Assembly (NCBI RefSeq): GCF_020166435.1
Contig: NZ_JAINZP010000013.1
Location: forward strand, 1 to 64,000
Source: Pectobacterium versatile
GTDB lineage: Bacteria > Pseudomonadota > Gammaproteobacteria > Enterobacterales > Enterobacteriaceae
Length of the DNA: 64,000 bases
Direction of reading: 5' to 3'
In this document: positions 1-64,000 of the stretch, piece after piece
Layout: every line of letters starts with the position of its first letter
How positions within the stretch are numbered: the first letter of the stretch is position 1
Made by a program: the position numbers and the translations under genes
Notes under the pieces: generated by a model
The model's database searches: none
What the model was told of the DNA's origin: nothing
The model's input: only the letters and a program-made list of their open reading frames with translations

Positions 1-46
1 CGCCAGATGGCAGCCATTTTATGGTGGTTAACGTACTTAAGTACGA

Positions 47-133
47 TTAACGGAAGATAGCGTGGGGGTTAACACCGCGATAGGTTTTGCCCAACGCTTT
101 TAATATTTGATTGATTTTGCGGACAACGCGCAT
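47..133 (-). CDS. 28-aa small protein resembling AzuC
   Basis: This is a 28-codon reading frame, ATG at 133-131 and TAA at 49-47. The product begins MRVVRKINQ and ends KTYRGVNPHAIFR. E. coli AzuC, recalled from memory, is also 28 aa and ends KTFKDVPPGNMFR, so the C-terminal half matches at K, T, aromatic, basic, V, P, I/M, F and R with no gap. In E. coli AzuC is a CRP-controlled small membrane-associated protein encoded by a dual-function RNA. Here the gene lies 28 nt behind another tiny gene (162-233), and two CRP-like sites lie upstream. The ribosome-binding site is weak (GGGG about 10 nt before ATG), which may mean translational coupling. A 14-bp palindrome (32-45) follows the stop. Assignment as an AzuC relative is inference from a short alignment. 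Confidence 0.6.
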   Translation of the reverse strand: MRVVRKINQILKALGKTYRGVNPHAIFR

Positions 134-161
134 CTTTTTTATCCCCACGATTCTTAAATAA

Positions 162-233
162 TTATTGGTTGAAAGTACCAAAGTTGATGTTGATGTTTTC
201 AAACATAGCGATGATTTTGTTCAGCAGTTTCAT
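162..233 (-). CDS. 23-aa small protein, unknown, upstream of the AzuC-like gene
   Basis: Reading from ATG at 233-231 to TAA at 164-162 gives a 23-residue peptide starting MKLLNKIIAMFENINI and ending GTFNQ. A GAGGA Shine-Dalgarno sequence lies about 7 nt before this ATG. A second in-frame ATG two codons earlier (239-237) sits directly against the GAGGA and is less likely. The first 16 residues alternate hydrophobic and polar residues as in an amphipathic membrane-surface helix. MKL, the MF pair, an N and an F also line up with AzuC at the same spacing, so this may be a diverged duplicate of the downstream gene. It is the first gene behind the CRP-like sites at 266-281 and 323-338. Function unknown. 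Confidence 0.55.
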   Translation of the reverse strand: MKLLNKIIAMFENININFGTFNQ

Positions 234-265
234 GGTCATTTCCTCGTTGTTAGTTGATTTTTTTC

Positions 266-281
266 TGTGATGCTGTTCACG
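266..281. promoter_or_regulatory. CRP-like site, promoter-proximal
   Basis: TGTGA-N6-TCACG matches the CRP consensus TGTGA-N6-TCACA in 9 of 10 defined positions. It lies about 33 bp upstream of the ATG of the 23-aa gene, so it probably overlaps or follows the transcription start, where CRP would repress. Confidence 0.5.
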
Positions 282-322
282 TTTTTAAGAATACTCGCAC
301 TGATACGGATGGTCAACTTTTT

Positions 323-338
323 TGTGATGTGAATCACA
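323..338. promoter_or_regulatory. CRP site with perfect half-sites
   Basis: TGTGA-N6-TCACA is an exact consensus match flanked by A/T runs. It lies 57 bp from the second site. The small-protein genes are to its left (minus strand). adeP, to its right, is almost 500 bp away, so the small-gene operon is the likelier target. Confidence 0.65.
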
Positions 339-530
339 AAAAAATGAACGATCAGTTTGTGAGGAGTAAACCGCTGTTTTGATTTCCGTCTAAGAACCCT
401 TTCTGCTTTTTCTTCATACTGACCCACTTTCAGCGAGTTACCTGATTGAGCATTACCTGTACGGGCTGGGCGCTTCCTTACCGGACAGATGAAGTGAGAT
501 AGGTAAATTGTCTCGATTAGCAGTTGAAAT

Positions 531-562
531 AAGCGCGGGTGAAGCGGGATAATCACGCGCTT
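531..562. other. Inverted repeat in the 234-820 gap
   Basis: AAGCGCG and CGCGCTT arms, extended by TGA/TCA, enclose a 10-nt loop. No U-run follows on the plus strand. The rest of the 480-bp stretch between the CRP sites and adeP shows no coding sequence I would defend. Confidence 0.35.
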
Positions 563-676
563 CTATTGCCTGGTGCCGTTTTGTCCAGCTTGTTTTAGTG
601 CCGCCCGTTTAATACAGCAGTGTTTTATACGTCAATATCTTGATACGACAACGTTTTCCGGTTTCGCATTCAGCGA

Positions 677-692
677 GTTAATCGTTTGCGTG
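677..692. promoter_or_regulatory. Possible PurR half-operator upstream of adeP
   Basis: The segment GTTAATCGTTTGCGTG carries one good half of the PurR operator (ACGCAAACG on the minus strand), but the other half is poor. It lies about 130 bp upstream of adeP. PurR control of adenine transport would make sense, but the site is only half conserved. Confidence 0.25.
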
Positions 693-820
693 CGGAGCCA
701 TAGGGCTCATGGCGCGTTATGTGCATTACGAATGAGTGTGCAGATGTGTTCGCGGGGCAAGGCTGCGGGAACTGCTCAGAATTAATCTTAAATAATAATG
801 ACATTTCAGGGGATACCACC

Positions 821-2176
821 ATGTCAAACACCACCCGTCAGGCAGGCTCGCAGGGCTCGCTTGATGCTTTTTTCAAAATTACACAGCGCGGCAGTAACGT
901 GCGTCAGGAAGTGTTAGCTGGCCTGACGACGTTTCTGGCGATGGTTTACTCCGTCATTGTGGTTCCGAGTATGCTGGGCAAGGCTGGCTTCCCGCCTACC
1001 GCCGTGTTCGTTGCAACCTGTCTGGTTGCCGGGCTGGGGTCGCTGCTGATGGGATTGTGGGCCAATCTGCCAATGGCGATTGGTTGCGCGATTTCGCTGA
1101 CGGCATTCACCGCGTTCAGTCTGGTGCTGGGGCAACAAATCAGTATTCCTGTGGCATTGGGGGCGATCTTCCTGATGGGTGTGCTGTTCACCATCATTTC
1201 CGTCACGGGCATCCGCTCTTGGATCTTGCGCAACCTGCCGATGGGCGTGGCGCATGGTACGGGGATTGGTATCGGTCTGTTCCTGCTGATTATTGCCGCC
1301 AACGGTGTGGGTCTGGTGGTAAAAAACCCGATTGACGGTCTGCCAGTCGCGCTGGGCGATTTCACTTCTTTCCCTGTCATTATGTCCCTGCTGGGGCTGG
1401 CGGCGACTATCGGTTTAGAGAAGCGTCGCGTGCCGGGCGGTATTCTGCTGGTTATCATCGCGATCTCTATTCTGGGGCTGATTTTTGACCCGAATGTAAA
1501 ATACGCTGGCTTCTTTGCGTTGCCGAGCCTGACAGCGGCTGACGGTTCATCGCTGATCTTCAGTCTGGATATCATGGGCGCATTGCAGCCGATGGTTCTG
1601 CCGAGCGTACTGGCGCTGGTGATGACTGCCGTGTTCGATGCCACTGGTACGATCCGCGCTGTAGCCGGACAGGCGAACCTGCTGGATAAAGACGGGCAAA
1701 TCATCAACGGTGGTAAAGCCCTGACCGCAGACTCCGTGAGCAGCATTTTCTCCAGTCTGGTCGGGACGTCTCCGGCAGCGGTTTACATCGAATCCGCAGC
1801 GGGTACGGCAGCCGGTGGTAAAACGGGCTTAACGGCAACCGTAGTAGGTGTGCTGTTCCTGCTGCTGCTGTTTGTGTCTCCGTTAGCGTATCTGGTGCCT
1901 GGCTATGCCACTGCACCTGCGCTGATGTACGTCGGCCTGCTGATGCTGGGCAACGTCTCCAAACTGAACTTTGATGACTTCGTGGATGCCATGTCCGGTC
2001 TGGTGTGCGCCGTATTCATCGTGCTGACCTGTAACATCGTGACCGGTATCATGCTGGGCTTTGGCGCGCTGGTATTAGGCCGCATCTTCTCCGGCGAATG
2101 GCGTAAACTGAACATCGGCACCGTGGTGATTGCTGTCGCGCTGGTGGTGTTCTACGCTGGCGGTTGGGCGCTGTAA
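821..2176 (+). CDS. adeP: Adenine permease AdeP (NCS2/AzgA-like family)
   Basis: The 451-residue inner-membrane protein is very close to E. coli AdeP (PurP), a proton-coupled high-affinity adenine importer. The N-terminal [13 protein letters not shown]-type start, the segment [20 protein letters not shown] and the [16 protein letters not shown] loop are hallmarks of this permease. The hydrophobic pattern fits the family's dozen or more membrane helices. I place the start at 821 because CAGGGG stands 8 nt ahead of it and the product then has the normal length. An in-frame ATG at 719 would add 34 residues without similarity. The gene is monocistronic and followed by a hairpin at 2187-2216. Confidence 0.93.
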
Positions 2177-2186
2177 TTCTTCCCAA

Positions 2187-2216
2187 CAGACCTTCTGGCA
2201 CCGTCCAGAAGGTCTG
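2187..2216 (+). terminator. Hairpin terminator of adeP
   Basis: CAGACCTTCTGG and its exact complement CCAGAAGGTCTG enclose a 6-nt loop, 11 nt after the adeP stop. The trailing sequence is only moderately T-rich. Confidence 0.75.
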
Positions 2217-2337
2217 TCATTCCTCGGGCTTTCCTTCTTCTTTCCCTTCCTTATCATTTCCCACGCCAAACGCGATTTTATGTGCCCTTTTATTGGCTTT
2301 GGGTTGATGTTACTTGTGTGATAATCAATAAAGTAAT

Positions 2338-2532
2338 TATCCGTCATACTTCAAGCTGCACGTGCGTTGGCAATACTCGGCTCATCGCTGAGCCTCGCCC
2401 TGACGGGCCGCCGCAAGCGGCGTTCAAATTGGCTAAGCCAATTTGTCCTCGCTCACCCCAGTCACTTACTGGTGTAAGCTCCAGGGGATTCGCTGTGTCG
2501 CCGCCTTCTTGCAACTTGAATTATTTAGGATA
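2338..2532. repeat. MITE-like element, family A, copy 1 (195 bp)
   Basis: The element starts TATCCGTCATACTTCAAG and ends CTTGAATTATTTAGGATA. The two ends are imperfect inverted repeats of about 23 bp. Two further copies with the same ends but different interiors lie at 29599-29725 (reversed) and 39328-39465. There is no coding capacity. The interior holds secondary inverted repeats (GGCCGCCGCAAGCGGC and AAATTGGCTAAGCCAATTT). Confidence 0.85.
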
Positions 2533-2654
2533 AAACCTCTCTTCTCCACCCAGAAATCCATTTTCATACCGAGCTAAATGCGTTAAATATGGAAGAGCCG
2601 TTTGCTCGCTAACAGGTAGAGTTTTTTTGATTTAGGAGTACGTCTAAGGAAAGC

Positions 2655-4301
2655 ATGGAAATATTTTTTACGATTCTTATTTTGACCCTGGTTGTATCCC
2701 TGTCCGGGGTGATTACCCGCATTTTACCTTTTCAAATCCCTCTGCCTTTAATGCAAATCGCGCTGGGTGCCATCCTTGCCTGGCCTCAGTTTGGTTTACA
2801 CGTTGATTTCAATCCCGAGCTGTTTATGGTGCTCTTCATTCCGCCGCTACTGTTTGCCGACGGCTGGAAAACGCCGACGCGTGAGTTCCTGAAACACGGT
2901 CGGGAAATTATTGGTCTGGCGCTGGTTCTGGTTCTGATTACCGTGGTGGGCATCGGCTATTTCATCTACTGGATGGTGCCGGGTATGCCGCTGATTGCGG
3001 CCTTTGCGCTGGCCGCCGTGCTGTCGCCAACGGATGCCGTCGCGCTGTCTGGTATCGTCGGTGAAGATCGTATTCCGAAAAAGCTGATGGGCATTTTGCA
3101 GGGCGAAGCGTTGATGAACGATGCGTCCGGTCTGGTGTCGCTGAAGTTTGCGGTCGCGATTGCGATGGGCACGATGGTGTTTACGGTTTCCGGTGCGACG
3201 CTGGAATTCATGCAGGTGGCGCTGGGCGGGCTGCTGGCGGGCGTCGGTGTGACCTGGGTATTCGGTAAATCGCTGCGTGCTATCAGTCGTTGGAGCGGTG
3301 ATGATGCCGCTACGCAAATTGTACTGCTGTTGCTGTTGCCCTTTGCATCGTACCTGATTGCAGAACACATCGGTGTGTCGGGTATTCTGGCTGCGGTAGC
3401 GGCGGGGATGACTATCGGCCAGTCGGGCGTGATTCGTAGCGCACCGCTTGCGATGCGGTTGCGTGCAAACGGCGTGTGGTCGATGTTGGAATTCGTGTTT
3501 AACGGCATGGTGTTCATCATGCTGGGCCTGCAATTGCCGGATATTCTGGAAACCTCGGTGACGCAGGCAGAGCTGGATCCAACGGTTGAAACCTGGATGC
3601 TGTTTACCGATATCGTGATCATCTATGGTGCTCTACTGCTGCTGCGTTTCAGCTGGCTGTGGGTGATGAAAAGATACAGCATGCACATCCAGAAAAAGCG
3701 CCCGATGATCTTTGCTGAGTTTTCCACGCGCGAGCTGTGGATCGCGTCCTTTGCTGGCGTACGAGGGGCGATTACGCTGGCGGGCGTGTTATCCATTCCG
3801 CTGCTGCTGACTGACGGCACCGCGTTCCCATCACGCTATCAGCTGGTGTTTATCGCCACGGGCGTTATTTTGTTTTCTCTGCTGTGTGGCGTGCTGGCGT
3901 TGCCGTTTCTGCTGCGTGGTGTGGTGGTCGCAGACAAGGCCGCGCATGCCAAAGAAATTCGCATGGCGCGTATGGCGGTGGCAGAGGTGGCGATCAAAAG
4001 TATGCACAAAATGGAGGAGCGTCTGGCCGCCGATCGGGAGGAAAACATTGATGAGCAGGTGCTGAAAGAAGTCAGCGCACGCGTCATCGGTAATCTGCGC
4101 CGACGGCTCATTGATAAAGACGATCCTGAAAACGGCCTGCTGATTGAGAATCTGGAGCGGCGTTTTCGTCTGACCGCACTGAATTCTGAACGTGCGGAGC
4201 TGTATCACCTGCGTGCCACGCAGCAAATCAGCAATGAGACGTTGCAAAAAATGCTGCGCGACCTCGATCTGATGGAAGCGCTTCTGATCGAAAATGAGTA
4301 A
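2655..4301 (+). CDS. yjcE: Na+/H+ antiporter of the CPA1 family, YjcE-like
   Basis: This 548-residue inner-membrane antiporter exchanges cytoplasmic Na+ (or K+) for protons. The first 400 residues are a chain of hydrophobic helices with the CPA1 core PTDAVALSGIVG (around residues 119-130), GEALMNDASGLV (147-158) and SFAGVRGAITLAGVLS. A charged cytoplasmic tail of about 120 residues follows, with ENLERRFRL and RAELYHLRA. Length and sequence match E. coli YjcE throughout. The ATG at 2655 has AAGGAAAG just before it. No partner gene is nearby, and a strong terminator follows. Confidence 0.93.
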   Translation: MEIFFTILILTLVVSLSGVITRILPFQIPLPLMQIALGAILAWPQFGLHVDFNPELFMVLFIPPLLFADGWKTPTREFLKHGREIIGLALVLVLITVVGIGYFIYWMVPGMPLIAAFALAAVLSPTDAVALSGIVGEDRIPKKLMGILQGEALMNDASGLVSLKFAVAIAMGTMVFTVSGATLEFMQVALGGLLAGVGVTWVFGKSLRAISRWSGDDAATQIVLLLLLPFASYLIAEHIGVSGILAAVAAGMTIGQSGVIRSAPLAMRLRANGVWSMLEFVFNGMVFIMLGLQLPDILETSVTQAELDPTVETWMLFTDIVIIYGALLLLRFSWLWVMKRYSMHIQKKRPMIFAEFSTRELWIASFAGVRGAITLAGVLSIPLLLTDGTAFPSRYQLVFIATGVILFSLLCGVLALPFLLRGVVVADKAAHAKEIRMARMAVAEVAIKSMHKMEERLAADREENIDEQVLKEVSARVIGNLRRRLIDKDDPENGLLIENLERRFRLTALNSERAELYHLRATQQISNETLQKMLRDLDLMEALLIENE

Positions 4302-4362
4302 GACGCGGTGAGACGATCCCCATTACCGCGTTGATTTCTTTCTCTTCTCTTTTCTTCCTCTG

Positions 4363-4396
4363 CATCCCCATGGCGTAAGCGATGGGGATGTTTTTT
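4363..4396 (+). terminator. Rho-independent terminator after yjcE
   Basis: CATCCCCAT pairs with ATGGGGATG across a 10-nt loop and runs straight into six Ts. Confidence 0.9.
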
Positions 4397-4438
4397 ATGC
4401 GTCCAGTCTAAGAACGACGTCAGGCGATTGTAAACTGC

Positions 4439-4469
4439 TTGTCACTAAATGATAATGATTGTTATTATC
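4439..4469 (+). promoter_or_regulatory. Promoter overlapped by a Fur box, upstream of the two-component genes
   Basis: A -35 element TTGTCA (4439-4444) and a -10 element TATTAT (4463-4468) are 18 bp apart. The 19-bp segment 4451-4469 matches the palindromic Fur consensus at 16 of 19 positions by my count, and it covers the spacer and the -10. This is the geometry of an iron-repressed promoter. The response regulator gene starts 190 bp downstream, so the transcript would have a long leader. Confidence 0.6.
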
Positions 4470-4498
4470 CGTAGGACTTTTCTCATAAGTGAAAAGTA

Positions 4499-4542
4499 GA
4501 GAAGTAAAAAACAGAAAAGTAAAAAAACGAGAAGCAAAAAAC
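4499..4542. repeat. Three A-rich 15-bp tandem repeats in the leader
   Basis: Units of the form GAGAAGTAAAAAACA occur three times in a row (15, 15 and 14 bp), preceded by a partial unit at 4491. They lie between the Fur-box promoter and the response regulator gene. Regularly phased A-tracts may bend the DNA, and unit-number variation is possible. Confidence 0.7.
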
Positions 4543-4659
4543 GGCCTGCACGGTATCAACATCGTGTGGGGTGAATGGCTGTTTGAAGGACCAGATAAAA
4601 ATAAACGGACATTAACCCTGAATTAATTAGGTAATAAGCCACGTTTATAGGGGAAAATT

Positions 4660-5370
4660 ATGCGTGTATTAGTGGTTGATGATGATTCTGTGCTGTGCCA
4701 TTGGCTGGGGTCTAAATTACATTCCCACGGCCATTCTTGCCGAATGGTGCACGATGGCGCACACGCATTAAAAGCAATCAAGGATGAAGTTTATGATGTC
4801 GTTCTGCTGGACAGAATGTTACCCATCATGGATGGATTTACGGTATTACGTGAATTACAAGGCTCACGTCATCCGCCTATTATGCTGCTCTCTGCCCTGG
4901 ATCGTGATGTCGATCGGGTGATGGGCCTAGAGCTTGGTGCGGAAGATTATCTCGGCAAGCCTTTTAATTTTAATGAGCTTAGATTACGTCTGGATATTAT
5001 GGCGCGGCGCGGTAAACGCCATGTTGATAATCCTTCCATGCTGAGCTTTGAAGATCTGCAACTTGACCGTATGCAGCGCGTTGCATGGCGCGGCGGCAAG
5101 CGTATCGATTTGACAGATAAAGAAATCAAGTTACTGATTATATTAATGGAAAATCCGGGTCAGGCGATTACGCGTACGATGCTGTTAGAGCGCGTATGGG
5201 GCTACAATTTTGATCCGCAGACCAATCTGATCGACGTTCATATGTCAAAACTGCGGGCAAAAATTGATAAAGGATTCCCGCGTCCATTAATTAAAACGCT
5301 GAGAGCGATGGGCTACGCATTAGGCGCGGTAGATAAGGACAAAACCGATGTTGGCAGCCACGCTGAATAA
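4660..5370 (+). CDS. OmpR-family response regulator
   Basis: A 236-residue DNA-binding response regulator. The receiver domain (about 1-115) has the acidic pair D7-D8, phospho-acceptor D51 in VVLLDRMLP and the conserved lysine K100 in LGKPF. A winged-helix output domain (about 130-225) contains the LTDKEIKLL and NLIDVHMSKLRAKI signatures. It lies directly before a histidine kinase gene that starts within its last codons, so the pair is co-expressed. The Flp/Tad pilus locus begins about 300 bp after the kinase in the same direction, which suggests, but does not prove, that the pair controls it. Upstream is a Fur-box promoter. Confidence 0.92.
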   Translation: MRVLVVDDDSVLCHWLGSKLHSHGHSCRMVHDGAHALKAIKDEVYDVVLLDRMLPIMDGFTVLRELQGSRHPPIMLLSALDRDVDRVMGLELGAEDYLGKPFNFNELRLRLDIMARRGKRHVDNPSMLSFEDLQLDRMQRVAWRGGKRIDLTDKEIKLLIILMENPGQAITRTMLLERVWGYNFDPQTNLIDVHMSKLRAKIDKGFPRPLIKTLRAMGYALGAVDKDKTDVGSHAE

Positions 5371-6847
5371 AATAAAAATAAAGAAGCTCGGGCAGCGCTG
5401 GCAGGTAAAAATAAAACACTGGCAATTACTGGGGGCAAGCCAATACCCAGGCTTTTTATGCACCTCTAATTTTCGCCAGGCAATAACCATTGTTTTTCTG
5501 TTCTTATTGATGATGCTGATGTGTATTGTCGGCTTCAGTTCATTAAGTGAAACGCTGATTAGAACGCATGTCCGCGAAGTTATTCTGGGTAATATTTACG
5601 ATTACTCGATGCAGTCGCGTTTAACGAATGCCGATAGTCTGATTACGCAATTACGGCAGGATAATCGAGCGAAAGGGGATGAATTACCGCTGTTTTTGGT
5701 AATGGATAAACACGGTGATATTTTGTATCACAATCATCCTTTAAGAACGCATCTTTTAACCCCCCATACTGCAAATTCACACCCTCTGGAAATGCGACAG
5801 CATACCGATTGCCAGATGGATGTCAGCTGTCTTAAAGCCGAAATTTCCAGCCCTGACGACCCCAATCTGATCGGTTTGTCCGTGATGTTGGATGACGGGG
5901 GCGTGCTGTTTACCGCTTACAACATTCGGCCCATGTTAGAACGGGTGAGGACCATCCCGCTCGTGGCGGGGGCGGGACTGTTTGTCGTGCTGCTTTTCTG
6001 CCTGTTTGTCAGCCGTCATTTCAGCTTACGCAGCCTGCGCAGCGTGGAGAAAATCCGTGCGGCGCTGCATCGCTACAGCAGCGGTGAGCAACAGGTGCGT
6101 ATGCCGCTGTCGCCTTACGACGATGATTTTGACAGCCTGAGTGCCGATATTAACCAGAATCTGGAACGCATTGAGCGCCTGATGGAACAGGTGCGCAGCA
6201 CCTCCAGCCATGTCGCGCATGAACTGCGTACGCCGCTGACGCATCTGCAAAATCGCTTGTTCAACCTGACGGAACGCGCAGGGCTGGATAACGACATTCG
6301 TGATGAGTTGAATCTGGCGGTGGACGAGGTGCATAAAATCCTCGGGCTATTCCGTACCGTGATGCGTATCGGTGAAATCGAAAGCGGGCGCTGTGTGCAC
6401 CAATTTGAAAACATTGAAGCGCGCCAGCTGCTGGAAGAAATTGCCGAATATTATCAGCCGCTGGCGGAAGAGCGCGGCTGTCGTCTGAAAATTGAAATTA
6501 AAGCCGGTATCCAACTCTTTGGCGACCGGGCGTTGCTGTTTCAGGCGCTGGCCAATCTGGTGGAGAACGCGCTGAAATACGCGGCGCAGGGAAAATACAT
6601 CACGTTGAGCGTGACGCTGTATCGCGGCTGGATCGCCCTGAGCGTTGCTGACCGCGGTCCGGGCATTCCGCCTGCGCTGCATGCCAAAGCGTTACAACGC
6701 TTTCAGCGGCTGGATACCTGGTTTCAGTCCGGCTATGGGCTGGGATTATCTCTGGTGCAGGCGATTACCGACCTGCACGGTGGCAAGCTCTATCTGGACT
6801 CCTCAGAGCCGGGTCTGAACGTTTACCTGTGCCTTAATCGCTGCTAA
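5348..6847 (+). CDS. Sensor histidine kinase (EnvZ/PhoQ-like architecture)
   Basis: A 499-residue membrane kinase whose start overlaps the response regulator by 23 nt. It has a basic cytoplasmic N-terminus, TM1 at about 45-65, a periplasmic sensor of about 140 residues with two cysteines (C155 and C161), TM2 at about 203-223 and a HAMP linker. The HisKA phospho-acceptor is H291 in HELRTPLTHL. The ATPase domain has the N box (N407), DRGPGIP (D445) and GYGLGLSLVQ. The sensor has no family I recognise; the cysteines and the Fur box upstream hint at a redox or metal signal, which is inference. A hairpin follows at 6878-6902. Confidence 0.92.
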   Translation: MLAATLNKIKIKKLGQRWQVKIKHWQLLGASQYPGFLCTSNFRQAITIVFLFLLMMLMCIVGFSSLSETLIRTHVREVILGNIYDYSMQSRLTNADSLITQLRQDNRAKGDELPLFLVMDKHGDILYHNHPLRTHLLTPHTANSHPLEMRQHTDCQMDVSCLKAEISSPDDPNLIGLSVMLDDGGVLFTAYNIRPMLERVRTIPLVAGAGLFVVLLFCLFVSRHFSLRSLRSVEKIRAALHRYSSGEQQVRMPLSPYDDDFDSLSADINQNLERIERLMEQVRSTSSHVAHELRTPLTHLQNRLFNLTERAGLDNDIRDELNLAVDEVHKILGLFRTVMRIGEIESGRCVHQFENIEARQLLEEIAEYYQPLAEERGCRLKIEIKAGIQLFGDRALLFQALANLVENALKYAAQGKYITLSVTLYRGWIALSVADRGPGIPPALHAKALQRFQRLDTWFQSGYGLGLSLVQAITDLHGGKLYLDSSEPGLNVYLCLNRC

Positions 6848-6877
6848 TCCTCTTTTTCCGCGATGAATACGACGCGC

Positions 6878-6902
6878 GGTAAGTGGGTTTTCCCTGCTTA
6901 CC
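6878..6902 (+). terminator. Hairpin after the kinase gene
   Basis: GGTAAG..GGG pairs with CCC..CTTACC around a TTTT loop. It is followed by ACGATCATTTT, so it is a modest terminator candidate. Confidence 0.5.
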
Positions 6903-7062
6903 ACGATCATTTTCTCTTGAGCGTTTATGAATATCCCTGCAAAAAACATGAATATTTATTAATTTTTCCTGCAATGTAAAGTGTGTTAATTATTGATTTA
7001 TATTGATAATTTTTTGCATGGAAAGATTAACGAATATTAATGTTCTACTGCTTGCGGCTCTT

Positions 7063-7093
7063 GATAATAAGTCTCATTATTAATCTTATTATC
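7063..7093. promoter_or_regulatory. Inverted repeat with weak Fur-box similarity upstream of flp
   Basis: GATAATAAG and CTTATTATC form perfect 9-bp arms with a 13-bp spacer. The first 19 bp match the Fur consensus in 14 positions. The site sits about 70 bp before flp, in the very AT-rich 313-bp gap that must hold the pilus-locus promoter. It could be an operator of Fur or of another regulator. Confidence 0.4.
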
Positions 7094-7160
7094 ATCATGG
7101 CATCCCCCGAATTCCCGAGTAGGCCATGATTTCTTTGCCTGCGGATTAGAGAGTCTTCCC

Positions 7161-7382
7161 ATGAAAAATATGAAAGCAAAACTGCGTTCTTTCCTGCGTG
7201 ACGAGAGCGGTGTAACGGCTATCGAATACGGCATTCTTGCAGCGGCAATGGCAGCAGCCATCGGCGCTATTTTCGGCGGCGACGGTATCTTCGTGAAAGC
7301 GCTGAATGAGAAATTCACCCAAATCGCCGATCAAATTACTGGTACGGGCACCAGCGGCGGTACATCCGGCGCCGCGAAATAA
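7161..7382 (+). CDS. flp: Flp-type major pilin prepilin
   Basis: A 73-residue type IVb prepilin. A short basic leader ends at G17 (RDESG), and the mature part starts VTAIEYGILAA with the Flp-defining Glu-Tyr pair at mature positions 5 and 6. A hydrophobic helix and a Gly/Thr/Ser-rich tail follow. TadV (next gene, 7 nt away) should cleave the leader, and the TadA motor would polymerise the subunit into a thin adhesive pilus. ATG 7161 has GAGAG 7 nt ahead; ATG 7170 is an alternative. Confidence 0.95.
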   Translation: MKNMKAKLRSFLRDESGVTAIEYGILAAAMAAAIGAIFGGDGIFVKALNEKFTQIADQITGTGTSGGTSGAAK

Positions 7383-7389
7383 GCGCGAG

Positions 7390-7941
7390 ATGGCGGATTA
7401 CGCGCACTGGCCGCAGACGGCACTGCTGATGGGGTGTCTGCTGTGGTGTATCAGTACCGACCTGTTAGTACGCAAAATTACGAATCAGGCGGTACTGATT
7501 TTATTGCTGGGCTGGCTGTTTTTCAGCGCTTCACATGTCCTGCAATCCGGTGCGTTAGATATGTTGGCACTACGGAAAACGCTCTGGGCGCTGCCTGGCG
7601 CGGCGGCAGTACTGGTTGTGGGATTTGTGCTTTTCCTCACCGGCAGATTAGGCGCCGGGGATGTCAAGCTGATGAGTGTGCTGTGCCTGTGGGTTGGGCA
7701 AGGACACCAGATCGTTTTCGTCATGGTGACGGCGCTGGCGGGCGGTGTTCTGGCGCTCAGTCTGCCGTTGTTGAATACCGTACCCACAGCGGTTGCGATG
7801 GGCATTCAAACCACCAACCGGATATTCAAGAGTCGGTTGCCTATGCCACCCGCGTTGCCCGCCGATCTTTCTCAAGGCATACCTTACGGCGTCGCCATTG
7901 CGTTCGGCGCGATGTATGTCCTGATTTTTCCCTTGTTTTAA
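7390..7941 (+). CDS. tadV: Prepilin peptidase TadV/CpaA (A24 aspartic protease)
   Basis: A 183-residue polytopic membrane protease that cleaves Flp-type leaders. The catalytic aspartates are recognisable: D in ISTDLLVRKITN near the N-terminus and D in GAGDVKLMS, the second being the invariant GxGD motif. Five to six hydrophobic segments are present. The frame is open further upstream (to 7306), but that part overlaps flp, and the ATG at 7390, 7 nt after the flp stop, gives the usual length. It lacks the methyltransferase domain of full-length PilD, as TadV does. Confidence 0.93.
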   Translation: MADYAHWPQTALLMGCLLWCISTDLLVRKITNQAVLILLLGWLFFSASHVLQSGALDMLALRKTLWALPGAAAVLVVGFVLFLTGRLGAGDVKLMSVLCLWVGQGHQIVFVMVTALAGGVLALSLPLLNTVPTAVAMGIQTTNRIFKSRLPMPPALPADLSQGIPYGVAIAFGAMYVLIFPLF

Positions 7942-7987
7942 TTCTGTCGCAGCTTTAAGACACACACGCTAGGGTAGGCAAGTTGAA

Positions 7988-8932
7988 ATGAAAGTGAACT
8001 CTACATACGTACTGTCAGGCGCGCTCGTGCTGGCAGGCATTGTTGCGCTGATGGTGCGTAGCCATCTCTCTTCTGAACCCCCTGCGCCGCCTCCGGTCGT
8101 GGTTAAAGCGCCGGAAAAAACTGCTGTTTTGGTGGCCGCGAAAGATCTGCATCCCGGTGATTTCATTGATTCTAGCTCGCTGCGTTGGCAGACCACGGAT
8201 GAATCGGTTTCCCGTGCGTTTAACTTCGTTCGCGGTCAGGACAAGCAGTCCCTGCTATTGGGCGCGACCCTGCGTGAAACGGTGAAGGAAGGCTCGTGGC
8301 TAAGCAGTAATGTTGTTGTGAATCCCAATGAGCCGGGCTTTGTTGCTGCGGTGCTGCGTAAAGGGATGCGTGCTATCTCCGTTCCTACAAGCGCTATTGC
8401 GAGCAATGCCGGGTTAGTGTCCGCTGGCGATCGTGTTGATGTGATCCTCAGTATGAAACGAGACGATCAGTCAGAGCTACCTGCAAGTCGTAATCAGCCT
8501 GTTGTGATGCCACTGCTGGCATCACAAACGATCGTGCGCGATTTACGCGTATTGGCGCTGAACGATAAAACCGGTACACCGGTATACCCACGCTTTGATA
8601 CCGCGGAAGACGGTACGGTGCTTGATGCCACCGCCAAAAGCCGTGAGTCTGCCGTGCGTTCTCGTCCTGCGACCTATCAAACCGTGACGCTGGAAGTGAC
8701 GCCTCAGCAGGCTGAAGCGCTGGCGGTTGCCAAAGAACTGGGCATTCTGCATTTGGCACTGCGCAGTGCCGATCTGGATGACGCGGTCGATCCGGCCACA
8801 GGGCGACCACACGTGACCACGGTTCCGCTGGCGACCGATATCTACGGAGCGCTATCTGCCGGATCCGGCGGACACAAAGTGAAAATCTATCGCGCTGAGC
8901 AAAAAGACGTGGTGACGTTCCCCTCCCGATAG
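7988..8932 (+). CDS. rcpC: Pilus assembly protein RcpC/CpaB
   Basis: A 314-residue periplasmic protein anchored by an N-terminal helix (about 7-25). It has a proline-rich linker and then a SAF domain starting near VLVAAKDLHPGDFID (about 48-62). The RcpC/CpaB signature region GFVAAVLRKGMRAISVPTSA lies at about 118-137. In Tad systems RcpC supports the outer-membrane secretin and may contact peptidoglycan. It lies between tadV and the secretin gene, the standard order. Confidence 0.9.
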   Translation: MKVNSTYVLSGALVLAGIVALMVRSHLSSEPPAPPPVVVKAPEKTAVLVAAKDLHPGDFIDSSSLRWQTTDESVSRAFNFVRGQDKQSLLLGATLRETVKEGSWLSSNVVVNPNEPGFVAAVLRKGMRAISVPTSAIASNAGLVSAGDRVDVILSMKRDDQSELPASRNQPVVMPLLASQTIVRDLRVLALNDKTGTPVYPRFDTAEDGTVLDATAKSRESAVRSRPATYQTVTLEVTPQQAEALAVAKELGILHLALRSADLDDAVDPATGRPHVTTVPLATDIYGALSAGSGGHKVKIYRAEQKDVVTFPSR

Positions 8933-9011
8933 GAAGAACACGCAATCTGACAGCCTGCGGGGTGCCGCAAGTTGCTCATGGAAAAATGAAGCCCATTACG
9001 GAATTAAGTAA

Positions 9012-10445
9012 ATGACGATGTTTTCGCTGTTTTTGAAATCGGACTTTCGGGGTACGTGCAAACGATTGCTGGCCGCTGGCCTGTTTAATGCAGTATTGCC
9101 TGTCACGCTGACGACGATGATGTTGCCTGCGACCACGCTGGCTGCCGGTGTATCGGTAGCACCAGTCACCGATGAGGTGCGACTGACCGTGAATCAGGGA
9201 CGGTTACTGCACCTCAATGCGCTGCCGGACAGCGTGCTGGTGGCCGATCCGAATATTGCCAGTTTTGAACTGCCTTCACCGGGTAATCTGTTTGTCTACG
9301 CTAAAAGCGTCGGTACCACCACGCTCTACGCGATGGATGAAAATGGCAATGTGATCAACGCCATTCGTCTGGTGTCCGAGCATGATTTGAAAGCACTGGG
9401 TGAACGCATGAAGCGTGAATTCCCCGGTGCGGATATCCAACTGGAAGCCTCGATTCCCAGCGGCGTGATTGTGCGCGGCAGCGTCGATACCCCGCAGGAT
9501 GCCAAGCGCGTGATCGACAGCATACAGGCTTATATCAGCGCGTCCTCCGGCGGCGGCGGGCAGGGTGGTGGAGGCGAAAGACTGCCAGGCTCCAGCGAAT
9601 CCTCCGGCAAAGTGATCAACCAGCTCAAAATCAAAACGCCTTCGCAAATCAATATTCAGGTGCGCGTGGTGGAAGTGTCCCGCAAGTTAACCAGCGAACT
9701 GGGCTTCAACTGGGCGGCATCGCTGAGCACCGGTAGCGGCAACATGACCGCAGGCAGCGGTTCGCGTCTTAATCTGTTCAACGCCACGACGGGGAGATTT
9801 GCTAACCCAACGGATGCGGGCTTCCTGAACTTTGGTCGCTCCAGACTGAGCGGATTGTTAACCGCCATGAACCAACAGGGCATGGCGACCGTATTGGCTG
9901 AACCTAACCTGACGGCGATGTCAGGGGAAACCGCTGCGTTTGCCGCGGGTGGTGAAGTACCAATCGTCCTGATCACCAATAACAGCGTCAGCATTGATTA
10001 CAAATCCTACGGTGTGATTCTGCGCATGACGCCAACGCTGCTCTCTGCCAATCGCATCAGCCTGCACATTGCACCGGAAGTCAGTGAGCTGACCGACGTC
10101 GGTTCCGTACAGTTGGAAGGCGGATCGCGTATTCCAGCATTAACGGTACGTCGTGCGGATACCACGGTAGAGCTGGCCAGCGGACAGAGCTTTGCACTGG
10201 CGGGCATGCTGCGTAGCGCCGGTAGCCAGACGATCAACGGCGTGCCGGGATTAAGTAGTGTCCCGATGTTTGGCCGCCTGTTTGAAAGCGAATCCACCAG
10301 TCAGGAAGAAACAGAATTGGTGATTATCGCGACCGCCTATGTCGTTGAGCCCGTTAACGCGGGCGATCTCCAGACGCCGGGACAAGGCGTAAAAATGCTG
10401 GATTCGTCTATGCCGCGTTCTGCATCTATCGGCTATCTCTACTGA
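9012..10445 (+). CDS. rcpA: Outer-membrane secretin RcpA/CpaC
   Basis: A 477-residue secretin forming the outer-membrane pore for the Flp pilus. It has a signal peptide (cleavage probably after TTLAAG), an N-terminal pilus-specific domain (about 50-125), a BON-like domain (about 130-175), a Gly-rich spacer and the secretin domain (about 205-450). The spacer is followed by the typical LAEPNLTAMSGETAAFAAGG and VILRMTPTLL motifs. ATG 9018 is an alternative start two codons in. It sits between rcpC and the rcpB lipoprotein gene. Confidence 0.93.
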   Translation: MTMFSLFLKSDFRGTCKRLLAAGLFNAVLPVTLTTMMLPATTLAAGVSVAPVTDEVRLTVNQGRLLHLNALPDSVLVADPNIASFELPSPGNLFVYAKSVGTTTLYAMDENGNVINAIRLVSEHDLKALGERMKREFPGADIQLEASIPSGVIVRGSVDTPQDAKRVIDSIQAYISASSGGGGQGGGGERLPGSSESSGKVINQLKIKTPSQINIQVRVVEVSRKLTSELGFNWAASLSTGSGNMTAGSGSRLNLFNATTGRFANPTDAGFLNFGRSRLSGLLTAMNQQGMATVLAEPNLTAMSGETAAFAAGGEVPIVLITNNSVSIDYKSYGVILRMTPTLLSANRISLHIAPEVSELTDVGSVQLEGGSRIPALTVRRADTTVELASGQSFALAGMLRSAGSQTINGVPGLSSVPMFGRLFESESTSQEETELVIIATAYVVEPVNAGDLQTPGQGVKMLDSSMPRSASIGYLY

Positions 10446-10466
10446 GTCCGCGAGGGGCAATAAAAC

Positions 10467-11153
10467 ATGAAAACGATCAACAACCGTCACCCTCTGCTCC
10501 GCCCACTGCCCATGCGTGCGGCTGTGCTTACCGCCGTTGTTCTACTGGCAGGCTGCGGATGGAATAAGCCGATTAACGACGTACGTATGCAGCGCTTTGA
10601 TCAGCCAGGGCTTCAACCCATTGCTGTCCAGCCTTCATCGGTGTCCGTGCCGTTACTGGTTGCACCGAACGGGCGCGGGTTCCTTCCTGAATCCCTGAGA
10701 CAACTCAATATCATGCTGAAAGATCAGGGACGGCTCTCCGCACAGACGCTAACGCTTATCCCGCATAGCGCGAGCGGCGAGCAAATGGCAGGGCGACTGG
10801 CTACCGTGCTGAAAAACGCCGGTGCTAATCCACAGAATGTGAAGCAGATGCGCCGTTCTACGGCGAGTGGACAGAATGGCGATTTGGAAGTGATCTCCGA
10901 AGCGCTGGTGGTCAAAACCACCCGCTGCACGATCAATGACCCCAATCAGCTGATGGTGAAGCCCTATGAGGCGATTGGTTCTCTCGGCTGCGCTACGCAA
11001 AACAATCTGGCGATGATGGTCGCCGAACCACGCGATCTGATTCAGGCGAAAGCGCTGGACAGTGCGGATGGCGTGGCGGCGGTCAATAGCATCGAACGCT
11101 ATCACAAAGATGAAGTGAAAGAGCTCATCGACATTAACTTTGAAGAAGATTAA
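10467..11153 (+). CDS. rcpB: Tad pilus lipoprotein RcpB/CpaD
   Basis: A 228-residue lipoprotein: basic N-terminus, hydrophobic stretch and lipobox LLAGC with C30 as the lipidated residue. The rest is periplasmic and has the CpaD features LTLIPHSASGEQMAGR and a C-terminal CATQNNLAMMVAEPRDL. CpaD-type lipoproteins help the secretin assemble or gate. Position between the secretin and tadZ is canonical. Confidence 0.85.
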   Translation: MKTINNRHPLLRPLPMRAAVLTAVVLLAGCGWNKPINDVRMQRFDQPGLQPIAVQPSSVSVPLLVAPNGRGFLPESLRQLNIMLKDQGRLSAQTLTLIPHSASGEQMAGRLATVLKNAGANPQNVKQMRRSTASGQNGDLEVISEALVVKTTRCTINDPNQLMVKPYEAIGSLGCATQNNLAMMVAEPRDLIQAKALDSADGVAAVNSIERYHKDEVKELIDINFEED

Positions 11154-11167
11154 GGGCGTGACATTCC

Positions 11168-12367
11168 ATGAGTGAAATTACCCCTAACGATGGTGAAGAG
11201 CTGGCGCTACCGCTGGTGGCATTCGCCAATGACGTACGCGATGTCGCTGACCTCAGCGATCTCTTCACCCGTCTGAAACAGCCGGATGTTCCGGTGATGT
11301 CTGGCGGCATCGCCGCGGCGCGCCAATGGTGCGAGCTGAATGTACCGCCGCGTATTTTACTGGTGGATCTGGAAGGGGCGCACTGGCCACTTCCGGCACT
11401 GGAAGAACTGCTGAGCGTTTGCGGCCCCACCAGCCAGGTGATTGCGATAGGCAAAGAGCAGGATGTCGGTTTGTATCGCGCACTGCTTCAGGCGGGCGTG
11501 GTGGACTATCTGGTGAAGCCGCTCACGCTGGATCTGCTGGCGGCAACGCTGGCGAAGTGTGAAGGCCAACAGGCTGGGCCAGAATATGCCCGCATGGGCA
11601 GAACGATTGCTATCGTCGGCGCCAGCGGCGGAAGCGGCGCAAGTACTGTGGCGATGGGGCTGAGTCGCCTGCTGTCCGGCGAACGCCACTTGCCTGTGGC
11701 ACTGGTGGATTTTGACCGTCGTAACGGCGACCAACTGCTGTTGCAGGGGCAAACCGATGACGCGGGTCTGGCGGCGGTGTTGGGGACGCAGGAACTGGAT
11801 ACCCGACTATTACAGCGTGCCATGCTGCGCGTGGATACCCGTCTGCACCTGCTGGCACAGAAGCCGGAACTAGGGGAATTGGCTCCGGTTGACGTGGATA
11901 ACGTGCTGAACCTCGGCGGTGCGCTGTGCCGCATGTTCAATCAGGTGATTTGGGATCTGCCTAGCAGCTACCCAACCGGTGCGCTGGACGTGCTGACTTA
12001 CGCGGATCTGCGCATCATCGTGACGGAATTGACGCTTCAGGATGCGCGTAATGTGCGGCGCGTACTGAATGAGATCGGCGATGAAAGCGAAGGGCAACGC
12101 CTGCTGCTGGTGCATAACCAGAGCCGTTTTGCTACGACCGCGCCGTTAAGCCGCGATCAGTTCGAGCAATTTACCGGTCGGAAGATTGATGTCGTGCTGC
12201 CGAATGCGGGCCACGCGCTGTCGCAGAGCCTGACGCTCGGCGCGCTGAATCTGGCTGCGGCACCTGCCTTCCAGCAGGGATTACGCCAACTGGTCGATCT
12301 GGCCTGCGGCGTACGTGCCAGACCGGCGGAAAAACGCTGGTTCTCACGTTGGTTAAAACGCGCGTGA
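11168..12367 (+). CDS. tadZ: Pilus localisation ATPase TadZ/CpaE
   Basis: A 399-residue cytoplasmic protein with an atypical receiver-like N-terminal domain (about 10-130) and a MinD/ParA-like ATPase domain (about 145-390). The nucleotide-binding loop at about residues 150-158 reads GASGGSGAST, a deviant Walker A without the usual terminal lysine, as in TadZ proteins. TadZ marks the pole or the assembly site and recruits TadA. It starts 14 nt after rcpB. Confidence 0.9.
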   Translation: MSEITPNDGEELALPLVAFANDVRDVADLSDLFTRLKQPDVPVMSGGIAAARQWCELNVPPRILLVDLEGAHWPLPALEELLSVCGPTSQVIAIGKEQDVGLYRALLQAGVVDYLVKPLTLDLLAATLAKCEGQQAGPEYARMGRTIAIVGASGGSGASTVAMGLSRLLSGERHLPVALVDFDRRNGDQLLLQGQTDDAGLAAVLGTQELDTRLLQRAMLRVDTRLHLLAQKPELGELAPVDVDNVLNLGGALCRMFNQVIWDLPSSYPTGALDVLTYADLRIIVTELTLQDARNVRRVLNEIGDESEGQRLLLVHNQSRFATTAPLSRDQFEQFTGRKIDVVLPNAGHALSQSLTLGALNLAAAPAFQQGLRQLVDLACGVRARPAEKRWFSRWLKRA

Positions 12368-12427
12368 TGATGTTCAGCGTGCACCGTTTTTCAAAGGGTT
12401 ACGGACTGTTTTTTGGGGTTAAGGATT

Positions 12428-13831
12428 ATGTTGATTCGCAAGAATAACCTGCAAAAAAGTGAAGCAGGAAAAAGTACGCCTCAGCCTGCGCCTGCTGCCA
12501 ACGTGGCAGAACTGAAAACGCGTCCGGCTGCGGAGAACCGCACACAGCCTGCGGCGAACACGTCTTCTGGATCTGCACCGGCTGCCCGCCAGACGGACAA
12601 CCGAAACAGCCAGCGTCGGATTATCCGCGCACAGCTCTACGATCAGATCGACGCGGGTAAAGCGGCGATGATGGGGCGTGACAAGCTGTTAGTGCAGATC
12701 GAAACGGTGATCCGCCGGATCTGTGATGAGCAGCGCTTACAGCTTTCGCGGCAGGAAGAAGAAGCTATCGCCGCCGAAATGCTGGATGAGATGACCGGGA
12801 TCGGGCCGATCCAGCCGCTGCTGTCGGATGAGACGGTCAACGATATTTTGGTCAACGGTGCTGGTCAGGTGTTTGTCGAGCGTTTTGGCAAGCTGGAACT
12901 GTCGCCGATTACCTTCATTGATGAAGAGCATGTGTTTAACACCGCGCAGCGTATTGCCGCCGCGGTGGGGCGTCGTATCGACGAAGCCAGCCCGATGGTG
13001 GATGCGCGTCTGCCGGACGGTAGCCGCGTCAACGTCATCACCTATCCGCTGGCGATCGACGGCACCACGATCTCAATCCGTAAATTTATGCGCCGCAACC
13101 TGTCGTTGGAAATGCTGGCAGAGCGCCGCTGCATGTCCTACGCGATGGCAGATGTCTTGAATAAAGCGATGCAGGCGCGCGTTAACGTGATCGTCTCCGG
13201 CGGAACGGGGGCGGGTAAAACCACCTTACTGAATGCGCTGTCGCAGAAAATCGGCATCACCGATCGCATCATCACCATTGAAGATGCCGCCGAACTGCAA
13301 TTGCAGCAAGAACACGTGGTGAGGCTGGAAACCCGTCCTGTCAGCGCCGAAGGCACTGGCCGCGTCGACCAGCGCGATCTGATGCGTAACGCCCTGCGTA
13401 TGCGCCCCGATCGCATCATTCTGGGTGAGGTGCGCGGCGGCGAGAGCTTCGACATGTTGCAGGCAATGAACACGGGTCACGACGGTTCGCTGTGTACGGT
13501 GCACGCCAATACCTCGCGGGACGCGATACAGCGTCTGGAAAACATGGTGATGATGGCCAACATGCAGCTGCCGCTGATGGCGATCCGCCGTCAGATCGCC
13601 AGCGCGGTGCACCTGATCGTGCAGATCGAACGTATGCGTGACGGCATGCGCCGCGTGGTGTCCATTACCGAAGTGTGTGGCATGGAGAACGAGGTGATCC
13701 AGCTTCAGGATCTGTTCAGCTTCAACATTCAGGGGATGGATGGACAAGGTCTGTTGACGGGTGAATATGTTCAGCACATTCAGCGCCCGCAGTTCTACAG
13801 CGATAAAGCGCATCTGTTCGATGCGCAGTGA
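12428..13831 (+). CDS. tadA: Secretion ATPase TadA/CpaF
   Basis: A 467-residue hexameric ATPase that powers Flp pilus extension, and in many Tad systems retraction. A Pro/Ala-rich N-terminal tail (about 1-65) precedes an all-alpha domain with an [18 protein letters not shown] motif. The GspE-type ATPase core has Walker [10 protein letters not shown] (about 257-266), the Asp box and Walker [12 protein letters not shown] (about 327-337), and the His box TVHAN (about 357). I prefer ATG 12428, preceded by AAGGAT, over an upstream TTG at 12413. Confidence 0.95.
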
Positions 13832-13848
13832 CGGGCTGAGGAGACGCG

Positions 13849-14829
13849 ATGAGTGATTTACGCCTGAATCTGATCACGCTGCTGGTGTTTGGCAGCGTGC
13901 TGATGCTGCTGTTGGCGGTCAACGCCTGGAGAAAATCACGGCAGCAGCGTATGCAGCGTGAACAACGCTGGCAGCAGATTTTGAACGAGGTCAGCCCATC
14001 GGCTGCCGCCGTGGCGTCTGATTCCATTCTGCGTGACGAGATCGCCACGCCGCTGATGGGTGTCCCGGTGATTGGGCGCTGGCTGGCGATCCTCTGGGCG
14101 CAGATGACGTTCATTGGCTGGAAAAAGAACTTGCTTCAGCGTTCTCTTTCGCTGGCGGCGGTGAGCCTGATTCTCGGCATGATTCTGGGGCAACGCACCC
14201 TGTTGCCGCTCACGATGGGGCTGATATTTACGCTGGTGCTGTTTATCAGTATCGGCATGTTGTTATTCCGTTCGACGCTGCAAAAACACCTGAAAGCGCT
14301 GCGCGAGAGCCTGCCGGAAGCCATTGATGCCATTACCCGCAGCTGCCGTGCCGGTGTGCCCGTGGCGAATACTTTCTCGATTGTCGCTGAGCACCTGACC
14401 GGGCCGCTGGCGAATGAATTCAAGACGATCGATCACTGGCTGCGGCTGGGGATTCCGCTGCGTCAGGTGATCCAGGCCTCGGCGACACGGGTGCCGATGT
14501 CCGAATACCGCTTTTTCGTGGTGATTCTGATCATCAATCAGGAAGCGGGTGGGCGACTGGGGGAAACGCTGGAGCGTCTGTCCGCTACGCTGCGTGAACG
14601 TCGGGAACTGCAACTGAAAGTGCAATCCAAAACGTCGGAAGCGCGCGCGTCTGCCAAGATTGTCGCCGCGCTGTTCCCCGGCTGTCTGGCTTATCTGTAC
14701 ATGAAATCACCGGAGGATTTCAGTTTCTTGTTCTCCGATCCGGTGGGGACGACGGTACTGATTTACGCCTTGTGCAGCGTCTCGGTCGGTATGTTGATCA
14801 CGCACGTTATGGTTAAACGGATAGGGTAA
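13849..14829 (+). CDS. tadB: Tad inner-membrane platform protein TadB
   Basis: A 326-residue type II secretion F-domain protein. It has one N-terminal helix (about 8-25), a helix pair near 95-145, a cytoplasmic F domain with RESLPEAIDAITRSCRAGVP and INQEAGGRLGETLERLS, and two C-terminal helices. With TadC it forms the platform that TadA works on. It follows tadA by 17 nt. Confidence 0.92.
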   Translation: MSDLRLNLITLLVFGSVLMLLLAVNAWRKSRQQRMQREQRWQQILNEVSPSAAAVASDSILRDEIATPLMGVPVIGRWLAILWAQMTFIGWKKNLLQRSLSLAAVSLILGMILGQRTLLPLTMGLIFTLVLFISIGMLLFRSTLQKHLKALRESLPEAIDAITRSCRAGVPVANTFSIVAEHLTGPLANEFKTIDHWLRLGIPLRQVIQASATRVPMSEYRFFVVILIINQEAGGRLGETLERLSATLRERRELQLKVQSKTSEARASAKIVAALFPGCLAYLYMKSPEDFSFLFSDPVGTTVLIYALCSVSVGMLITHVMVKRIG

Positions 14830-14843
14830 AGGGAGAGCCATTC

Positions 14844-15803
14844 ATGACTGTTTTTGACGATCCCTTACTGCTGCTGGCGCTCGTGCTGATGGTGGCCGGG
14901 ATTTACCTTGCACGTACGCAGCATAAAGCGCAGCAATACAAGCAGTTGGAAATTCGCATGCGTGGGCATCTGCCCGTCGCCTCTATAGAGGCGGCCTCTC
15001 AGGAAAATATCCTGAGAGGCCAGGGAGCAACACTCTCTCCCCTGCTGGAAAAGCTGTTGCAGCCGATTGCCACGCAGGGCGAGCGTTTGTCGGGATCGGA
15101 TCGCGATCGCCGCAATCTGCGCCGCCTGCTGGATCTGGCCGGGATCCGCCACAGCGAAGCGGTAGGCTGGCTGGTCATGGGAAAATTTGCCGCCGGGGCG
15201 CTGTTCGCTATCGCGCTGGTGTGGGGATGGTTGCCACCTGCTGACCGTGCGGGCCTGACGGGCGTAGCTGCGGGGCTGATTGGCTTCTTTGTCGGTTCGA
15301 TGGTGCCCGAGTGGTGGCTGAAATGGCGCGCGGCAAGCCGGGGTGAAAAGCTGGCGCGTGCGGTGCCGGATGCGCTGGATCTGATGGTGGTCTGCGCCGA
15401 AGCCGGTCTGCCTATCGGACGCGTGTTGCAGGTGGTATCGAAAGAGCTGGGGCTGTCTTCACCGGAAATGGCGGATGAACTGCACTACACCGCCGCCGAA
15501 TTACAGATCCTGTCGGATCGTACGCTGGCGATGAAGCATCTGGCGGAGCGTACCCGCGTCAGCGAGATCGAAAGCATGGTGGCGACGCTGATTCAGGCGG
15601 AGCGCTACGGCACACCGCTGTCTCAGGCGCTGCGCACGATTGCGGATGAAAGCCGCAAGACGCTGATTCTGGGGCTGGAAGAGAAGGCGGGTAAATTGCC
15701 TGCGCAGCTGAGCGTGCCATTGATGGCGCTGATCCTGCCACCGATTATCGCCATTATGGCATCGCCTGCACTGGTGCGAGTGATCCGCCTGCTGGCGCAG
15801 TAG
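14844..15803 (+). CDS. tadC: Tad inner-membrane platform protein TadC
   Basis: A 319-residue F-domain protein paralogous to TadB, with membrane segments near 5-20, about 105-155 and the C-terminus. The F-domain motifs VPDALDLMVVCAEAGLPIG (about 172-190) and TLIQAERYGTPLSQALR are clear. It follows tadB by 14 nt. Confidence 0.92.
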   Translation: MTVFDDPLLLLALVLMVAGIYLARTQHKAQQYKQLEIRMRGHLPVASIEAASQENILRGQGATLSPLLEKLLQPIATQGERLSGSDRDRRNLRRLLDLAGIRHSEAVGWLVMGKFAAGALFAIALVWGWLPPADRAGLTGVAAGLIGFFVGSMVPEWWLKWRAASRGEKLARAVPDALDLMVVCAEAGLPIGRVLQVVSKELGLSSPEMADELHYTAAELQILSDRTLAMKHLAERTRVSEIESMVATLIQAERYGTPLSQALRTIADESRKTLILGLEEKAGKLPAQLSVPLMALILPPIIAIMASPALVRVIRLLAQ

Positions 15804-15818
15804 CTTGTTATTTTCAGG

Positions 15819-15877
15819 GCATTGATTTTAAAAGCATTGATTTTAAAAGCATTGACTTTAAAAACATTGATTCCCGG
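15819..15877. repeat. Four 15-bp tandem repeats between tadC and tadD
   Basis: Units GCATTGATTTTAAAA, the same again, GCATTGACTTTAAAA and a decayed ACATTGATTCCCGG follow each other directly. They are the only AT-rich spot in an otherwise GC-rich operon. They may vary in number or carry a weak internal promoter. Confidence 0.75.
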
Positions 15878-15922
15878 TATCAGCCGGAAATCACCAGAGT
15901 TACAACCGATGGAGTTACGAAG

Positions 15923-16774
15923 ATGGTCGATCTGGTAGCAAAACTTAAGCGCGGCGCGCCCATGTTGGCACTGCTGATTGTCAGTACCGTGCTGGCGGGA
16001 TGCAGCAGCTCGATGGCGATTAAAGGCAGTAAAGATGAAGGCCTGCGTTTGGCACGCTTGCTGCGCGATCAGGGCCGTGTTGAAGCAGCGACGGAAGTGT
16101 ACGCGCGCCTCGACAGCCGTGATGCGCTGAAAGGCGCAGAGATGCTGGAGTATGCCAGCGTTGCGGCTCTGGCGCGTTCACCGCAGCAAACGCTGGAGCT
16201 GTACGGACGCGCACGTCAGGCGCTGGGTGGCGATACCAATAAAATGACGCAGGAAGAAGCGCTGGCGGTGTGTCTGGGAATGGGCCGTTCGCAGCTGGCA
16301 TTGGGACGTAATGCGATGGCGCAAACCGACTTTGCCTGTGCACTGAAAGCACAGCCGAATGACGCGGGCGCACTCAATGGCATGGGCGTGGTGATGGATG
16401 CCTCAGGCAAACACGCAGAAGCGCGTCAGCTGTTTGAAAAAGCGTTGCAGATAAACCCGGCAGATGTCGCGGCACTCAACAATCTGGCGCTCTCATGGCT
16501 GGCAAGTGGCAACGCAGACAAGGCGATTTCTCTGCTGCGTTCGGTGGATGAGAGTAATGCAACTGGCAGACTGAATCTGGCGCTGTCCTATCTCTCTAGC
16601 GGCAGAGACGACGACGCGCGTGCAGCGCTGGCAACCATTGCCCAGCCACAGCGTATCGATGGCCTGATCGACGAGCTGAATCAGCGTTTACAGCAGATGC
16701 AGCAGGATAAATCCCGCGGTGAAGCGCTGTTGTTATCCAGCCGTCAACGCCTGCAATTGAGTATGCCTGAGTAA
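15923..16774 (+). CDS. tadD: TPR lipoprotein TadD
   Basis: A 283-residue lipoprotein with lipobox VLAGC (C27) followed by tetratricopeptide repeats. The clearest TPR units cover about 145-215 (AGALNGMGVVMDASGKHAEA, VAALNNLALSWLASGNADKA). TadD is the pilotin-like factor needed for secretin stability in other Tad systems. Its stop overlaps the start of tadE (TAATG). The 119-bp gap before it holds the 15-bp tandem repeats. Confidence 0.9.
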   Translation: MVDLVAKLKRGAPMLALLIVSTVLAGCSSSMAIKGSKDEGLRLARLLRDQGRVEAATEVYARLDSRDALKGAEMLEYASVAALARSPQQTLELYGRARQALGGDTNKMTQEEALAVCLGMGRSQLALGRNAMAQTDFACALKAQPNDAGALNGMGVVMDASGKHAEARQLFEKALQINPADVAALNNLALSWLASGNADKAISLLRSVDESNATGRLNLALSYLSSGRDDDARAALATIAQPQRIDGLIDELNQRLQQMQQDKSRGEALLLSSRQRLQLSMPE

Positions 16775-17346
16775 TGGCATGGCTTCGTAATCTCGGCCCG
16801 TGGCGTGATAAGGGCATAGTGCAAGGCAGAGTGCAATGCATCGTGCCGCGCCATGAACGCCACTGGCGCAGCACGCGCGGCGTGATTGCGACGGAAGTGG
16901 CGTTTCTGGTGCCGGTGGTGCTGGTCGGGGTGATGATGCTGTTTGAACTGGCGCGTATCGGGCTGGTGATCGCTGCCGGCAGCGCCGCGCTGGATAAAGC
17001 CGTGCAGGCTTTCCGCCTTGATAACCTCGCCTCGGACAGCGCGGAGCAGATGGGAACCCGTCTAAAGGCGCGCATGGTTGAAGCGGGATACGGCTACCTC
17101 AAAGAAGACGATTTAACCGTCAGCGTGTTGCACTTCGACAATCTGAGCCAGCTTGGCGGGCTGACGAACGGAAATGGCAGTCAGGACAACCCCAATGGCG
17201 AGGAAACGACGACGCTGCCGGTGTGGTCCGTGACGGTGCAGATTAAAAAGGCGTTTATTACGCCGTTGCCGGAAGTGTTAACGCTGGGTGACACCTTCCG
17301 CTATCAGTACAAACATGTATTTGGGACGGAACTGCGCAATGACTGA
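16774..17346 (+). CDS. tadE: TadE-like pseudopilin
   Basis: A 190-residue minor pilin-like protein with a basic N-terminus of about 35 residues and then a TadE-type segment (VIATEVAFLVPVVLVGVMML, about 36-55) containing the conserved Glu. The remainder is periplasmic. TadE and TadF are processed by TadV in other species and are needed for pilus initiation. The start overlaps tadD by one base and the end overlaps tadF. Confidence 0.85.
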   Translation: MAWLRNLGPWRDKGIVQGRVQCIVPRHERHWRSTRGVIATEVAFLVPVVLVGVMMLFELARIGLVIAAGSAALDKAVQAFRLDNLASDSAEQMGTRLKARMVEAGYGYLKEDDLTVSVLHFDNLSQLGGLTNGNGSQDNPNGEETTTLPVWSVTVQIKKAFITPLPEVLTLGDTFRYQYKHVFGTELRND

Positions 17347-17971
17347 TCGGTTACTGAAAACCAGTCGTGTATCGAAAACCAGCCGTTTCCTGAGCGTGAT
17401 ACGCCGCTTCTGGTTTTCTCACCGTGCCTCCACGGCGGTAGAAACGGCGTTAGCGTTCCCCATTGTGTTGGCGATTGGGTCGCTGTGCGCGGATATCTAC
17501 ACCGTCGGGCTTGAACGTACGCGCATGGAACAGCGTGCGGGCGCTATTTCGTCAATATTAGCGATGCAGCAGAAGCTGGATGAGAAAGGTCTACAAGGGC
17601 TACTCGATACGATGTTGCCAACGGAAGGTGCAGGAAATTACCAGCTGTTAATCAGCAACGTGCGTCAGACCGGTGAGCTGCACTGGCAGTTGAGCAGAGG
17701 CACGGCAGAAGCGCTGTGTACGGAAAGTGAAACGCTGCCGGGTGAAGAATATCTTCCTGAATTACCGGAAAGAGACCGCGAAGAGGGCAGCAAGAATATC
17801 TCCATGATCGTGGTTGAGATCTGCCGTCAGGGAAAGGATGTGGGTCTGCTGGGCGGCCTGTCACTGGGTGGCCTGCTGCATGCATCGTCAGTCAACCGGG
17901 TCGCTATCGACGTGGTTGAGCTTGATGAGGTACTCAGAAAAGAGGCCGGTTTGGAAGAAGAAGAGCAATAA
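17339..17971 (+). CDS. tadF: TadF-like pseudopilin
   Basis: A 210-residue protein whose ATG lies 8 nt inside the end of tadE, which is why I use 17339 rather than the upstream in-frame ATG at 17288. A basic leader of about 27 residues is followed by STAVETALAFPIVLAIGSL, the pseudopilin helix. The C-terminal part is acidic and ends EEEEQ. A 181-bp gap with small hairpins separates it from tadG. Confidence 0.82.
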   Translation: MTDRLLKTSRVSKTSRFLSVIRRFWFSHRASTAVETALAFPIVLAIGSLCADIYTVGLERTRMEQRAGAISSILAMQQKLDEKGLQGLLDTMLPTEGAGNYQLLISNVRQTGELHWQLSRGTAEALCTESETLPGEEYLPELPERDREEGSKNISMIVVEICRQGKDVGLLGGLSLGGLLHASSVNRVAIDVVELDEVLRKEAGLEEEEQ

Positions 17972-18152
17972 CGACGGGCTTTATATAAGACACAGAAGCG
18001 GCAAATAGACCGCAAACGGCAGCGAGCTTCTCGTTACCGGAATAACGAAACGATTAAAAAATCTATAGGCATATGAGCAATGTCGTTTTTATTTTCCCGC
18101 TTTATGGGCGGGTTGAGTACGCGCTGAATCCAGGAATACAGGATAGGAAGGA
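17972..18152 (+). other. tadF-tadG intergenic gap with small hairpins
   Basis: No gene is visible. There is a CGTTA/TAACG hairpin near 18034-18049 and a CCCGC/GCGGG hairpin near 18097-18113, with an AT-rich stretch between that could hold a second promoter for tadG and the giant gene. A GGAAGGA ribosome-binding site precedes tadG. Confidence 0.4.
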
Positions 18153-19772
18153 ATGAAAAAAACCTTACAGAACAGAAGAGTAAAAAAAGACGCTACCGGA
18201 ATCACTCTGTTCTGGCGTGAACGCCTATCTGCCTTTATTCAGCAGGAAAAAGGTGCGGGCACGGCATTCTATACGCTGGGTGCAATGGCGTTATTGGTGA
18301 CGGCGGCTTTTATTGTCGATACCTCCACGGCAACCGGCGACGCGACGCAAATCAAACGTGCGACGGATGCCGCTGCGTTGGCCGTCGGGCATCAGGCGAC
18401 TATTAATGGCGAAGAATACAGTCAGGAAGAGACCAATAAGCTGGCGTATGACTACGTCAAAAACAATCTGGGGATGAATAGTGCTCTGAGTGAAAAACTG
18501 GCAGCAGGTGACGTGTCCGTCACGGAAGGGCGCAACAGCGAGACGCGTAAAACCTATACCGTCACCGTCGCCTTCGAAACCAAACCCAGTTTGCTGAGCC
18601 TCGGTGCGAGGAAGCAAGAAGTGTATTCGACCGCCGAAGTCATCAACCGCCCGACCGAAATTGCCTTTGTCATGCCGGTGACGGGGGATATGAGTGAGGG
18701 GGATATCCGTTCGCTGAAAAGCGTTAGCCGCAGTTTCGTTGAGCGCATGCTGAGCAGCGCAGACGGCAAACGTGACAACCTGTGGCTATCGCTGGTGCCG
18801 TACAGTCAGTCGGTTAGCGTATACGATGCGGAAGACGCCAACCGCATTCGGCGCTGGGCTGCACCGGGTGCGTTGAACCCGCCAGAACTGCGCTCGCTGT
18901 TTGCCAGTGGCGTGGTGAGTAGCATGGCCGACCGCCGTTTTCCTGATCGTCGCGCTAACCTGCTGTGCATGTATCGTGGGCTGGGTCGGGAAGAAAACTT
19001 CTTCTGGGATGAACCGCCCGTCGGCCAATTCAAGGTCTATTACCGCCACGATTTGCCGCAAAACGGCAGTCCCGGCGCACCACCTATCTCCTGGCGCGGC
19101 CCGAATCCCGATTTTGACGATACCAATGCGGTAGATACCCGCTGGATCGTGGCAGACAAAGGGTGCCCGAACGCCGCGCTGATGCCGCTGACCAATGAAG
19201 AAAGCAGGCTGAATCAGCGTATCGAACAGTTTTCTGCCCGTTTCAACACGAATTACGCCATCGGCATGTCATGGGCGGGCGCGGCGCTGTCACCCAACAT
19301 GCGCGGTTCAGACGGCTGGGGCGATGCCACGTTGCCGCTAGATTTCAATCTGGACGGCAACGGTGACGGGCAAAAGGTGATCGTGATGATGGCTAACACG
19401 ATTGGTAACTGGTTCGACACCGACAGCTACAACTTCAACCGCAATGCATTTAGTGGTCAAACCGGCACGGATCCCGCCCGTACCTTTGCTGCGCAGCGCT
19501 TCCGCGACCTGTGTTCCAGCTTCCGTGCGCGCAATATCAAATTTTATTTTGTCGGCATTCGCCCCGGCGACCCAGAGGATTTTGGCCGCAACCTGTTTGA
19601 CGCCGAAGCGACGCCGGGCCTGCTGATTTGCACCGAAGGTGAAAAACGCATGAGCTTTATCGATGGTGCAGGCTTTGGCGCAGAGGGCGTTGAGGATCAA
19701 TTGATTCAACGGTTGAATCGTATTGCCGGCCAGATCGAAACCGAGGGCGGCTATGTTCGGTTGGTTGAATGA
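18153..19772 (+). CDS. tadG: TadG-like protein with a degenerate von Willebrand A domain
   Basis: A 539-residue protein with a Tad-type N-terminal membrane segment (about 36-65, GAGTAFYTLGAMALLVTAAF) and the usual DATQIKRATDAAALAVG continuation. A vWA-like domain starts near residue 165. The metal site that normally reads DxSxS is replaced here by MPVTGDMSEG, so metal-dependent adhesion as in classical vWA domains is doubtful. TadG is thought to anchor or stabilise the pilus in the periplasm. Only 19 nt separate it from the giant repeat-protein gene, so they may share a transcript. Confidence 0.85.
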   Translation: MKKTLQNRRVKKDATGITLFWRERLSAFIQQEKGAGTAFYTLGAMALLVTAAFIVDTSTATGDATQIKRATDAAALAVGHQATINGEEYSQEETNKLAYDYVKNNLGMNSALSEKLAAGDVSVTEGRNSETRKTYTVTVAFETKPSLLSLGARKQEVYSTAEVINRPTEIAFVMPVTGDMSEGDIRSLKSVSRSFVERMLSSADGKRDNLWLSLVPYSQSVSVYDAEDANRIRRWAAPGALNPPELRSLFASGVVSSMADRRFPDRRANLLCMYRGLGREENFFWDEPPVGQFKVYYRHDLPQNGSPGAPPISWRGPNPDFDDTNAVDTRWIVADKGCPNAALMPLTNEESRLNQRIEQFSARFNTNYAIGMSWAGAALSPNMRGSDGWGDATLPLDFNLDGNGDGQKVIVMMANTIGNWFDTDSYNFNRNAFSGQTGTDPARTFAAQRFRDLCSSFRARNIKFYFVGIRPGDPEDFGRNLFDAEATPGLLICTEGEKRMSFIDGAGFGAEGVEDQLIQRLNRIAGQIETEGGYVRLVE

Positions 19773-19791
19773 CCGCTGAAGGTAGCCAGGA

Positions 19792-22700
19792 ATGACGCGA
19801 TTTGCCCCTTTCATTACAGGACATGACACGATGACTTTTTCCCGCTCAAAATCTGGTTCAGGCTTAACGCGCACACCGCGTCAGGCGTGGGTATTGGAAC
19901 CGCGCATGATGTTTGACGCCGCTGCCGTGGTCACCGCGGTAGATGTGGCTGCGCACGTCGCGGCAACGGATACCGCGCCCGGCGTTGATGCCACGCCGGT
20001 TAAGGCGACGGTCACCATCACCGACAGCAGCGACAGCTTCCAACCGGTCGATCTGTTCAGCAACGTTAGCGTGTCGGCGGATAACGGCGGACAAGAGCTG
20101 AAAGATTTAGTGATCACCGTTAACCGTACGGGCGCGAATCAGGCATTAGTCATCGACGGTAAAAGTATTACGCTGGAATCAGGGAGTGGGACGACGCGCG
20201 CGGAAGGGGATGGTTTTTCATACCGCGTGGCAGTGAGCGGAGAAACCACGACGGTGACCGTTAATATCGACGGTTTCACCAATAACCTCGCGGATACAAG
20301 GGCGATGATTGACAGTATCGCCTACCAGCCGCTGGATAAAACCGTGGCCGGCGGTGACGTGGTGGTGACGCTGAAAAGCTTGAGCGATGAGGGCGGCGAT
20401 GATACCGATACTGCCGATCTGAATATTCACGCTACAGTCACTATCGACAGCAAGATCAATGTGGCTCCGGTGGTATCCGCATCAGATGCGCCGGAACTGG
20501 CTGAATTAATCATCGTGCCTGGTATGGAATCCCCACAGGACGTGCGCTATTCCAGTAATGGTAATTATGCCTATGCCATAGGAAGCGATGGCACGCTGGG
20601 GGTCTTTACCGTCGGCGACCATGGCAAGCTGACGTCGAGCCAGACGCTGAGCGGCATAAGCGCACTCAAGGATGTGAAAGAAGTCGCACTGAGTGCTGAC
20701 AACCGTTCTCTGTACGCTATCACTGGTAATAGCAATATTGTTGCGCTGAGCCTCGACGACAATGGGCAGGTGGTTCGGCTCAGCGGCAGCGACGAGCAGC
20801 CGGTATATACCCAGACGATTGCTTCGCAAAACGGCAATATCACCGGGCTGGCTGTCTCCAGTGACGGTACCCAAGTTTATGTTGCCACACAGTGGAACGG
20901 CATGGTCATCTTTACTCGCGATACGACGACAGGGGGGCTGACGTTCCTTCAGCGCGTGAGTGACAGCGGGATTGATCGTAGCGGTATTGTGGCAAGTCGC
21001 GGTGACTATGTTGTCACGGTTGGGATGGGGGCGAAGCATACGCTATCGGTTTTCCAGCGGAGTGAGAACGGGACATTAACGTCTGTCGCCACGCTGGAAA
21101 CGTCTGGGGAAGGTTATGGCGCAGTAGACTACCAATTAGCGATCTCGAAGGATCAGCAGTTCATCTATGTTGCCGATCCTGACAGCGGAGAAATCAGCGT
21201 CTACCAACTGCGTGACGGTGCTGAAGGAAAAACGCTGGTCCACACGGACACGAAAACGCTGGAAGGCGTTAACGCGCTCTATCTTAACGCCGACGGTAGC
21301 CAGCTTTATGCGCTGAGCAGCGAAGGCGAGTTGCAGATTTATAGTGTAAGCACGTCGACAGGGGCGCTGAAGGAAGGCGGCCAGATTCAGAATATTGGCG
21401 ATACGCGTGGCATGGTGTTGTCACCCGATGGACAATCACTCTTGATCGCTGGTGAGGCCATCCAGCGCTTTAGCGCATTACGAACTTATCTCTATGGCAG
21501 CGAATTACCCTTTGCCGACCATATCGCGCTTTCCGATAGCAATCTGGATGTGTTAAACGGCGGTGCAGGCAACTATAAAGGTGCCACGTTGACCATTGGG
21601 CGTGAAACGCCTTCCGCAGACGATAGATTTGGCCTAAGTGCAGGTAACAATCTGACGCTGCAGGATGGAAAAGTTCTGCAATTAGGCACGGAGATTGGGA
21701 CATTCACGCAGAATCAGGGCGTACTCAGCGTGACGTTTACCACCGAGGTGACGAAAGAAACTGCCAATGCAGTCCTGAAACAAATTACCTACCGCAACGT
21801 CAGCAACCAGAGCGCCACCGAAACCGTCGCGCTGACGGTGACCGCGAACGATGGCGAGCTGAACAGCACGGTAACCACGGTCGCGCTGCTGCTGACCGCT
21901 AACAGTGTGCCAACGCTGGTTAGTCAGGGTGGAAGCAATCTGACGCTGGATACGCGCGGCTCCTCCGTCACGCTATTCAAAGACACCGCGATTAACACTG
22001 GGGAAGCTGGACAGGCGCTGACAAAATTGTCGATCGGTATTGATGGCCTAAACAACCCGAATCAGGAGTACCTGACGGTGGATGGCACAGTCATCGATCT
22101 GAGTAAGGACAGCGCGGGCACCACGGCTAGCGGTTACCAGTATACCTACACCTATAACGCCCTGAGCGGTGAGTCTTCACTGGTGCTGAGCAGCGTTCAG
22201 GGCATTAGCAGCATGGCGATGATGACGCTGGTCGACGGTCTGAGCTATTCGGCTGGCAAAGAGAGTACCAGCGCCAGCGGCTTGCGTACCATTACGCTAA
22301 CCGAGTTGCAGGATAACGGCGGCACTGCCAATGGCGGGAGCGACACCGCGACGCTGGCGATCTCCAGCAGCATCAATCTGGCCTTAAACGATGCGCCTGC
22401 GGTTGATGCAATCTATTCCCCTGACGCCACGCTGTTTTACAACGCGGGTACGCTAAGCGGTTACAACGAGCGCGTTTCGGCGATCAGTGTCTCTCAGGAT
22501 GGTAAAACCCTGCTGGTCACCGGTAGCGAAGGGAACAATAACAGCGGCAAGACTTATCTACGCGTTTACGCCCGTGATGCAGAAACCGGCGAATTGACGT
22601 TGCTACAAAGCTTCACGCAGGGCGAACAGGACGATCCGTCCACCCCTGCGATTGAGGTTAATGGTCTGAACACCATCACTACGCTGACGCAGTCGAAAGA

Positions 22701-25700
22701 TGGCTCCAGCGTGTATGTCGCGGGAGGAAGCGGAAGCGCCTACTCGCTGGTGCAATTTAGCCGCGATACCACGACAGGCCAACTGAGCTATGTCGGGATT
22801 GTCGCTACGCAGGGCGTGAATGGTGTTAGCGGTCTGGATGCGGCAGTGTCTGAGATTGTGCTGTCCGATGATGGCACGTCGCTGTATGCCATTAACGGCG
22901 TGACGCCAGTCGATGGTGCGACCACTAAAAACGCCGTTGTTTTCTTCTCGCGCGATACCACCTCCGGTGCGCTGACGTTTGTCGGTTCACTGGTTGGTAG
23001 CGATACCATTCCGCTGAAAAGCCCAAGCGGTATTGTGCTGTCCAGCGATGGCACATCGGCCTATCTCTCTAACCTAGGGAATCACAGTATTACCGTGCTG
23101 TCGCGCGATGCGGAGTCGGGTTCTCTGGATTACGTCACCACGATCAATAAAAGCACCATAGCGGCTGATGTGAACAGCGCGGAGATTCCGCAAAACGACC
23201 GCTACCTTGAGGGGTTGCAGGATATCGTTATCTCACCGGATAACCGTTTTGTGTATGTGTCATCAAACTCGCAGGGCACTGTGTCGATTTTCAGCCGTGA
23301 TGCAGATACAGGGGCGTTGACCTACGCCGGGACGTTGAATCTGTATAGTGCAGGCCATATTCCTGCGAACGCGCTGGCGTTACGTGAACTGGTGATTTCC
23401 GAAGATGGTTCGGCGCTGTATGTCGCAGCGTTCGGCAGTAAGTCGCTACTGGTACTGAGCCGCGATAGCGATTCCGGCGCGTTAACCTACCGCAATAGCG
23501 TTGAGCTCTCCGTTAACACTGTCAACCATCTCGCCGTCAGTGCGGATGGTAAGAATATCTATGCTGGGGTGAGCACTTTCTTTGCCGGGCTGAATGTGCT
23601 CACTGCGGCAGCAAATGCACCTTATAGCCAGACAGCGGACATGCCGTTTACCACGAGCGTCACGCTGTCAGACCGAGAACTGGATGCTGCCGATGACTAC
23701 AATGGCGCGACGATTGCGATTAGTCGTAATGGCGACGCATCGGCAAATGACCATTTTGCTTTCCAGAGCGGAGGCGACCTGACGCTGTCCGGTAGCGACA
23801 TTCAGTATCAGGGCGCGACAATCGCCACTTTTAGCGTGAGCGAAGGCACGGCGAAGATTGTCTTTACCGACAGCGTGACTAAAACGGTCGCCAATCAGGT
23901 TCTGCATCAGGTGACTTACCGTAATGATGGTGATGCGGCGGGTGCATCGATTCCACTGAATATCACCCTTAGCGACGGCGGTAAGGAGACGAGTCTGCTA
24001 TTGACGCTGGTGCAGAATAAACCACCAGTGGTGGATAACGATGCGTATACCCCGCCGTCTGGCGTGGCTGGACAGCATTACGAACAAACGCTTCCTGACG
24101 ATCTGTTCCGCGATCCTGAAAATGGTGCGCTGACGCTACAGGTCAATGGCCTTCCGGCTGGTTTAACCTTCGATTCAGACACACGCACGATTTCCGGTAC
24201 GCCAGCACTCAATGGTGCGGGAAGCTTCTCTATTACCGTCGTGGCGACCGATGCATCGGGTGAACAGGCGGAGCAGACGATTACGCTGACTATTGCCTCC
24301 GATCCTGCACAAATGCCGGCGCTCGGCGGTGAGTCCAGCTCTCTTCAGAATGACTATGCCCTTGATGGCTATGACTCCAATAATTATGTGGATGTGCTGA
24401 CAGGCGTAAAAGACAGCCAACTGTCCGCGGATGGCAAAACGCTCTATGTCGTGAGCTCACCTGATAGTGGGTCAGCGGTACTGAGCGTCTTTGTGCGCAA
24501 TGCGGAAGGGAAATTCACCCTGTCGCAAACCTTCTTCAACTACCGCTCCGTCTATAACAATGAGACAGAGCAAAACGATAACGTGGTAGACAATGCCGGA
24601 TTGGCCGGTGCGTCAGATGTGATTCTGTCTTCTGATGGACAGTACCTGTATGTGGTGGGCAGTGAAGGCAACGCAGTGGCCCTTTTCCGCGTTGGCAGCG
24701 ACGGTGAACTGACGCAAGCCGGTATCCTTGACCAAGCGGCGTTGGGCGGGCGTTCGTTGGACGTGCGTTCCCACATTGTTTCGCAAGGCGATTACCTCTA
24801 TGTAACGGCCGCCCAGTCCAACAGCGATACTGACGGCCGCAGCGTGCTGGTGTTTAAACGCGGTGCAGACGGCATGCTGTCTGCCGTTTCCCAAACCGAT
24901 AATCTGATTGGTGCGAGCCGTCTTGTGCTGGATCCAACCGGGCGTTATTTGTTTGTTGCCGGCGCTGGGGATGCGGTCGGCGTCACCGCGTTCAGCATCG
25001 ATGTAGAAGGCAAACTGAGCCAGCTTTCCCAGATTCGTGCTGAAGGTGACAACCTGTACTACATCCGCTCGCTGGCTCTTTCTCCTGACGGTAAAACCCT
25101 CTATGCGATTAATTCCGATGGGGAAAGTCACACGCTGAATACCATCACGGTGGGAGCTGATGGGGCGCTGACGCTGGCAGAAACAACGGCAATCACCGAT
25201 GACGGCGGCGATTCCGGTGAGGCGTTAGCGACCGATCTGGTCGTTTCTGCCGATGGTACGGCCCTGTTCGTGATCGGTAAGAACATTTCTGTATTCTCCC
25301 GCGCGGACGATGGCAGCCTGACGCTGAAAGCCACCCTTAGCGGTGGTTGGGATAGCCCGATTGGCATTTCTTTCTCCGATCTGCAAAAGGTGGAACTGAG
25401 TGCCGATGGCAAGCAGCTCTACCTGATTGGTGGCGATAAGGTCCATGTTCTGAATGTTGGCATTGCCGGTGCAAGCTATACCGAAGGTAACGATGCCACA
25501 GTGCTGCTGCCGTCTGGTCGTCTGTCCGATCCGCAGCTCGATGCGTTAAATAACGGTGTGGGTGATTATCGCGGTGCCAGTATCACCGTTGGTCGGGAAA
25601 ATGGTGGTCTACCGGAAGACACTTTTGGCTTTAAGGCCGAAAACGGTTTAACGCTTGATGGCAACAACATCATAAAAGATGGCTCTGTAATCGCGACCTT

Positions 25701-28700
25701 TACTCAAGTGGATGGGGCGCTGACGATTAAATTTATCGCAGCGGTAACCAAAGCCGAGGCGCAGAATGTGCTGCGCCAGATTACTTACCAGAACACCAGT
25801 CAGGATCCTGAACAAGCAGGATCGTCGCCGACCTTCACCTTCAGTATTAATGACGGTGACAATAACACCGCTAACATGGATATCACCGTCAATCTCGTTG
25901 GCGTGAACGATCCGGCGATATTGAATACAACGGTGCTCAACCCACAGGTTCCGGGCAACGGTGAATTCGTTAAGCTGTTTAAAGATACCCAGATTGACAC
26001 CATCGAGAGCGGACAAACCCTCTGGCAGGTCGTGTTAACGTTTGATGTCTCAGGGCCTAACGAAACGATTAGCGTGGATGGCAGCACGATTGTGCTCGAA
26101 AAATCCAACGGTGTTCCACGCACCGCCAGCGGCTTGCAATATTCTGTTGATGTGAAGGACGGTAAAGCGACGGTCCTCCTGTATGTCGGGAGAGACGCGA
26201 GTGGAACCGCCGAGATTATTGACAGCATCGGCTACAACTATCTGGGCAGCGCCCCCAGCGGTGAACGCCATGTCACCCTGATGATCAAGGAAAATAGTTA
26301 TAACGGAACCGCACCGGAAACTACGCTGGAACAGGCGATTACGCTGACGCTGGTGCCTGCGGCAGAAACCAATACCGCACCGATTATCACGGTTCCAGGG
26401 ACGACGCCGACGTATACCGAACGCGCTGACCCTATCGTGCTGGCACCGGACGCAACGGTGTCTGATGCGCAGATGGACAAACTCAATGGTGGCAAGGGCA
26501 ACTACGACGGCGCGACGCTGAAGATTACGCTGGGCGACGGTAAAACGGCGCTGGATAAGCTGGGCTTTAGTGCTGCAAAAAGTGCTGAAAATGGTCTGAC
26601 GTTATCCGGCAATACGCTTCAGAAAGACGGCGTCACTATTGGTCAGGTTAGTAATCAGGATGGCGTACTGACGATTCGCTTCAACGCGAATGCAGGCACA
26701 ATCCCGACCACGGAAGACGTGCAGAATACGCTGCGCCAGATTACCTACGCCAGCGACAGTCGTACGCCAGCCGCCCAGGTTGCGGTGACGGTGACGCTGT
26801 CCGACCGCTATCTGGAGTCTCAAGCCACGGCCTTGTCGGTAGCGATTACCGCGATCAACGACACGCCTGTCGTGGCGAACGATCCGGTGCTTTCTGCCGA
26901 TGAACTGCGTTTGGTGAATACCTACACCGCGATTAGCGGGCTGGGCACGTTGACGGCGGCTGCTCGTACGATCGATGGGCTGTCTTTGTATGTCAGCGAT
27001 GATAAAGGCGCGATTGCCTTATTCCAGCGTGATGCGAACAGTGGCGAATTGACCTATGTGCGCACCTTCGCGGCGGCAGAGGGCGTGACAGGAATAAGCC
27101 AGCTACAGGTTTCTGCCGATGGCAACAGCGTGTATGCGTTGCGTGCTGACGGCAATGCGATTGTCTGGTTTAGCCGGAATGGTGAAGGCAATCTGGAACA
27201 TAAAGAAACCATCGTTGATGTCTACGAGATACACAACAGCAACCTTTACGACATCAAAGGGATCACCCTGTCTGATGATGGCAAGACGTTGTATGTCATC
27301 AACAACTACAACCTTCTCTGGTTTACCCGCGACACGGCAACAGGCAAGCTTGATTATGTTGGGCTGGTCGAGGGCGGGATGTGGAGTGAGCCTTACCTGT
27401 GGCAATCGAGTGAGGTAGTCAGCCGCGGTAATCTGCTATTTGTGACGACGAACACCAGCAGTGGCTCATCACTGATTGTGTATACGCGTGGTGACGACGG
27501 CAAGCCGACGCTATTGGGGAACATCCGCAGCTTTACCGATGCCGCAGACAATACCGTAGAACTTTCAGGGCTGGAGCAACTCACGGTCAGCGCCGATGGC
27601 CGCAGCATCTTTGTTGCCAGTGCAGGGCAGATCGATGCCTTCTCGCTGGATACCGCTACGGGAACCTTTACGCACCTTGCTCGCGTTGCGGCAGAAGGCA
27701 CGGTGAATCATATCGCCCTTGCTGCGGATGCGCGGGTGCTGTACGTCACGCAAAGCGACGGTGCGCTCACTCGCTATGTATTGAACGGCGAGACGCTGAC
27801 AAAACTCGATACGCTGAAAAACGAGGGTACAGGCTTCACTCATCTGCTGCCAGTTGACGGTGGTCTGATTACGCTCGGCAACGGTGTGTCGGTGCTGGAT
27901 GAAGCTTCTCGCCTGCCGGTTTATCGCGTTGATGGCCCGGCGGTGATTGTCGCGCCTTCTATCGTTCTCAGTGATGCAGAACTGGATGCACTGAACGGCG
28001 GGGCGGGAAATTATCAGGGTGCCTCCATCACGCTACAGCGCGGTGAAACGGCCTCAACAAGCGATCGCTTCGATTTTACTGCGGGTAACGGTTTTACCTT
28101 AGCGAATGGCGTCATTAGTAAAGACGGGCAAGCGGTAGCCATCTTCACGCAGGCGGATGGCAAGCTCACCGTGACCTTCACTGCTGCCCTTTCTCGTGCG
28201 GATGCGACGGTGCTGGCACGTCAGATTAGCTGGGCGACGAACGCACCGCTGACGGGGAGCGCGACATCGCTGACGTTGATGCTTAATGACGGCGTAGCCG
28301 ATTCTGCGGCGCAGGCGCTCGACGTTACGCTGTCGAGAGAGGTGAACCTGCCGCCAGTTGGTCATGCAGAGCAGTTCACACCGCCAACGGCACAGGCTGG
28401 CACCAACTGGTCTTATACCTTACCGAGTACGCTATTTACCGATCCTGAAAATAATGCGCTGACGTTTACCGTTGATGATGCGCAACTGCCAGAAGGCGTG
28501 CGTTTTGATAGTGCAACACGGACGCTCAGCGGCACGCCGTCAACGGCGGGAACGTTCAACCTGACGATTACCGCCAGAGACAGCGCGGGTAACGCGACTG
28601 CACTCAATGTGGTGCTGACGATCAATGCCGCCTCGACGCCGGTCGATCCTGGCACACCAGTCGATCCCGGTACACCAACAGAGCCAGTGAACCCCGATAA

Positions 28701-29559
28701 CACCGTGACAGCGGCACCGGTGATACTGGTGCAGCAGGGCGCAAACCTGTCCGTTGATTCGAGTGACAGAGAACGCGAACAGCCGCTGGGCGCGATTGTC
28801 GCCGATCTGTCTCGCCCGGAAGCACAACCGCTACCAAGCAACATCGTCACCGAACCTGTACGCCAGCGTGATGCCGATACGTCACGCCAGTCGGATGCCC
28901 CTTGGGTGCTCGATCCCGTCATGTCATCGCTGATGCCGACGCTGGAGCAGGTCAATTTCTCTTCACGCGCTGAGGCGTCCCTTCGCGATAACGCCGCGCT
29001 GCGTTCGGCTGATTCCAATCTGTTCCTGAGTGTGCGCGGTCAGACAACGTCGCTGGAATCGGCTTTCAGCAGCGTGCAGGGCGCGTTACAGCCGGATGCC
29101 TCTGGCACACTCGCTTTTAGCCTGCCGCAGCGCATGTTCAGCGTACGTGAAGGTAATGCCACGCTGACGCTGCAACTGGCGAACGGGCGTCCGCTGCCTG
29201 CGTGGGTGCAGTTCGATGCCCACAACAGTGTGGTGCGCATTACCGATGCCAGTGCAGTGCAGGTTAATCAGATCCAACTGGCGCTGAAAGCGCAGGCCGC
29301 AGACGGCACCAGCCGAATCGTACCGATTACGCTGCAAACCGGACAGGGCGATGGCGCAGAGAGGGTGACTGACCGTGGCGCGATGCAATTACCCGCACAC
29401 TCTGTTGTTCCCACTGCCGCAGACCCGGCTGAAAACCGGAATGCAGAACGGTTAGCGCCAGCAGGTAAAACCGCCTTTACCGAACAGTTGCGTCAGCATC
29501 AGCCTGAACAGGATGCGCTGCTGGCGGCGCTCAGTGAACTGAGCAGCCTGCGTACATAG
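19792..29559 (+). CDS. Giant LEPR-motif repeat protein (3255 aa), likely secreted adhesin or matrix protein
   Basis: No classical signal peptide is seen. The N-terminus carries the LEPR motif (LEPRMMFDAAA, residues 35-45) known from very large secreted repeat proteins. Three modules recur. Module A (about 52-170, 705-870, 2045-2200) has LFKDTxI..E.GQ and VDG.xI.L. Four lactonase/YVTN-like beta-propeller stretches (about 237-570, 877-1270, 1520-1893, 2370-2713) repeat LSxDGxxLYV. Module B occurs five times (about 584, 1297, 1915, 2227, 2727) with LDxLNGGxGNYxGA. Two dystroglycan-type cadherin-like domains (about 1413-1503 and 2852-2945) have DPENxALT and SGTP. A Pro-rich linker (about 2950-2967) precedes a unique tail of about 290 residues. 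No RTX nonapeptides are seen. Start is 19792 or 19831. It follows tadG by 19 nt and precedes an exporter-like gene set. Surface role is inferred. Confidence 0.85.
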   Translation: MTRFAPFITGHDTMTFSRSKSGSGLTRTPRQAWVLEPRMMFDAAAVVTAVDVAAHVAATDTAPGVDATPVKATVTITDSSDSFQPVDLFSNVSVSADNGGQELKDLVITVNRTGANQALVIDGKSITLESGSGTTRAEGDGFSYRVAVSGETTTVTVNIDGFTNNLADTRAMIDSIAYQPLDKTVAGGDVVVTLKSLSDEGGDDTDTADLNIHATVTIDSKINVAPVVSASDAPELAELIIVPGMESPQDVRYSSNGNYAYAIGSDGTLGVFTVGDHGKLTSSQTLSGISALKDVKEVALSADNRSLYAITGNSNIVALSLDDNGQVVRLSGSDEQPVYTQTIASQNGNITGLAVSSDGTQVYVATQWNGMVIFTRDTTTGGLTFLQRVSDSGIDRSGIVASRGDYVVTVGMGAKHTLSVFQRSENGTLTSVATLETSGEGYGAVDYQLAISKDQQFIYVADPDSGEISVYQLRDGAEGKTLVHTDTKTLEGVNALYLNADGSQLYALSSEGELQIYSVSTSTGALKEGGQIQNIGDTRGMVLSPDGQSLLIAGEAIQRFSALRTYLYGSELPFADHIALSDSNLDVLNGGAGNYKGATLTIGRETPSADDRFGLSAGNNLTLQDGKVLQLGTEIGTFTQNQGVLSVTFTTEVTKETANAVLKQITYRNVSNQSATETVALTVTANDGELNSTVTTVALLLTANSVPTLVSQGGSNLTLDTRGSSVTLFKDTAINTGEAGQALTKLSIGIDGLNNPNQEYLTVDGTVIDLSKDSAGTTASGYQYTYTYNALSGESSLVLSSVQGISSMAMMTLVDGLSYSAGKESTSASGLRTITLTELQDNGGTANGGSDTATLAISSSINLALNDAPAVDAIYSPDATLFYNAGTLSGYNERVSAISVSQDGKTLLVTGSEGNNNSGKTYLRVYARDAETGELTLLQSFTQGEQDDPSTPAIEVNGLNTITTLTQSKDGSSVYVAGGSGSAYSLVQFSRDTTTGQLSYVGIVATQGVNGVSGLDAAVSEIVLSDDGTSLYAINGVTPVDGATTKNAVVFFSRDTTSGALTFVGSLVGSDTIPLKSPSGIVLSSDGTSAYLSNLGNHSITVLSRDAESGSLDYVTTINKSTIAADVNSAEIPQNDRYLEGLQDIVISPDNRFVYVSSNSQGTVSIFSRDADTGALTYAGTLNLYSAGHIPANALALRELVISEDGSALYVAAFGSKSLLVLSRDSDSGALTYRNSVELSVNTVNHLAVSADGKNIYAGVSTFFAGLNVLTAAANAPYSQTADMPFTTSVTLSDRELDAADDYNGATIAISRNGDASANDHFAFQSGGDLTLSGSDIQYQGATIATFSVSEGTAKIVFTDSVTKTVANQVLHQVTYRNDGDAAGASIPLNITLSDGGKETSLLLTLVQNKPPVVDNDAYTPPSGVAGQHYEQTLPDDLFRDPENGALTLQVNGLPAGLTFDSDTRTISGTPALNGAGSFSITVVATDASGEQAEQTITLTIASDPAQMPALGGESSSLQNDYALDGYDSNNYVDVLTGVKDSQLSADGKTLYVVSSPDSGSAVLSVFVRNAEGKFTLSQTFFNYRSVYNNETEQNDNVVDNAGLAGASDVILSSDGQYLYVVGSEGNAVALFRVGSDGELTQAGILDQAALGGRSLDVRSHIVSQGDYLYVTAAQSNSDTDGRSVLVFKRGADGMLSAVSQTDNLIGASRLVLDPTGRYLFVAGAGDAVGVTAFSIDVEGKLSQLSQIRAEGDNLYYIRSLALSPDGKTLYAINSDGESHTLNTITVGADGALTLAETTAITDDGGDSGEALATDLVVSADGTALFVIGKNISVFSRADDGSLTLKATLSGGWDSPIGISFSDLQKVELSADGKQLYLIGGDKVHVLNVGIAGASYTEGNDATVLLPSGRLSDPQLDALNNGVGDYRGASITVGRENGGLPEDTFGFKAENGLTLDGNNIIKDGSVIATFTQVDGALTIKFIAAVTKAEAQNVLRQITYQNTSQDPEQAGSSPTFTFSINDGDNNTANMDITVNLVGVNDPAILNTTVLNPQVPGNGEFVKLFKDTQIDTIESGQTLWQVVLTFDVSGPNETISVDGSTIVLEKSNGVPRTASGLQYSVDVKDGKATVLLYVGRDASGTAEIIDSIGYNYLGSAPSGERHVTLMIKENSYNGTAPETTLEQAITLTLVPAAETNTAPIITVPGTTPTYTERADPIVLAPDATVSDAQMDKLNGGKGNYDGATLKITLGDGKTALDKLGFSAAKSAENGLTLSGNTLQKDGVTIGQVSNQDGVLTIRFNANAGTIPTTEDVQNTLRQITYASDSRTPAAQVAVTVTLSDRYLESQATALSVAITAINDTPVVANDPVLSADELRLVNTYTAISGLGTLTAAARTIDGLSLYVSDDKGAIALFQRDANSGELTYVRTFAAAEGVTGISQLQVSADGNSVYALRADGNAIVWFSRNGEGNLEHKETIVDVYEIHNSNLYDIKGITLSDDGKTLYVINNYNLLWFTRDTATGKLDYVGLVEGGMWSEPYLWQSSEVVSRGNLLFVTTNTSSGSSLIVYTRGDDGKPTLLGNIRSFTDAADNTVELSGLEQLTVSADGRSIFVASAGQIDAFSLDTATGTFTHLARVAAEGTVNHIALAADARVLYVTQSDGALTRYVLNGETLTKLDTLKNEGTGFTHLLPVDGGLITLGNGVSVLDEASRLPVYRVDGPAVIVAPSIVLSDAELDALNGGAGNYQGASITLQRGETASTSDRFDFTAGNGFTLANGVISKDGQAVAIFTQADGKLTVTFTAALSRADATVLARQISWATNAPLTGSATSLTLMLNDGVADSAAQALDVTLSREVNLPPVGHAEQFTPPTAQAGTNWSYTLPSTLFTDPENNALTFTVDDAQLPEGVRFDSATRTLSGTPSTAGTFNLTITARDSAGNATALNVVLTINAASTPVDPGTPVDPGTPTEPVNPDNTVTAAPVILVQQGANLSVDSSDREREQPLGAIVADLSRPEAQPLPSNIVTEPVRQRDADTSRQSDAPWVLDPVMSSLMPTLEQVNFSSRAEASLRDNAALRSADSNLFLSVRGQTTSLESAFSSVQGALQPDASGTLAFSLPQRMFSVREGNATLTLQLANGRPLPAWVQFDAHNSVVRITDASAVQVNQIQLALKAQAADGTSRIVPITLQTGQGDGAERVTDRGAMQLPAHSVVPTAADPAENRNAERLAPAGKTAFTEQLRQHQPEQDALLAALSELSSLRT

Positions 29560-29598
29560 CACACGTAGGCTGAATATTAAGACGAGATTTTATTTACT

Positions 29599-29725
29599 TA
29601 TACCCTAAATAATTCGAGTTGCGTGAAGGCGGCAACTGCACGAATCCCCAGGAGCTTACACAGGTAAGTGACTGGGGTGAGTAAGGGCAGCCAACGCACA
29701 AGCAGCTTGAAGTATGACGGGTATA
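29599..29725. repeat. MITE-like element, family A, copy 2 (127 bp, reversed)
   Basis: It begins TATACCCTAAATAATTCGAG and ends CTTGAAGTATGACGGGTATA, the reverse orientation of the copies at 2338 and 39328. It sits 39 nt after the giant gene, between it and its putative exporter genes. Confidence 0.85.
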
Positions 29726-29741
29726 ACCACTAACCCGGGCG

Positions 29742-29774
29742 CTTGCAGGCGGTAACCAACCCACCGCCTGCAAG
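29742..29774 (+). terminator. Perfect 11-bp hairpin between the giant gene and the exporter genes
   Basis: CTTGCAGGCGG and CCGCCTGCAAG flank an 11-nt loop. No U-run follows, so this is more likely a partial terminator or mRNA-stability hairpin. It lies 25 nt before the TolC-like gene start. Confidence 0.5.
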
Positions 29775-29798
29775 ATGAAGGGAACAGACAAATAGAAG

Positions 29799-31619
29799 AT
29801 GGGGAGAACCCGGGTGAATCAGCACATAGCGCATTTCTGGGATAGCCAGCAACACGACAGTCAGCAGCAGAACGTTCAACACGAGGCTACACCACGCACC
29901 GCGGGTTCTCGGGCGTTACGGATCGCAGTAGCTCTTGCCTGTCTGGGGCTGGCTGGCTGTGCCGTCAAACCTGAACCGGTTACGATCGAACAGCAGGTCG
30001 CACAGGCGCTGAGCGACAGAACGCAGATGTTCGCTAATCAGGAACCAGTACGCGGTACGATCACGCTGGATGAGGCGATTGCCCGTGCGCTGAAATATAA
30101 CCTGCAACAGCGGGTCGCGCTGATGGAACAGGCGATGGAAGATGACCTGTTGGGCGTACAGAATCTGGATATGCTGTTACCGAAACTGACCGCACGCGCT
30201 GGGTTACAAACCCGCGATAACGTGGCCGGTTCCAGCAGCCAGTCGGTCACCACTGGACGGCAGTCGCTGGAAGCGTCCACCAGTCAGGATCAGACCATGC
30301 GCACCGCCGATCTAACGATGAGCTGGAACGTGCTGGACTTCGGTATTAGCTATTTCAACGCCAAAGTACAGGCGAACAAATCGCTGGCGGCGGAAGAGCG
30401 TCGTCGTCGCGTGGTGGCCGATATTACCCGTCAGGTGCGTACCGCTTATTGGGAAGCGGCCACGGCACAGCGTTTGCAGCCGGAAGTGACCACCGCGCTG
30501 ACGCAGGCGCGTCAGGCACTGGAATATGCGCGTCAGACGGAACAGCAACGCCTATTGGCACCGGTTGAAGCGCTGCGTTTCCAGAAGAACATGCTGGAGA
30601 TGGTGCGCCAGTTGGAGATTGTCGACAGCGATCTGGTGGTGGCGAAATCCCGTCTGGCGGCGCTGATGAACCTGCCACCGTCGAGCAAATATGACGTCGT
30701 TGTGCCGAGCGAAAGCAGCCTGGTCGCGCCGAAGATGGCCTACTCGCTCGACGATTTGGAAAACTTCTCGATGGTTAAGCGCCCGGAAGTGCGTGAAGAG
30801 AGTTATCTGGCCCGCAATAGCGTACTGGAAACCCGTAAATCGCTGCTGCGTCTGCTGCCGGGCGTGTCGCTGTTTGCCGGTATTAACGGTGACAGCAACA
30901 GCTATCTGGTTAATCACCAGTGGGCGAACGCGGGCGTTCAGGTCAGTGGTAACCTGCTGAACGTGCTGTCGTGGTCATCGGTGAAACGAGCCGGACAGGC
31001 GAATGAAGATCTGGCAGAAGTTCGTCGTCAGGCGCTGCGCATGGCGGTGCTGACGCAGGTGAACGTCGCCTGGCAGGAATATCAGCAGAGTACGCAGATG
31101 TTTGGCCGCTATCAGGAACTGGCGCGGATTCAGCGCGGCATCCTTAATCAGACCACGCTCAGCGTACAGCATCGTGCCGAAACGCAGATGGAACAGGTGC
31201 GCGTCAGCACGGAAACCATTCTGACGACCCGCGCGCGTGACCGCAGCTTTGCCGATGTGCAGAACGCGCTGGGCGCGGTGTATCAGGCTGCTGGGCTGGA
31301 TGTGCTGCCGGATAACGTGAACGATGTCAGTCTGGCGGCGCTGAGCAGCTCAATTGCCCGCACCACGGGTAACCTTGAGAAAGGCGGCGTTGCGGTGCCA
31401 CGTCTGTCCCTGTCAACACCAGCTACGCCTGCCACCACGACGGCTTCGGCTAAAACAGCATCCACTCCATCCGCAGCACCTGTAGTGAAGCCGGTTGCCT
31501 CGTCGACGACGGCATCGTCTGCTGCGACATCGTCGGCTGGCGCGGGTAAGCCTTATCGCGTGGTGAACACGGATATGTGGGATAACCTGCAATCCCTACA
31601 GGCGGGAGGTTCGCGTTAA
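29799..31619 (+). CDS. TolC-family outer-membrane lipoprotein
   Basis: A 606-residue outer-membrane efflux protein. After an unusual 35-residue polar N-terminus comes a lipoprotein signal with lipobox GLAGC (C54 from ATG 29799). The body (about 85-500) has the TolC pattern: LDEAIARALKYN, long amphipathic helices and ARQALEYARQTEQQ. The last 100 residues are a Ser/Thr/Ala/Pro-rich linker ending in a short GKPYRVVNTDMWDNLQSLQ motif. A GTG at 29814 has the better ribosome-binding site (GGGGAG) and may be the true start. Its stop overlaps the next gene's start (TAATG). It should form the outer-membrane duct of the exporter-like set encoded here. Confidence 0.87.
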   Translation: MGRTRVNQHIAHFWDSQQHDSQQQNVQHEATPRTAGSRALRIAVALACLGLAGCAVKPEPVTIEQQVAQALSDRTQMFANQEPVRGTITLDEAIARALKYNLQQRVALMEQAMEDDLLGVQNLDMLLPKLTARAGLQTRDNVAGSSSQSVTTGRQSLEASTSQDQTMRTADLTMSWNVLDFGISYFNAKVQANKSLAAEERRRRVVADITRQVRTAYWEAATAQRLQPEVTTALTQARQALEYARQTEQQRLLAPVEALRFQKNMLEMVRQLEIVDSDLVVAKSRLAALMNLPPSSKYDVVVPSESSLVAPKMAYSLDDLENFSMVKRPEVREESYLARNSVLETRKSLLRLLPGVSLFAGINGDSNSYLVNHQWANAGVQVSGNLLNVLSWSSVKRAGQANEDLAEVRRQALRMAVLTQVNVAWQEYQQSTQMFGRYQELARIQRGILNQTTLSVQHRAETQMEQVRVSTETILTTRARDRSFADVQNALGAVYQAAGLDVLPDNVNDVSLAALSSSIARTTGNLEKGGVAVPRLSLSTPATPATTTASAKTASTPSAAPVVKPVASSTTASSAATSSAGAGKPYRVVNTDMWDNLQSLQAGGSR

Positions 31620-32392
31620 TGGCTTTCGGCATGATGCGTCCGCTATTGCTGGCCAGTGTGTTAGGTCTGCCCCTGTTGGGGCAGGCTGCGACAACGGGAG
31701 ACATTCGCGTACAGCTTAGCGCACAGCGCTATACCGTGTTATCCAGCGAAATTGCGGGGAAAGTGACGGATATTGCGGTGAAAGAGGGTGAACACTTCAA
31801 GCAGGGCGATACGCTGGTGACATTTGACTGCACCGTGCTGCGCGAAAAACTGAACTACTCAAACGCCGCAGAGAATGCCGCGCGTAAGAAGCTGGCGATT
31901 GCCGATCGGCTGGATAAGCTCAATTCGATCAGCCTGTCGGATGTCGATCAGGCGCGATCGTCGGTGTCGATGGCGCAGGCCGAAAGCGGCGTCAATCGCG
32001 CCATGCTGCAACGCTGTGCCATCAAAGCCCCGTTCTCTGGTCGCGTAACGGAAACCAAGGTGAAGCGTTGGGAATCCGTGCCGGAAGGCAAAGAGCTGTT
32101 GGCGATTTATGATGACAGCGCGTTTGAGCTGGAAATGATCGTGCCATCGCGCTGGCTGGTGTGGCTAAAACAGGGCAGCGCCTTTCAGGTCACGCTGGAT
32201 GAAACTGGTCTGAGCTATCCGGCGGAAATCAGCCGCCTTTCTTCGGCGATCGATCCGGTCAGCCAGTCGGTAAAAGTCTTTGGTCGGATTACCCAATCCA
32301 CCGCTGGATTACTGCCGGGGATGAGTGGCGTAGCGCAAATTAGTGACGTAGCACAGACAGTGCCGCCTGATGCCGGTAGCGTGTCGCCATGA
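31619..32392 (+). CDS. HlyD/RND-type periplasmic adaptor
   Basis: A 257-residue exported adaptor with a signal peptide (about 1-23, cleavage after GQA). The biotinyl-lipoyl domain is split around a short helical hairpin: IAGKVTDIAVKEGEHFKQGDTL on one side and KAPFSGRVTETKV on the other. It ends in a beta-barrel-like domain with LPGMSGVAQI. Such adaptors bridge an inner-membrane machine to a TolC duct. Its end overlaps the next gene by 4 nt (ATGA). Confidence 0.87.
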   Translation: MAFGMMRPLLLASVLGLPLLGQAATTGDIRVQLSAQRYTVLSSEIAGKVTDIAVKEGEHFKQGDTLVTFDCTVLREKLNYSNAAENAARKKLAIADRLDKLNSISLSDVDQARSSVSMAQAESGVNRAMLQRCAIKAPFSGRVTETKVKRWESVPEGKELLAIYDDSAFELEMIVPSRWLVWLKQGSAFQVTLDETGLSYPAEISRLSSAIDPVSQSVKVFGRITQSTAGLLPGMSGVAQISDVAQTVPPDAGSVSP

Positions 32393-33744
32393 CCGAACGG
32401 AACACGACAGCAGCACAAACTGAACAGGATACCCGGCTGGCACTGCTGGCCGAGCTGTTGCAGCTGCAAAGCCGTGCCAGAGCGCGTGAAACGCTGGATG
32501 AGCTGGCGTTTTTCATCGTCAACGAGACGCATAATTTAGTGAAGTATCGGCAGGCGCTGCTGTGGGACTGTGATAAACGGCGCTTGCAGGCGGCTTCCGG
32601 GCTGGCCTCGCTCGATCACAACGCGCCGTTTTGTACCGAATTTAGCCGCCTGTGCCGTCAGTGGCAGGAAGAGGGGCGTCAAACGCAGGCGCTGCAATGC
32701 CGCGAGCTGCCTGCTGATGATCAGATTTTGTGGCAGGAGCATCTGCCGGAATTTTTACTCTGGCTACCGCTGCGTTTAGCGCAGGGCGATACGCCGCTGG
32801 TGCTGGTGTTAGCACGGGACAGCGCGTGGCTGCCAGCCGAGATCGTGCTGCTGGAAAAACTGGCGGACGCGTATGCTCACGCGTGGGCGAGTTTGCAGAA
32901 AAAACGTCGGCGGCAGACGAATACCAGCCCGAAGAAGCGTCGTTTGATTCTGGCTGGGATCGTGCTGCTGGCGCTGATCTTATTGATCCCCGTTCGCCAG
33001 TCGGTGCTGGCTCCGGCTGAGATCGTCGCGCATCGTCCGGTGATGGTGCGCGCCCCCGTGGCGGGCGTGGTGGATGACATTCTGGTACGGCCTAATCAGG
33101 CCGTTAGCGCCAATCAGCCGCTGGTGCGACTGGACGTGCGCGAACTGGAAAACCGGCTGGAATCGGCCCGACAGGCTTTTGCTACCGCTGATGCTCAGTA
33201 TCGTCAGGCACAGCAGCAGGCGCTGTTCGATGCCAATAGCAAGGCCAGTCTGGCCGTGCTGCAAAGCCGCCGTGAACAGGCGCAGAGCGAGATGGACTTT
33301 CTGCAACGTCAGCAGGAACGCATGCAGCTCGCTTCCCCGCGCGACGGCGTGGCGATTTTTGACGATAGCAGCGACTGGATTGGGCGCTCGGTGGCGGTGG
33401 GAGAACGTATCATGATGATCGCCGATCCGCACGATGTTGAGCTGGAGATCCAGTTGCCCGCGGCGGATGCGATTGCGTTGGAAAACGGCGCGGATGTGCG
33501 CCTGTTCCTCAATGTAGCGCCGAATTCGGCACAGGACGCGCGGCTGGAGCAGATTGGCTATCGCGCCGCGCCGACGCCGGACAATGTGATGGCCTATCGG
33601 TTGCGGGCACGCTTTACACAGGATGATCCGCAACTGCGCGTGGGCCTGAAAGGAACCGCCAAGCTGTACGGTAAACGCACGGTGCTGTTCGTTTACCTGC
33701 TGCGTAAACCGCTGGCGTCACTGCGCGTCTGGTTGGGTGTCTAA
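32389..33744 (+). CDS. HlyD-type adaptor with an N-terminal GAF-like cytoplasmic domain
   Basis: A 451-residue protein in three parts. Residues 1-175 are soluble and resemble a GAF fold (ETLDELAFFIVNETHNLVKYRQALLW, then LPLRLAQGDTPLVLVLARD); the GAF label is a fold-level guess. One membrane helix follows at about 184-202. The periplasmic part is HlyD-like, with lipoyl halves VRAPVAGVVDDILVRPNQAV and ASPRDGVAIFDD around a coiled-coil hairpin (about 245-310). A cytoplasmic sensory domain on an adaptor is unusual and could gate export. It is followed after 2 nt by the M50 gene. Confidence 0.82.
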   Translation: MTERNTTAAQTEQDTRLALLAELLQLQSRARARETLDELAFFIVNETHNLVKYRQALLWDCDKRRLQAASGLASLDHNAPFCTEFSRLCRQWQEEGRQTQALQCRELPADDQILWQEHLPEFLLWLPLRLAQGDTPLVLVLARDSAWLPAEIVLLEKLADAYAHAWASLQKKRRRQTNTSPKKRRLILAGIVLLALILLIPVRQSVLAPAEIVAHRPVMVRAPVAGVVDDILVRPNQAVSANQPLVRLDVRELENRLESARQAFATADAQYRQAQQQALFDANSKASLAVLQSRREQAQSEMDFLQRQQERMQLASPRDGVAIFDDSSDWIGRSVAVGERIMMIADPHDVELEIQLPAADAIALENGADVRLFLNVAPNSAQDARLEQIGYRAAPTPDNVMAYRLRARFTQDDPQLRVGLKGTAKLYGKRTVLFVYLLRKPLASLRVWLGV

Positions 33745-33746
33745 CG

Positions 33747-35876
33747 ATGGCCGGAGGTGCGACGTCGGCCGCTGGGCTCAGCCCGCTGCGCGATGAACTG
33801 ATCCTGCACGCTGGCCCCGCTAACCGTGACGGATCGCCTAGCTGGACGCTGGAAGATCCGCTACGTGGCCTCTATTTTCGTATCGGCTGGGCGGAAATGG
33901 CGATGCTATCGCGCTGGTCGATGGGGAACGCGGCGCAGATCGTGGCCGAGGTTAACCAGACTTCTGCACTGACGCTCGATGACAGCGATGTGCAGTATTT
34001 CAACCGTTTCTTGCAGGCCAACAGCCTGACGCGGGTTTCTGGCGATGAGGCAATGGCGCAGTTTTCCCGTCAGGTGGAACAGTCGCGCGTTTCGATCTGG
34101 CGCAAGCTGTTGAAGAACTATCTATTTTTTCGCATTCCCTTGTGGCACCCCGATCGCTTTCTGGGCGCGACCTTACCGTGGATCGAGCCGTTTTTCAGCC
34201 GGACTTTTCTCAAGCTGACGCTGCTGGTGGCCGTGCTGGGGCTATTCCTCGCCGGACGCCAGTGGGAAACGTTCAAGCATACGTTTCTGCATTTCTTCAC
34301 GCTGGAAGGCGCAGTGCTGGCAGGGCTGACGCTGTGTTTTACCAAGATTCTGCATGAGTTCGGCCATGCCTACACCTGCAAGCGCTTTGGTGCGCGGGTT
34401 GCTACGATGGGCGTCGCGTTTCTGGTGATGATGCCGGTGCTGTACACCGATACGTCTGGCTCGTGGAAACTTACCCGCCGTCGGGAGCGGATGGCGATTG
34501 GCGCAGCGGGCATGATGACCGAGCTGGTGCTGGCGGCGTGGGCGACGCTGGCATGGAGCTTCTTGCCAGACGGCATGCTGCGCAGCGCCGCGTTTATGCT
34601 GGCGACGACAACCTGGATTATGACGCTGGCGATTAACCTCAGCCCGCTGATGCGCTTCGACGGCTATTTCCTGCTTTCCGATGGATTACAGATGCCGAAC
34701 CTGCAAAACCGAGGCTTTGCTATCGGCCGCTGGCAGATGCGGGAATGGCTGTTCGGCTTAGGCGATGCCCCGCCGGAGCACTTTCCCCGCTGGCTGCAAC
34801 GTACGCTGGTGGGCTATGCCTTTGCGGTGTGGATATACCGTTTCTTCCTGTTTACCGGTATCGCGATTCTGGTTTACCACATGACATTCAAACTGCTGGG
34901 GATGCTGCTTTTCGCGATTGAAATCGGCTACTTCGTGGTGATGCCGGTGGTGAATGAAGTACGCGAGTGGAGTAAACGCCGTAAGGATTATCGTATGAAC
35001 CGTAATATGACGACAACGCTGACTGTGAGCGCTGTGATTCTGCTCTTGCTGATGATTCCCTGGCAGCGTGGCGTGTACGCCCCAGCGCTGCTGCGGGCGG
35101 AACAGCAAAGCAGCCTGTATATGCCCGTACCTGCGATGATTCAGCGCATTGACGTACAGGTTGGTCAGCCCGTGCACGCCGGGCAGACGCTGTTTACGCT
35201 GTCGTCTGACGCGCTGGCGCACGAACGGCAACAGCTGGAACGACAAATCGCTACGCTGAACTGGCAAAGCACCTTTCAGGTATTTAACAAGGAAGCGGCT
35301 GGCGATCACCAGCGAGTAAAGCAGGAACACGAAGCGGCGCTGCAAAAATTACAGGTATTGCAGCGCCAATCTGAACAACTGACGGTGCGTGCGCCGATAG
35401 ACGGCGTGGTGGCAGACATGGCGACACCGCTGGAAACGGGTGAGTGGCTGGGGCAGGGGGAATGGCTGGCGGTCGTCACCAAGCCAACCGGCGGGCTGGT
35501 GGAAGCGTTCGTGTCGGAAAAAGACTGGCAGCGGCTCCGCACGGGCGCAAAGGGGACGTTTTATTTACAGGACGTGAACCGCTCGTCGCTGCCGCTCACT
35601 ATTGTGGAGATTGCCAGCACGGCAACCCGCGATCTGAACGCCGCGCCGGAGTTGGCATCGATTTACGGCGGCGATATTGCCACGTTGAGCGACGCACAGC
35701 GCAAGCTGCATCCTGAACAGGCCGTTTATCGCGTGTTGCTCAGTCTGCCTGACGATTATCGTGCCCAGCCGCAGGTGCTGCGTGGCACGGTGGTGATGGA
35801 CGGTGAGGCGCAAAGCCTGCTGATTCGCGGCTGGAAAGTGGTGTCCGCCGTACTGATTCGCGAGCTGTCATTCTGA
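33747..35876 (+). CDS. M50 (site-2-protease type) membrane metalloprotease fused to a HlyD-like domain
   Basis: A 709-residue polytopic membrane protein. Zinc motif HEFGH lies at 203-207 and the third ligand D305 in LMRFDGYF, both as required for an active site-2-type protease. Hydrophobic helices span about 150-420. After a last helix near 425-440 a periplasmic HlyD-like part follows, with lipoyl halves around a coiled coil (MIQRIDVQVGQPVHAGQTLF and VRAPIDGVVADM). Fusions like this are annotated as putative peptide zinc metalloproteases. No ABC ATPase lies in this operon or its neighbours, so this protein stands where the exporter ATPase would be in type I secretion. Substrate inferred to be the giant protein. 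Confidence 0.85.
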   Translation: MAGGATSAAGLSPLRDELILHAGPANRDGSPSWTLEDPLRGLYFRIGWAEMAMLSRWSMGNAAQIVAEVNQTSALTLDDSDVQYFNRFLQANSLTRVSGDEAMAQFSRQVEQSRVSIWRKLLKNYLFFRIPLWHPDRFLGATLPWIEPFFSRTFLKLTLLVAVLGLFLAGRQWETFKHTFLHFFTLEGAVLAGLTLCFTKILHEFGHAYTCKRFGARVATMGVAFLVMMPVLYTDTSGSWKLTRRRERMAIGAAGMMTELVLAAWATLAWSFLPDGMLRSAAFMLATTTWIMTLAINLSPLMRFDGYFLLSDGLQMPNLQNRGFAIGRWQMREWLFGLGDAPPEHFPRWLQRTLVGYAFAVWIYRFFLFTGIAILVYHMTFKLLGMLLFAIEIGYFVVMPVVNEVREWSKRRKDYRMNRNMTTTLTVSAVILLLLMIPWQRGVYAPALLRAEQQSSLYMPVPAMIQRIDVQVGQPVHAGQTLFTLSSDALAHERQQLERQIATLNWQSTFQVFNKEAAGDHQRVKQEHEAALQKLQVLQRQSEQLTVRAPIDGVVADMATPLETGEWLGQGEWLAVVTKPTGGLVEAFVSEKDWQRLRTGAKGTFYLQDVNRSSLPLTIVEIASTATRDLNAAPELASIYGGDIATLSDAQRKLHPEQAVYRVLLSLPDDYRAQPQVLRGTVVMDGEAQSLLIRGWKVVSAVLIRELSF

Positions 35877-36070
35877 TCAGTTTTAATTTCTGCGATGTCG
35901 ATCCTGACTTTCTTCCTGCTATTGCCAGATTCTTGTTGTTGCTGGCAGTGGCGTGAAGGAGGGGGCTTATCCCCTCGATTATGTTGTTCCTGTTATCTCC
36001 ATTCTATCTGTTTAAAATAGCTGATTTTTTTACATTAGTGGCAAGGCTGCGACGTGACATCGAGATACAC

Positions 36071-36124
36071 GGGGCTACCACGGTGCGAGGTGTCCCTGCG
36101 GGAACCTCATCACCGTGTTTCCCC
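36071..36124 (+). promoter_or_regulatory. Long nested hairpin in the leader of rhiE
   Basis: CACGGTG/CACCGTG (36079-36085 and 36111-36117) encloses GAGGT/ACCTC and TCCC/GGGA arms, and GGGG/CCCC extends the stem outside. Only three Ts follow the inner stem. It ends about 80 nt before rhiE. It may be the terminator of the M50 operon or a leader structure. The rest of the 35877-36204 gap shows no gene. Confidence 0.55.
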
Positions 36125-36204
36125 TAATATCTGGCATTGACCGTTACCTTGAACCGCCGCGATGAAAATTATGATTTAACTGACTGAACACAAGAGGGCT
36201 GACT

Positions 36205-37935
36205 GTGAAGCGATCTGTCTTGTTGTTGGTGGGGGCCATGCTGGCACCCTATGGCTATAGCGCGCAGGATAATGCGGTGTCGTTATCCGTTTCTGGTTTG
36301 AATACCATTCTGGATAATGGCTTGCTAAAAGTCGCGTTTGGGGAGGATGGCAGCGCGGTAAGCATGGTGACGGGAGGCAAAAATATCGTCACTAACCTGT
36401 CCGGCGCGGTGCGCGACCCGAGTAAAACGCGTAGCGCTTATCTCGATTACTATATTAACGATGCTCATGCTAAAGGCGTCAAAGATTTTGTCCCCGAGCG
36501 GGTAGAGGTGCTGCGCAACGATCGAGATATAGCGCATGTGGCCTATATCGACGACCGGGACGGGCTGTTACGACTTGAATATCACCTGATTATGCGTCGC
36601 GGCGTTAGCGGGCTTTATAGCTATGTCGTTGCTGAGAATAGCGGAAGTCAGGACGTTAAAGTCAGTGAATTGCGTAACGTCTATCGCTTCGATCCCGCCC
36701 GGTTAGATCATCTTTACAACGGCGATCGTCAGGGTAAGCCGCTGCTCTACAGCCAGCTTGAAGCGTCGCCGAAGGTGCAGGATGAAACCTGGCGATTGCC
36801 GGATGGCAGCATTTATTCCAAATATGATTTTGCCAGTTACATGCGTGCTGCGCCTTTCTGGGGCGTTTTCGGTAATGGTGTGGGCGCGTGGCTGATTCAC
36901 GGCAATCGGGAGTATTTCTCCGGCGATGCGCTCAAGCAGGATCTGCTGGTGCATCAGGATGCGATCATCCTGAACTACATGACGGGCTCGCACTTTGGTA
37001 CGCCGGATATGGTCGCCCCGCCGGGCTGGAAAAAATTCTACGGTCCGTGGCTGCTGTATATCAATCAGGGCGATACCGAACAAATGCTGGCGGATGCTCA
37101 GCGCCAGGCGCTGACGGAAGCTGTCGGTTGGCCGTACAACTGGGTCAACGATTCCCGCTATGCGCGCGATCGCACGCAGGTGAGCGGACGCATTGCCAGC
37201 CAGCAGCCGGTGACCATCGTGCTTTCGTCATCGCTGGATGAACCGTTCGATGTGCAAACCCGTGGCTATTCGTATCAGGCAACGACAGACACGCAGGGGA
37301 ATTTTGTAATCCCTCATGTTCGCCCGGGCAATTACCATCTGGCGGTATACGCCAACAGCGGTACGCAGCCGGGAATATTAGCAGAACAAACGCTGTCCGT
37401 TTCCGGTGATAAGCAAGTGCTGCCTGTGATAACCCTACCGAAAGCCGAACCGGTTGTTTGGGCGATTGGGCAGGCCAATCGGCAGGCGAGTGAATTCCGC
37501 TTTGGCAATGAGGCCCGCAACACCCGCTGGCAGCATGAGGTTCCTGCAAACCTGACGTTCGATATTGGCCGCAGCGACTATCAGCACGACTGGTATTACG
37601 CGCAGACCAAACCGGGAAAATGGGATATCCGTTTTGCCCTGCAACCTGAGAAAAAAAACTATTTCCTGAATATCGCACTGGCGGCAGCGAGCAACAGCGG
37701 CATGAGCGAGCCGACCATGCCACAGCTGGCGATAGCAGTGAACGGCAGCACGTTGGAAACGCTGACTTACGAAAACGACAAAGCCATTTATCGCGGAGCG
37801 CTACAGAGTGGTCGTTATCACATCGCCCGCATCCCTGTGTCATCCCGCTTTCTGAAAAACGGCAACAACACAATCACGCTGCAATTAAAAGGCGGCAGCG
37901 TGATGTATGACGTGGTGACGTTAAGCGAAGAGTAA
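36205..37935 (+). CDS. rhiE: Rhamnogalacturonate lyase, polysaccharide lyase family 4 (RhiE)
   Basis: A 576-residue secreted enzyme that cleaves rhamnogalacturonan I in plant cell walls by beta-elimination. Signal peptide about 1-20 (cleavage after GYS-A). The catalytic N-terminal domain (about 25-310) contains the family features YLDYYINDAHAKGVKDF, KYDFASYMRAAPFWGVFG and NYMTGSHFGTPD. A fibronectin-like middle domain (about 325-405) and a C-terminal jelly-roll carbohydrate-binding-like domain (about 410-576) complete the PL4 layout. In Dickeya, RhiE leaves the cell through the Out type II system. It is monocistronic, between two strong hairpins. Confidence 0.92.
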   Translation: MKRSVLLLVGAMLAPYGYSAQDNAVSLSVSGLNTILDNGLLKVAFGEDGSAVSMVTGGKNIVTNLSGAVRDPSKTRSAYLDYYINDAHAKGVKDFVPERVEVLRNDRDIAHVAYIDDRDGLLRLEYHLIMRRGVSGLYSYVVAENSGSQDVKVSELRNVYRFDPARLDHLYNGDRQGKPLLYSQLEASPKVQDETWRLPDGSIYSKYDFASYMRAAPFWGVFGNGVGAWLIHGNREYFSGDALKQDLLVHQDAIILNYMTGSHFGTPDMVAPPGWKKFYGPWLLYINQGDTEQMLADAQRQALTEAVGWPYNWVNDSRYARDRTQVSGRIASQQPVTIVLSSSLDEPFDVQTRGYSYQATTDTQGNFVIPHVRPGNYHLAVYANSGTQPGILAEQTLSVSGDKQVLPVITLPKAEPVVWAIGQANRQASEFRFGNEARNTRWQHEVPANLTFDIGRSDYQHDWYYAQTKPGKWDIRFALQPEKKNYFLNIALAAASNSGMSEPTMPQLAIAVNGSTLETLTYENDKAIYRGALQSGRYHIARIPVSSRFLKNGNNTITLQLKGGSVMYDVVTLSEE

Positions 37936-38051
37936 ACTCGGTTTTTACAATATGAAATATTGGCCTAGAGAACTGGGAAACTCTGAGTTTGGTGATGCGT
38001 TCAAAGCCAGTGCGAAGTGTTGTTAAATCAGCAAGCAGAAAGCTAATGATT

Positions 38052-38095
38052 TCACCTGCGTCCCTAGGTTTATAGATGCTAGGGGCGCTGGGTGA
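38052..38095. terminator. Bidirectional terminator between rhiE and the lysozyme gene
   Basis: TCACC..CG.CCCTAG pairs with CTAGGG.CG..GGTGA around a 10-nt loop. AATATTTTT follows on the plus strand. The convergent lysozyme gene ends only 9 bp away. Confidence 0.75.
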
Positions 38096-38103
38096 TAATA
38101 TTT

Positions 38104-38553
38104 TTATGCTGTTACAAAGAGATCTCTTTCCATTTTTCTACGGTGTGCAAGCCCTGGTATTTCTTTCCCACCAGCGTGATCCCATTTTGAAAACTCAGTG
38201 GCTGCAAGTGTATAATTACCTTGATTCAGGTACTTTAATAATGTTGATTTTCGTACATTCTCAATACCGATATTAAAAGCGAGGCTGACCAACGCATCAA
38301 ATTGGTTTTGATTAAGAGGTACGGTAACAATAGTATTAATATCACGTTCAAAACATTTAAGGTCTTCGTGTAACAAATCCTCCGCTTGATTATTCGATAA
38401 TTCTTCAGGAAAATGTTCTCCTGGTAGGAGCAGATGTCCATAGCCAATCGTCCATTTCCCAACCACATCCTGATATTTTTTAAGTCTGAGCCCTTCAAAT
38501 GTTTTTATCAGTTCTAAACCTGGTTGGCCGATTTTATGCGGTACGTTTTCCAT
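38104..38553 (-). CDS. Phage-type lysozyme (GH24 muramidase)
   Basis: A 149-residue T4/P22-type lysozyme that cuts peptidoglycan glycan strands. The catalytic triad has the exact Glu-8aa-Asp-5aa-Thr spacing: E20 (KTFEG), D29 (KYQDV) and T35 (KWTIGYGH). The domain runs nearly end to end with NQNQFDALVSLAFNIG in the middle. I choose ATG 38553 because TGGAG lies 7 nt before it. There is no signal peptide, no signal-anchor helix and no holin next to it, so how it would reach the wall is open. It is the last gene of the AT-rich minus-strand group. Confidence 0.9.
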   Translation of the reverse strand: MENVPHKIGQPGLELIKTFEGLRLKKYQDVVGKWTIGYGHLLLPGEHFPEELSNNQAEDLLHEDLKCFERDINTIVTVPLNQNQFDALVSLAFNIGIENVRKSTLLKYLNQGNYTLAATEFSKWDHAGGKEIPGLAHRRKMERDLFVTA

Positions 38554-38627
38554 AGCAAACTCCATATATAAACGTTAAAATTGGTAATTAGTCGGTGAAC
38601 CATTGTCTTTAATTATGGGGGCTGTCA

Positions 38628-38999
38628 CTACCTGAATTCCATTAAAAAAATAAGATACTGTGTATGGGGATCTGAATTTCTGTCAGGAATTTTGATATTA
38701 ATAACCTTTTTTTCACAATGCCTAAACCATCGTGTCAGAATGCCAGGTTTTCCGACATATAATATATCTGGCTGGCATTTTAAACTGTATGCAAAAAAGG
38801 AAATGTGTAGCGTGCTTTGGTAACAATGACAGTCCAGAACAGGCAGAAGGTTATTTAGTGGTTGCTGGGTACGCCAACTGAGATCAATAAGTCGGTTCAC
38901 ATACTGATGCGCCATATCATGATCAATCTTACGCTGCGCATGTTGGTGCGATCGATAAATATTGTCGGCTATCTGTATGATAGATATGCGCATGATCAA
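38628..38999 (-). CDS. Unknown 123-aa protein
   Basis: Not recognised. The product is soluble-looking with no membrane helix. Most of it is helical and basic, with a His/Cys-containing middle (LDCHCYQS, CQPDILY, FRHCEKK). The ATG overlaps the stop of the 88-aa gene by 4 nt (ATGA), and a third codon is also ATG. It precedes the lysozyme gene by 74 nt, all on the same strand, so it probably belongs to the DUF2589 group operon. It is shorter and more AT-rich than the flanking core genes. Confidence 0.7.
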   Translation of the reverse strand: MIMRISIIQIADNIYRSHQHAQRKIDHDMAHQYVNRLIDLSWRTQQPLNNLLPVLDCHCYQSTLHISFFAYSLKCQPDILYVGKPGILTRWFRHCEKKVINIKIPDRNSDPHTQYLIFLMEFR

Positions 39000-39262
39000 T
39001 CAATCCATAATGGCTTACGTTCAAAATCAATGTGATAAACCAACCATTGTTGTATCACCTGATGTTCTCCCATATTGAGTAAGATAAAGTTTTTCTCAAT
39101 ACCAATGATTCGTCCCTTCGGAGATTCCGAAAGACAGCGATTTACTAGATCTGTCGCCCGCAGAGCATCTTCTTCCGAGTAAGGAACAGAGGGGGTTGGG
39201 TTACCGATAGCAATGCGCTTTACAAATCGAATGCCTGAGAGGTCAAAAACCTGTGATGTCAT
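38996..39262 (-). CDS. Unknown 88-aa protein
   Basis: Not recognised. It begins MTSQVFDLSGIRFVKRIAIG and has a C-terminal half GRIIGIEKNFILLNMGEHQV that looks like alternating beta strands. No signal peptide or membrane helix. GGAG lies 8 nt before the ATG. It overlaps the 123-aa gene by 4 nt, so the two are translationally coupled. A family A MITE lies between it and the upstream DUF2589 gene. Confidence 0.75.
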   Translation of the reverse strand: MTSQVFDLSGIRFVKRIAIGNPTPSVPYSEEDALRATDLVNRCLSESPKGRIIGIEKNFILLNMGEHQVIQQWLVYHIDFERKPLWID

Positions 39263-39327
39263 TCAATTTCTCCTTACCAACAAGTTGATAGATATAGGGT
39301 AAGAAGAGATCTTACCCTGAGTTTATA

Positions 39328-39465
39328 TATCCGTCATACTTCAAGTTGCATGTGCGTTGGCTGTATTACTCGGCCCTTCCATGTGCCTCGCCCTAAAGAG
39401 CCAACGCTTTTTGTTGTTCAAAACGTTAACGTTTTGTCCTGAAACTCGAATTATTTAGGGTATAG
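39328..39465. repeat. MITE-like element, family A, copy 3 (138 bp)
   Basis: TATCCGTCATACTTCAAG opens the element and CTCGAATTATTTAGGGTATA closes it. The interior is different and shorter than copy 1, with an AAAACGTTAACGTTTT palindrome. It ends one base before the stop codon of the DUF2589 gene and sits inside the likely operon. Confidence 0.85.
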
Positions 39466-39466
39466 T

Positions 39467-40093
39467 CTACTTGCTGTCGGCGTCTTTGTTCGTGTTAGCT
39501 TGAGGTTTGGCGACAGGTTGAATGATGGTCTGCATAATATCAAGCACACGAGAAAGGCCTTCAGGCATACCTTCATCAGCAGCATGGACTTCAATATGGT
39601 ATTTTGCCGAATTATCCGTCTTTCTGGTGCTTTCCTGATGGGCACTGACATTACCTTTTATTTTCACACCCCAGCCAAATAACCCACCGCCTGCATTGAG
39701 TCCTGTGCTTTCATCTGATGATTTTTTTTCTTCTACGGCTGATTTTACTTCCATATCGAAAGTAATATCGACTTTCTTTACCGACAATGCAGGTATATTG
39801 ACAATAGAAAGCAACGGGACATTAATTTCCATATCTTGAAGGATATTGATGATTCCTTCATTGGTTTGTTGTGGAATGTTCTGTTGGTATTCAAATTTAA
39901 TATTTCTCACTTCTTTTTTATCAATAATATTTTCATTACCATCTTTGTAAGTCGTAATAAAACCGATTTCATTGATAAAATCCACAGTGGCCTTTGCCAT
40001 CATAACCTGAGCCTCACATGCTGCCTGCAGTGGCGCACCGATGAGTGCATTCATCGGAAGACCATTAAATTGATTCGCGATTTCATTTGCCAT
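39467..40093 (-). CDS. DUF2589-type protein (208 aa), paralogue 1
   Basis: It resembles the DUF2589 family, whose function I do not know. The N-terminus NALIGAPLQAACEAQVMMAK is characteristic. A segment INVPLLSIVNIPALSVKKVD and the beta-rich ITFDMEVKS follow, then a low-complexity loop with Gly-rich GLNAGGGLFGWGVKIKG. The C-terminal IEVHAADEGMPEGLSRVLDI is shared with the neighbouring paralogue. No signal peptide is evident. GAAGGA precedes the ATG by 9 nt. Confidence 0.78.
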   Translation of the reverse strand: MANEIANQFNGLPMNALIGAPLQAACEAQVMMAKATVDFINEIGFITTYKDGNENIIDKKEVRNIKFEYQQNIPQQTNEGIINILQDMEINVPLLSIVNIPALSVKKVDITFDMEVKSAVEEKKSSDESTGLNAGGGLFGWGVKIKGNVSAHQESTRKTDNSAKYHIEVHAADEGMPEGLSRVLDIMQTIIQPVAKPQANTNKDADSK

Positions 40094-40175
40094 GATTGTG
40101 ATTCCTTCAGCTGTGGGTTAATTCATTGTGAATGATGTATTTAATTAATTATTTTTTGGCTTTTTTTATGTGGAA

Positions 40176-40802
40176 TCACTTTGATAAATCATCATTACGG
40201 TTGTTCTTTCCCTGTTTTTTTCCCGTATAAAAATAACCTTGAGCATTGTTTATCAGTTCGTTCACCATTCTGGAGACACCTTCAGGTGTGTCCTGATGAA
40301 CAATTTCTATTTTTATCTTGGCTAATAGGCTATTTTTGTTTTTTATGATTCCACTACCAAGATCTACTTGCAGAGATGGTTGCTCCTCTAATAGTTCGGG
40401 TTTGTCTTGAACATCATTAGCGAATAGCTTTATCTGTTCATTATTATGACCTGGTTCGAACTCATCAAGATTGGTGAGCCCTACTTCAAATTCGGCGGAG
40501 GCTTTTTCAATCCGCACGCTACTGAGTGGAACCAGATTAATAAAGGGAACGCAATAGTAATCAATATCATCATCTGTTGCACCTTCGCGACGAGAAGGAA
40601 GACCGATTTTCAATCTGCGTGGGAAAATTCCTGGCAGCATATTTTTTTCATCGCTGACAGACAGATCGGGATCTTTTCTACGTTTTTTTTTAAAAAAACG
40701 TAGAATATTTAGCGATTGCGCTTCGGCAACATCATCTTGTGCCTGTGCCATTGATTTAGCTAAAGCGGTAATAATACTGCTTAAAGACGTGTTTTTTGCC
40801 AT
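40176..40802 (-). CDS. DUF2589-like protein (208 aa), paralogue 2
   Basis: I take ATG 40802 as start; the frame is open to 40925, but the extra 41 residues look non-native. The product has a helical N-terminus (SSIITALAKSMAQAQDDVAE), a very basic patch (RFFKKKRRKDPD), the core VPFINLVPLSSVRIEKASAE and the C-terminal motif DTPEGVSRMVNELI. The last two correspond to INVPLLSIVNIPALSVKKVD and GMPEGLSRVLDIM in paralogue 1, so the genes are diverged duplicates. It is the first gene of the group and diverges from the M20-LuxR regulator across a TCACCC-rich intergenic region. Function unknown. Confidence 0.78.
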   Translation of the reverse strand: MAKNTSLSSIITALAKSMAQAQDDVAEAQSLNILRFFKKKRRKDPDLSVSDEKNMLPGIFPRRLKIGLPSRREGATDDDIDYYCVPFINLVPLSSVRIEKASAEFEVGLTNLDEFEPGHNNEQIKLFANDVQDKPELLEEQPSLQVDLGSGIIKNKNSLLAKIKIEIVHQDTPEGVSRMVNELINNAQGYFYTGKKQGKNNRNDDLSK

Positions 40803-40921
40803 GACTATTCTCGCACTCTGAATGTTGCAGGAGATATTGTACAGCGCTATTGCTATTCCCATGGATATGCGTAAATGACGTTTACACATATCTAGATTAT
40901 TCGAAAGTAGCTCATTTGGCA

Positions 40922-41139
40922 TCACCCTTTTTCTGATTAATTTTTCACCCCTAATAAAACCCCCTGTGTTTTTACTGTATAAATTTGCATTTAAATGTGG
41001 TTTTATTACTAAGGCTTGATTATTCTATGTCTGACTCACCCCTCGTAGGGGGGGGTAATTTATTGTTTTACATTTGTTTTTATTTTTTTGTTACCACTTC
41101 ACCCCCATGAACAGAATTTTTTATGAAAAGAGGGGGTGA
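40922..41139. promoter_or_regulatory. Array of TCACCC(C) boxes between the DUF2589 group and the M20-LuxR gene
   Basis: TCACCC(C) occurs at 40922, 40945, 41036 and 41099, and inverted (GGGGGTGA) at 41132. Box 41036 continues TCGTAGGGGGGGGT, forming a tight inverted repeat. Boxes 41099-41106 and 41132-41139 are perfect 8-bp arms 25 bp apart. The surrounding sequence is very AT-rich. This looks like a multi-site operator for a divergent promoter pair, probably bound by the adjacent LuxR-domain regulator. Confidence 0.6.
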
Positions 41140-41247
41140 TGTTAATTTTTATATTTACAGAGTGAGAAAAATCACAGTATATACAGTGATTCAGATGAAG
41201 TAATTATTAGTATTAAAACTATTCCATTAGCTACCTGGTTCATTATT

Positions 41248-42702
41248 ATGAATGAATTATTAAATTTTATTGCGCAGCGAGAAGGCGAAGCGATCAATTT
41301 TCATCGGGAATTGGTTCGTCGTCCTGCTATTAATCCTGAACATGGTGGTGAAGGAGAAGAAATAAAGGCAAGGTGGATAGAGGAGTGGCTATATCAAAAT
41401 GGTCTTTGCCGCGTTCAGCGTATGGATGCGTTGGACGTTCAGGCGAATAATAAATTAAGACCCAATTTGGTGGCGCATTTTCTTCCTGCGGGGTGCAAGC
41501 ACACGCTATGGTTAGTTACGCATATGGATATTGCCGCTCCGGGGCCACTGGAACATTGGATGAGCGATCCGTTCATCTTGCGTATTGATGGTGATAGATT
41601 GTATGGCAGGGGCGTAGAGGATAACAATCAGGGAATTGTCTCGGCCTTATTATTGCTGGATGCCATAAAGCAACTGAAGATAACGCCGCCAATGGGGATT
41701 GGGATTATTTTTACCAGTGCTAGTATTATTGATTACACGAAAGGTATCAGCCATGTTTTGAATAAAATCCCACAGTTATTTCGGGCTGATGATCTGATTG
41801 TGGCACCCGATTATGGCAATGAGAACGGCAGCATTATTGAAATTGGCGAAAAGTGCAATGCTTGGGTGCGTATTGATGTCAAAGGCCGAGCATATCATGC
41901 TGGGTTTAGTGAGGGGCCAAACTGTTTTGAGGCAGCTGCTCGCTTTATTTCCCGCTTGAAGCACGTACGTCGTCGTTATGCTTGCCCTGACCCATTCTTC
42001 TTCCCTCCCACATCAACGATAACCCCAACACATTCTGAAACCAACAGTACGGGGCTGAACCATGTCCCTGCCAATTTTGTGTTTTACCTTGATATTCGCC
42101 TGATGCCAAATTGTAGGCTGGAATCGGTGATGAATGACCTACAGCAATTAGCTCGCCTTATTGAAAAACAGGAAAGGGTTTTGTTCACCTTTTCTCCTAT
42201 AGAGATCACGCCAGAGGCACCGATTACTTCCGGACACTCACCGGTAATTCGTATCCTCTCGGATGCTATCGAGAAAGAATTAAGTGTTACGCCACGTCTG
42301 GTCGGGGTTGGTGGGGTGACAATGGTGTCTGTGATTCGTTCTCTGGGATTGCCTGTGGCAGTATGGGGGATCCAGCAATCCAGCAAGAATCAAGTAAATG
42401 AAAGTATCAGTCTTAAGGCCCAGTTAGAACAAACTCGTATTTTTGCCCGAATGTTATACACATCGCCGCTAAAATTATCCAAGATGATGCCGCCTCAATC
42501 GATTCCTTGTGTGGGAGCAAAAAATATCACACCTGCGGAACAATCGGTCGCCAGGTTAGTAGGGCTTGGCATGAGTAATGAAAACATGGGTGAACAACTC
42601 AATTTGAGCGTCAACACGATTAGAACGCATTTGAAAAATCTCTACCGCAAAACGGGTGCTAGTAATCGGCGAGAATTACAGCGTTTGTTTATTTTGAAGT
42701 AA
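41248..42702 (+). CDS. M20-peptidase-like domain fused to a LuxR DNA-binding domain
   Basis: A 484-residue protein. Residues 1-405 follow the M20 (ArgE/DapE/YgeY-like) fold: THMDIAAPG with H92 and D94, GRGVEDNNQG with D125, a lid domain (about 205-310) and GVGGVTMVSVIRSLGLPVAVWG (about 352-374). The position of the normally catalytic EE pair reads TSASIIDYTKG, and the C-terminal His ligand before NE is absent (SSKNQVNES), so the enzyme is probably inactive. Residues about 425-480 are a GerE/LuxR helix-turn-helix: LTPAEQ-like ITPAEQSVARLVGLGMSNEN, then LNLSVNTIRTHLKNLYRKTG. I infer a transcription factor that senses a peptide- or amino-acid-like ligand. It is divergent from the DUF2589 group. 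Confidence 0.85.
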   Translation: MNELLNFIAQREGEAINFHRELVRRPAINPEHGGEGEEIKARWIEEWLYQNGLCRVQRMDALDVQANNKLRPNLVAHFLPAGCKHTLWLVTHMDIAAPGPLEHWMSDPFILRIDGDRLYGRGVEDNNQGIVSALLLLDAIKQLKITPPMGIGIIFTSASIIDYTKGISHVLNKIPQLFRADDLIVAPDYGNENGSIIEIGEKCNAWVRIDVKGRAYHAGFSEGPNCFEAAARFISRLKHVRRRYACPDPFFFPPTSTITPTHSETNSTGLNHVPANFVFYLDIRLMPNCRLESVMNDLQQLARLIEKQERVLFTFSPIEITPEAPITSGHSPVIRILSDAIEKELSVTPRLVGVGGVTMVSVIRSLGLPVAVWGIQQSSKNQVNESISLKAQLEQTRIFARMLYTSPLKLSKMMPPQSIPCVGAKNITPAEQSVARLVGLGMSNENMGEQLNLSVNTIRTHLKNLYRKTGASNRRELQRLFILK

Positions 42703-42812
42703 GGGTATGCGGTTGGCTTCAGACTATTTATATGCCTTAATTTGAGTTATCTATTAGCGAGTGGTTAAAAATAATTGGCTTAAATTTCAATGATATAAAT
42801 GATTTTTTTCAG

Positions 42813-42843
42813 AAAAAAACTGACCCGTATTGTACGGGCCAGT
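42813..42843 (-). terminator. Terminator of the acs-yjcH-actP operon
   Basis: Read on the minus strand, CTGGCCCGT pairs with ACGGGTCAG over a 5-nt loop and continues into seven Ts, 11 nt after the actP stop. Confidence 0.88.
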
Positions 42844-42853
42844 GAGAGGGAAT

Positions 42854-44512
42854 CTAGTGGGAACTGCTGCGTGATGCGCCGACGCCGGTTTGTGAGCGGA
42901 CAAACTGCGCATGGAAGCGTGCGCGTTCCTGCTGTCCGGCTTCGGAGCGATCGGTGATGGAGAAGAACCAGATACCGATAAACGCGACCAGCATGGAGAA
43001 CAATGCTGGATAATCATAGGGATAAATAGGGGTGGCATGACCGAGGATTTTCACCCAGATCGTCGGCCCCAATATCATCAAAATTACAGCCGTCAACAGA
43101 CCCGCCCAACCGCCAATCATCGCTCCGCGTGTAGTCAACTTAGACCAGTACATGGAGATGATAATAATTGGGAAGTTACAGCTCGCAGCGATGGAGAACG
43201 CTAACCCAACCATGAAGGCGATGTTTTGGTTCTCAAACAGGATACCGAGCGAAATAGCCACCACACCCAGTACCAGTACGGTGATTTTTGAGACTCTCAG
43301 CTCATTGCGCTCCGTCGCTTTTCCTCTCTTGAACACGTTAGAGTAGAGATCGTGGGACACGGCAGACGCACCTGCTAGTGTCAGCCCAGCAACGACGGCC
43401 AGAATGGTGGCAAAGGCCACGGCAGAGATAAAGCCGAGGAAGAAGTTGCCGCCGACGGCATCGGCCAAATGCACAGCTGCCATGTTATTCCCACCGATGA
43501 GCGCGCCTGTCGCGTCTTTAAACGCTGGATTGGCGCTGACCAGCAGAATAGCGCCGAAGCCGATGATGAAGGTCAGGAAGTAGAAATAGCCCATGAACCC
43601 CGTGGCGTAGAACACGCTTTTTCGTGCTTCTTTCGCATCGCTGACGGTGAAGAAACGCATCAGAATATGCGGCAGACCGGCCGTACCGAACATTAGGCCC
43701 AGCCCGAGAGACAGCGCGGATATCGGATCAGAAACCAGTCCTCCAGGACGCATAATTGCTGCCCCTTTTGGGTGAACTGCTACCGCCTGTTTGAACAGCT
43801 CGTCAAAGCTGAACCCCACGGATTTCATCACCATGACGGCCATGAAGGTGGCACCGAACAGCAGCAGGACCGCTTTGATAATTTGTACCCATGTGGTGGC
43901 GAGCATACCGCCAAACATTACGTACATCACCATCAGAATCCCGACCAGCACCACCGCGACATGGTAGTTGAGGCCGAACAGCAGCTCGATGAGTTTCCCC
44001 GCGCCCACCATCTGCGCAATGAGGTACAGAGCCACAACCACCAGCGAACCACAGGCGGAGAGGCTGCGGATCGGGCGCTGTTGCAAACGGTAAGATGCGA
44101 CGTCAGCAAAGGTGTAGCGCCCGAGGTTACGTAGCCGCTCTGCGATCAGAAACAGAATAATCGGCCAGCCAACTAAAAAGCCGAGTGAATAAATCAGGCC
44201 GTCGTAACCGGAGGTGTAGACCAGCGCAGAAATACCGAGGAAGGATGCAGCGGACATGTAGTCACCTGCAATCGCCAGTCCGTTCTGGAAACCGGTGATG
44301 TTGCCGCCTGCCGTGTAGTAATCACTGCGTGAACGCGTTTTCTTCGATGCCCAGTAAGTGATATACAGCGTGCCGCCAACGAACAGCAGAAACATCACGA
44401 TAGCCTGAATATTCAACGGCTGGCGCTGGACATCCCCCGTGAGTGCATCTGCTGCCCATGCAAGCATTGGCAGCGTCAAAAGTCCGAACAGTATCATAAA
44501 GCGTATTTTCAT
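42854..44512 (-). CDS. actP: Acetate/glycolate permease ActP (sodium:solute symporter)
   Basis: A 552-residue cation-coupled monocarboxylate symporter of the SSS family. A signal-like N-terminus ([20 protein letters not shown]) is followed by about 13 hydrophobic helices. Family motifs include [29 protein letters not shown]-type sequence near residue 65-95 and [15 protein letters not shown]. Length and sequence match E. coli ActP. Its start overlaps the end of yjcH by 4 nt. Acs in the same operon turns imported acetate into acetyl-CoA. Confidence 0.95.
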
Positions 44513-44820
44513 TGCTTTACCTCATCCAGTAACTGCTTGGTCAGACGATCAAATTCACCGTTAGCGCGATACACATAAACGCCTGTCAGAATGAAGGAAA
44601 TCGCAATCAATCCCACGCCAATTGGAATACCACGGGTAATGCTGGAACCTAGAGCAATCGGCGTTCCCAGCCAGCCAGGTGCAAAGGCGATGAGCAGAAT
44701 AAAGCCGACATAAAGCACCAGCATGATCAGTGAAAGAAAAGCGGCAAAACGCTGTCGCTTGTTGACCAGTTCTCTGAATAAGGGGTGACTTTCAATCCGT
44801 TGATAAATGGCATCATTCAT
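44509..44820 (-). CDS. yjcH: DUF485 inner-membrane protein YjcH
   Basis: A 103-residue membrane protein with two helices (about 25-45 and 60-82), conserved between acs and actP in enterobacteria. The start is the ATG at 44820, with GGAGAC ahead of it, giving [19 protein letters not shown] like the E. coli protein. It probably assists or modulates ActP. Confidence 0.93.
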
Positions 44821-44892
44821 CGTAAGTCTCCAGTAATCTGTAGGGTTGAGTCTTGCCGCGACGTTACCGCCTGATTTATCGCCAGCCGCATC

Positions 44893-44919
44893 CCCGCAAG
44901 CCACGTCATGGCTTACGGG
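44893..44919 (-). other. Hairpin in the acs-yjcH gap
   Basis: CCCG.AAGCCA pairs with TGGCTT.CGGG around a 5-nt loop, about 25 nt after the acs stop. There is no U-run. It may trim the mRNA or reduce expression of the transporter genes relative to acs. Confidence 0.5.
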
Positions 44920-44944
44920 AATGAAGAGTGCGGTGGGTCAGGGG

Positions 44945-46906
44945 TTATTGAGAGGCGGTACTCATGGCCTGCTTTTCTTCGAGCAGTTTTTCGACGACGC
45001 CAGGATCGGCCAGCGTTGAGGTATCCCCCAGATTGCTGGTGTCACCGGCGGCGATTTTACGCAAGATACGACGCATGATTTTGCCGGATCGCGTTTTTGG
45101 TAAAGAGTCAGTCCAGTGCAGGATGTCCGGTGTGGCAATCGGACCTATTTCCTTACGCACCCAGTTGCGAACTTCCGTGTAGAGCTCGCTGGACGGTTCT
45201 TCCCCGTGGTTTAGCGTGATATAGGCATAAATGGCCTGTCCTTTCATATGGTGCGGAATGCCGACCACGGCCGCTTCGGCAATTTTGGGGTGCGCCACGA
45301 GCGCAGATTCGATTTCCGCCGTCCCCAGACGATGCCCGGAAACGTTCAGCACGTCGTCAACGCGGCCCGTGATCCAGTAATAGCCATCTTCGTCACGGCG
45401 TGCGCCGTCACCACTGAAGTACATGCCTTTAAAAGTGGAAAAGTAGGTTTGCTCGAAGCGATCGTGATCGCCAAACAGCGTTCTTGCCTGACCTGGCCAC
45501 GAATCCACGATCACCAGATTGCCTTCACAAATGCCTTCCTGTGGGTTGCCGAGATTATCGACTAACGCAGGCTGTACACCAAAGAACGGACGCGTCGCGG
45601 AGCCGGCCTTAGCTTCGATCGCGCCAGGCAGAGGGGTGATCATGAAGCCGCCTGTTTCCGTTTGCCACCAGGTATCGACGATAGGACATTTACCATTGCC
45701 GATTTTGTTGAAATACCATTCCCAGGCTTCTGGGTTGATAGGCTCGCCGACGGAACCCATGATCCTGAGCGACTCACGCGATGTGCCCTCGATCGCTTTA
45801 TCACCTTCAGCCATCAATGCGCGAATCGCAGTAGGAGCGGTATAGAGAATGTTAACTTTATGCTTATCGACCACTTGTGCCATACGGCTGGCGTCCGGCC
45901 AGGTTGGTACACCTTCGAACATTAGCGTAATGGCCCCGCATGCCAACGGACCATAAAGCAGGTAGCTATGCCCCGTGACCCAGCCAACATCTGCCGTACA
46001 CCAGTAAATGTCGCCAGGATGATAGTCGAAGACATATTTGAAGGTCAGTGCAGCATAAACCAGATAGCCGCCAGTGGTGTGCAACACGCCTTTGGGTTTC
46101 CCCGTCGAACCTGACGTATAAAGGATAAACAGCGGATCCTCCGCATTCATCTCTTCTGGCGGGCAATGATCGTCTGCTTTTTCAACCAGCTCGTGCCACC
46201 ACAGGTCGCGTCCGTCCTGCCATTCATTGATTTTACCCGTGCGGCGGAAAACGATAACGCTGGAAATGGTGGTGACGTTCGGGTTCTTTAACGCCTCATC
46301 AATATTCTTCTTCAGCGGAATCACACGTCCGGCGCGTACGCCTTCATCGGCGGTAATGACCAGTTTGGCGCTGGAATCGATGATACGCCCGGAAATCGCT
46401 TCGGGGGAGAAGCCTCCGAAGATCACCGAATGAATCGCTCCAATTCTGGCACAGGCCAGCATTGCCACGGCTGCTTCTGGCACCATTGGCATATAAATAG
46501 CAACGACATCGCCTTTTTTGACGCCCTGTGACTTCAGCACATTAGCGAAGCGGCACACGGACTGATGTAGTTCACGGTAGGTGACTTTTTTACTTTGTGT
46601 CGCATCATCGCCTTCCCAAATGATGGCGGTCTGATCGCCACGCTCGGCCAGATGACGATCCAGGCAGTTTGCTGCCACATTTAGTGTACCGTCTTCAAAC
46701 CAGCGAATACGGATGTGTCCAGGGTCAAATGAGGTATTTTTGATCGTTTCATAGGGTTTAATCCAATCGACGATCTTTCCCTGCTCACCCCAAAAGGTAG
46801 TGGGATCGTCAACGGACAGCCGATACATATTCTCGTATTGCTGGGCATTTATCAGTGCATTTTCCGCAATTGCGGCGGGAATGGTGTGTTTATTATGTTG
46901 TGTCAT
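44945..46906 (-). CDS. acs: Acetyl-CoA synthetase
   Basis: A 653-residue ANL-family ligase: acetate + ATP + CoA to acetyl-CoA + AMP + PPi. The AMP-binding P-loop [20 protein letters not shown] lies near 260-280, [11 protein letters not shown] near 415-425 and the hinge/core [20 protein letters not shown] near 518-537. Catalytic lysine K609 is in [10 protein letters not shown], the site acetylated by Pat-type acetyltransferases in Salmonella and E. coli. The promoter region contains two CRP-like sites, as expected for a catabolite-repressed acetate scavenging operon. It is first in acs-yjcH-actP. Confidence 0.96.
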
Positions 46907-46984
46907 ATCGCTTCTCCTTAAACATGTTAATGCTATGTCAAATGATCGTTAATTGTAGTTAACGAGTTGTCTTTGTTTCTTTTT

Positions 46985-47000
46985 TGCGCGATTGATCACG
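46985..47000. promoter_or_regulatory. Weak CRP-like palindrome upstream of acs
   Basis: TGCGC-N6-TCACG has 3+4 of 10 consensus positions and lies within a wider near-palindrome, TTGCG to CGCAA. It is about 80 bp upstream of the acs start. Confidence 0.35.
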
Positions 47001-47090
47001 CAATGTAGGAAAAGCAATGAAGTGTTACTTAAAAGATAGTCTTTCAGTTCATAAAGCAGGCAGCTTTTTTGCAGTAGCTGAATCACAATA

Positions 47091-47106
47091 AGTGATGTAC
47101 GTCACA
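47091..47106. promoter_or_regulatory. CRP site upstream of acs
   Basis: AGTGA-N6-TCACA matches 9 of 10 consensus positions, centred about 190 bp from the acs ATG. E. coli acs is activated from upstream CRP sites. Confidence 0.5.
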
Positions 47107-47799
47107 ATATGAAAGTCAGCAGAGTTATCGACGCTGTTATAATGCCATTAACGATCAATTCATTGTTTTCAATAGATTATATCTATTGTTATCAAGTTTT
47201 TGATCGCCCTTTACGATCAAAAGGCATAAAGATCCCGCTTATTCAGCCGATAGTAAAAATCCTGTTCAGAGTATATTTCTACGTGAGCCAGTTATTTAGC
47301 GTGTTTAACGATGTTTTATGTGTTGATTTTTTGTTCTAATTGTTAATTATATGTAGGCTATTAATGAAATAGATTTATCTGATTAGCAACGAGCAAATAA
47401 GTGTGAATAATCTACACTTTAGGTTGGTTCCATAGCACTGCATGAGGCTTCTTAAAAACGGTAAAGATGCAGTGGCTAGTAGCTGACAAAAAAAAAGATA
47501 AAGTGTTATTTTTTCTTATTCAGAAATATCTGGTTTCCAAAAATAAATAACGTAGATATACCCAACATCACTGACGCTGAGTACGTCGGCAGGTGTTTGA
47601 GCTCCAATAGCCTGAAAACACGTAGCGGTTTAGGTTAGCGAAATTCACCCTTTTCGTTAGGTGATTTTCTGGAGGGGGAGAACACTATTAATCCGGAAGC
47701 CTTTTAAATTCCGGTAGGTTGATTGCTTATCAATGGAGTGCCATGTAGTCATGGTGCGCTGTGAGATATCTTTTTACATAGCATGATGCAGAGGAAACA
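47107..47799. other. AT-rich gap between acs and the PAS gene
   Basis: No gene is convincing here; an AT-rich 76-codon frame at 47109-47339 has no recognisable features. A TTCACC/GGTGAT inverted repeat lies near 47643-47670, followed by a GGAGGGGGAG purine run. The promoter of the PAS gene must lie in this region. Confidence 0.4.
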
Positions 47800-48192
47800 A
47801 TGAGTCTGATATTTGGCCGGAATGAGATTTTAGGCATGCTTTCTCAACCAGTTCAGAACGATCGGCGTGCTGTGGCGGTGATTGACGAGAAGTGTAAGGT
47901 CGTTTGCGCGAATTCTGCCTTCAACGCCCATTTTGGATTGCGTGCTGAAATGAATACGCCCGTCTCAATTGATGATGTACTACCTATCAACGTGAAGTTT
48001 GCCTATCACGACTTTATGACGAATTCCAACGTGTTGAGTACACGTGTGGTCTCGGATCTGCTGTCGGATGGCTTTACCAAGAAGCAGTTAAGTACGCTGT
48101 CTTTTTCTAAGCTGAACGTTGAAAACCGAGTGCTCTCCTTGCTGATCCTTAATCAGGATGTTGTCGAGCCTTCGACAAATTTAGCCTCCTAA
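47800..48192 (+). CDS. Stand-alone PAS-domain protein (130 aa)
   Basis: A 130-residue soluble protein. Residues about 22-110 follow a PAS pattern: AVAVIDEKCKVVCANSAFNA with the usual V-D-x-x-x-x-V-x-x-N-x-A-F, then FGLRAEM and a beta-rich C-terminal half ending LSLLILNQDVV. No output domain is attached, so it would have to act through a partner. GAGGAAAC precedes the ATG. It lies alone between the acs operon and the siderophore receptor, with AT-rich gaps on both sides. Ligand and partner unknown. Confidence 0.75.
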   Translation: MSLIFGRNEILGMLSQPVQNDRRAVAVIDEKCKVVCANSAFNAHFGLRAEMNTPVSIDDVLPINVKFAYHDFMTNSNVLSTRVVSDLLSDGFTKKQLSTLSFSKLNVENRVLSLLILNQDVVEPSTNLAS

Positions 48193-48952
48193 GCTTGAAT
48201 AAGCTGAGATTATCTGGCTTGAAGAGCAAGAGGGGATATTCCTCAGTAGAAAGTAGCGACAAAAGAAAAATTTTTGTTATTAACATTGCTATTGCTAATC
48301 TGTTTTCACTATTCTCAATAGCAATCGATTGCGTTGATTATTCCTTGACGCGCACTTTTTGCCAATGGAATGCTAAAATAGCACCGATTTTTCATTAATG
48401 GAGAATAAAAGACGTTCTTTATTGCTCATGTAACTGTTAAAAATTAAGAAAAAATAGAGAGTTATGTATTCTATGCAATTTTATTGCATCTAATATGCTT
48501 CTTTCTAAATAAATCGCGAAACGTTTCGATACCATTCTGTTTTTTTCTTACCTATTCCCCTTTTCTTTCTGTGTATTCATGGGCTATCCCTTGAAGCTTT
48601 CTGCTTATTAAACATAGATAATAAGCTCCGAAAATTTTCTGGATTTTTAGCGTTTGGAATCCAAAAGGATGACAAATGAATAACTAGACTCCCGTCTAAT
48701 TATTGATAATGTTAAGCCAATATTGTGCTCATCACCATACAGCACTTTTTGGCAAAAATAGCGTCAAATTTTTTTACTTGTAATAGTATTTTTCGCGTAT
48801 GGATTTCCTCATATTGATAACATTTCTACGTAATAATTCTTATTCATCGCACATTATCTCAATTATTTTCTGATTTTTGGTTCCCCTTTTTACTCCCTCA
48901 ATTGGCATTGCTTCTGAAAACAAGCATTTCTTATGCGATAGGGGGATAAATA
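48193..48952. other. 760-bp AT-rich gap before the siderophore receptor
   Basis: I see no credible gene; a 67-codon frame at 48195-48398 has no features. Several ATAAT-type words occur (around 48700 and 48830), but no Fur box of the quality seen elsewhere. AGGGGG lies 10 nt before the receptor ATG. Confidence 0.4.
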
Positions 48953-51322
48953 ATGGTTAAATTCAGTACCCACTTGTTGGCTCGTACTTTACGTGCTGGG
49001 GTACTTGGGGCATCGTTTGCCTCAGTGCTGCCAATAGCGGTGGTCTATGCTGCATCTACTGTACCTGTCCAACAATATGCAGTGCCATCCGGCCCGCTCA
49101 ATCAGGTGCTCAATCAATTTGCCCAACAGGCTGGCGTATTACTTTCTTACGATCCGGCAGTTGTGGCGGGTAAGCGCGGTGCGGGGTTGCAGGGGAACTA
49201 CAGCGTTGAGCAGGGTTTTCAGCAGATCCTCAGCAACAGCGGCCTAAGCACACAGTACAGTGTCGATGGCAGCGTGACGCTGGTGCAGCGTACGGCGAGT
49301 GAGCCAGTTCCTGTTTCTGCGCCTGTTGTCGCTAAAAACGATCGGATCGTCGTCACCGCTCCACCGAATACCGCGATGAAGCTGGATGTGCCGATTTCAG
49401 AGACGCCACGTGCGGTTTCGGTTGTGACAGAGCAGCAGATCGAAGAGCGCGGTGCGCAAAAGATCGATCAGGCACTGCGCTATAGCAGCGGTATTCTGGC
49501 AACGCCATACGGGCCGGACAATAAAGCCGAATGGGTGACTATTCGTGGATTTAGCGATCAGTCTCGGTTCCAGAATGGCCTGGCTACGCTGAATGAAGAT
49601 GGATTCTACGGCCAGCAGATTGAGCCGTTCGGCGTCGAGCGTATCGAAGTTCTGAAAGGCCCTGCCTCCGTTCTGTATGGGCAAAATCCGCCAGGCGGTC
49701 TGGTTAACGTCATCACCAAACGGCCAACGCGTTTGCCGCAGGGAAAAGTGGAGCTGGAATACGGCTCTAACGACTATCGCCATCTGGCCGTTGACAGTGC
49801 GGGTCCATTAAACGATGACGGATCGGTGCTGTATCGGGTTGTTGCGCTGGCGCGTGATACCTCGGGTGAGATGGATTTCTCGAAGAGCAAGCGCCTTTAT
49901 CTGGCACCGAGCGTCACGTTCCTCGGAGAAGACACGGAACTGACCGTGTTAGCCAGCTACATGGAGACGAAATCCGACACAACCAACGGCTTTAAGCTGC
50001 CGTACGGCACATTACATGGCACGCCGTTTGGCAAAGTCGGCTATAAAACATCGCTAGGCGAACCAGGTATGAACCGCCACGATACCCGACAGTTCAGTCT
50101 GGGCTATGAGTTCACGCATCATCTGAATGATACTTGGACGTTCCACCAGAATGTGAACTACACCTACCTGAATTTGGATCTACGCAATGCTTATGCGCTG
50201 AGTATGGCTAATGATCGTCAGGCTAATCGTGGGCTGACCTACCGTGACGGCTTTGCGCAAAACTGGGCTACGGACAATCGGTTAGTGGGTGAATGGCAGT
50301 GGGAAGATATTGAAAACACGCTGTTGCTCGGGTTCGATTACCGCCGTGCCAATACACAAAGCCGCGATGGAAATCTGTACGCCTTTGGCAGTCCTATCGA
50401 TATTTTTAACCCAGTTTACGGCAACTATACATCGCCAGACAGCCAACTGTTCGATCACCGTTCTGGCCGCCATCAGACGGGTTATTATGTTCAGAACCAG
50501 ATTAAGTATGACGAGCATCTGATCTTCTTGCTGGGTGGACGCTACGACGTGGCGAAGTCTCGCGACCGTAATTTCTCATCAGGCGCGGATACTCGCACCG
50601 ACGATACCAAATTTACCAAGACTGCTGGGGTAATGTACCTGTTTGATAACGGCATTTCCCCTTACGTCAGCTATTCGGAATCATTCCTTCCGGTGTCGGG
50701 TCGCGATGGTTATGAACGTCCTTATGTGCCGGAAGAAGGCCAGCAGACGGAAGTTGGCGTGAAATATACGCCGGAAGGCTTTAACGGTTATGCCTCTGCT
50801 GCCCTGTTTAATCTGGAACAGAAAAACGTCAAAACGACGGATCCTAAAAACCCGAGTCTAACTATTCAGGCGGGTGAGGCCCGTTCACGCGGCCTCGAGC
50901 TGGAATTGAACGGTGAGGTTTATACCGGTCTGACGCTTACGGCAAACTACACATACAACGAAGTGGAGACGACCAAATCAGGTACCGTCGGTGAAGTGGG
51001 TAAACGCCTGCCGGGCCTGCCTGAACATATCGTGTCTGGCTGGGCGACTTATGCCTTTAACGGCAAGCTGGAAGGATTAAGTATCGGCAGCGGTGTGCGC
51101 TATGTGGGCAGCTCTTACGGTGACATTGCCAATTCAGCGGACATGAAGGTTCCTGCTTATACACTGTGGGATGCGATGATCGCCTATGATTTCAGCAAAG
51201 ATTGGCGTTTGCAGGTTAATGCAACCAACCTGACCAACCGTGAGTATGTCAGCGCCTGTAACTACTGGTGCTACTACGGTGAAGGCCGTAACGTTAGCGC
51301 GAACGTCAGCTATCGTTGGTAA
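48953..51322 (+). CDS. TonB-dependent siderophore receptor with STN signalling domain
   Basis: A 789-residue outer-membrane receptor. Signal peptide about 1-35. An N-terminal STN signalling domain (about 43-115; YAVPSGPLNQVLNQFAQQAG, NYSVEQGFQQIL) talks to FecR. A plug domain (about 140-260) has ETPRAVSVVTEQQIEERG and VLKGPASVLYGQNPPGGLVN. A beta-barrel ends in NVSYRW with a terminal aromatic. The CNYWCYYGEGRNV strand and plug resemble FhuA/FoxA/FpvA-type hydroxamate receptors. The STN domain and following fecI/fecR pair show that it senses its own ligand. Siderophore not identifiable from sequence alone. Confidence 0.9.
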   Translation: MVKFSTHLLARTLRAGVLGASFASVLPIAVVYAASTVPVQQYAVPSGPLNQVLNQFAQQAGVLLSYDPAVVAGKRGAGLQGNYSVEQGFQQILSNSGLSTQYSVDGSVTLVQRTASEPVPVSAPVVAKNDRIVVTAPPNTAMKLDVPISETPRAVSVVTEQQIEERGAQKIDQALRYSSGILATPYGPDNKAEWVTIRGFSDQSRFQNGLATLNEDGFYGQQIEPFGVERIEVLKGPASVLYGQNPPGGLVNVITKRPTRLPQGKVELEYGSNDYRHLAVDSAGPLNDDGSVLYRVVALARDTSGEMDFSKSKRLYLAPSVTFLGEDTELTVLASYMETKSDTTNGFKLPYGTLHGTPFGKVGYKTSLGEPGMNRHDTRQFSLGYEFTHHLNDTWTFHQNVNYTYLNLDLRNAYALSMANDRQANRGLTYRDGFAQNWATDNRLVGEWQWEDIENTLLLGFDYRRANTQSRDGNLYAFGSPIDIFNPVYGNYTSPDSQLFDHRSGRHQTGYYVQNQIKYDEHLIFLLGGRYDVAKSRDRNFSSGADTRTDDTKFTKTAGVMYLFDNGISPYVSYSESFLPVSGRDGYERPYVPEEGQQTEVGVKYTPEGFNGYASAALFNLEQKNVKTTDPKNPSLTIQAGEARSRGLELELNGEVYTGLTLTANYTYNEVETTKSGTVGEVGKRLPGLPEHIVSGWATYAFNGKLEGLSIGSGVRYVGSSYGDIANSADMKVPAYTLWDAMIAYDFSKDWRLQVNATNLTNREYVSACNYWCYYGEGRNVSANVSYRW

Positions 51323-51357
51323 TCTTCTCGACGCTCTCTGAAAGAAGCCCTTGGCTT

Positions 51358-51525
51358 CTGAGGTTGCTAACAAAGTCCGTAGAGCGGGAGTAACGGATAG
51401 ATCGTAAAGACGCTGCAAGTACGTCCATGTAAGCTCGAGCCGCGCCATCCTTGGCGCGGACGCTTTACTCTTCTATTCCGTTACTCCCGTTTTCGTTTGA
51501 CAGATAGGTTTGTCAACGGCCTGAG
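51358..51525. repeat. MITE-like element, family B, copy 1 (168 bp)
   Basis: It opens CTGAGGTTGCTAACAAAG and closes TTTGTCAACGGCCTGAG. Inner arms GGGAGTAACGG and CCGTTACTCCC, and TAAAG.CG/CG.CTTTA, let the whole element fold into one long hairpin. A second copy of the same length is at 54428-54595. GC-rich hairpins with GAAGC/GCTTC arms lie at both borders. Confidence 0.85.
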
Positions 51526-51549
51526 AAGCTCTCGGGCTTCTTTCTTTTT
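51521..51549 (+). terminator. Terminator hairpin right of element B1
   Basis: GAGAAGC and GCTTCTTTC flank CTCTCGG and run into TTTTT. The related hairpin GAAGCCCTTGGCTTC at 51344-51358 lies on the other side of the element, just after the receptor gene. Confidence 0.65.
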
Positions 51550-51628
51550 GCATGCACGCCATGCGGCCTCCTCCTTTTTAGCGTAATCGACATGATAAAT
51601 GTGAATAGTCGTTGACTTTGCTTTTAAT

Positions 51629-51647
51629 GATAATGAAAATCATTTCA
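51629..51647. promoter_or_regulatory. Fur box upstream of fecI
   Basis: GATAATGAAAATCATTTCA agrees with the 19-bp Fur consensus in 15 positions. It lies 25 bp before the sigma-factor gene, so iron-replete Fur would repress fecI-fecR. Confidence 0.7.
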
Positions 51648-51671
51648 TTGCTGTCACATTGAGCGAATACC

Positions 51672-52196
51672 GTGAAGAGTCCCGCCGCTGTCTGCCTCCA
51701 TCAGCCTGAAACCTTAAATGTTCAGCAGATTTATCATGACCATCATGCCTGGTTACAGGCGTGGCTGCTTCGACGTTTGGGGTGTTCACAGCAGGCTGCG
51801 GATCTGGCTCAGGATACGTTTCTACGTTTGATCTGCCTGCATCAGGCCGATCGCATCCGTGAACCACGCGCCTGGCTGACGACTGTCGCCCACGGGCTGG
51901 CGGTCAATCACTGGCGACGTAAAGACATCGAGAATGCCTATCTTCAGGTGTTGGCAGAGCAGGAGTTTACTTTTGCTCCCTCGCTGGAACAGCAGGTTAT
52001 GGTGGTTGATGCATTGATGGCCATCGACCAGATGCTGGCGACGCTGCCGGGCAAAGTGCGTCAGGCATTCTTGTTCGTGCATCTTGATGGCTTGACCTAT
52101 CGGCAGGTTGCTGAAAAATTAGCCGTTTCCGAGCGGATGGTGAAAAAATATATGGCACAGGCAATGCTGAATTGTCTATTGTGTCAGGACTTATGA
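51672..52196 (+). CDS. FecI-type ECF sigma factor
   Basis: A 174-residue extracytoplasmic-function sigma factor. Region 2 (about 18-85) has HHAWLQAWLLRRLGCSQQAADLAQDTFLRL and PRAWLTTVAHGLAVNHWRR. Region 4 (about 115-170) has LPGKVRQAFLFVHLDGLTYRQVAEKLAVSERMVKK-type helix-turn-helix sequence. The start appears to be GTG 51672, since no in-frame ATG precedes region 2. With FecR and the receptor it forms a cell-surface signalling system that activates receptor transcription on ligand binding. It overlaps fecR by 4 nt and has a Fur box upstream. Confidence 0.9.
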   Translation: MKSPAAVCLHQPETLNVQQIYHDHHAWLQAWLLRRLGCSQQAADLAQDTFLRLICLHQADRIREPRAWLTTVAHGLAVNHWRRKDIENAYLQVLAEQEFTFAPSLEQQVMVVDALMAIDQMLATLPGKVRQAFLFVHLDGLTYRQVAEKLAVSERMVKKYMAQAMLNCLLCQDL

Positions 52197-53140
52197 TTTC
52201 CTCTATTACTTCTTCTATTCCGAAAGATGTTCTTTATGCCGCCTCCGAGTGGTATGCCACGCTGTATGACGAAGACTGCTCCGAACTCGAGCGTCAGGCA
52301 TGGCAACGATGGTTACATCAGGATGAAACCCACCGACTTGCCTGGCAGCAGGTTGAACAGATTCACGCCCGTTTCCATGCGGTAGACAGTCAATTAGCTT
52401 CTTCGGTGCTGAGCAAGCGGGGTGGGGAACGTCGGCGCATGCTCAAATTGTTGGCGATTGCCAGCCTTACCGGAGGTGTGGGTTTTAGTCTGCCGTGGGA
52501 AAGCTATGCGGCCGATTACCACACGGGGACGGGGGAAACGCGTGAGCTCAACATCGAAACGGGAATGACCGTCTGGCTCAATACGGATTCGGCACTGAAT
52601 CAGCAGGGCAACCCTGCATTGTCTCAACCGCTGACCTTCCAATTGATCAAAGGCGAATTGATGCTGGACAACCAAACGGCCCACGCAGCCCGGTTGACCA
52701 CGCCCCATGGCGATCTCGCGGCTTCCGCGCATTCCTGTCAATTAGCGCTGCGCTATACGTCTGCCCACAGCGTCCTTTCCGTTTTTAGCGGTGAGGTCTT
52801 GCTACAAACGGCGGTACCCGCTGCGCAGCGGGTGACGGCAGGGCAACAGGTTATCTTTACCCGCGACAGGAGCAGTGAACCCGCACCCGTTGAGAATTTC
52901 CGACAGAGCTGGCGCAAAGGACAACTGGTCGCGGATAACATGCCGCTAGGACAGTTTGTTAATGAAATTGCCCGCTATCACAATGGTTATTTTCATGTTG
53001 ATTCTGCGGTGACGACGCTACGGATTTCGGGCGTTTTTCCGCTACATGAAACCGATCGCCTGCTTGAGGCTGTTGCCCGGACGCTGCCAGTGAAGGTGAC
53101 CCGGCGTTTCTCCTGGTGGGTGGATATCCGACCGAGCTAA
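52193..53140 (+). CDS. FecR-type anti-sigma factor/sigma regulator
   Basis: A 315-residue inner-membrane protein. The cytoplasmic N-terminal domain (about 10-75, DUF4880 type) has ASEWYATLYDEDCSELERQAWQRW-like sequence. One membrane segment at about 88-105 is preceded by GGERRRMLKLLAIAS, an RR pattern reported for Tat-inserted FecR proteins. The periplasmic FecR domain (about 110-205) begins GETRELNIETGMTVWLNTDSA. The C-terminal STN-like domain (about 240-315) contacts the receptor STN domain. Start ATG 52193 overlaps the fecI stop (ATGA). The order receptor-fecI-fecR differs from the fecIR-fecA order. Confidence 0.9.
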   Translation: MISSITSSIPKDVLYAASEWYATLYDEDCSELERQAWQRWLHQDETHRLAWQQVEQIHARFHAVDSQLASSVLSKRGGERRRMLKLLAIASLTGGVGFSLPWESYAADYHTGTGETRELNIETGMTVWLNTDSALNQQGNPALSQPLTFQLIKGELMLDNQTAHAARLTTPHGDLAASAHSCQLALRYTSAHSVLSVFSGEVLLQTAVPAAQRVTAGQQVIFTRDRSSEPAPVENFRQSWRKGQLVADNMPLGQFVNEIARYHNGYFHVDSAVTTLRISGVFPLHETDRLLEAVARTLPVKVTRRFSWWVDIRPS

Positions 53141-53309
53141 AACACTGCTGGTATTTCGCTGATAAAACACCAAAAATATCCCCCGTTTGTATCACTCGCA
53201 GAATAGACGTAAATCTGGCGCATATATATCAATCTGTTGGTACCGAAAAAGGCGTAGCATACTCCACAAAGAGTATCCTCGGCGTTGCCTCTTCATACGG
53301 GATGTCATC

Positions 53310-54320
53310 ATGCAGTTACTGAATCTGAAACAAGCTCGCCTGTTGAGCTTTTTCTTTATTATGGGTGGCCTGCTTATATTGCTGCCTTTACGCCTGCTGG
53401 CCTGCTTTATCGCCGGTTTTTTGGTGTATGAAATTGTGAATTTACTGACGCCCTATTTCCAACGGGTCATCAGCGGTAAGCGCGCCCGCTGGATTGTTGT
53501 CGCGGTGATCAGCACGCTGGTCGTTAGCCTGCTGAGTCTATTGTTTGGCAGCCTGGTCGGGCTGTTGATGCAGGAAATGAAGGATACCGCCGCGTTTAAT
53601 GTGCGCATTGGCTACATCCTCAATGACATCCAGCAGCAGATCGTCCACTACTTACCGGGGTATCTGCCGGTCAGTATTGAAGAGCTCCAGCACGAGCTGC
53701 TGCAATGGATTCAGGCGCATATTGTGATGTTGCAGAATATGGGGAAAAGTTTTCTACATGGTTTTGTGACGATGCTGATTGGTATGGTGCTGGGCGCGAT
53801 TGTCTCGCTTTATAACGTCGATAAAGACACGGAAAAACCGTTACTCAAAGCGGAGCTACTGCGTCGAGTTTCGCTGTTGTCGGCATCGTTCCGCAATATT
53901 GTTTTCGCTCAGGTGAAAATCTCTGCGGTTAACACGGTACTGTCTGCCATTTTCATTCTTGGTGCTCTGCCACTATGTGGTATCCATCTGCCGTTTGCCA
54001 AAACGCTGGTGGTGCTTACTTTCGTTTTCGGTCTGCTGCCAGTGATTGGTAACCTGATCTCCAATTCGATCGTTTTCCTGTCTGGCTTATCGCTTTCGTT
54101 GCCGATTGCGCTGGTTGCGCTGGTGTATTTGATGCTGATTCACAAGTTTGAGTACTTCCTGAATGCACAAATCGTTGGGACGAGGATCAAAGCGCACGCG
54201 TGGGAAATCCTGCTGGCGATGTTGGTGTTTGAAGCAGCGTTTGGCTTGTCCGGTGTGATTGCGGCCCCGATATACTACGCTTACCTGAAAAGCGAATTGA
54301 AAGAAGCTTCGTTGATTTAA
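53310..54320 (+). CDS. AI-2E-family membrane permease (PerM/YdiK type)
   Basis: A 336-residue polytopic protein. Two helices at the N-terminus (about 10-48) and one near 60-80 are followed by a soluble insertion (about 90-150), then helices to the end. The family features VISLYNVDK-like loop, FGLLPVIGNLISNSIVFLSG and LNAQIVGTRIKAHAWEILLAML are clear. Members export varied small molecules; the substrate is unknown here. The frame is open to 53187, but ATG 53310 gives the normal N-terminus. Element B2 follows its terminator. Confidence 0.88.
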   Translation: MQLLNLKQARLLSFFFIMGGLLILLPLRLLACFIAGFLVYEIVNLLTPYFQRVISGKRARWIVVAVISTLVVSLLSLLFGSLVGLLMQEMKDTAAFNVRIGYILNDIQQQIVHYLPGYLPVSIEELQHELLQWIQAHIVMLQNMGKSFLHGFVTMLIGMVLGAIVSLYNVDKDTEKPLLKAELLRRVSLLSASFRNIVFAQVKISAVNTVLSAIFILGALPLCGIHLPFAKTLVVLTFVFGLLPVIGNLISNSIVFLSGLSLSLPIALVALVYLMLIHKFEYFLNAQIVGTRIKAHAWEILLAMLVFEAAFGLSGVIAAPIYYAYLKSELKEASLI

Positions 54321-54399
54321 TCCTGCATTTTGGCAGGCGATTGATGCGATCGTCTGCCTATCCTACCCGTTCTGTTAATCAGCAAACGCAGGCCTAAAT

Positions 54400-54430
54400 G
54401 AATCAGCCCAATACGAGATTTGGCTGATTG
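54400..54430. terminator. Terminator-like hairpin after the permease gene, left copy
   Basis: AATCAGCC pairs with GGCTGATT around CAATACGAGATTT. The same 31-nt sequence with four changes recurs at 54593-54623 on the far side of element B2. Confidence 0.7.
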
Positions 54431-54595
54431 AGGTTGCTGACAAAGGCCGCCGAGCGGTAGTAACGGATAGATCGTAAAGACGCTGTGAACACTTCCCTGT
54501 GCGCTCGGATTGCGCCATCCTTGGCGCAAACGCTTTACTCTTCTATTCCGTTACTCCCGTTTTCGTTCGGCAAAAAGGTTCGTCAACATTCTGAG
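54428..54595. repeat. MITE-like element, family B, copy 2 (168 bp)
   Basis: It has the same length and structure as the copy at 51358-51525: TGAGGTTGCTGACAAAG at one end and CGTCAAC..CTGAG at the other, with the shared core GTAACGGATAGATCGTAAAG and CGCTTTACTCTTCTATTCCG. The variable centre keeps base pairing (GCGCCATCCTTGGCGC). Confidence 0.85.
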
Positions 54596-54628
54596 TCAGT
54601 CCAATACAAGATTGGGCTGATTGTTTTT
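54593..54628. terminator. Terminator hairpin, right copy
   Basis: TCAGTCCAAT and ATTGGGCTGA pair and run into TTGTTTTT. It can serve the permease gene and, on the other strand, the convergent GPH transporter. Confidence 0.7.
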
Positions 54629-54695
54629 AGTTGATAACAGTTAATTGATGCCTGTTTTCAATCGATGCTTGTTTCCAATAAACGAACGTCTTCAA

Positions 54696-56222
54696 TTAAT
54701 GCTGTGCAGTCGCAACCTGCGGTTTAGCCTCTTCTGACTGAACGCCTAACGGGTTGTTACCCCAGCACTTCTCATATTCCCAGCCCGTCAGTTCTTCTGC
54801 GACAGCACGAGCATGAGCTGGTACATCGGCAATGGCGCCGCCCGCTTTGATACGTGCAATCTCTTCCAGCAGAATGGCGTGGTTTTTACGATCCAGCTTC
54901 ATCTGAGTGGTGTAGTAAATCGCAACCAGCGCAAGACCGATAACACCCAGCGAGAACACGCCAACAATCGCCTGTACGGCAGATTCCGGCTGCACTGACT
55001 GCCCGGAAACAAAGCCGAATTGGCTCAGTGTCCAGCCCATCGCGAAGACAATCACAGAGCGAACCATTTTACCGGCGAACGTCATGGCACCAGCGTAAAT
55101 ACCTTCACGGCGACGCCCAGTCAGTACTTCATCCACATCGGCCAGGAAAGTATAAACCGTCCAGGGGATGTAGTAGATACCGCCCGTGCTCAGGCCAAAT
55201 ACGGCAGTAATGGCGAACAGAACAAAGATGGTCATGTCTTCTGACCAGTTAGCGAAATAGAGTGCGGCATAGGCTATTACGCTGACAATCACTACCATCA
55301 AGGCCAGACGGAACGGCCGCGCAAAGCCCATTTTGACGCAGATACCGATAAAGGCTGCGGTAGAAATGAGCTGCATAATCGAACTGAAGCTATTGAGGTG
55401 TGATACCAGTGCCGTGTTCTGCTTCAGACCAAAGACGATGAAGTAGGTAAACGCGGAAGCGAAAAGCCACTCAGCGCCAAAGCCAAACAGGTACATCCCC
55501 AGATGTTTGCGGAAAATACGCAAACGGAAGGTGGAAACCATATCCACGCTCAGCTTTTTCATCGCTTGCCACAGGCTGGATGTGCTTTCACGGACGATTT
55601 CGTTGACCGGACGTTCCCAGGATGTCATGTACAGCGCGATCATCGCCCCACACATAATGGCGCCGTAGACCAGGCCGGTGTAGAAGAATGGCGTTGCGGA
55701 GTCTTTACCGTAGATAGCAATAAACTGCCCAGGAATGAACGCCGCCAGGAAGTTGGCGATTTTACCGAAAATGGCTTTAGAACCTGTCAGCTTAGAGCGC
55801 AGTTTAAAGTCAGAGGTCATTTCGGTAGCCAGCGTCTCATACGGCACCATGATCGAGGTGTAAATCAGCTCGAACAGTACGTAGGTCGCCAGATAGTACC
55901 AGAAGCCAAAGCCTTCAACCCATAGCATGGGGTAGACCAGAACCAGCGGGACACCCAGCAAAATAAAGAAGCGGCGGCGGCCAAATCGGCGACCAACGCG
56001 GGTGTTGTAGAAGTTGTCGCTGATGTATCCCATGATGGGGTTACTGACCGCATCGATGATGCTGGCAACGGAGAAGATAGCAGCAGCCTGAACCAATGTT
56101 AACCCACAGAATGTGGTGTAAAAGTACATCAGCCATGCGCCGCTGATAGCAAGCGCGCCACTGCCAAGCAGGTTCGCGCTGCCGTAGCAGAACGTGTGTT
56201 TAAAAGAGATTGGTTTATTCAT
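54696..56222 (-). CDS. GPH-family sugar transporter, TogT-like candidate
   Basis: A 508-residue cation-coupled oligosaccharide importer of the glycoside-pentoside-hexuronide family with about 12 helices. Signatures are DAVSNPIMGYISDNFYNTRVGRRFGRRR (positions about 57-84, abbreviated here), EMTSDFKLRSKLTGSKA and GRRREGIYAGAMTFAGKM. In Dickeya the GPH transporter TogT imports oligogalacturonides under KdgR. A KdgR-like box lies just upstream here (56242-56258), which fits TogT or another pectin-product transporter. The Asn/Glu-rich C-terminal tail of about 60 residues is cytoplasmic. Confidence 0.85.
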   Translation of the reverse strand: MNKPISFKHTFCYGSANLLGSGALAISGAWLMYFYTTFCGLTLVQAAAIFSVASIIDAVSNPIMGYISDNFYNTRVGRRFGRRRFFILLGVPLVLVYPMLWVEGFGFWYYLATYVLFELIYTSIMVPYETLATEMTSDFKLRSKLTGSKAIFGKIANFLAAFIPGQFIAIYGKDSATPFFYTGLVYGAIMCGAMIALYMTSWERPVNEIVRESTSSLWQAMKKLSVDMVSTFRLRIFRKHLGMYLFGFGAEWLFASAFTYFIVFGLKQNTALVSHLNSFSSIMQLISTAAFIGICVKMGFARPFRLALMVVIVSVIAYAALYFANWSEDMTIFVLFAITAVFGLSTGGIYYIPWTVYTFLADVDEVLTGRRREGIYAGAMTFAGKMVRSVIVFAMGWTLSQFGFVSGQSVQPESAVQAIVGVFSLGVIGLALVAIYYTTQMKLDRKNHAILLEEIARIKAGGAIADVPAHARAVAEELTGWEYEKCWGNNPLGVQSEEAKPQVATAQH

Positions 56223-56241
56223 GATCAGCCTAATTACAAAG

Positions 56242-56258
56242 ATGAAACAATATTTCAG
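56242..56258 (-). promoter_or_regulatory. KdgR-like operator upstream of the GPH transporter
   Basis: Read on the minus strand, CTGAAATATTGTTTCAT carries TGAAA and TTTCA half-sites 5 bp apart, the KdgR pattern. It lies about 20 bp before the start codon, a repressing position. Confidence 0.6.
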
Positions 56259-56341
56259 TTCTATTGAACTATCATTTCTTTATCATTTGCTCTATTGAAA
56301 AGAAAGTAAACTGGCGATCACGCTTTAGGGGGCTTTTAATG

Positions 56342-56362
56342 ATGATCTGTCAGACAGATCAT
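56342..56362. promoter_or_regulatory. Perfect 21-bp palindrome, unknown operator
   Basis: The 10-bp arms ATGATCTGTC and GACAGATCAT flank a single A. It lies 120 bp upstream of the GPH transporter start, between the transporter and the divergent small membrane-protein gene. No U-run follows. A dimeric repressor or activator site is likely; I cannot name the protein. Confidence 0.6.
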
Positions 56363-56605
56363 GAAATAAGATATTTTAATTTGCTTTTTATAATTATTTG
56401 ATCTTGTGTTTATGTTCTTAATTTACAAAGTATGTAAATTTATTACGAGAAAGCATTATACGTGCAGATTGGCGGCGAGGCGATAGTGGGCGCTGTCCCA
56501 CAAATCGATAGCATGATGTGAAATAACGCATTGACCGCAGAGAGGAAATGTCGTCATCATCCCGCCCAGTTTACTTTATCGTATTCCCTCATCAGGAGCC
56601 GTAAC

Positions 56606-56980
56606 GTGAGTCATTTGCTGGTCTATGCCATTATTTATGTGATTTTTATTGCCGTAGTTGGGTTGTTTGCTTTTCAGGCCTGGTTACCGTCTTCCGCACC
56701 GCGTGGGCTGAGAGATCGTGCGGGTATTTTGGTCGGGGTATTGCGTTGCGTTACGCTGTTTCTCGTCGTTTCCGCAATGCAAATTTTGTTTCCCAATTCG
56801 CTGCTGGATAAACTCGTCTGGCTGGTTGCCGCAGCGATGCTGGTGATCGCAGTTATTGGTGCGGGAATGAGTTGGTCATCGCTGCCGTGGCTGGATGAAA
56901 CAAAAGGTAAAGGCCGCACTCTGTCGCTGGGTGCGCAGAGTGCGGTATATCTTGCGCTGCTTGGATTTATCGTTATTTAA
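56606..56980 (+). CDS. Small inner-membrane protein, unknown
   Basis: A 124-residue protein with four hydrophobic segments (about 4-24, 42-62, 68-88, 105-123). I choose the GTG at 56606 because AGGAG stands 7 nt before it; the frame is open from 56531, but the extra 25 residues are polar and arginine-rich. Motifs such as AWLPSSAPRGLRDR are unknown to me. It ends 8 bp inside the end of the convergent dehydrogenase gene. Confidence 0.78.
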   Translation: MSHLLVYAIIYVIFIAVVGLFAFQAWLPSSAPRGLRDRAGILVGVLRCVTLFLVVSAMQILFPNSLLDKLVWLVAAAMLVIAVIGAGMSWSSLPWLDETKGKGRTLSLGAQSAVYLALLGFIVI

Positions 56981-58460
56981 AGTCTTGTACCAGTGCGGCC
57001 ACGGTGTTCTTCGCACCGTGATCGCGCAGCTTCAGATAAGCCTGTGCGATAGCGTTGAAGACATCGTGGTTTGCTGACAGATCCTCGCCGAAAATAGAAC
57101 GAATATTGAGAAACGCACTGACCCGTTCGGCATTATCTGACGTTTCCGCAACGACCAGTCTGAGCTGGTCTGCTAGCGGGTCGCGGATTTCGATAGGGTT
57201 GCCTGCATCGTCTTTTCCGCTGACATAACGCATCCAGCCAGCGACCCCTAATGCCAGACAGCGATAGTCTCCACCATTACGCAGATGCCAGCGTAGCGAT
57301 TCCAGCATGCGCTGGGGCAGCTTTTGTGAACCATCCATCGCGATTTGCCAGGTTCGGTGCTTGAGCGCTGGGTTGGAAAAACGGATAAGCAGCTGAACAG
57401 CATAGTCTTTCAGGTCGATATCCACGACGCTGAGTGTCGGTGCCTGCTCCAGCAGCATGAGATGAGACACTGCACGGCGATAGTTCTCGTCATTTATACA
57501 GTCGCTGACGTGATCATAACCGGCGAGATAGCCCAGATAGGCTAAAAACGAGTGGCTGCCGTTCAGCATGCGCAGTTTCATTTCTTCAAACGGCAGTACG
57601 TCATGCACCAGCTGCACGCCCGCTTTTTCCCACTCAGGGCGTCCGGCAGTGAAATGATCTTCGATCACCCATTGAATAAAGGGCTCGCAGGCTATCGCAC
57701 AGGGATCGGCGACGCCGAGGTGCTCGGCAATTTCCTGCAACGCTTCCGGCGTCGCGGCAGGGACAATGCGATCCACCATCGTATTCGGGAAAGAAACCTT
57801 GGCCTCGATCCAATCGATCAGACTCTGATCATTGAGCCCAGCAGATCCTAGCACGGCGGCTTTGGCTGTTTTGCCATTTTCCGGCACGTTATCGCATGAG
57901 AGGACGGTGAACGGCGCAATCCCGCGTTCGTGACGCAAGCGCAGCGCTTCCGCCAGCAACCCCGGTACCGAAGCGGGATGACGAGGATCGCTGAGATCCT
58001 GCTGAATCAGCTTATTGGTCCGATCCAGCTTGCCACTCGTCCCGTCCATGCAATAGCCTTTTTCGGTAATCGTCAGGGAAACGATGGCGGTTTCTGGTGC
58101 GGCAAGTTTCTCAATAATCGCGCCGATACCTTCTATTCTGGCATGTAACGATTCACACACGGCACCGACCACAATCGGCTGATTTTCCGTCGCTGCTTTT
58201 TCCAACACGGTAAACAGATGATCCTGCTGGCGCAGCGCATTGATCATGGTGTCGTCGCTGAACAGCACGACTTCACAAATACCCCAGTCTCCTCCCACCA
58301 TATTCAGCACGCGATCGGTGAGCAGTGCCTGATGAGCGCGATGAAAAGCACCAAAACCGATATGGACGATGCGCGGCTTCAACGCCTTACGATCGTAGTG
58401 GGGGAATTGGACGCTGGTGGGCAGTTCGCAAGTAGCGATATTTTTTATTGTATCAGTCAT
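56973..58460 (-). CDS. yeiQ: Mannitol dehydrogenase-family oxidoreductase (YeiQ/UxuB-like)
   Basis: A 495-residue NAD-dependent polyol/hexuronate dehydrogenase. The Rossmann start is IVHIGFGAFHRAHQALLTDR (about 31-50). SLTITEKGYC, FTVLSCDNVPENG and the catalytic-domain motif KLRMLNGSHSFLAYLGYLAG (about 292-311, with the family lysine) follow, then TWQIAMDGSQKLPQR. Compared with remembered E. coli sequences it is closer to YeiQ than to fructuronate reductase UxuB, so fructuronate activity is possible but not certain. It is monocistronic and tail-to-tail with the small membrane-protein gene. Confidence 0.85.
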   Translation of the reverse strand: MTDTIKNIATCELPTSVQFPHYDRKALKPRIVHIGFGAFHRAHQALLTDRVLNMVGGDWGICEVVLFSDDTMINALRQQDHLFTVLEKAATENQPIVVGAVCESLHARIEGIGAIIEKLAAPETAIVSLTITEKGYCMDGTSGKLDRTNKLIQQDLSDPRHPASVPGLLAEALRLRHERGIAPFTVLSCDNVPENGKTAKAAVLGSAGLNDQSLIDWIEAKVSFPNTMVDRIVPAATPEALQEIAEHLGVADPCAIACEPFIQWVIEDHFTAGRPEWEKAGVQLVHDVLPFEEMKLRMLNGSHSFLAYLGYLAGYDHVSDCINDENYRRAVSHLMLLEQAPTLSVVDIDLKDYAVQLLIRFSNPALKHRTWQIAMDGSQKLPQRMLESLRWHLRNGGDYRCLALGVAGWMRYVSGKDDAGNPIEIRDPLADQLRLVVAETSDNAERVSAFLNIRSIFGEDLSANHDVFNAIAQAYLKLRDHGAKNTVAALVQDFK

Positions 58461-58781
58461 TTATTGCGCTTCGGATGGGGGGATTTATAACGTTAAAAGT
58501 AGCTGTGATTTGCAGGCGGTGCAATACGTGACGCGCAGATAGGTTACGGTGCGCACGTTTTTTTCTCTGCACAAATTTTATCGTTTTTTCAGATTCGTTT
58601 CAGCAGCAGAGCTCGGTTTTGTGAGGGCGCGTCAGTGTAATAATGTAACGCTGAAATTTAGTCTTGTTTTTACTAACTTATCTCCATTTCTTCTACATCA
58701 TCAAGTGCCTTTCCCAATCGCAGTCTGCTATTTTGTCTGGATATTTTCCTCACTCCAACGATCACCAAAAAGGTCCGTAAG
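58461..58781. other. Divergent gap between the YeiQ-like gene and metY
   Basis: About 320 bp that must hold both promoters. No gene is seen. I found no MetJ box (AGACGTCT repeats) and no clear KdgR site. AAGG lies about 10 nt before metY. Confidence 0.35.
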
Positions 58782-60062
58782 ATGAAACTTGAATCCCTCG
58801 CGCTACATCATGGTTATGAATCTGAAGCGACAACGAAGTCCGCCGCCGTGCCGATTTACCAGACGACCTCTTACACATTTGACGACACGCAGCACGGTGC
58901 CGATCTGTTTGATTTGAAGGTGGCGGGCAATATCTATAGCCGTATCATGAACCCGACGAATGCGGTGCTGGAACAGCGGTTGGCAGCTATTGAGGGCGGC
59001 ATTGGTGCGCTGGTGCTTTCATCCGGTATGGCGGCAATTACCTATTCGCTTCAGGCGCTCACGCAGGTTGGGGATAATATCGTCAGCACCAGCCAACTGT
59101 ATGGCGGTACCTATAACCTGTTTGCCCATACTTTGCCACGTCAGGGTGTCGAAGTGCGGATGGCCTCTTTCGATGATTTTACGATGCTGGAATCGCTGAT
59201 TGATGAACGCACTCGTGCCGTTTTTTGTGAATCTATCGGGAATCCGGCGGGAAATATCGTTGATATTGCCAAAATCGCGGAGATTGCGCATCGCCACGGC
59301 GTTCCGGTGATCGTTGATAACACGGTGGCGACGCCCGTGCTGTGCCGACCTTTTGAGCACGGCGCAGATATCGTCGTCCATTCACTGACCAAATATATCG
59401 GCGGTCATGGCACCACAATCGGCGGTGCGATTATCGATTCCGGCAAGTTTGACTGGGTCGCGAATAAAGCGCGTTTCCCGTTACTGAATGAGCCCGATCC
59501 TTCTTACCACGGCGTGGTGTATACCGACGCTTTCGGTCCGGCGGCTTATATTGGGCGCTGCCGCGTGGTGCCGTTGCGTAATACCGGTGCGGCGCTTTCT
59601 CCGCACAGCACGTTCTTGCTGTTGCAGGGGCTGGAAACGCTCAGCCTGCGCATCGAACGCCATTGCAGCAATGCCGAAGCGCTGGCTGGCTACCTGAATC
59701 AGCACCCACTGGTTACCTGGGTGAACTATGGCGCGTTGCCGGATAGCCCCTATAAAGCAAACTGCGACAAAATTACCTCGGGTAAGGCATCTGGGATTAT
59801 CAGTTTTGGCATTAAAGGCGGGAAAGCATCAGGGGGGCATTTTATTGATGCGCTGAAGATGATTTTACGACTAGTGAATATTGGCGATGCCAAATCGCTT
59901 GCGTGCCATCCTGCAAGTACCACGCATCGGCAGTTGAATGCGGAAGAGCTGGCGAAAGCGGGAGTAAGTGAGGATCTGGTCAGAATTTCGGTCGGCATTG
60001 AGCACATTGACGACATCATCGCTGATGTAGCGCAGGCGCTGGAAGCCTCACAGAAAAAGTAA
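58782..60062 (+). CDS. metY: O-acetylhomoserine sulfhydrylase MetY (PLP enzyme)
   Basis: A 426-residue Cys/Met-metabolism PLP enzyme that makes homocysteine from O-acetylhomoserine and sulfide. The MetY-type start ESLALHHGYESEATTKSAAVPIYQTTSY, IYSRIMNPTNAVLEQRLAA, the cofactor-clamping VDNTVATPVLCRPFEHGAD and the PLP lysine in HSLTKYIGGHG (about 204-214) are all present. The extended loop FPLLNEPDPSYHG is typical of MetY as opposed to MetB or MetC. No methionine-pathway gene lies next to it. A perfect hairpin follows. Confidence 0.9.
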   Translation: MKLESLALHHGYESEATTKSAAVPIYQTTSYTFDDTQHGADLFDLKVAGNIYSRIMNPTNAVLEQRLAAIEGGIGALVLSSGMAAITYSLQALTQVGDNIVSTSQLYGGTYNLFAHTLPRQGVEVRMASFDDFTMLESLIDERTRAVFCESIGNPAGNIVDIAKIAEIAHRHGVPVIVDNTVATPVLCRPFEHGADIVVHSLTKYIGGHGTTIGGAIIDSGKFDWVANKARFPLLNEPDPSYHGVVYTDAFGPAAYIGRCRVVPLRNTGAALSPHSTFLLLQGLETLSLRIERHCSNAEALAGYLNQHPLVTWVNYGALPDSPYKANCDKITSGKASGIISFGIKGGKASGGHFIDALKMILRLVNIGDAKSLACHPASTTHRQLNAEELAKAGVSEDLVRISVGIEHIDDIIADVAQALEASQKK

Positions 60063-60083
60063 ACGGTAGGGATAGTAGAGAAA

Positions 60084-60115
60084 CGCGTTGGAAACCGATT
60101 CTGATTTCCAACGCG
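60084..60115. terminator. Bidirectional terminator between metY and ybiS
   Basis: CGCGTTGGAAA and TTTCCAACGCG are perfect 11-bp arms with a 10-nt loop. It lies 21 bp from the metY stop and 10 bp from the end of the convergent transpeptidase gene. Confidence 0.8.
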
Positions 60116-60125
60116 TCATAGGCGA

Positions 60126-61199
60126 TTACGAACGGTTAGCGTCTGCTGCGGTCGTCGTCTGTGCTTCAACCGGTGCGGCATTTTGCACGGCATTGAGGCT
60201 ATCTTGCGGCTGTGCTTCTGGTGCAACAGGTGCCGCAACAGATTCAACCGGAATGGCTGGCGTGGCTTGTTCGATCAGACCATTGATTTTGGTCGGCATA
60301 CCAGAACGTCTCTGGATTGCCTGATCAACTTCGCTGGTGTTCACGCTGGCGTCGGCCAGAACTTTGCTCACTTTTGGCGTCATGCTGATCGGTGCCGGAG
60401 AATCAGAATGGAATTCTTCTACCGTGCGAGACAGCGGATTGTGAACTTCAACATAGCGTGAACCATCTGGCTCAACGGTGGCTTTCACTGGCTCATTGAT
60501 GAACTGAACACGAGTACCGACCGGAACGTTGTTGAACAGATACTTGATATCATCGGCGCGCAGACGGACGCAGCCGTGGCTTACACGCAGGCCAATACCG
60601 AAGTTGGCATTGGTGCCGTGGATCGCGTACAGGTTACCGATGTACAGCGCATACAGCCCCATTGGGTTATCTGGGCCAGCCGGGAAAACTTTTTGCAGGG
60701 TTTCGCCGCGTGCCGCATATTCTGCGTGCATCTTCGCGGTTGGCGTCCAGGTTGGGCCCGCTTTCTTGCGCTGAACGGAGGTTGTCCAGTTAATCGGCGT
60801 ATCTTTACCTAACTCGCCAATCCCGATTGGCAGCACGACCACGGTCTTGGAGCCTTTCGGGTAATAGTACAGACGCATTTCTGCACTGTTGATGACAATG
60901 CCTTCACGCGGTGCATCTGGCAGAATCAACTGATGAGGAATGACCATTTTGCTGCCGGGAATAGGCAGGTAAACATCCGCATCTGGGTTGGCTTCCATCA
61001 GGTTGCTCAGACCCATTTGGAACTGTGATGCAAAATGTTCCAACGGCTGTGTGCTGTCTTCCGGTACGGTGATGTCGATATTCTCGCCTATCAGTCGGCT
61101 GTTAGCCGCAGGCAGAGGATAAACAACGGCAAAAGCAGCCTGGCTGAATGCGGCTGCTGCAAAAACTAAAGTAAAGATCGCGCGAATACTCATTTTCAT
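60126..61199 (-). CDS. ybiS: L,D-transpeptidase YbiS/LdtB (ErfK/YkuD family)
   Basis: A 357-residue periplasmic transpeptidase that attaches Braun lipoprotein to peptidoglycan. Signal peptide about 1-24. A LysM-like region (about 45-90), then the YkuD domain (about 97-235) with catalytic [20 protein letters not shown], where C is the nucleophile. YbiS-like stretches include [17 protein letters not shown] and [14 protein letters not shown]. Unlike the roughly 306-residue E. coli protein, this one has an extra C-terminal tail of about 50 residues rich in Ala, Pro, Val and Gln. It is monocistronic. Confidence 0.92.
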
Positions 61200-61376
61200 T
61201 TCTTTATTTGAGTGGTGAATGCACCCCCCGAATCAGGAGGCTGGTCTGCTAGGGTCGCCATGCGACCGGATGCGCATTATATGTGCAGAACGGCCTCAGA
61301 GGGAAACAACATGTGTAACTAATCACACTTTTTGGCGCCCGAATGAGAAAGAAAGCAGCGTAGAGTGAACCGCGAC

Positions 61377-62174
61377 TCAATTTTCCTCTTCCAATGTGGG
61401 TTTGTTAAAGCGGCGATTAGCCAGTACCGGAAGAATCTGACGGGCATACGCCAGTCGTTCTGGGTCAATGTCGGCATAGACGAGGGCCGGTGTTTCCGGT
61501 GCCTGAACTACGACAACGCCTAAAGGATCGACCACCATGCTGTTGCCGATATTTTTGACGCCGCATTCGCCAACGGCAACGAGATAAGTGGTGTTTTCCA
61601 GCGCTCTTGCGCGCACCAGTAGCTCCCAATGCGCTTCTTTCAGCGGCCCTTTGATCCAGGCGGACGGAAGAACAAGTACGTCAGCACCGTCCAGTACCAG
61701 ACGGCGAGCAAGCTCAGGGAAGCGGATGTCATAGCAGGTCATCAGCCCGACGTTAAGCCCGGCGATGGTCAACAACGGTGGAATCGCTTCGCCTGCCAGC
61801 ACGTTCTCCGATTCCTGTACGGAAAACGCATCGTACAGATGCAGCTTCCGGTATTGTGCGACGATCTCACCATTGCGCAGCGCCAGCAGCGTATTCCAAA
61901 CTTTCCCTTCGCCATTCGGGATATGCACACACAGCATGGTCGTCAGGTTGTTGCCTTTGCTGGCTTCCAGCAGTTGCGACACAAACGGGCCATCAAGCGG
62001 CTGAGCAGCAGTGAGCACCATGTTGGGGTTGGTGATATCGCGAGCCAGCACGCCTTCAGGCAGCACCAGCAGGTCGGCACCGTTTTGCTGTGCTGCCGAC
62101 ATAAACTCAGTAATGGTCGCGGCGTTTTGTTGCCACTCGCGGTCTACGGCGAATTGTCCCAGTGCGACTTTCAT
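61377..62174 (-). CDS. Nitrilase-family amidase (YbeM/Nit1-like, deaminated glutathione amidase)
   Basis: A 265-residue carbon-nitrogen hydrolase. The Glu-Lys-Cys triad is visible: E in LLVLPEGVLARD (near 41), K in YRKLHLYDAF (near 110) and C in GLMTCYDIRFPELAR (near 147). Length and the LHLYDAF / CYDIRFPE pattern match the YbeM/Nit1 branch, which hydrolyses deaminated glutathione in a metabolite-repair reaction. It lies 21 nt downstream of the cytochrome b561 gene, same strand, probably one operon. Confidence 0.87.
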   Translation of the reverse strand: MKVALGQFAVDREWQQNAATITEFMSAAQQNGADLLVLPEGVLARDITNPNMVLTAAQPLDGPFVSQLLEASKGNNLTTMLCVHIPNGEGKVWNTLLALRNGEIVAQYRKLHLYDAFSVQESENVLAGEAIPPLLTIAGLNVGLMTCYDIRFPELARRLVLDGADVLVLPSAWIKGPLKEAHWELLVRARALENTTYLVAVGECGVKNIGNSMVVDPLGVVVVQAPETPALVYADIDPERLAYARQILPVLANRRFNKPTLEEEN

Positions 62175-62195
62175 GCTTGCTCCTTCGTTGCCCGA

Positions 62196-62732
62196 TTAAT
62201 CGCGTTTGGCTGGCATCATGCGCAGCAGCGTGTTGTCTTTCATGACATAGTGGTGGAACAGGGCGGCTGCGGTATGCAGCGCGATGAGCCAGTACCCTAG
62301 CGGTGCCAGCGTTTCATGCCAGCCGATCAGCGTTTCAGTCAGGTCAAAATTCGGTGTAGCGGAGGTTGGCATACCGATCCCAAAAAGCATCCAGTCCCGA
62401 CCGCTATAGTAGCGCGAGGCAACGCCCAGTATCGGCAGCGTGATAAATAGTAGGTAAATGACGGCGTGAGTGAGTGAGCCCAGCGCACTTTGCCAGCGGG
62501 ACGGCGGTGGCGTAATAGCCGGTGAGGTATGGCGATGGCGTAAGAACAAGCGAGCCAGCATAAGAACCAGTATGGCTACGCCACAGCTAAAATGTGTCAC
62601 CATCATCACGGTGCGCAGCAGCGAACCGCGTTCAGCCAATCCGCGTAGTTCTATCGTGGCATAGGTCACAACGAGCAACAGAAAAACCAGCCAGTGCAAT
62701 GCAATCTGCGATGGTGCGAACTTTCCTTTCAT
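62196..62732 (-). CDS. Cytochrome b561 (CybB-like)
   Basis: A 178-residue four-helix diheme b-type cytochrome of the inner membrane that oxidises quinol. Helices lie at about 10-28, 45-63, 85-105 and 140-160. Heme-ligand histidines are in IALHWLVF, MVTHFSCG and the fourth-helix IGWHETLAPLGYWLIALHTAAA. I start at ATG 62732, with GAGGA 8 nt ahead; an upstream in-frame ATG (62768) would add a basic, non-family N-terminus. It is followed by the amidase gene. Confidence 0.88.
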   Translation of the reverse strand: MKGKFAPSQIALHWLVFLLLVVTYATIELRGLAERGSLLRTVMMVTHFSCGVAILVLMLARLFLRHRHTSPAITPPPSRWQSALGSLTHAVIYLLFITLPILGVASRYYSGRDWMLFGIGMPTSATPNFDLTETLIGWHETLAPLGYWLIALHTAAALFHHYVMKDNTLLRMMPAKRD

Positions 62733-62900
62733 GTTTTGTCCTCTGCGACGTTGAGAGCGGTTTGACACTGTAACGAGCGAATAATCCCATAAAGTATAAG
62801 GTAACTTGCTCCTTGTCAGCCCTTCTTTACCGTGCCTGACAAACTGGGTTATCGACGCTGGATTCTTCGGTATTCAACCTCGTTCGGATAGAGAAAAGAT

Positions 62901-63024
62901 GCAACGGCCCGTAAGGGTGGCGGCCAGGGATGGCACGCCATAAAAAATTACCGGGAGAAATTTTTAACGTTGCATCAGCAACGGCCCGTAAGGGTGGCGG
63001 CCAGGGATGGCACGCCATAAAAAA
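62901..63024. repeat. Direct repeat of 47 bp, two copies, downstream of nifJ
   Basis: The 47-bp sequence starting GCAACGGCCCGTAAGGGTGG and ending CACGCCATAAAAAA occurs at 62901-62947 and 62978-63024, identical throughout, 30 bp apart. Each copy has a GGCC...GGCC inverted core. The second runs into the nifJ terminator. There is no credible coding frame. Confidence 0.85.
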
Positions 63025-63042
63025 ACCGGCCGAAGCCGGTTT
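63018..63042 (-). terminator. Terminator of nifJ
   Basis: On the minus strand AAACCGGC, loop TTCG, GCCGGTTT and then more Ts. It starts 12 nt after the nifJ stop and overlaps the end of the second 47-bp repeat. Confidence 0.9.
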
Positions 63043-63053
63043 GAGGGAGAACG

Positions 63054-64000
63054 TTATTCCTGCGGGTTTTTCTCTGCCTTGCCTGCCATCATGGTCAGGA
63101 AGTCAAAGCGGCGGCGCAGATCCAGTTCCGCTTCTTCATAGAGCTGTGCGGTTTCTTCCGGCATCATGCTATTCAGGCGGCGGAAGCGTTGCTCTTTCAG
63201 CAGCGTTTCGCTCAGGCTGCTGGATGGTGGACGAGAATCCGTCACCAGTGCAGGTTTACCTTCCTCGGCGCGACGTGGATCGAAGCGGTAGAGCGGCCAG
63301 AAGCCCGTTGCCGTCAATTGACGCATCTGATCGTGGCTGAATGCCAGATCGTAGCCGTGCTCTTCACACGGACTGTACGCGATAATCAGCGACGGGCCCG
63401 GCCAGGCTTCGGCTTCCTGAATCGCTTTCACCGTCTGGTTCAGCTGTGCGCCCAGTGAGATCTGCGCGACATACACGTGACCGTACATCATGACGTTGAT
63501 GCCGAGATCTTTACGCGCTTTGCGTTTGCCTTTCTCGCCAAATTTGGTGACGGCGCCCAGGGGTGTCGCTTTGGACTGCTGTCCACCGGTGTTGGAATAA
63601 CACTGGGTATCCAGCACCAGCACGTTGACGTTTTCGCTCAGGCTCATGACGTGATCCAGCCCGCCGTAGCCGATGTCGTACGCCCAGCCGTCCCCGCCGA
63701 TAAGCCAGATGGATTTATCGACAAAGTGGTCGGCTTCATTCGCTAGCACGGTGGCGTCGGTATCATTGATGGCTGACAGCAATCCACGCAGCTGTTCAAT
63801 CTGCTGACGGCGTAGATCGGGGGCGATGGATTCTTCCTGCAACGCGTTAACCAGATCCGGCGGCAGTTGCGGTGCCAGCTTGTTGAGCAGGCGCACGGCA
63901 CGCTGACGGTGTTGATCGACGCTCAGGCGGAAGCCCAGACCGAATTCGGCGTTATCCTCGAACAGCGAGTTAGCCCAGGCCGGACCGCGGCCGTTGGCAT
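63054..64000 (-). CDS. nifJ: Pyruvate:flavodoxin/ferredoxin oxidoreductase NifJ, C-terminal part (cut by window end)
   Basis: The frame is open to the last base of the window, so only the final 315 or so residues of a protein of roughly 1170 residues are seen. The enzyme decarboxylates pyruvate to acetyl-CoA and reduces flavodoxin. The thiamine-pyrophosphate domain is recognisable: WLIGGDGWAYDIGYGGLDHV, then LVLDTQCYSNTGGQQSKATP and QISLGAQLNQTVKAIQEAE. The C-terminal sequence PLYRFDPRRAEEGKPALVTDSR is typical of enterobacterial YdbK/NifJ. Confidence 0.93.
   Translation of the reverse strand, partial: ANGRGPAWANSLFEDNAEFGLGFRLSVDQHRQRAVRLLNKLAPQLPPDLVNALQEESIAPDLRRQQIEQLRGLLSAINDTDATVLANEADHFVDKSIWLIGGDGWAYDIGYGGLDHVMSLSENVNVLVLDTQCYSNTGGQQSKATPLGAVTKFGEKGKRKARKDLGINVMMYGHVYVAQISLGAQLNQTVKAIQEAEAWPGPSLIIAYSPCEEHGYDLAFSHDQMRQLTATGFWPLYRFDPRRAEEGKPALVTDSRPPSSSLSETLLKEQRFRRLNSMMPEETAQLYEEAELDLRRRFDFLTMMAGKAEKNPQE

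Follow-up and report, generated by a model that had tools for sequence, protein, structure and literature searches.

Organization of the locus

The window analysed here, a stretch of 64,000 nucleotides from Pectobacterium versatile, contains five genes on the + strand between positions 19792 and 35876, where the ORF list otherwise gives just shorter ORFs overlapping these genes. They encode a giant protein with an N-terminal LEPR motif (P0001, 19792..29559, 3255 aa), a TolC-type outer-membrane lipoprotein (P0002, 29799..31619, 606 aa), two HlyD-type adaptors, H1 (P0003, 31619..32392, 257 aa) and H2 (P0004, 32389..33744, 451 aa), and an M50 protease-HlyD fusion (P0005, 33747..35876, 709 aa). 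These positions and lengths agree with a first-pass annotation of the window, whose TolC, HlyD and M50 family calls were matched by PF02321, by HlyD_3 in P0003, P0004 and P0005, and by Peptidase_M50.

P0002 contains a lipobox, recognized by eye, and is classified as a TolC-family channel (PF02321, 73.7 bits). H1 matches PF13437, has an N-terminal hydrophobic segment by hydropathy and scores over the RND adaptor cut-off (TIGR01730, 119.7 bits versus 94.9); nevertheless, the set differs from RND tripartite efflux systems in the pump, since Pfam detected no pump of the RND type in any of the five proteins. H2 consists of an N-terminal, weakly GAF-like domain (15.3 bits, below the cut-off of 22.4), a hydrophobic segment at residues ~181-214 and a HlyD domain (HlyD_3 and HlyD_D23). 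P0003, P0004 and P0005 reach 31, 19.8 and 33.5 bits with TIGR01843, the adaptor of type I secretion systems (T1SS), all under its cut-off of 208.65. The weakly GAF-like domain of H2 and the PqqD-like domain of the fusion (see below) were both missing from the first-pass annotation. The window genome contains a second copy of the set.

A Tad/Flp pilus locus (7988..19772, + strand), with a secretin, the ATPase TadA (PF00437, 219.7 bits) and a TadG-like last gene, is linked to the five genes and lies outside the core set. The first ATG of the giant ORF is 19 bp past the TadG-like gene (58 bp for a start at 19831), and the 19-bp gap therefore places an ATPase gene ~6 kb upstream, possibly in one operon with the set. 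The earlier description of the locus as free of an ABC ATPase agrees with the search of the genome (150 of 195 candidates scored), which lists no ABC domain over cut-off on this contig and a sole sub-threshold match at 13181-13678, inside TadA. A giant gene directly after a TadG-like gene is seen in several genera.

The giant LEPR protein

The motif LEPRMMFDAA is located at 19894..19923 (+ strand, residues 35-44), in line with the N-terminal LEPR motif annotated earlier. Translation more likely starts at 19831 than at 19792, because the relatives at loci L165 and L170 begin at the internal methionine of 'MTF'. The 70-residue N-terminus scores 18.7 bits with NCBIfam NF012209 (LEPR-8K, LEPR-XLL domain; cut-off 17) and P0001 scored 19.1 bits in the genome search, also over cut-off; NF012209 is not listed in the full-length NCBIfam scan of P0001. 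The domains are lactonase-type beta-propeller stretches and Ig-like domains (He_PIG). Hydrophobicity along the entire protein peaks in the 19-residue window at residues 39-57, together with the window after it, and in 27 of 29 giants the LEPR segment ranks among the 5% most hydrophobic windows (control 36%). LEPR was found at the N-terminus of all 12 giants whose 5' ends, previously out of view, were fetched later, with the reading frame verified within the overlap of the fetched sequence. Among five second-copy loci, LEPR is present in L182 and L183, the 5' end is out of view in L180 and L181, and no giant is in view in L184.

At the other end of P0001, a motif of the GKTAFTEQL type (29440..29499, + strand, residues 3217-3236) is common to many giants of different classes. 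A model of this motif trained only on alpha/beta giants matched P0001 at these residues with an E-value of 0.0026, and this cross-trained model detected only part of the test set. A terminal hydrophobic segment replaces the motif in five giants, three of them from Nitrospirota, one from Nitrosomonas and one other.

Pfam gave no RTX-type repeats in P0001, and among the 68 long ORFs of clade A, many of them incomplete, 2 contain more than two GGxGxD motifs. RTX-type repeats are found in a long ORF at two clade C loci, and a Vibrio LEPR-XLL giant is described in PMC10868602 as carrying RTX and serralysin domains; therefore, type I secretion is indicated for part of the family.

The M50-HlyD fusion

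P0005 matches Peptidase_M50 at 27.3 bits (cut-off 27.2). The zinc motif HEFGH (34353..34367, + strand) corresponds to residues 203-207, and D305 sits within NLSPLMRFDG, which represents the third ligand motif NxxPxxRxDG (34635-34664, + strand); HEFGH and D305 had been named in the first-pass annotation. The HExxH motif and the distant aspartate are kept in 81/81 homologues, where HE[FL]GHA was one of the two patterns used to scan for homologues and the aspartate motif was not used. Pfam M50 was detected in all 65 full-length members at E<=0.1, and the profile search of the PDB gave matches to MJ0392 and RseP. By its motifs and membrane domain, M50-HlyD fits an M50 site-2 protease with predicted activity.

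The N-terminal domain of the fusion (33840..34049, + strand, residues ~32-101) precedes the first hydrophobic segment and resembles PqqD, a fold that binds leader peptides in RiPP pathways, making it a putative leader reader. This assignment is based on PF05402 matches over cut-off in two relatives (2 of 6 M50-HlyD genomes of that sample) and on a profile-profile match (hhalign probability 90.9, E 1.1e-6; controls at most 1.7). P0005 itself has no direct Pfam match to PqqD, PqqD is not listed at E<=0.1 in the Pfam scan of the 65 full-length members, and a PDB sequence search with the domain gave one chance-level match (E 1.5).

Conservation and co-occurrence

In 80 related loci from three phyla, H2 lies beside the M50 gene in 78, H1 is present in 66 and TolC in 60, and the complete four-gene export block is seen in 58. 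With a model built from seven ABC proteins encoded in the window genome, an ABC gene was found inside the block at none of the 80 loci and elsewhere in the fetched flank at seven (a weak match of 27 bits at L036 was left out of this count). The ABC genes beside the clade B loci L117 and L121 encode twin ATP sites and no evident membrane domain; we read them as ABC-F type and therefore rejected them as exporters. Relatives of the M50 set are also found on Enterobacterales plasmids, and an M50-HlyD match was obtained in Azospirillum brasilense.

The giants of clade A mostly carry LExRxxFD[AG]A, and LExR[IV]VLDAA is present in all four visible N-termini of clade B. An LEPRLLLSAD-like motif occurs at 5 of the 18 fetched clade C loci, the other loci showing neither a LEPR giant nor a 5' end. 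The LEPR variants thus appear to differ with the M50 clade.

The survey proposed in the first-pass annotation, of LEPR giants against M50-HlyD, was carried out in 369 same-class genomes. M50-HlyD is present in 36 of 40 genomes with a LEPR protein versus 19 of 329 others (p ~2e-31). Conversely, 36 of 55 M50-HlyD genomes contain a LEPR protein and 19 have none that was counted, so that the set does not occur mostly without LEPR giants, the outcome named at the outset as contrary to the proposal. Very long proteins with a LEPR start are thus frequent, at 36-40 of the 369 genomes. The count required a frame of at least 500 aa. This rule dropped NCBIfam matches in shorter frames from G077 (497 aa) and G090, both with M50-HlyD, and from G120, G237, G147, G355, G007, G196 and G074, without it; G300 and G093, also without M50-HlyD, were left out as well, being over cut-off only when helped by neighbours. 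The counts become 38/49 versus 17/320 if any frame length is accepted, and 36/42 versus 19/327 if neighbour-helped long frames are included. M50-HlyD was not found in the LEPR-positive genomes G213, G245 and G076, of which G213 is 100% complete and encodes an LEQRLLLS giant; in G123, a piece at a contig edge matches the M50-HlyD N-terminus.

Comparison with known systems

The set resembles T1SS (HlyB/HlyD/TolC, LapBCE, PrtDEF) in its TolC-family protein, its HlyD-type adaptors and its proposed substrates, which are very long, adhesin-like and without an evident signal peptide. It differs in the lack of an ABC ATPase in the block, in its adaptor domains, which number three and all score below the cut-off for T1SS adaptors, in the intramembrane protease and PqqD-like domain, and in the LEPR N-terminus of the giant. 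M50-fold RiPP leader peptidases are similar to the fusion, with its PqqD-like leader reader: residues 66-399 of P0005 match NF041824 (daptide HExxH; 148.1 bits, below the cut-off of 300) and residues 185-316 match NF058609 (YydH/LiaK; 33.1 bits, below 225). In contrast to these peptidases, the protease is proposed to act on a giant protein and carries a fused HlyD domain.

NF012209 describes an N-terminal motif shared by very long proteins, and the entry names the domain alone; the link of LEPR-XLL to M50-HlyD is reported here. The RSP and RSP2 proteins of IncHI plasmids are likewise large secreted Ig-like proteins, and relatives of the M50 set are also plasmid-borne in enterobacteria. The export of RSP and RSP2 is attributed to the type IV secretion system of the plasmid (PMC6764697, PMC8730810), and the words TolC, HlyD and peptidase are absent from the main texts of both papers; these reports thus concern a different route and a different set. 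A hlyD gene from a phage-resistance study of Dickeya solani was also set aside: that study names the mutated gene prtE, yet proteases were still made, and nothing in the relevant passages connects it to this locus (PMC10169776). No export route for LEPR giants was found stated in open-licence PMC papers (preprints excluded), and secretion through an M50-HlyD set is provisionally regarded as not described before.

Proposed mechanism and alternatives

The conserved block, the co-occurrence with LEPR proteins, the lack of an ABC gene in the block and the PqqD-like domain are best explained by an envelope machine dedicated to the export and/or display of giants marked by an N-terminal LEPR signal, a reading that we consider somewhat more likely than not. 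On the cytoplasmic side, the PqqD-like domain would bind the LEPR leader. The adjoining hydrophobic segment, of the FDAAAxATA type, would be cleaved at the M50 site, and a conduit would arise from the docking of H1, H2 and the HlyD domain of the fusion on TolC. The M50 protein would thus read the LEPR end and probably cut it. The earlier suggestion that this protein receives or processes the substrate is partly supported at the sequence level by the PqqD-like domain and by the LEPR variants differing with M50 clade.

It is very unlikely that the M50 set is an accessory to ordinary type I secretion, with the giants exported by an ABC transporter encoded elsewhere, although the window genome encodes two LssB-type and two PrtD-type T1SS ABCs over cut-off, all elsewhere, and a T1SS adaptor is over cut-off in 31 of 40 genomes with the set. 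By eye, each of the two LssB-type ABCs is accompanied by an adaptor, a TolC and adhesin-like neighbours of its own. In the remaining nine set-bearing genomes, nothing matched TIGR01843 at E<=1e-20 and nothing scored over cut-off with TIGR03375 or TIGR01842, in a search that addressed the T1SS classes rather than MsbA-class exporters and scored the best-ranked ABC or adaptor candidates in five of the nine. Eight of the nine are 95-100% complete, and one is a Nitrospira MAG recorded as a chromosome. Their best listed ABC matches begin at model position 140 or later and thus do not show the N-terminal domain of the HlyB class (TIGR01846). On the candidates scored, a canonical unlinked T1SS ABC is therefore not the general motor, although one may act as exporter in the window strain, given its four T1SS ABC genes; export of this kind, which the first-pass annotation regarded as fatal to its proposal, is argued against as a rule and less so for this genome. 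It is highly improbable that the Tad machinery drives or shares export: a TadG-like gene (by eye) lies directly before the giant in the window and at nine other loci (L007, L012, L016, L023, L165, L170, L171, L173 and L174), but a different gene occupies this position in the second copy of the window genome and at Nitrospira loci such as L037.

Passage of the inner membrane through Sec or a different general translocon has a rather low probability; in this case LEPR would be an atypical signal that M50 cuts, and the adaptors and TolC would act purely from the periplasm. Many LEPR N-termini do have basic residues ahead of the motif and a borderline hydrophobic stretch behind it; however, the best hydrophobic windows near LEPR have Kyte-Doolittle values of ~0.6-1.5 and a conserved aspartate, making for a weak Sec signal, and the PqqD-like domain would be left unexplained. 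In the LapA/LapD/LapG system, a giant adhesin is retained and then released by proteolysis. A similar arrangement, in which the giant leaves C-terminus first, M50-HlyD grips its LEPR end and so anchors it at the surface, and cleavage by M50 sets it free, is fairly unlikely. The C-terminal motif is found across classes where a type I export signal would sit, the LEPR N-terminus has a hydrophobic segment and the M50 catalytic residues are conserved; on the other hand, the motif is not universal (five giants end in a hydrophobic segment), its cross-trained model has partial coverage, and sequence cannot give the timing of any cut. The likeness to LapA/LapD/LapG extends to possible N-terminal holding of a giant adhesin and its proteolytic release, whereas the protease of the set belongs to the M50 membrane proteins and is joined to an adaptor.

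Returning to the dedicated LEPR machine, we tentatively suggest, at somewhat less than even confidence, that it constitutes a separate type of secretion system, in which a leader-reading intramembrane protease-adaptor fusion would replace the ABC exporter and serve LEPR giants of up to ~14,000 residues in at least three phyla and on plasmids.

Biological significance

With the LEPR motif linked to a single membrane protein, a likely reader, a likely protease and a likely conduit can be named for it, and an uncharacterized domain becomes a signal open to experiment. Should export run without an ATPase, moving thousands of residues would require another energy source, a basic question of envelope biology; should an ABC transporter act in trans, the set would represent a new accessory class all the same. 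The copies on Enterobacterales plasmids widen the interest of the system past environmental bacteria.

Gene content of the window and its second copy

Re-reading of the window genes confirmed the five-gene content proposed in the first-pass annotation: a 3255-residue giant with an N-terminal LEPR motif (P0001), a TolC lipoprotein, two HlyD-type adaptors (H1 and H2) and an M50–HlyD fusion (P0005) in which both predicted protease motifs, HEFGH and NLSPLMRFDG, are kept. The proposed lack of an ABC ATPase was also borne out: when the genome was searched for ABC domains, with 150 of its 195 candidates scored, none over the cut-off was listed on the contig of the window. In P0001, He_PIG domains accompany six propeller stretches of the lactonase type. 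Further downstream, positions 36205–37935 encode a rhamnogalacturonate-lyase-like protein with polysaccharide lyase family 4 domains.

A second M50–HlyD protein, 39% identical to that of the window, is found in the same genome on contig C24, alongside its own H1, H2, TolC and a 2754-residue giant with LEARMLFDGA near the N-terminus and a DUF4347 domain; no ABC match was found on this contig among the 150 of 195 candidates scored. By eye, the C24 copy has a tail-collar-like protein separating its M50 gene from the giant. Proteins of this kind were noted near LEPR giants at L004 (9580–10572), L084 (13104–13715) and L024 (1–403), in two cases with M50 and the giant on either side, and are possible accessories. 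In the L004 giant, DUF4347 (residues 133–291) shows the pattern HIISHG...LYGCS, which may correspond to the His-Cys dyad of proteases in the caspase-like clan.

A Tad/Flp pilus locus occupies 7988–19772 of the window; it closes with a TadG-like gene, and 19 bp separate the end of this gene from the giant's first ATG. A TadG-like gene (assigned by eye) lies directly upstream of the giant in nine other loci (L007, L012, L016, L023, L165, L170, L171, L173 and L174), with further Tad genes in L165 only. Record titles of relatives with this order include Pectobacterium, Brenneria, Serratia, Pantoea, Pseudomonas, Marinomonas and Bordetella. The direct adjacency suggests that the TadG-like gene and the giant may be jointly expressed in these relatives.

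Related loci

The best 80 of at least 390 relatives from a scan of genome contigs were surveyed with H1, H2 and TolC models based on the window genes and their C24 counterparts. Among the matches listed, the closest is labeled Pectobacterium carotovorum DSM 30168 (M50 protein 99% identical). The M50 gene is adjoined by H2 in 78 loci, while H1 is present in 66 and TolC in 60; all four export genes are present in 58, and many of the misses fall at contig ends. The lack of an ABC gene within the block extended to these relatives, with none inside it in any of the 80 loci and ABC genes elsewhere in the fetched locus in seven (model from seven ABC proteins of the window genome, >50 bits, excluding one 27-bit match in L036). 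Record titles of these best 80, many of them MAGs, include alpha-, beta-, gamma- and zetaproteobacteria, Nitrospirota and Desulfobacterota; one, titled Mycobacterium, is possibly misbinned. M50–HlyD also matched 55 plasmid records, including 18 Escherichia and 8 Citrobacter. The sole one of these examined, conjugative plasmid NZ_CP142906.1, carries the same set at 2309–22073, with a 4465-residue protein opening with a LESRQLFDGA motif and with H2 annotated as two overlapping CDSs.

LEPR giants and their termini

A LEPR start is visible in the first flank of 29 of the 80 loci. Where giants started outside the flank, upstream DNA was fetched for 12 loci (L165, L167 and L170–L179); all 12 have a LEPR start, and in all 12 the LEPR frame enters the frame of the giant in the overlap, although for L179 a masked run separates it from the next giant ORF of L042. 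A LEPR start is likewise present in L182 and L183, both of them second copies. The LEPR motif is no chance label on these giants.

The partner motif is mostly LExRxxFD[AG]A in clade A, the M50–HlyD group nearest to P0005, and LExR[IV]VLDAA in all four visible N-termini of clade B (L113, L117, L118 and L121; the L114 giant is cut). In the most distant clade C, 5 of 18 fetched loci (L126, L130, L131, L133 and L134) show a LEPRLLLSAD-like start; in the remainder the 5' end is cut or a LEPR giant is not in view. Therefore, the LEPR motif appears to vary along with its M50 partner.

When the windows of each giant are ranked by hydrophobicity, the LEPR segment falls in the top 5% in 27 of 29 proteins and in the top 1% in 17, compared to 36% and 10% of random stretches; in P0001 it ranks first. 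At the other end, a C-terminal model was built from 18 alpha/beta sequences, including a wrong-frame ORF of L044. The best matches of this model outside the training set (E≤0.0026) are the C-termini of L074, L006, L007 and P0001, together with an L013 ORF ending just before TolC and another ORF in L066; the next match is at 0.099. Since L006, L007 and P0001 are closely related, and no more than 3 of the 18 test C-termini listed reach E 0.01, this cross-training test points to a real but partial motif. Five giants (L032, L052, L064, L073 and L105) have a hydrophobic C-terminal segment instead, a common end with PAW..[FIV]DPL replacing the GxxxF[ST]xQL type.

Co-occurrence in whole genomes

M50–HlyD was found in 55 of 369 genomes sampled from the window's class, probably Gammaproteobacteria (E≤1e-40; up to three candidates scored in each). 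LEPR was scored with a purpose-built profile (≥30 bits) or the independent NCBIfam model LEPR-8K (≥17 bits in a frame of ≥500 residues). The anticipated co-occurrence is pronounced: M50–HlyD is present in 36 of 40 LEPR genomes versus 19 of 329 others (Fisher p 1.7e-31, p-values being indicative only because species share ancestry). The NCBIfam model alone gave 32/34 versus 23/335, and looser LEPR rules 36/42 and 38/49 LEPR genomes. LEPR and M50 genes are often on separate contigs in draft genomes; adjacency is therefore not expressed as a rate. Some LEPR open frames are very long, with 14112 (G240:C84), 13848 (G053:C1) and 12249 (G107:C1) residues.

Among the four LEPR exceptions, G123 has a fragment matching the M50–HlyD N-terminus at a contig end, and no M50–HlyD match was found in G213, G245 and G076. 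The clearest exception to the pairing is G213, a 100% complete genome with a 7373-residue LEQRLLLS open frame (G213:C57:21725) and no M50–HlyD match at E≤1e-10.

An unlinked type I transporter was also considered. The type I adaptor model (TIGR01843) is over cut-off in 31 of 40 genomes with the set, and the window genome passes both ABC models, TIGR03375 and TIGR01842 (G323 passes TIGR01842). The other nine have no adaptor match at E≤1e-20 (best 33 candidates scored in five of them) and neither ABC model over cut-off. Among the ABC exporter matches listed for these nine, the best start no earlier than model position 140, in frames of 575–656 residues, as expected of the MsbA class. LEPR was counted in seven of the nine (none in G235 and G194).

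Implications for a proposed export route

The M50–HlyD N-terminus resembles PqqD. Pfam PqqD is over cut-off in two proteins (G052, cut by a contig end, 29.2 bits; G009, 25.5 bits), out of six M50–HlyD genomes in a 56-genome sample. A profile of 56 clade A N-termini matched 17 PqqD-like domains over 70 columns (probability 90.9, E 1.1e-6), and controls (GAF-like, H1 and eight column-shuffled) gave profile-profile values of at most 1.7; P0005 searched alone gave no PqqD match. Because the M50 protein has no hydrophobic segment ahead of this domain, the first one being at 148–172, the domain is likely cytoplasmic.

The set, whose gene content and association with LEPR giants are directly observed, is read as a machine dedicated to these proteins. 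The passages naming LEPR-XLL that were found in open-licence PMC papers state no export machinery, and within that literature the proposed machine is therefore provisionally rated new. The M50–HlyD set would recognize the LEPR giant, cleave it, and form the conduit through which it would be exported.
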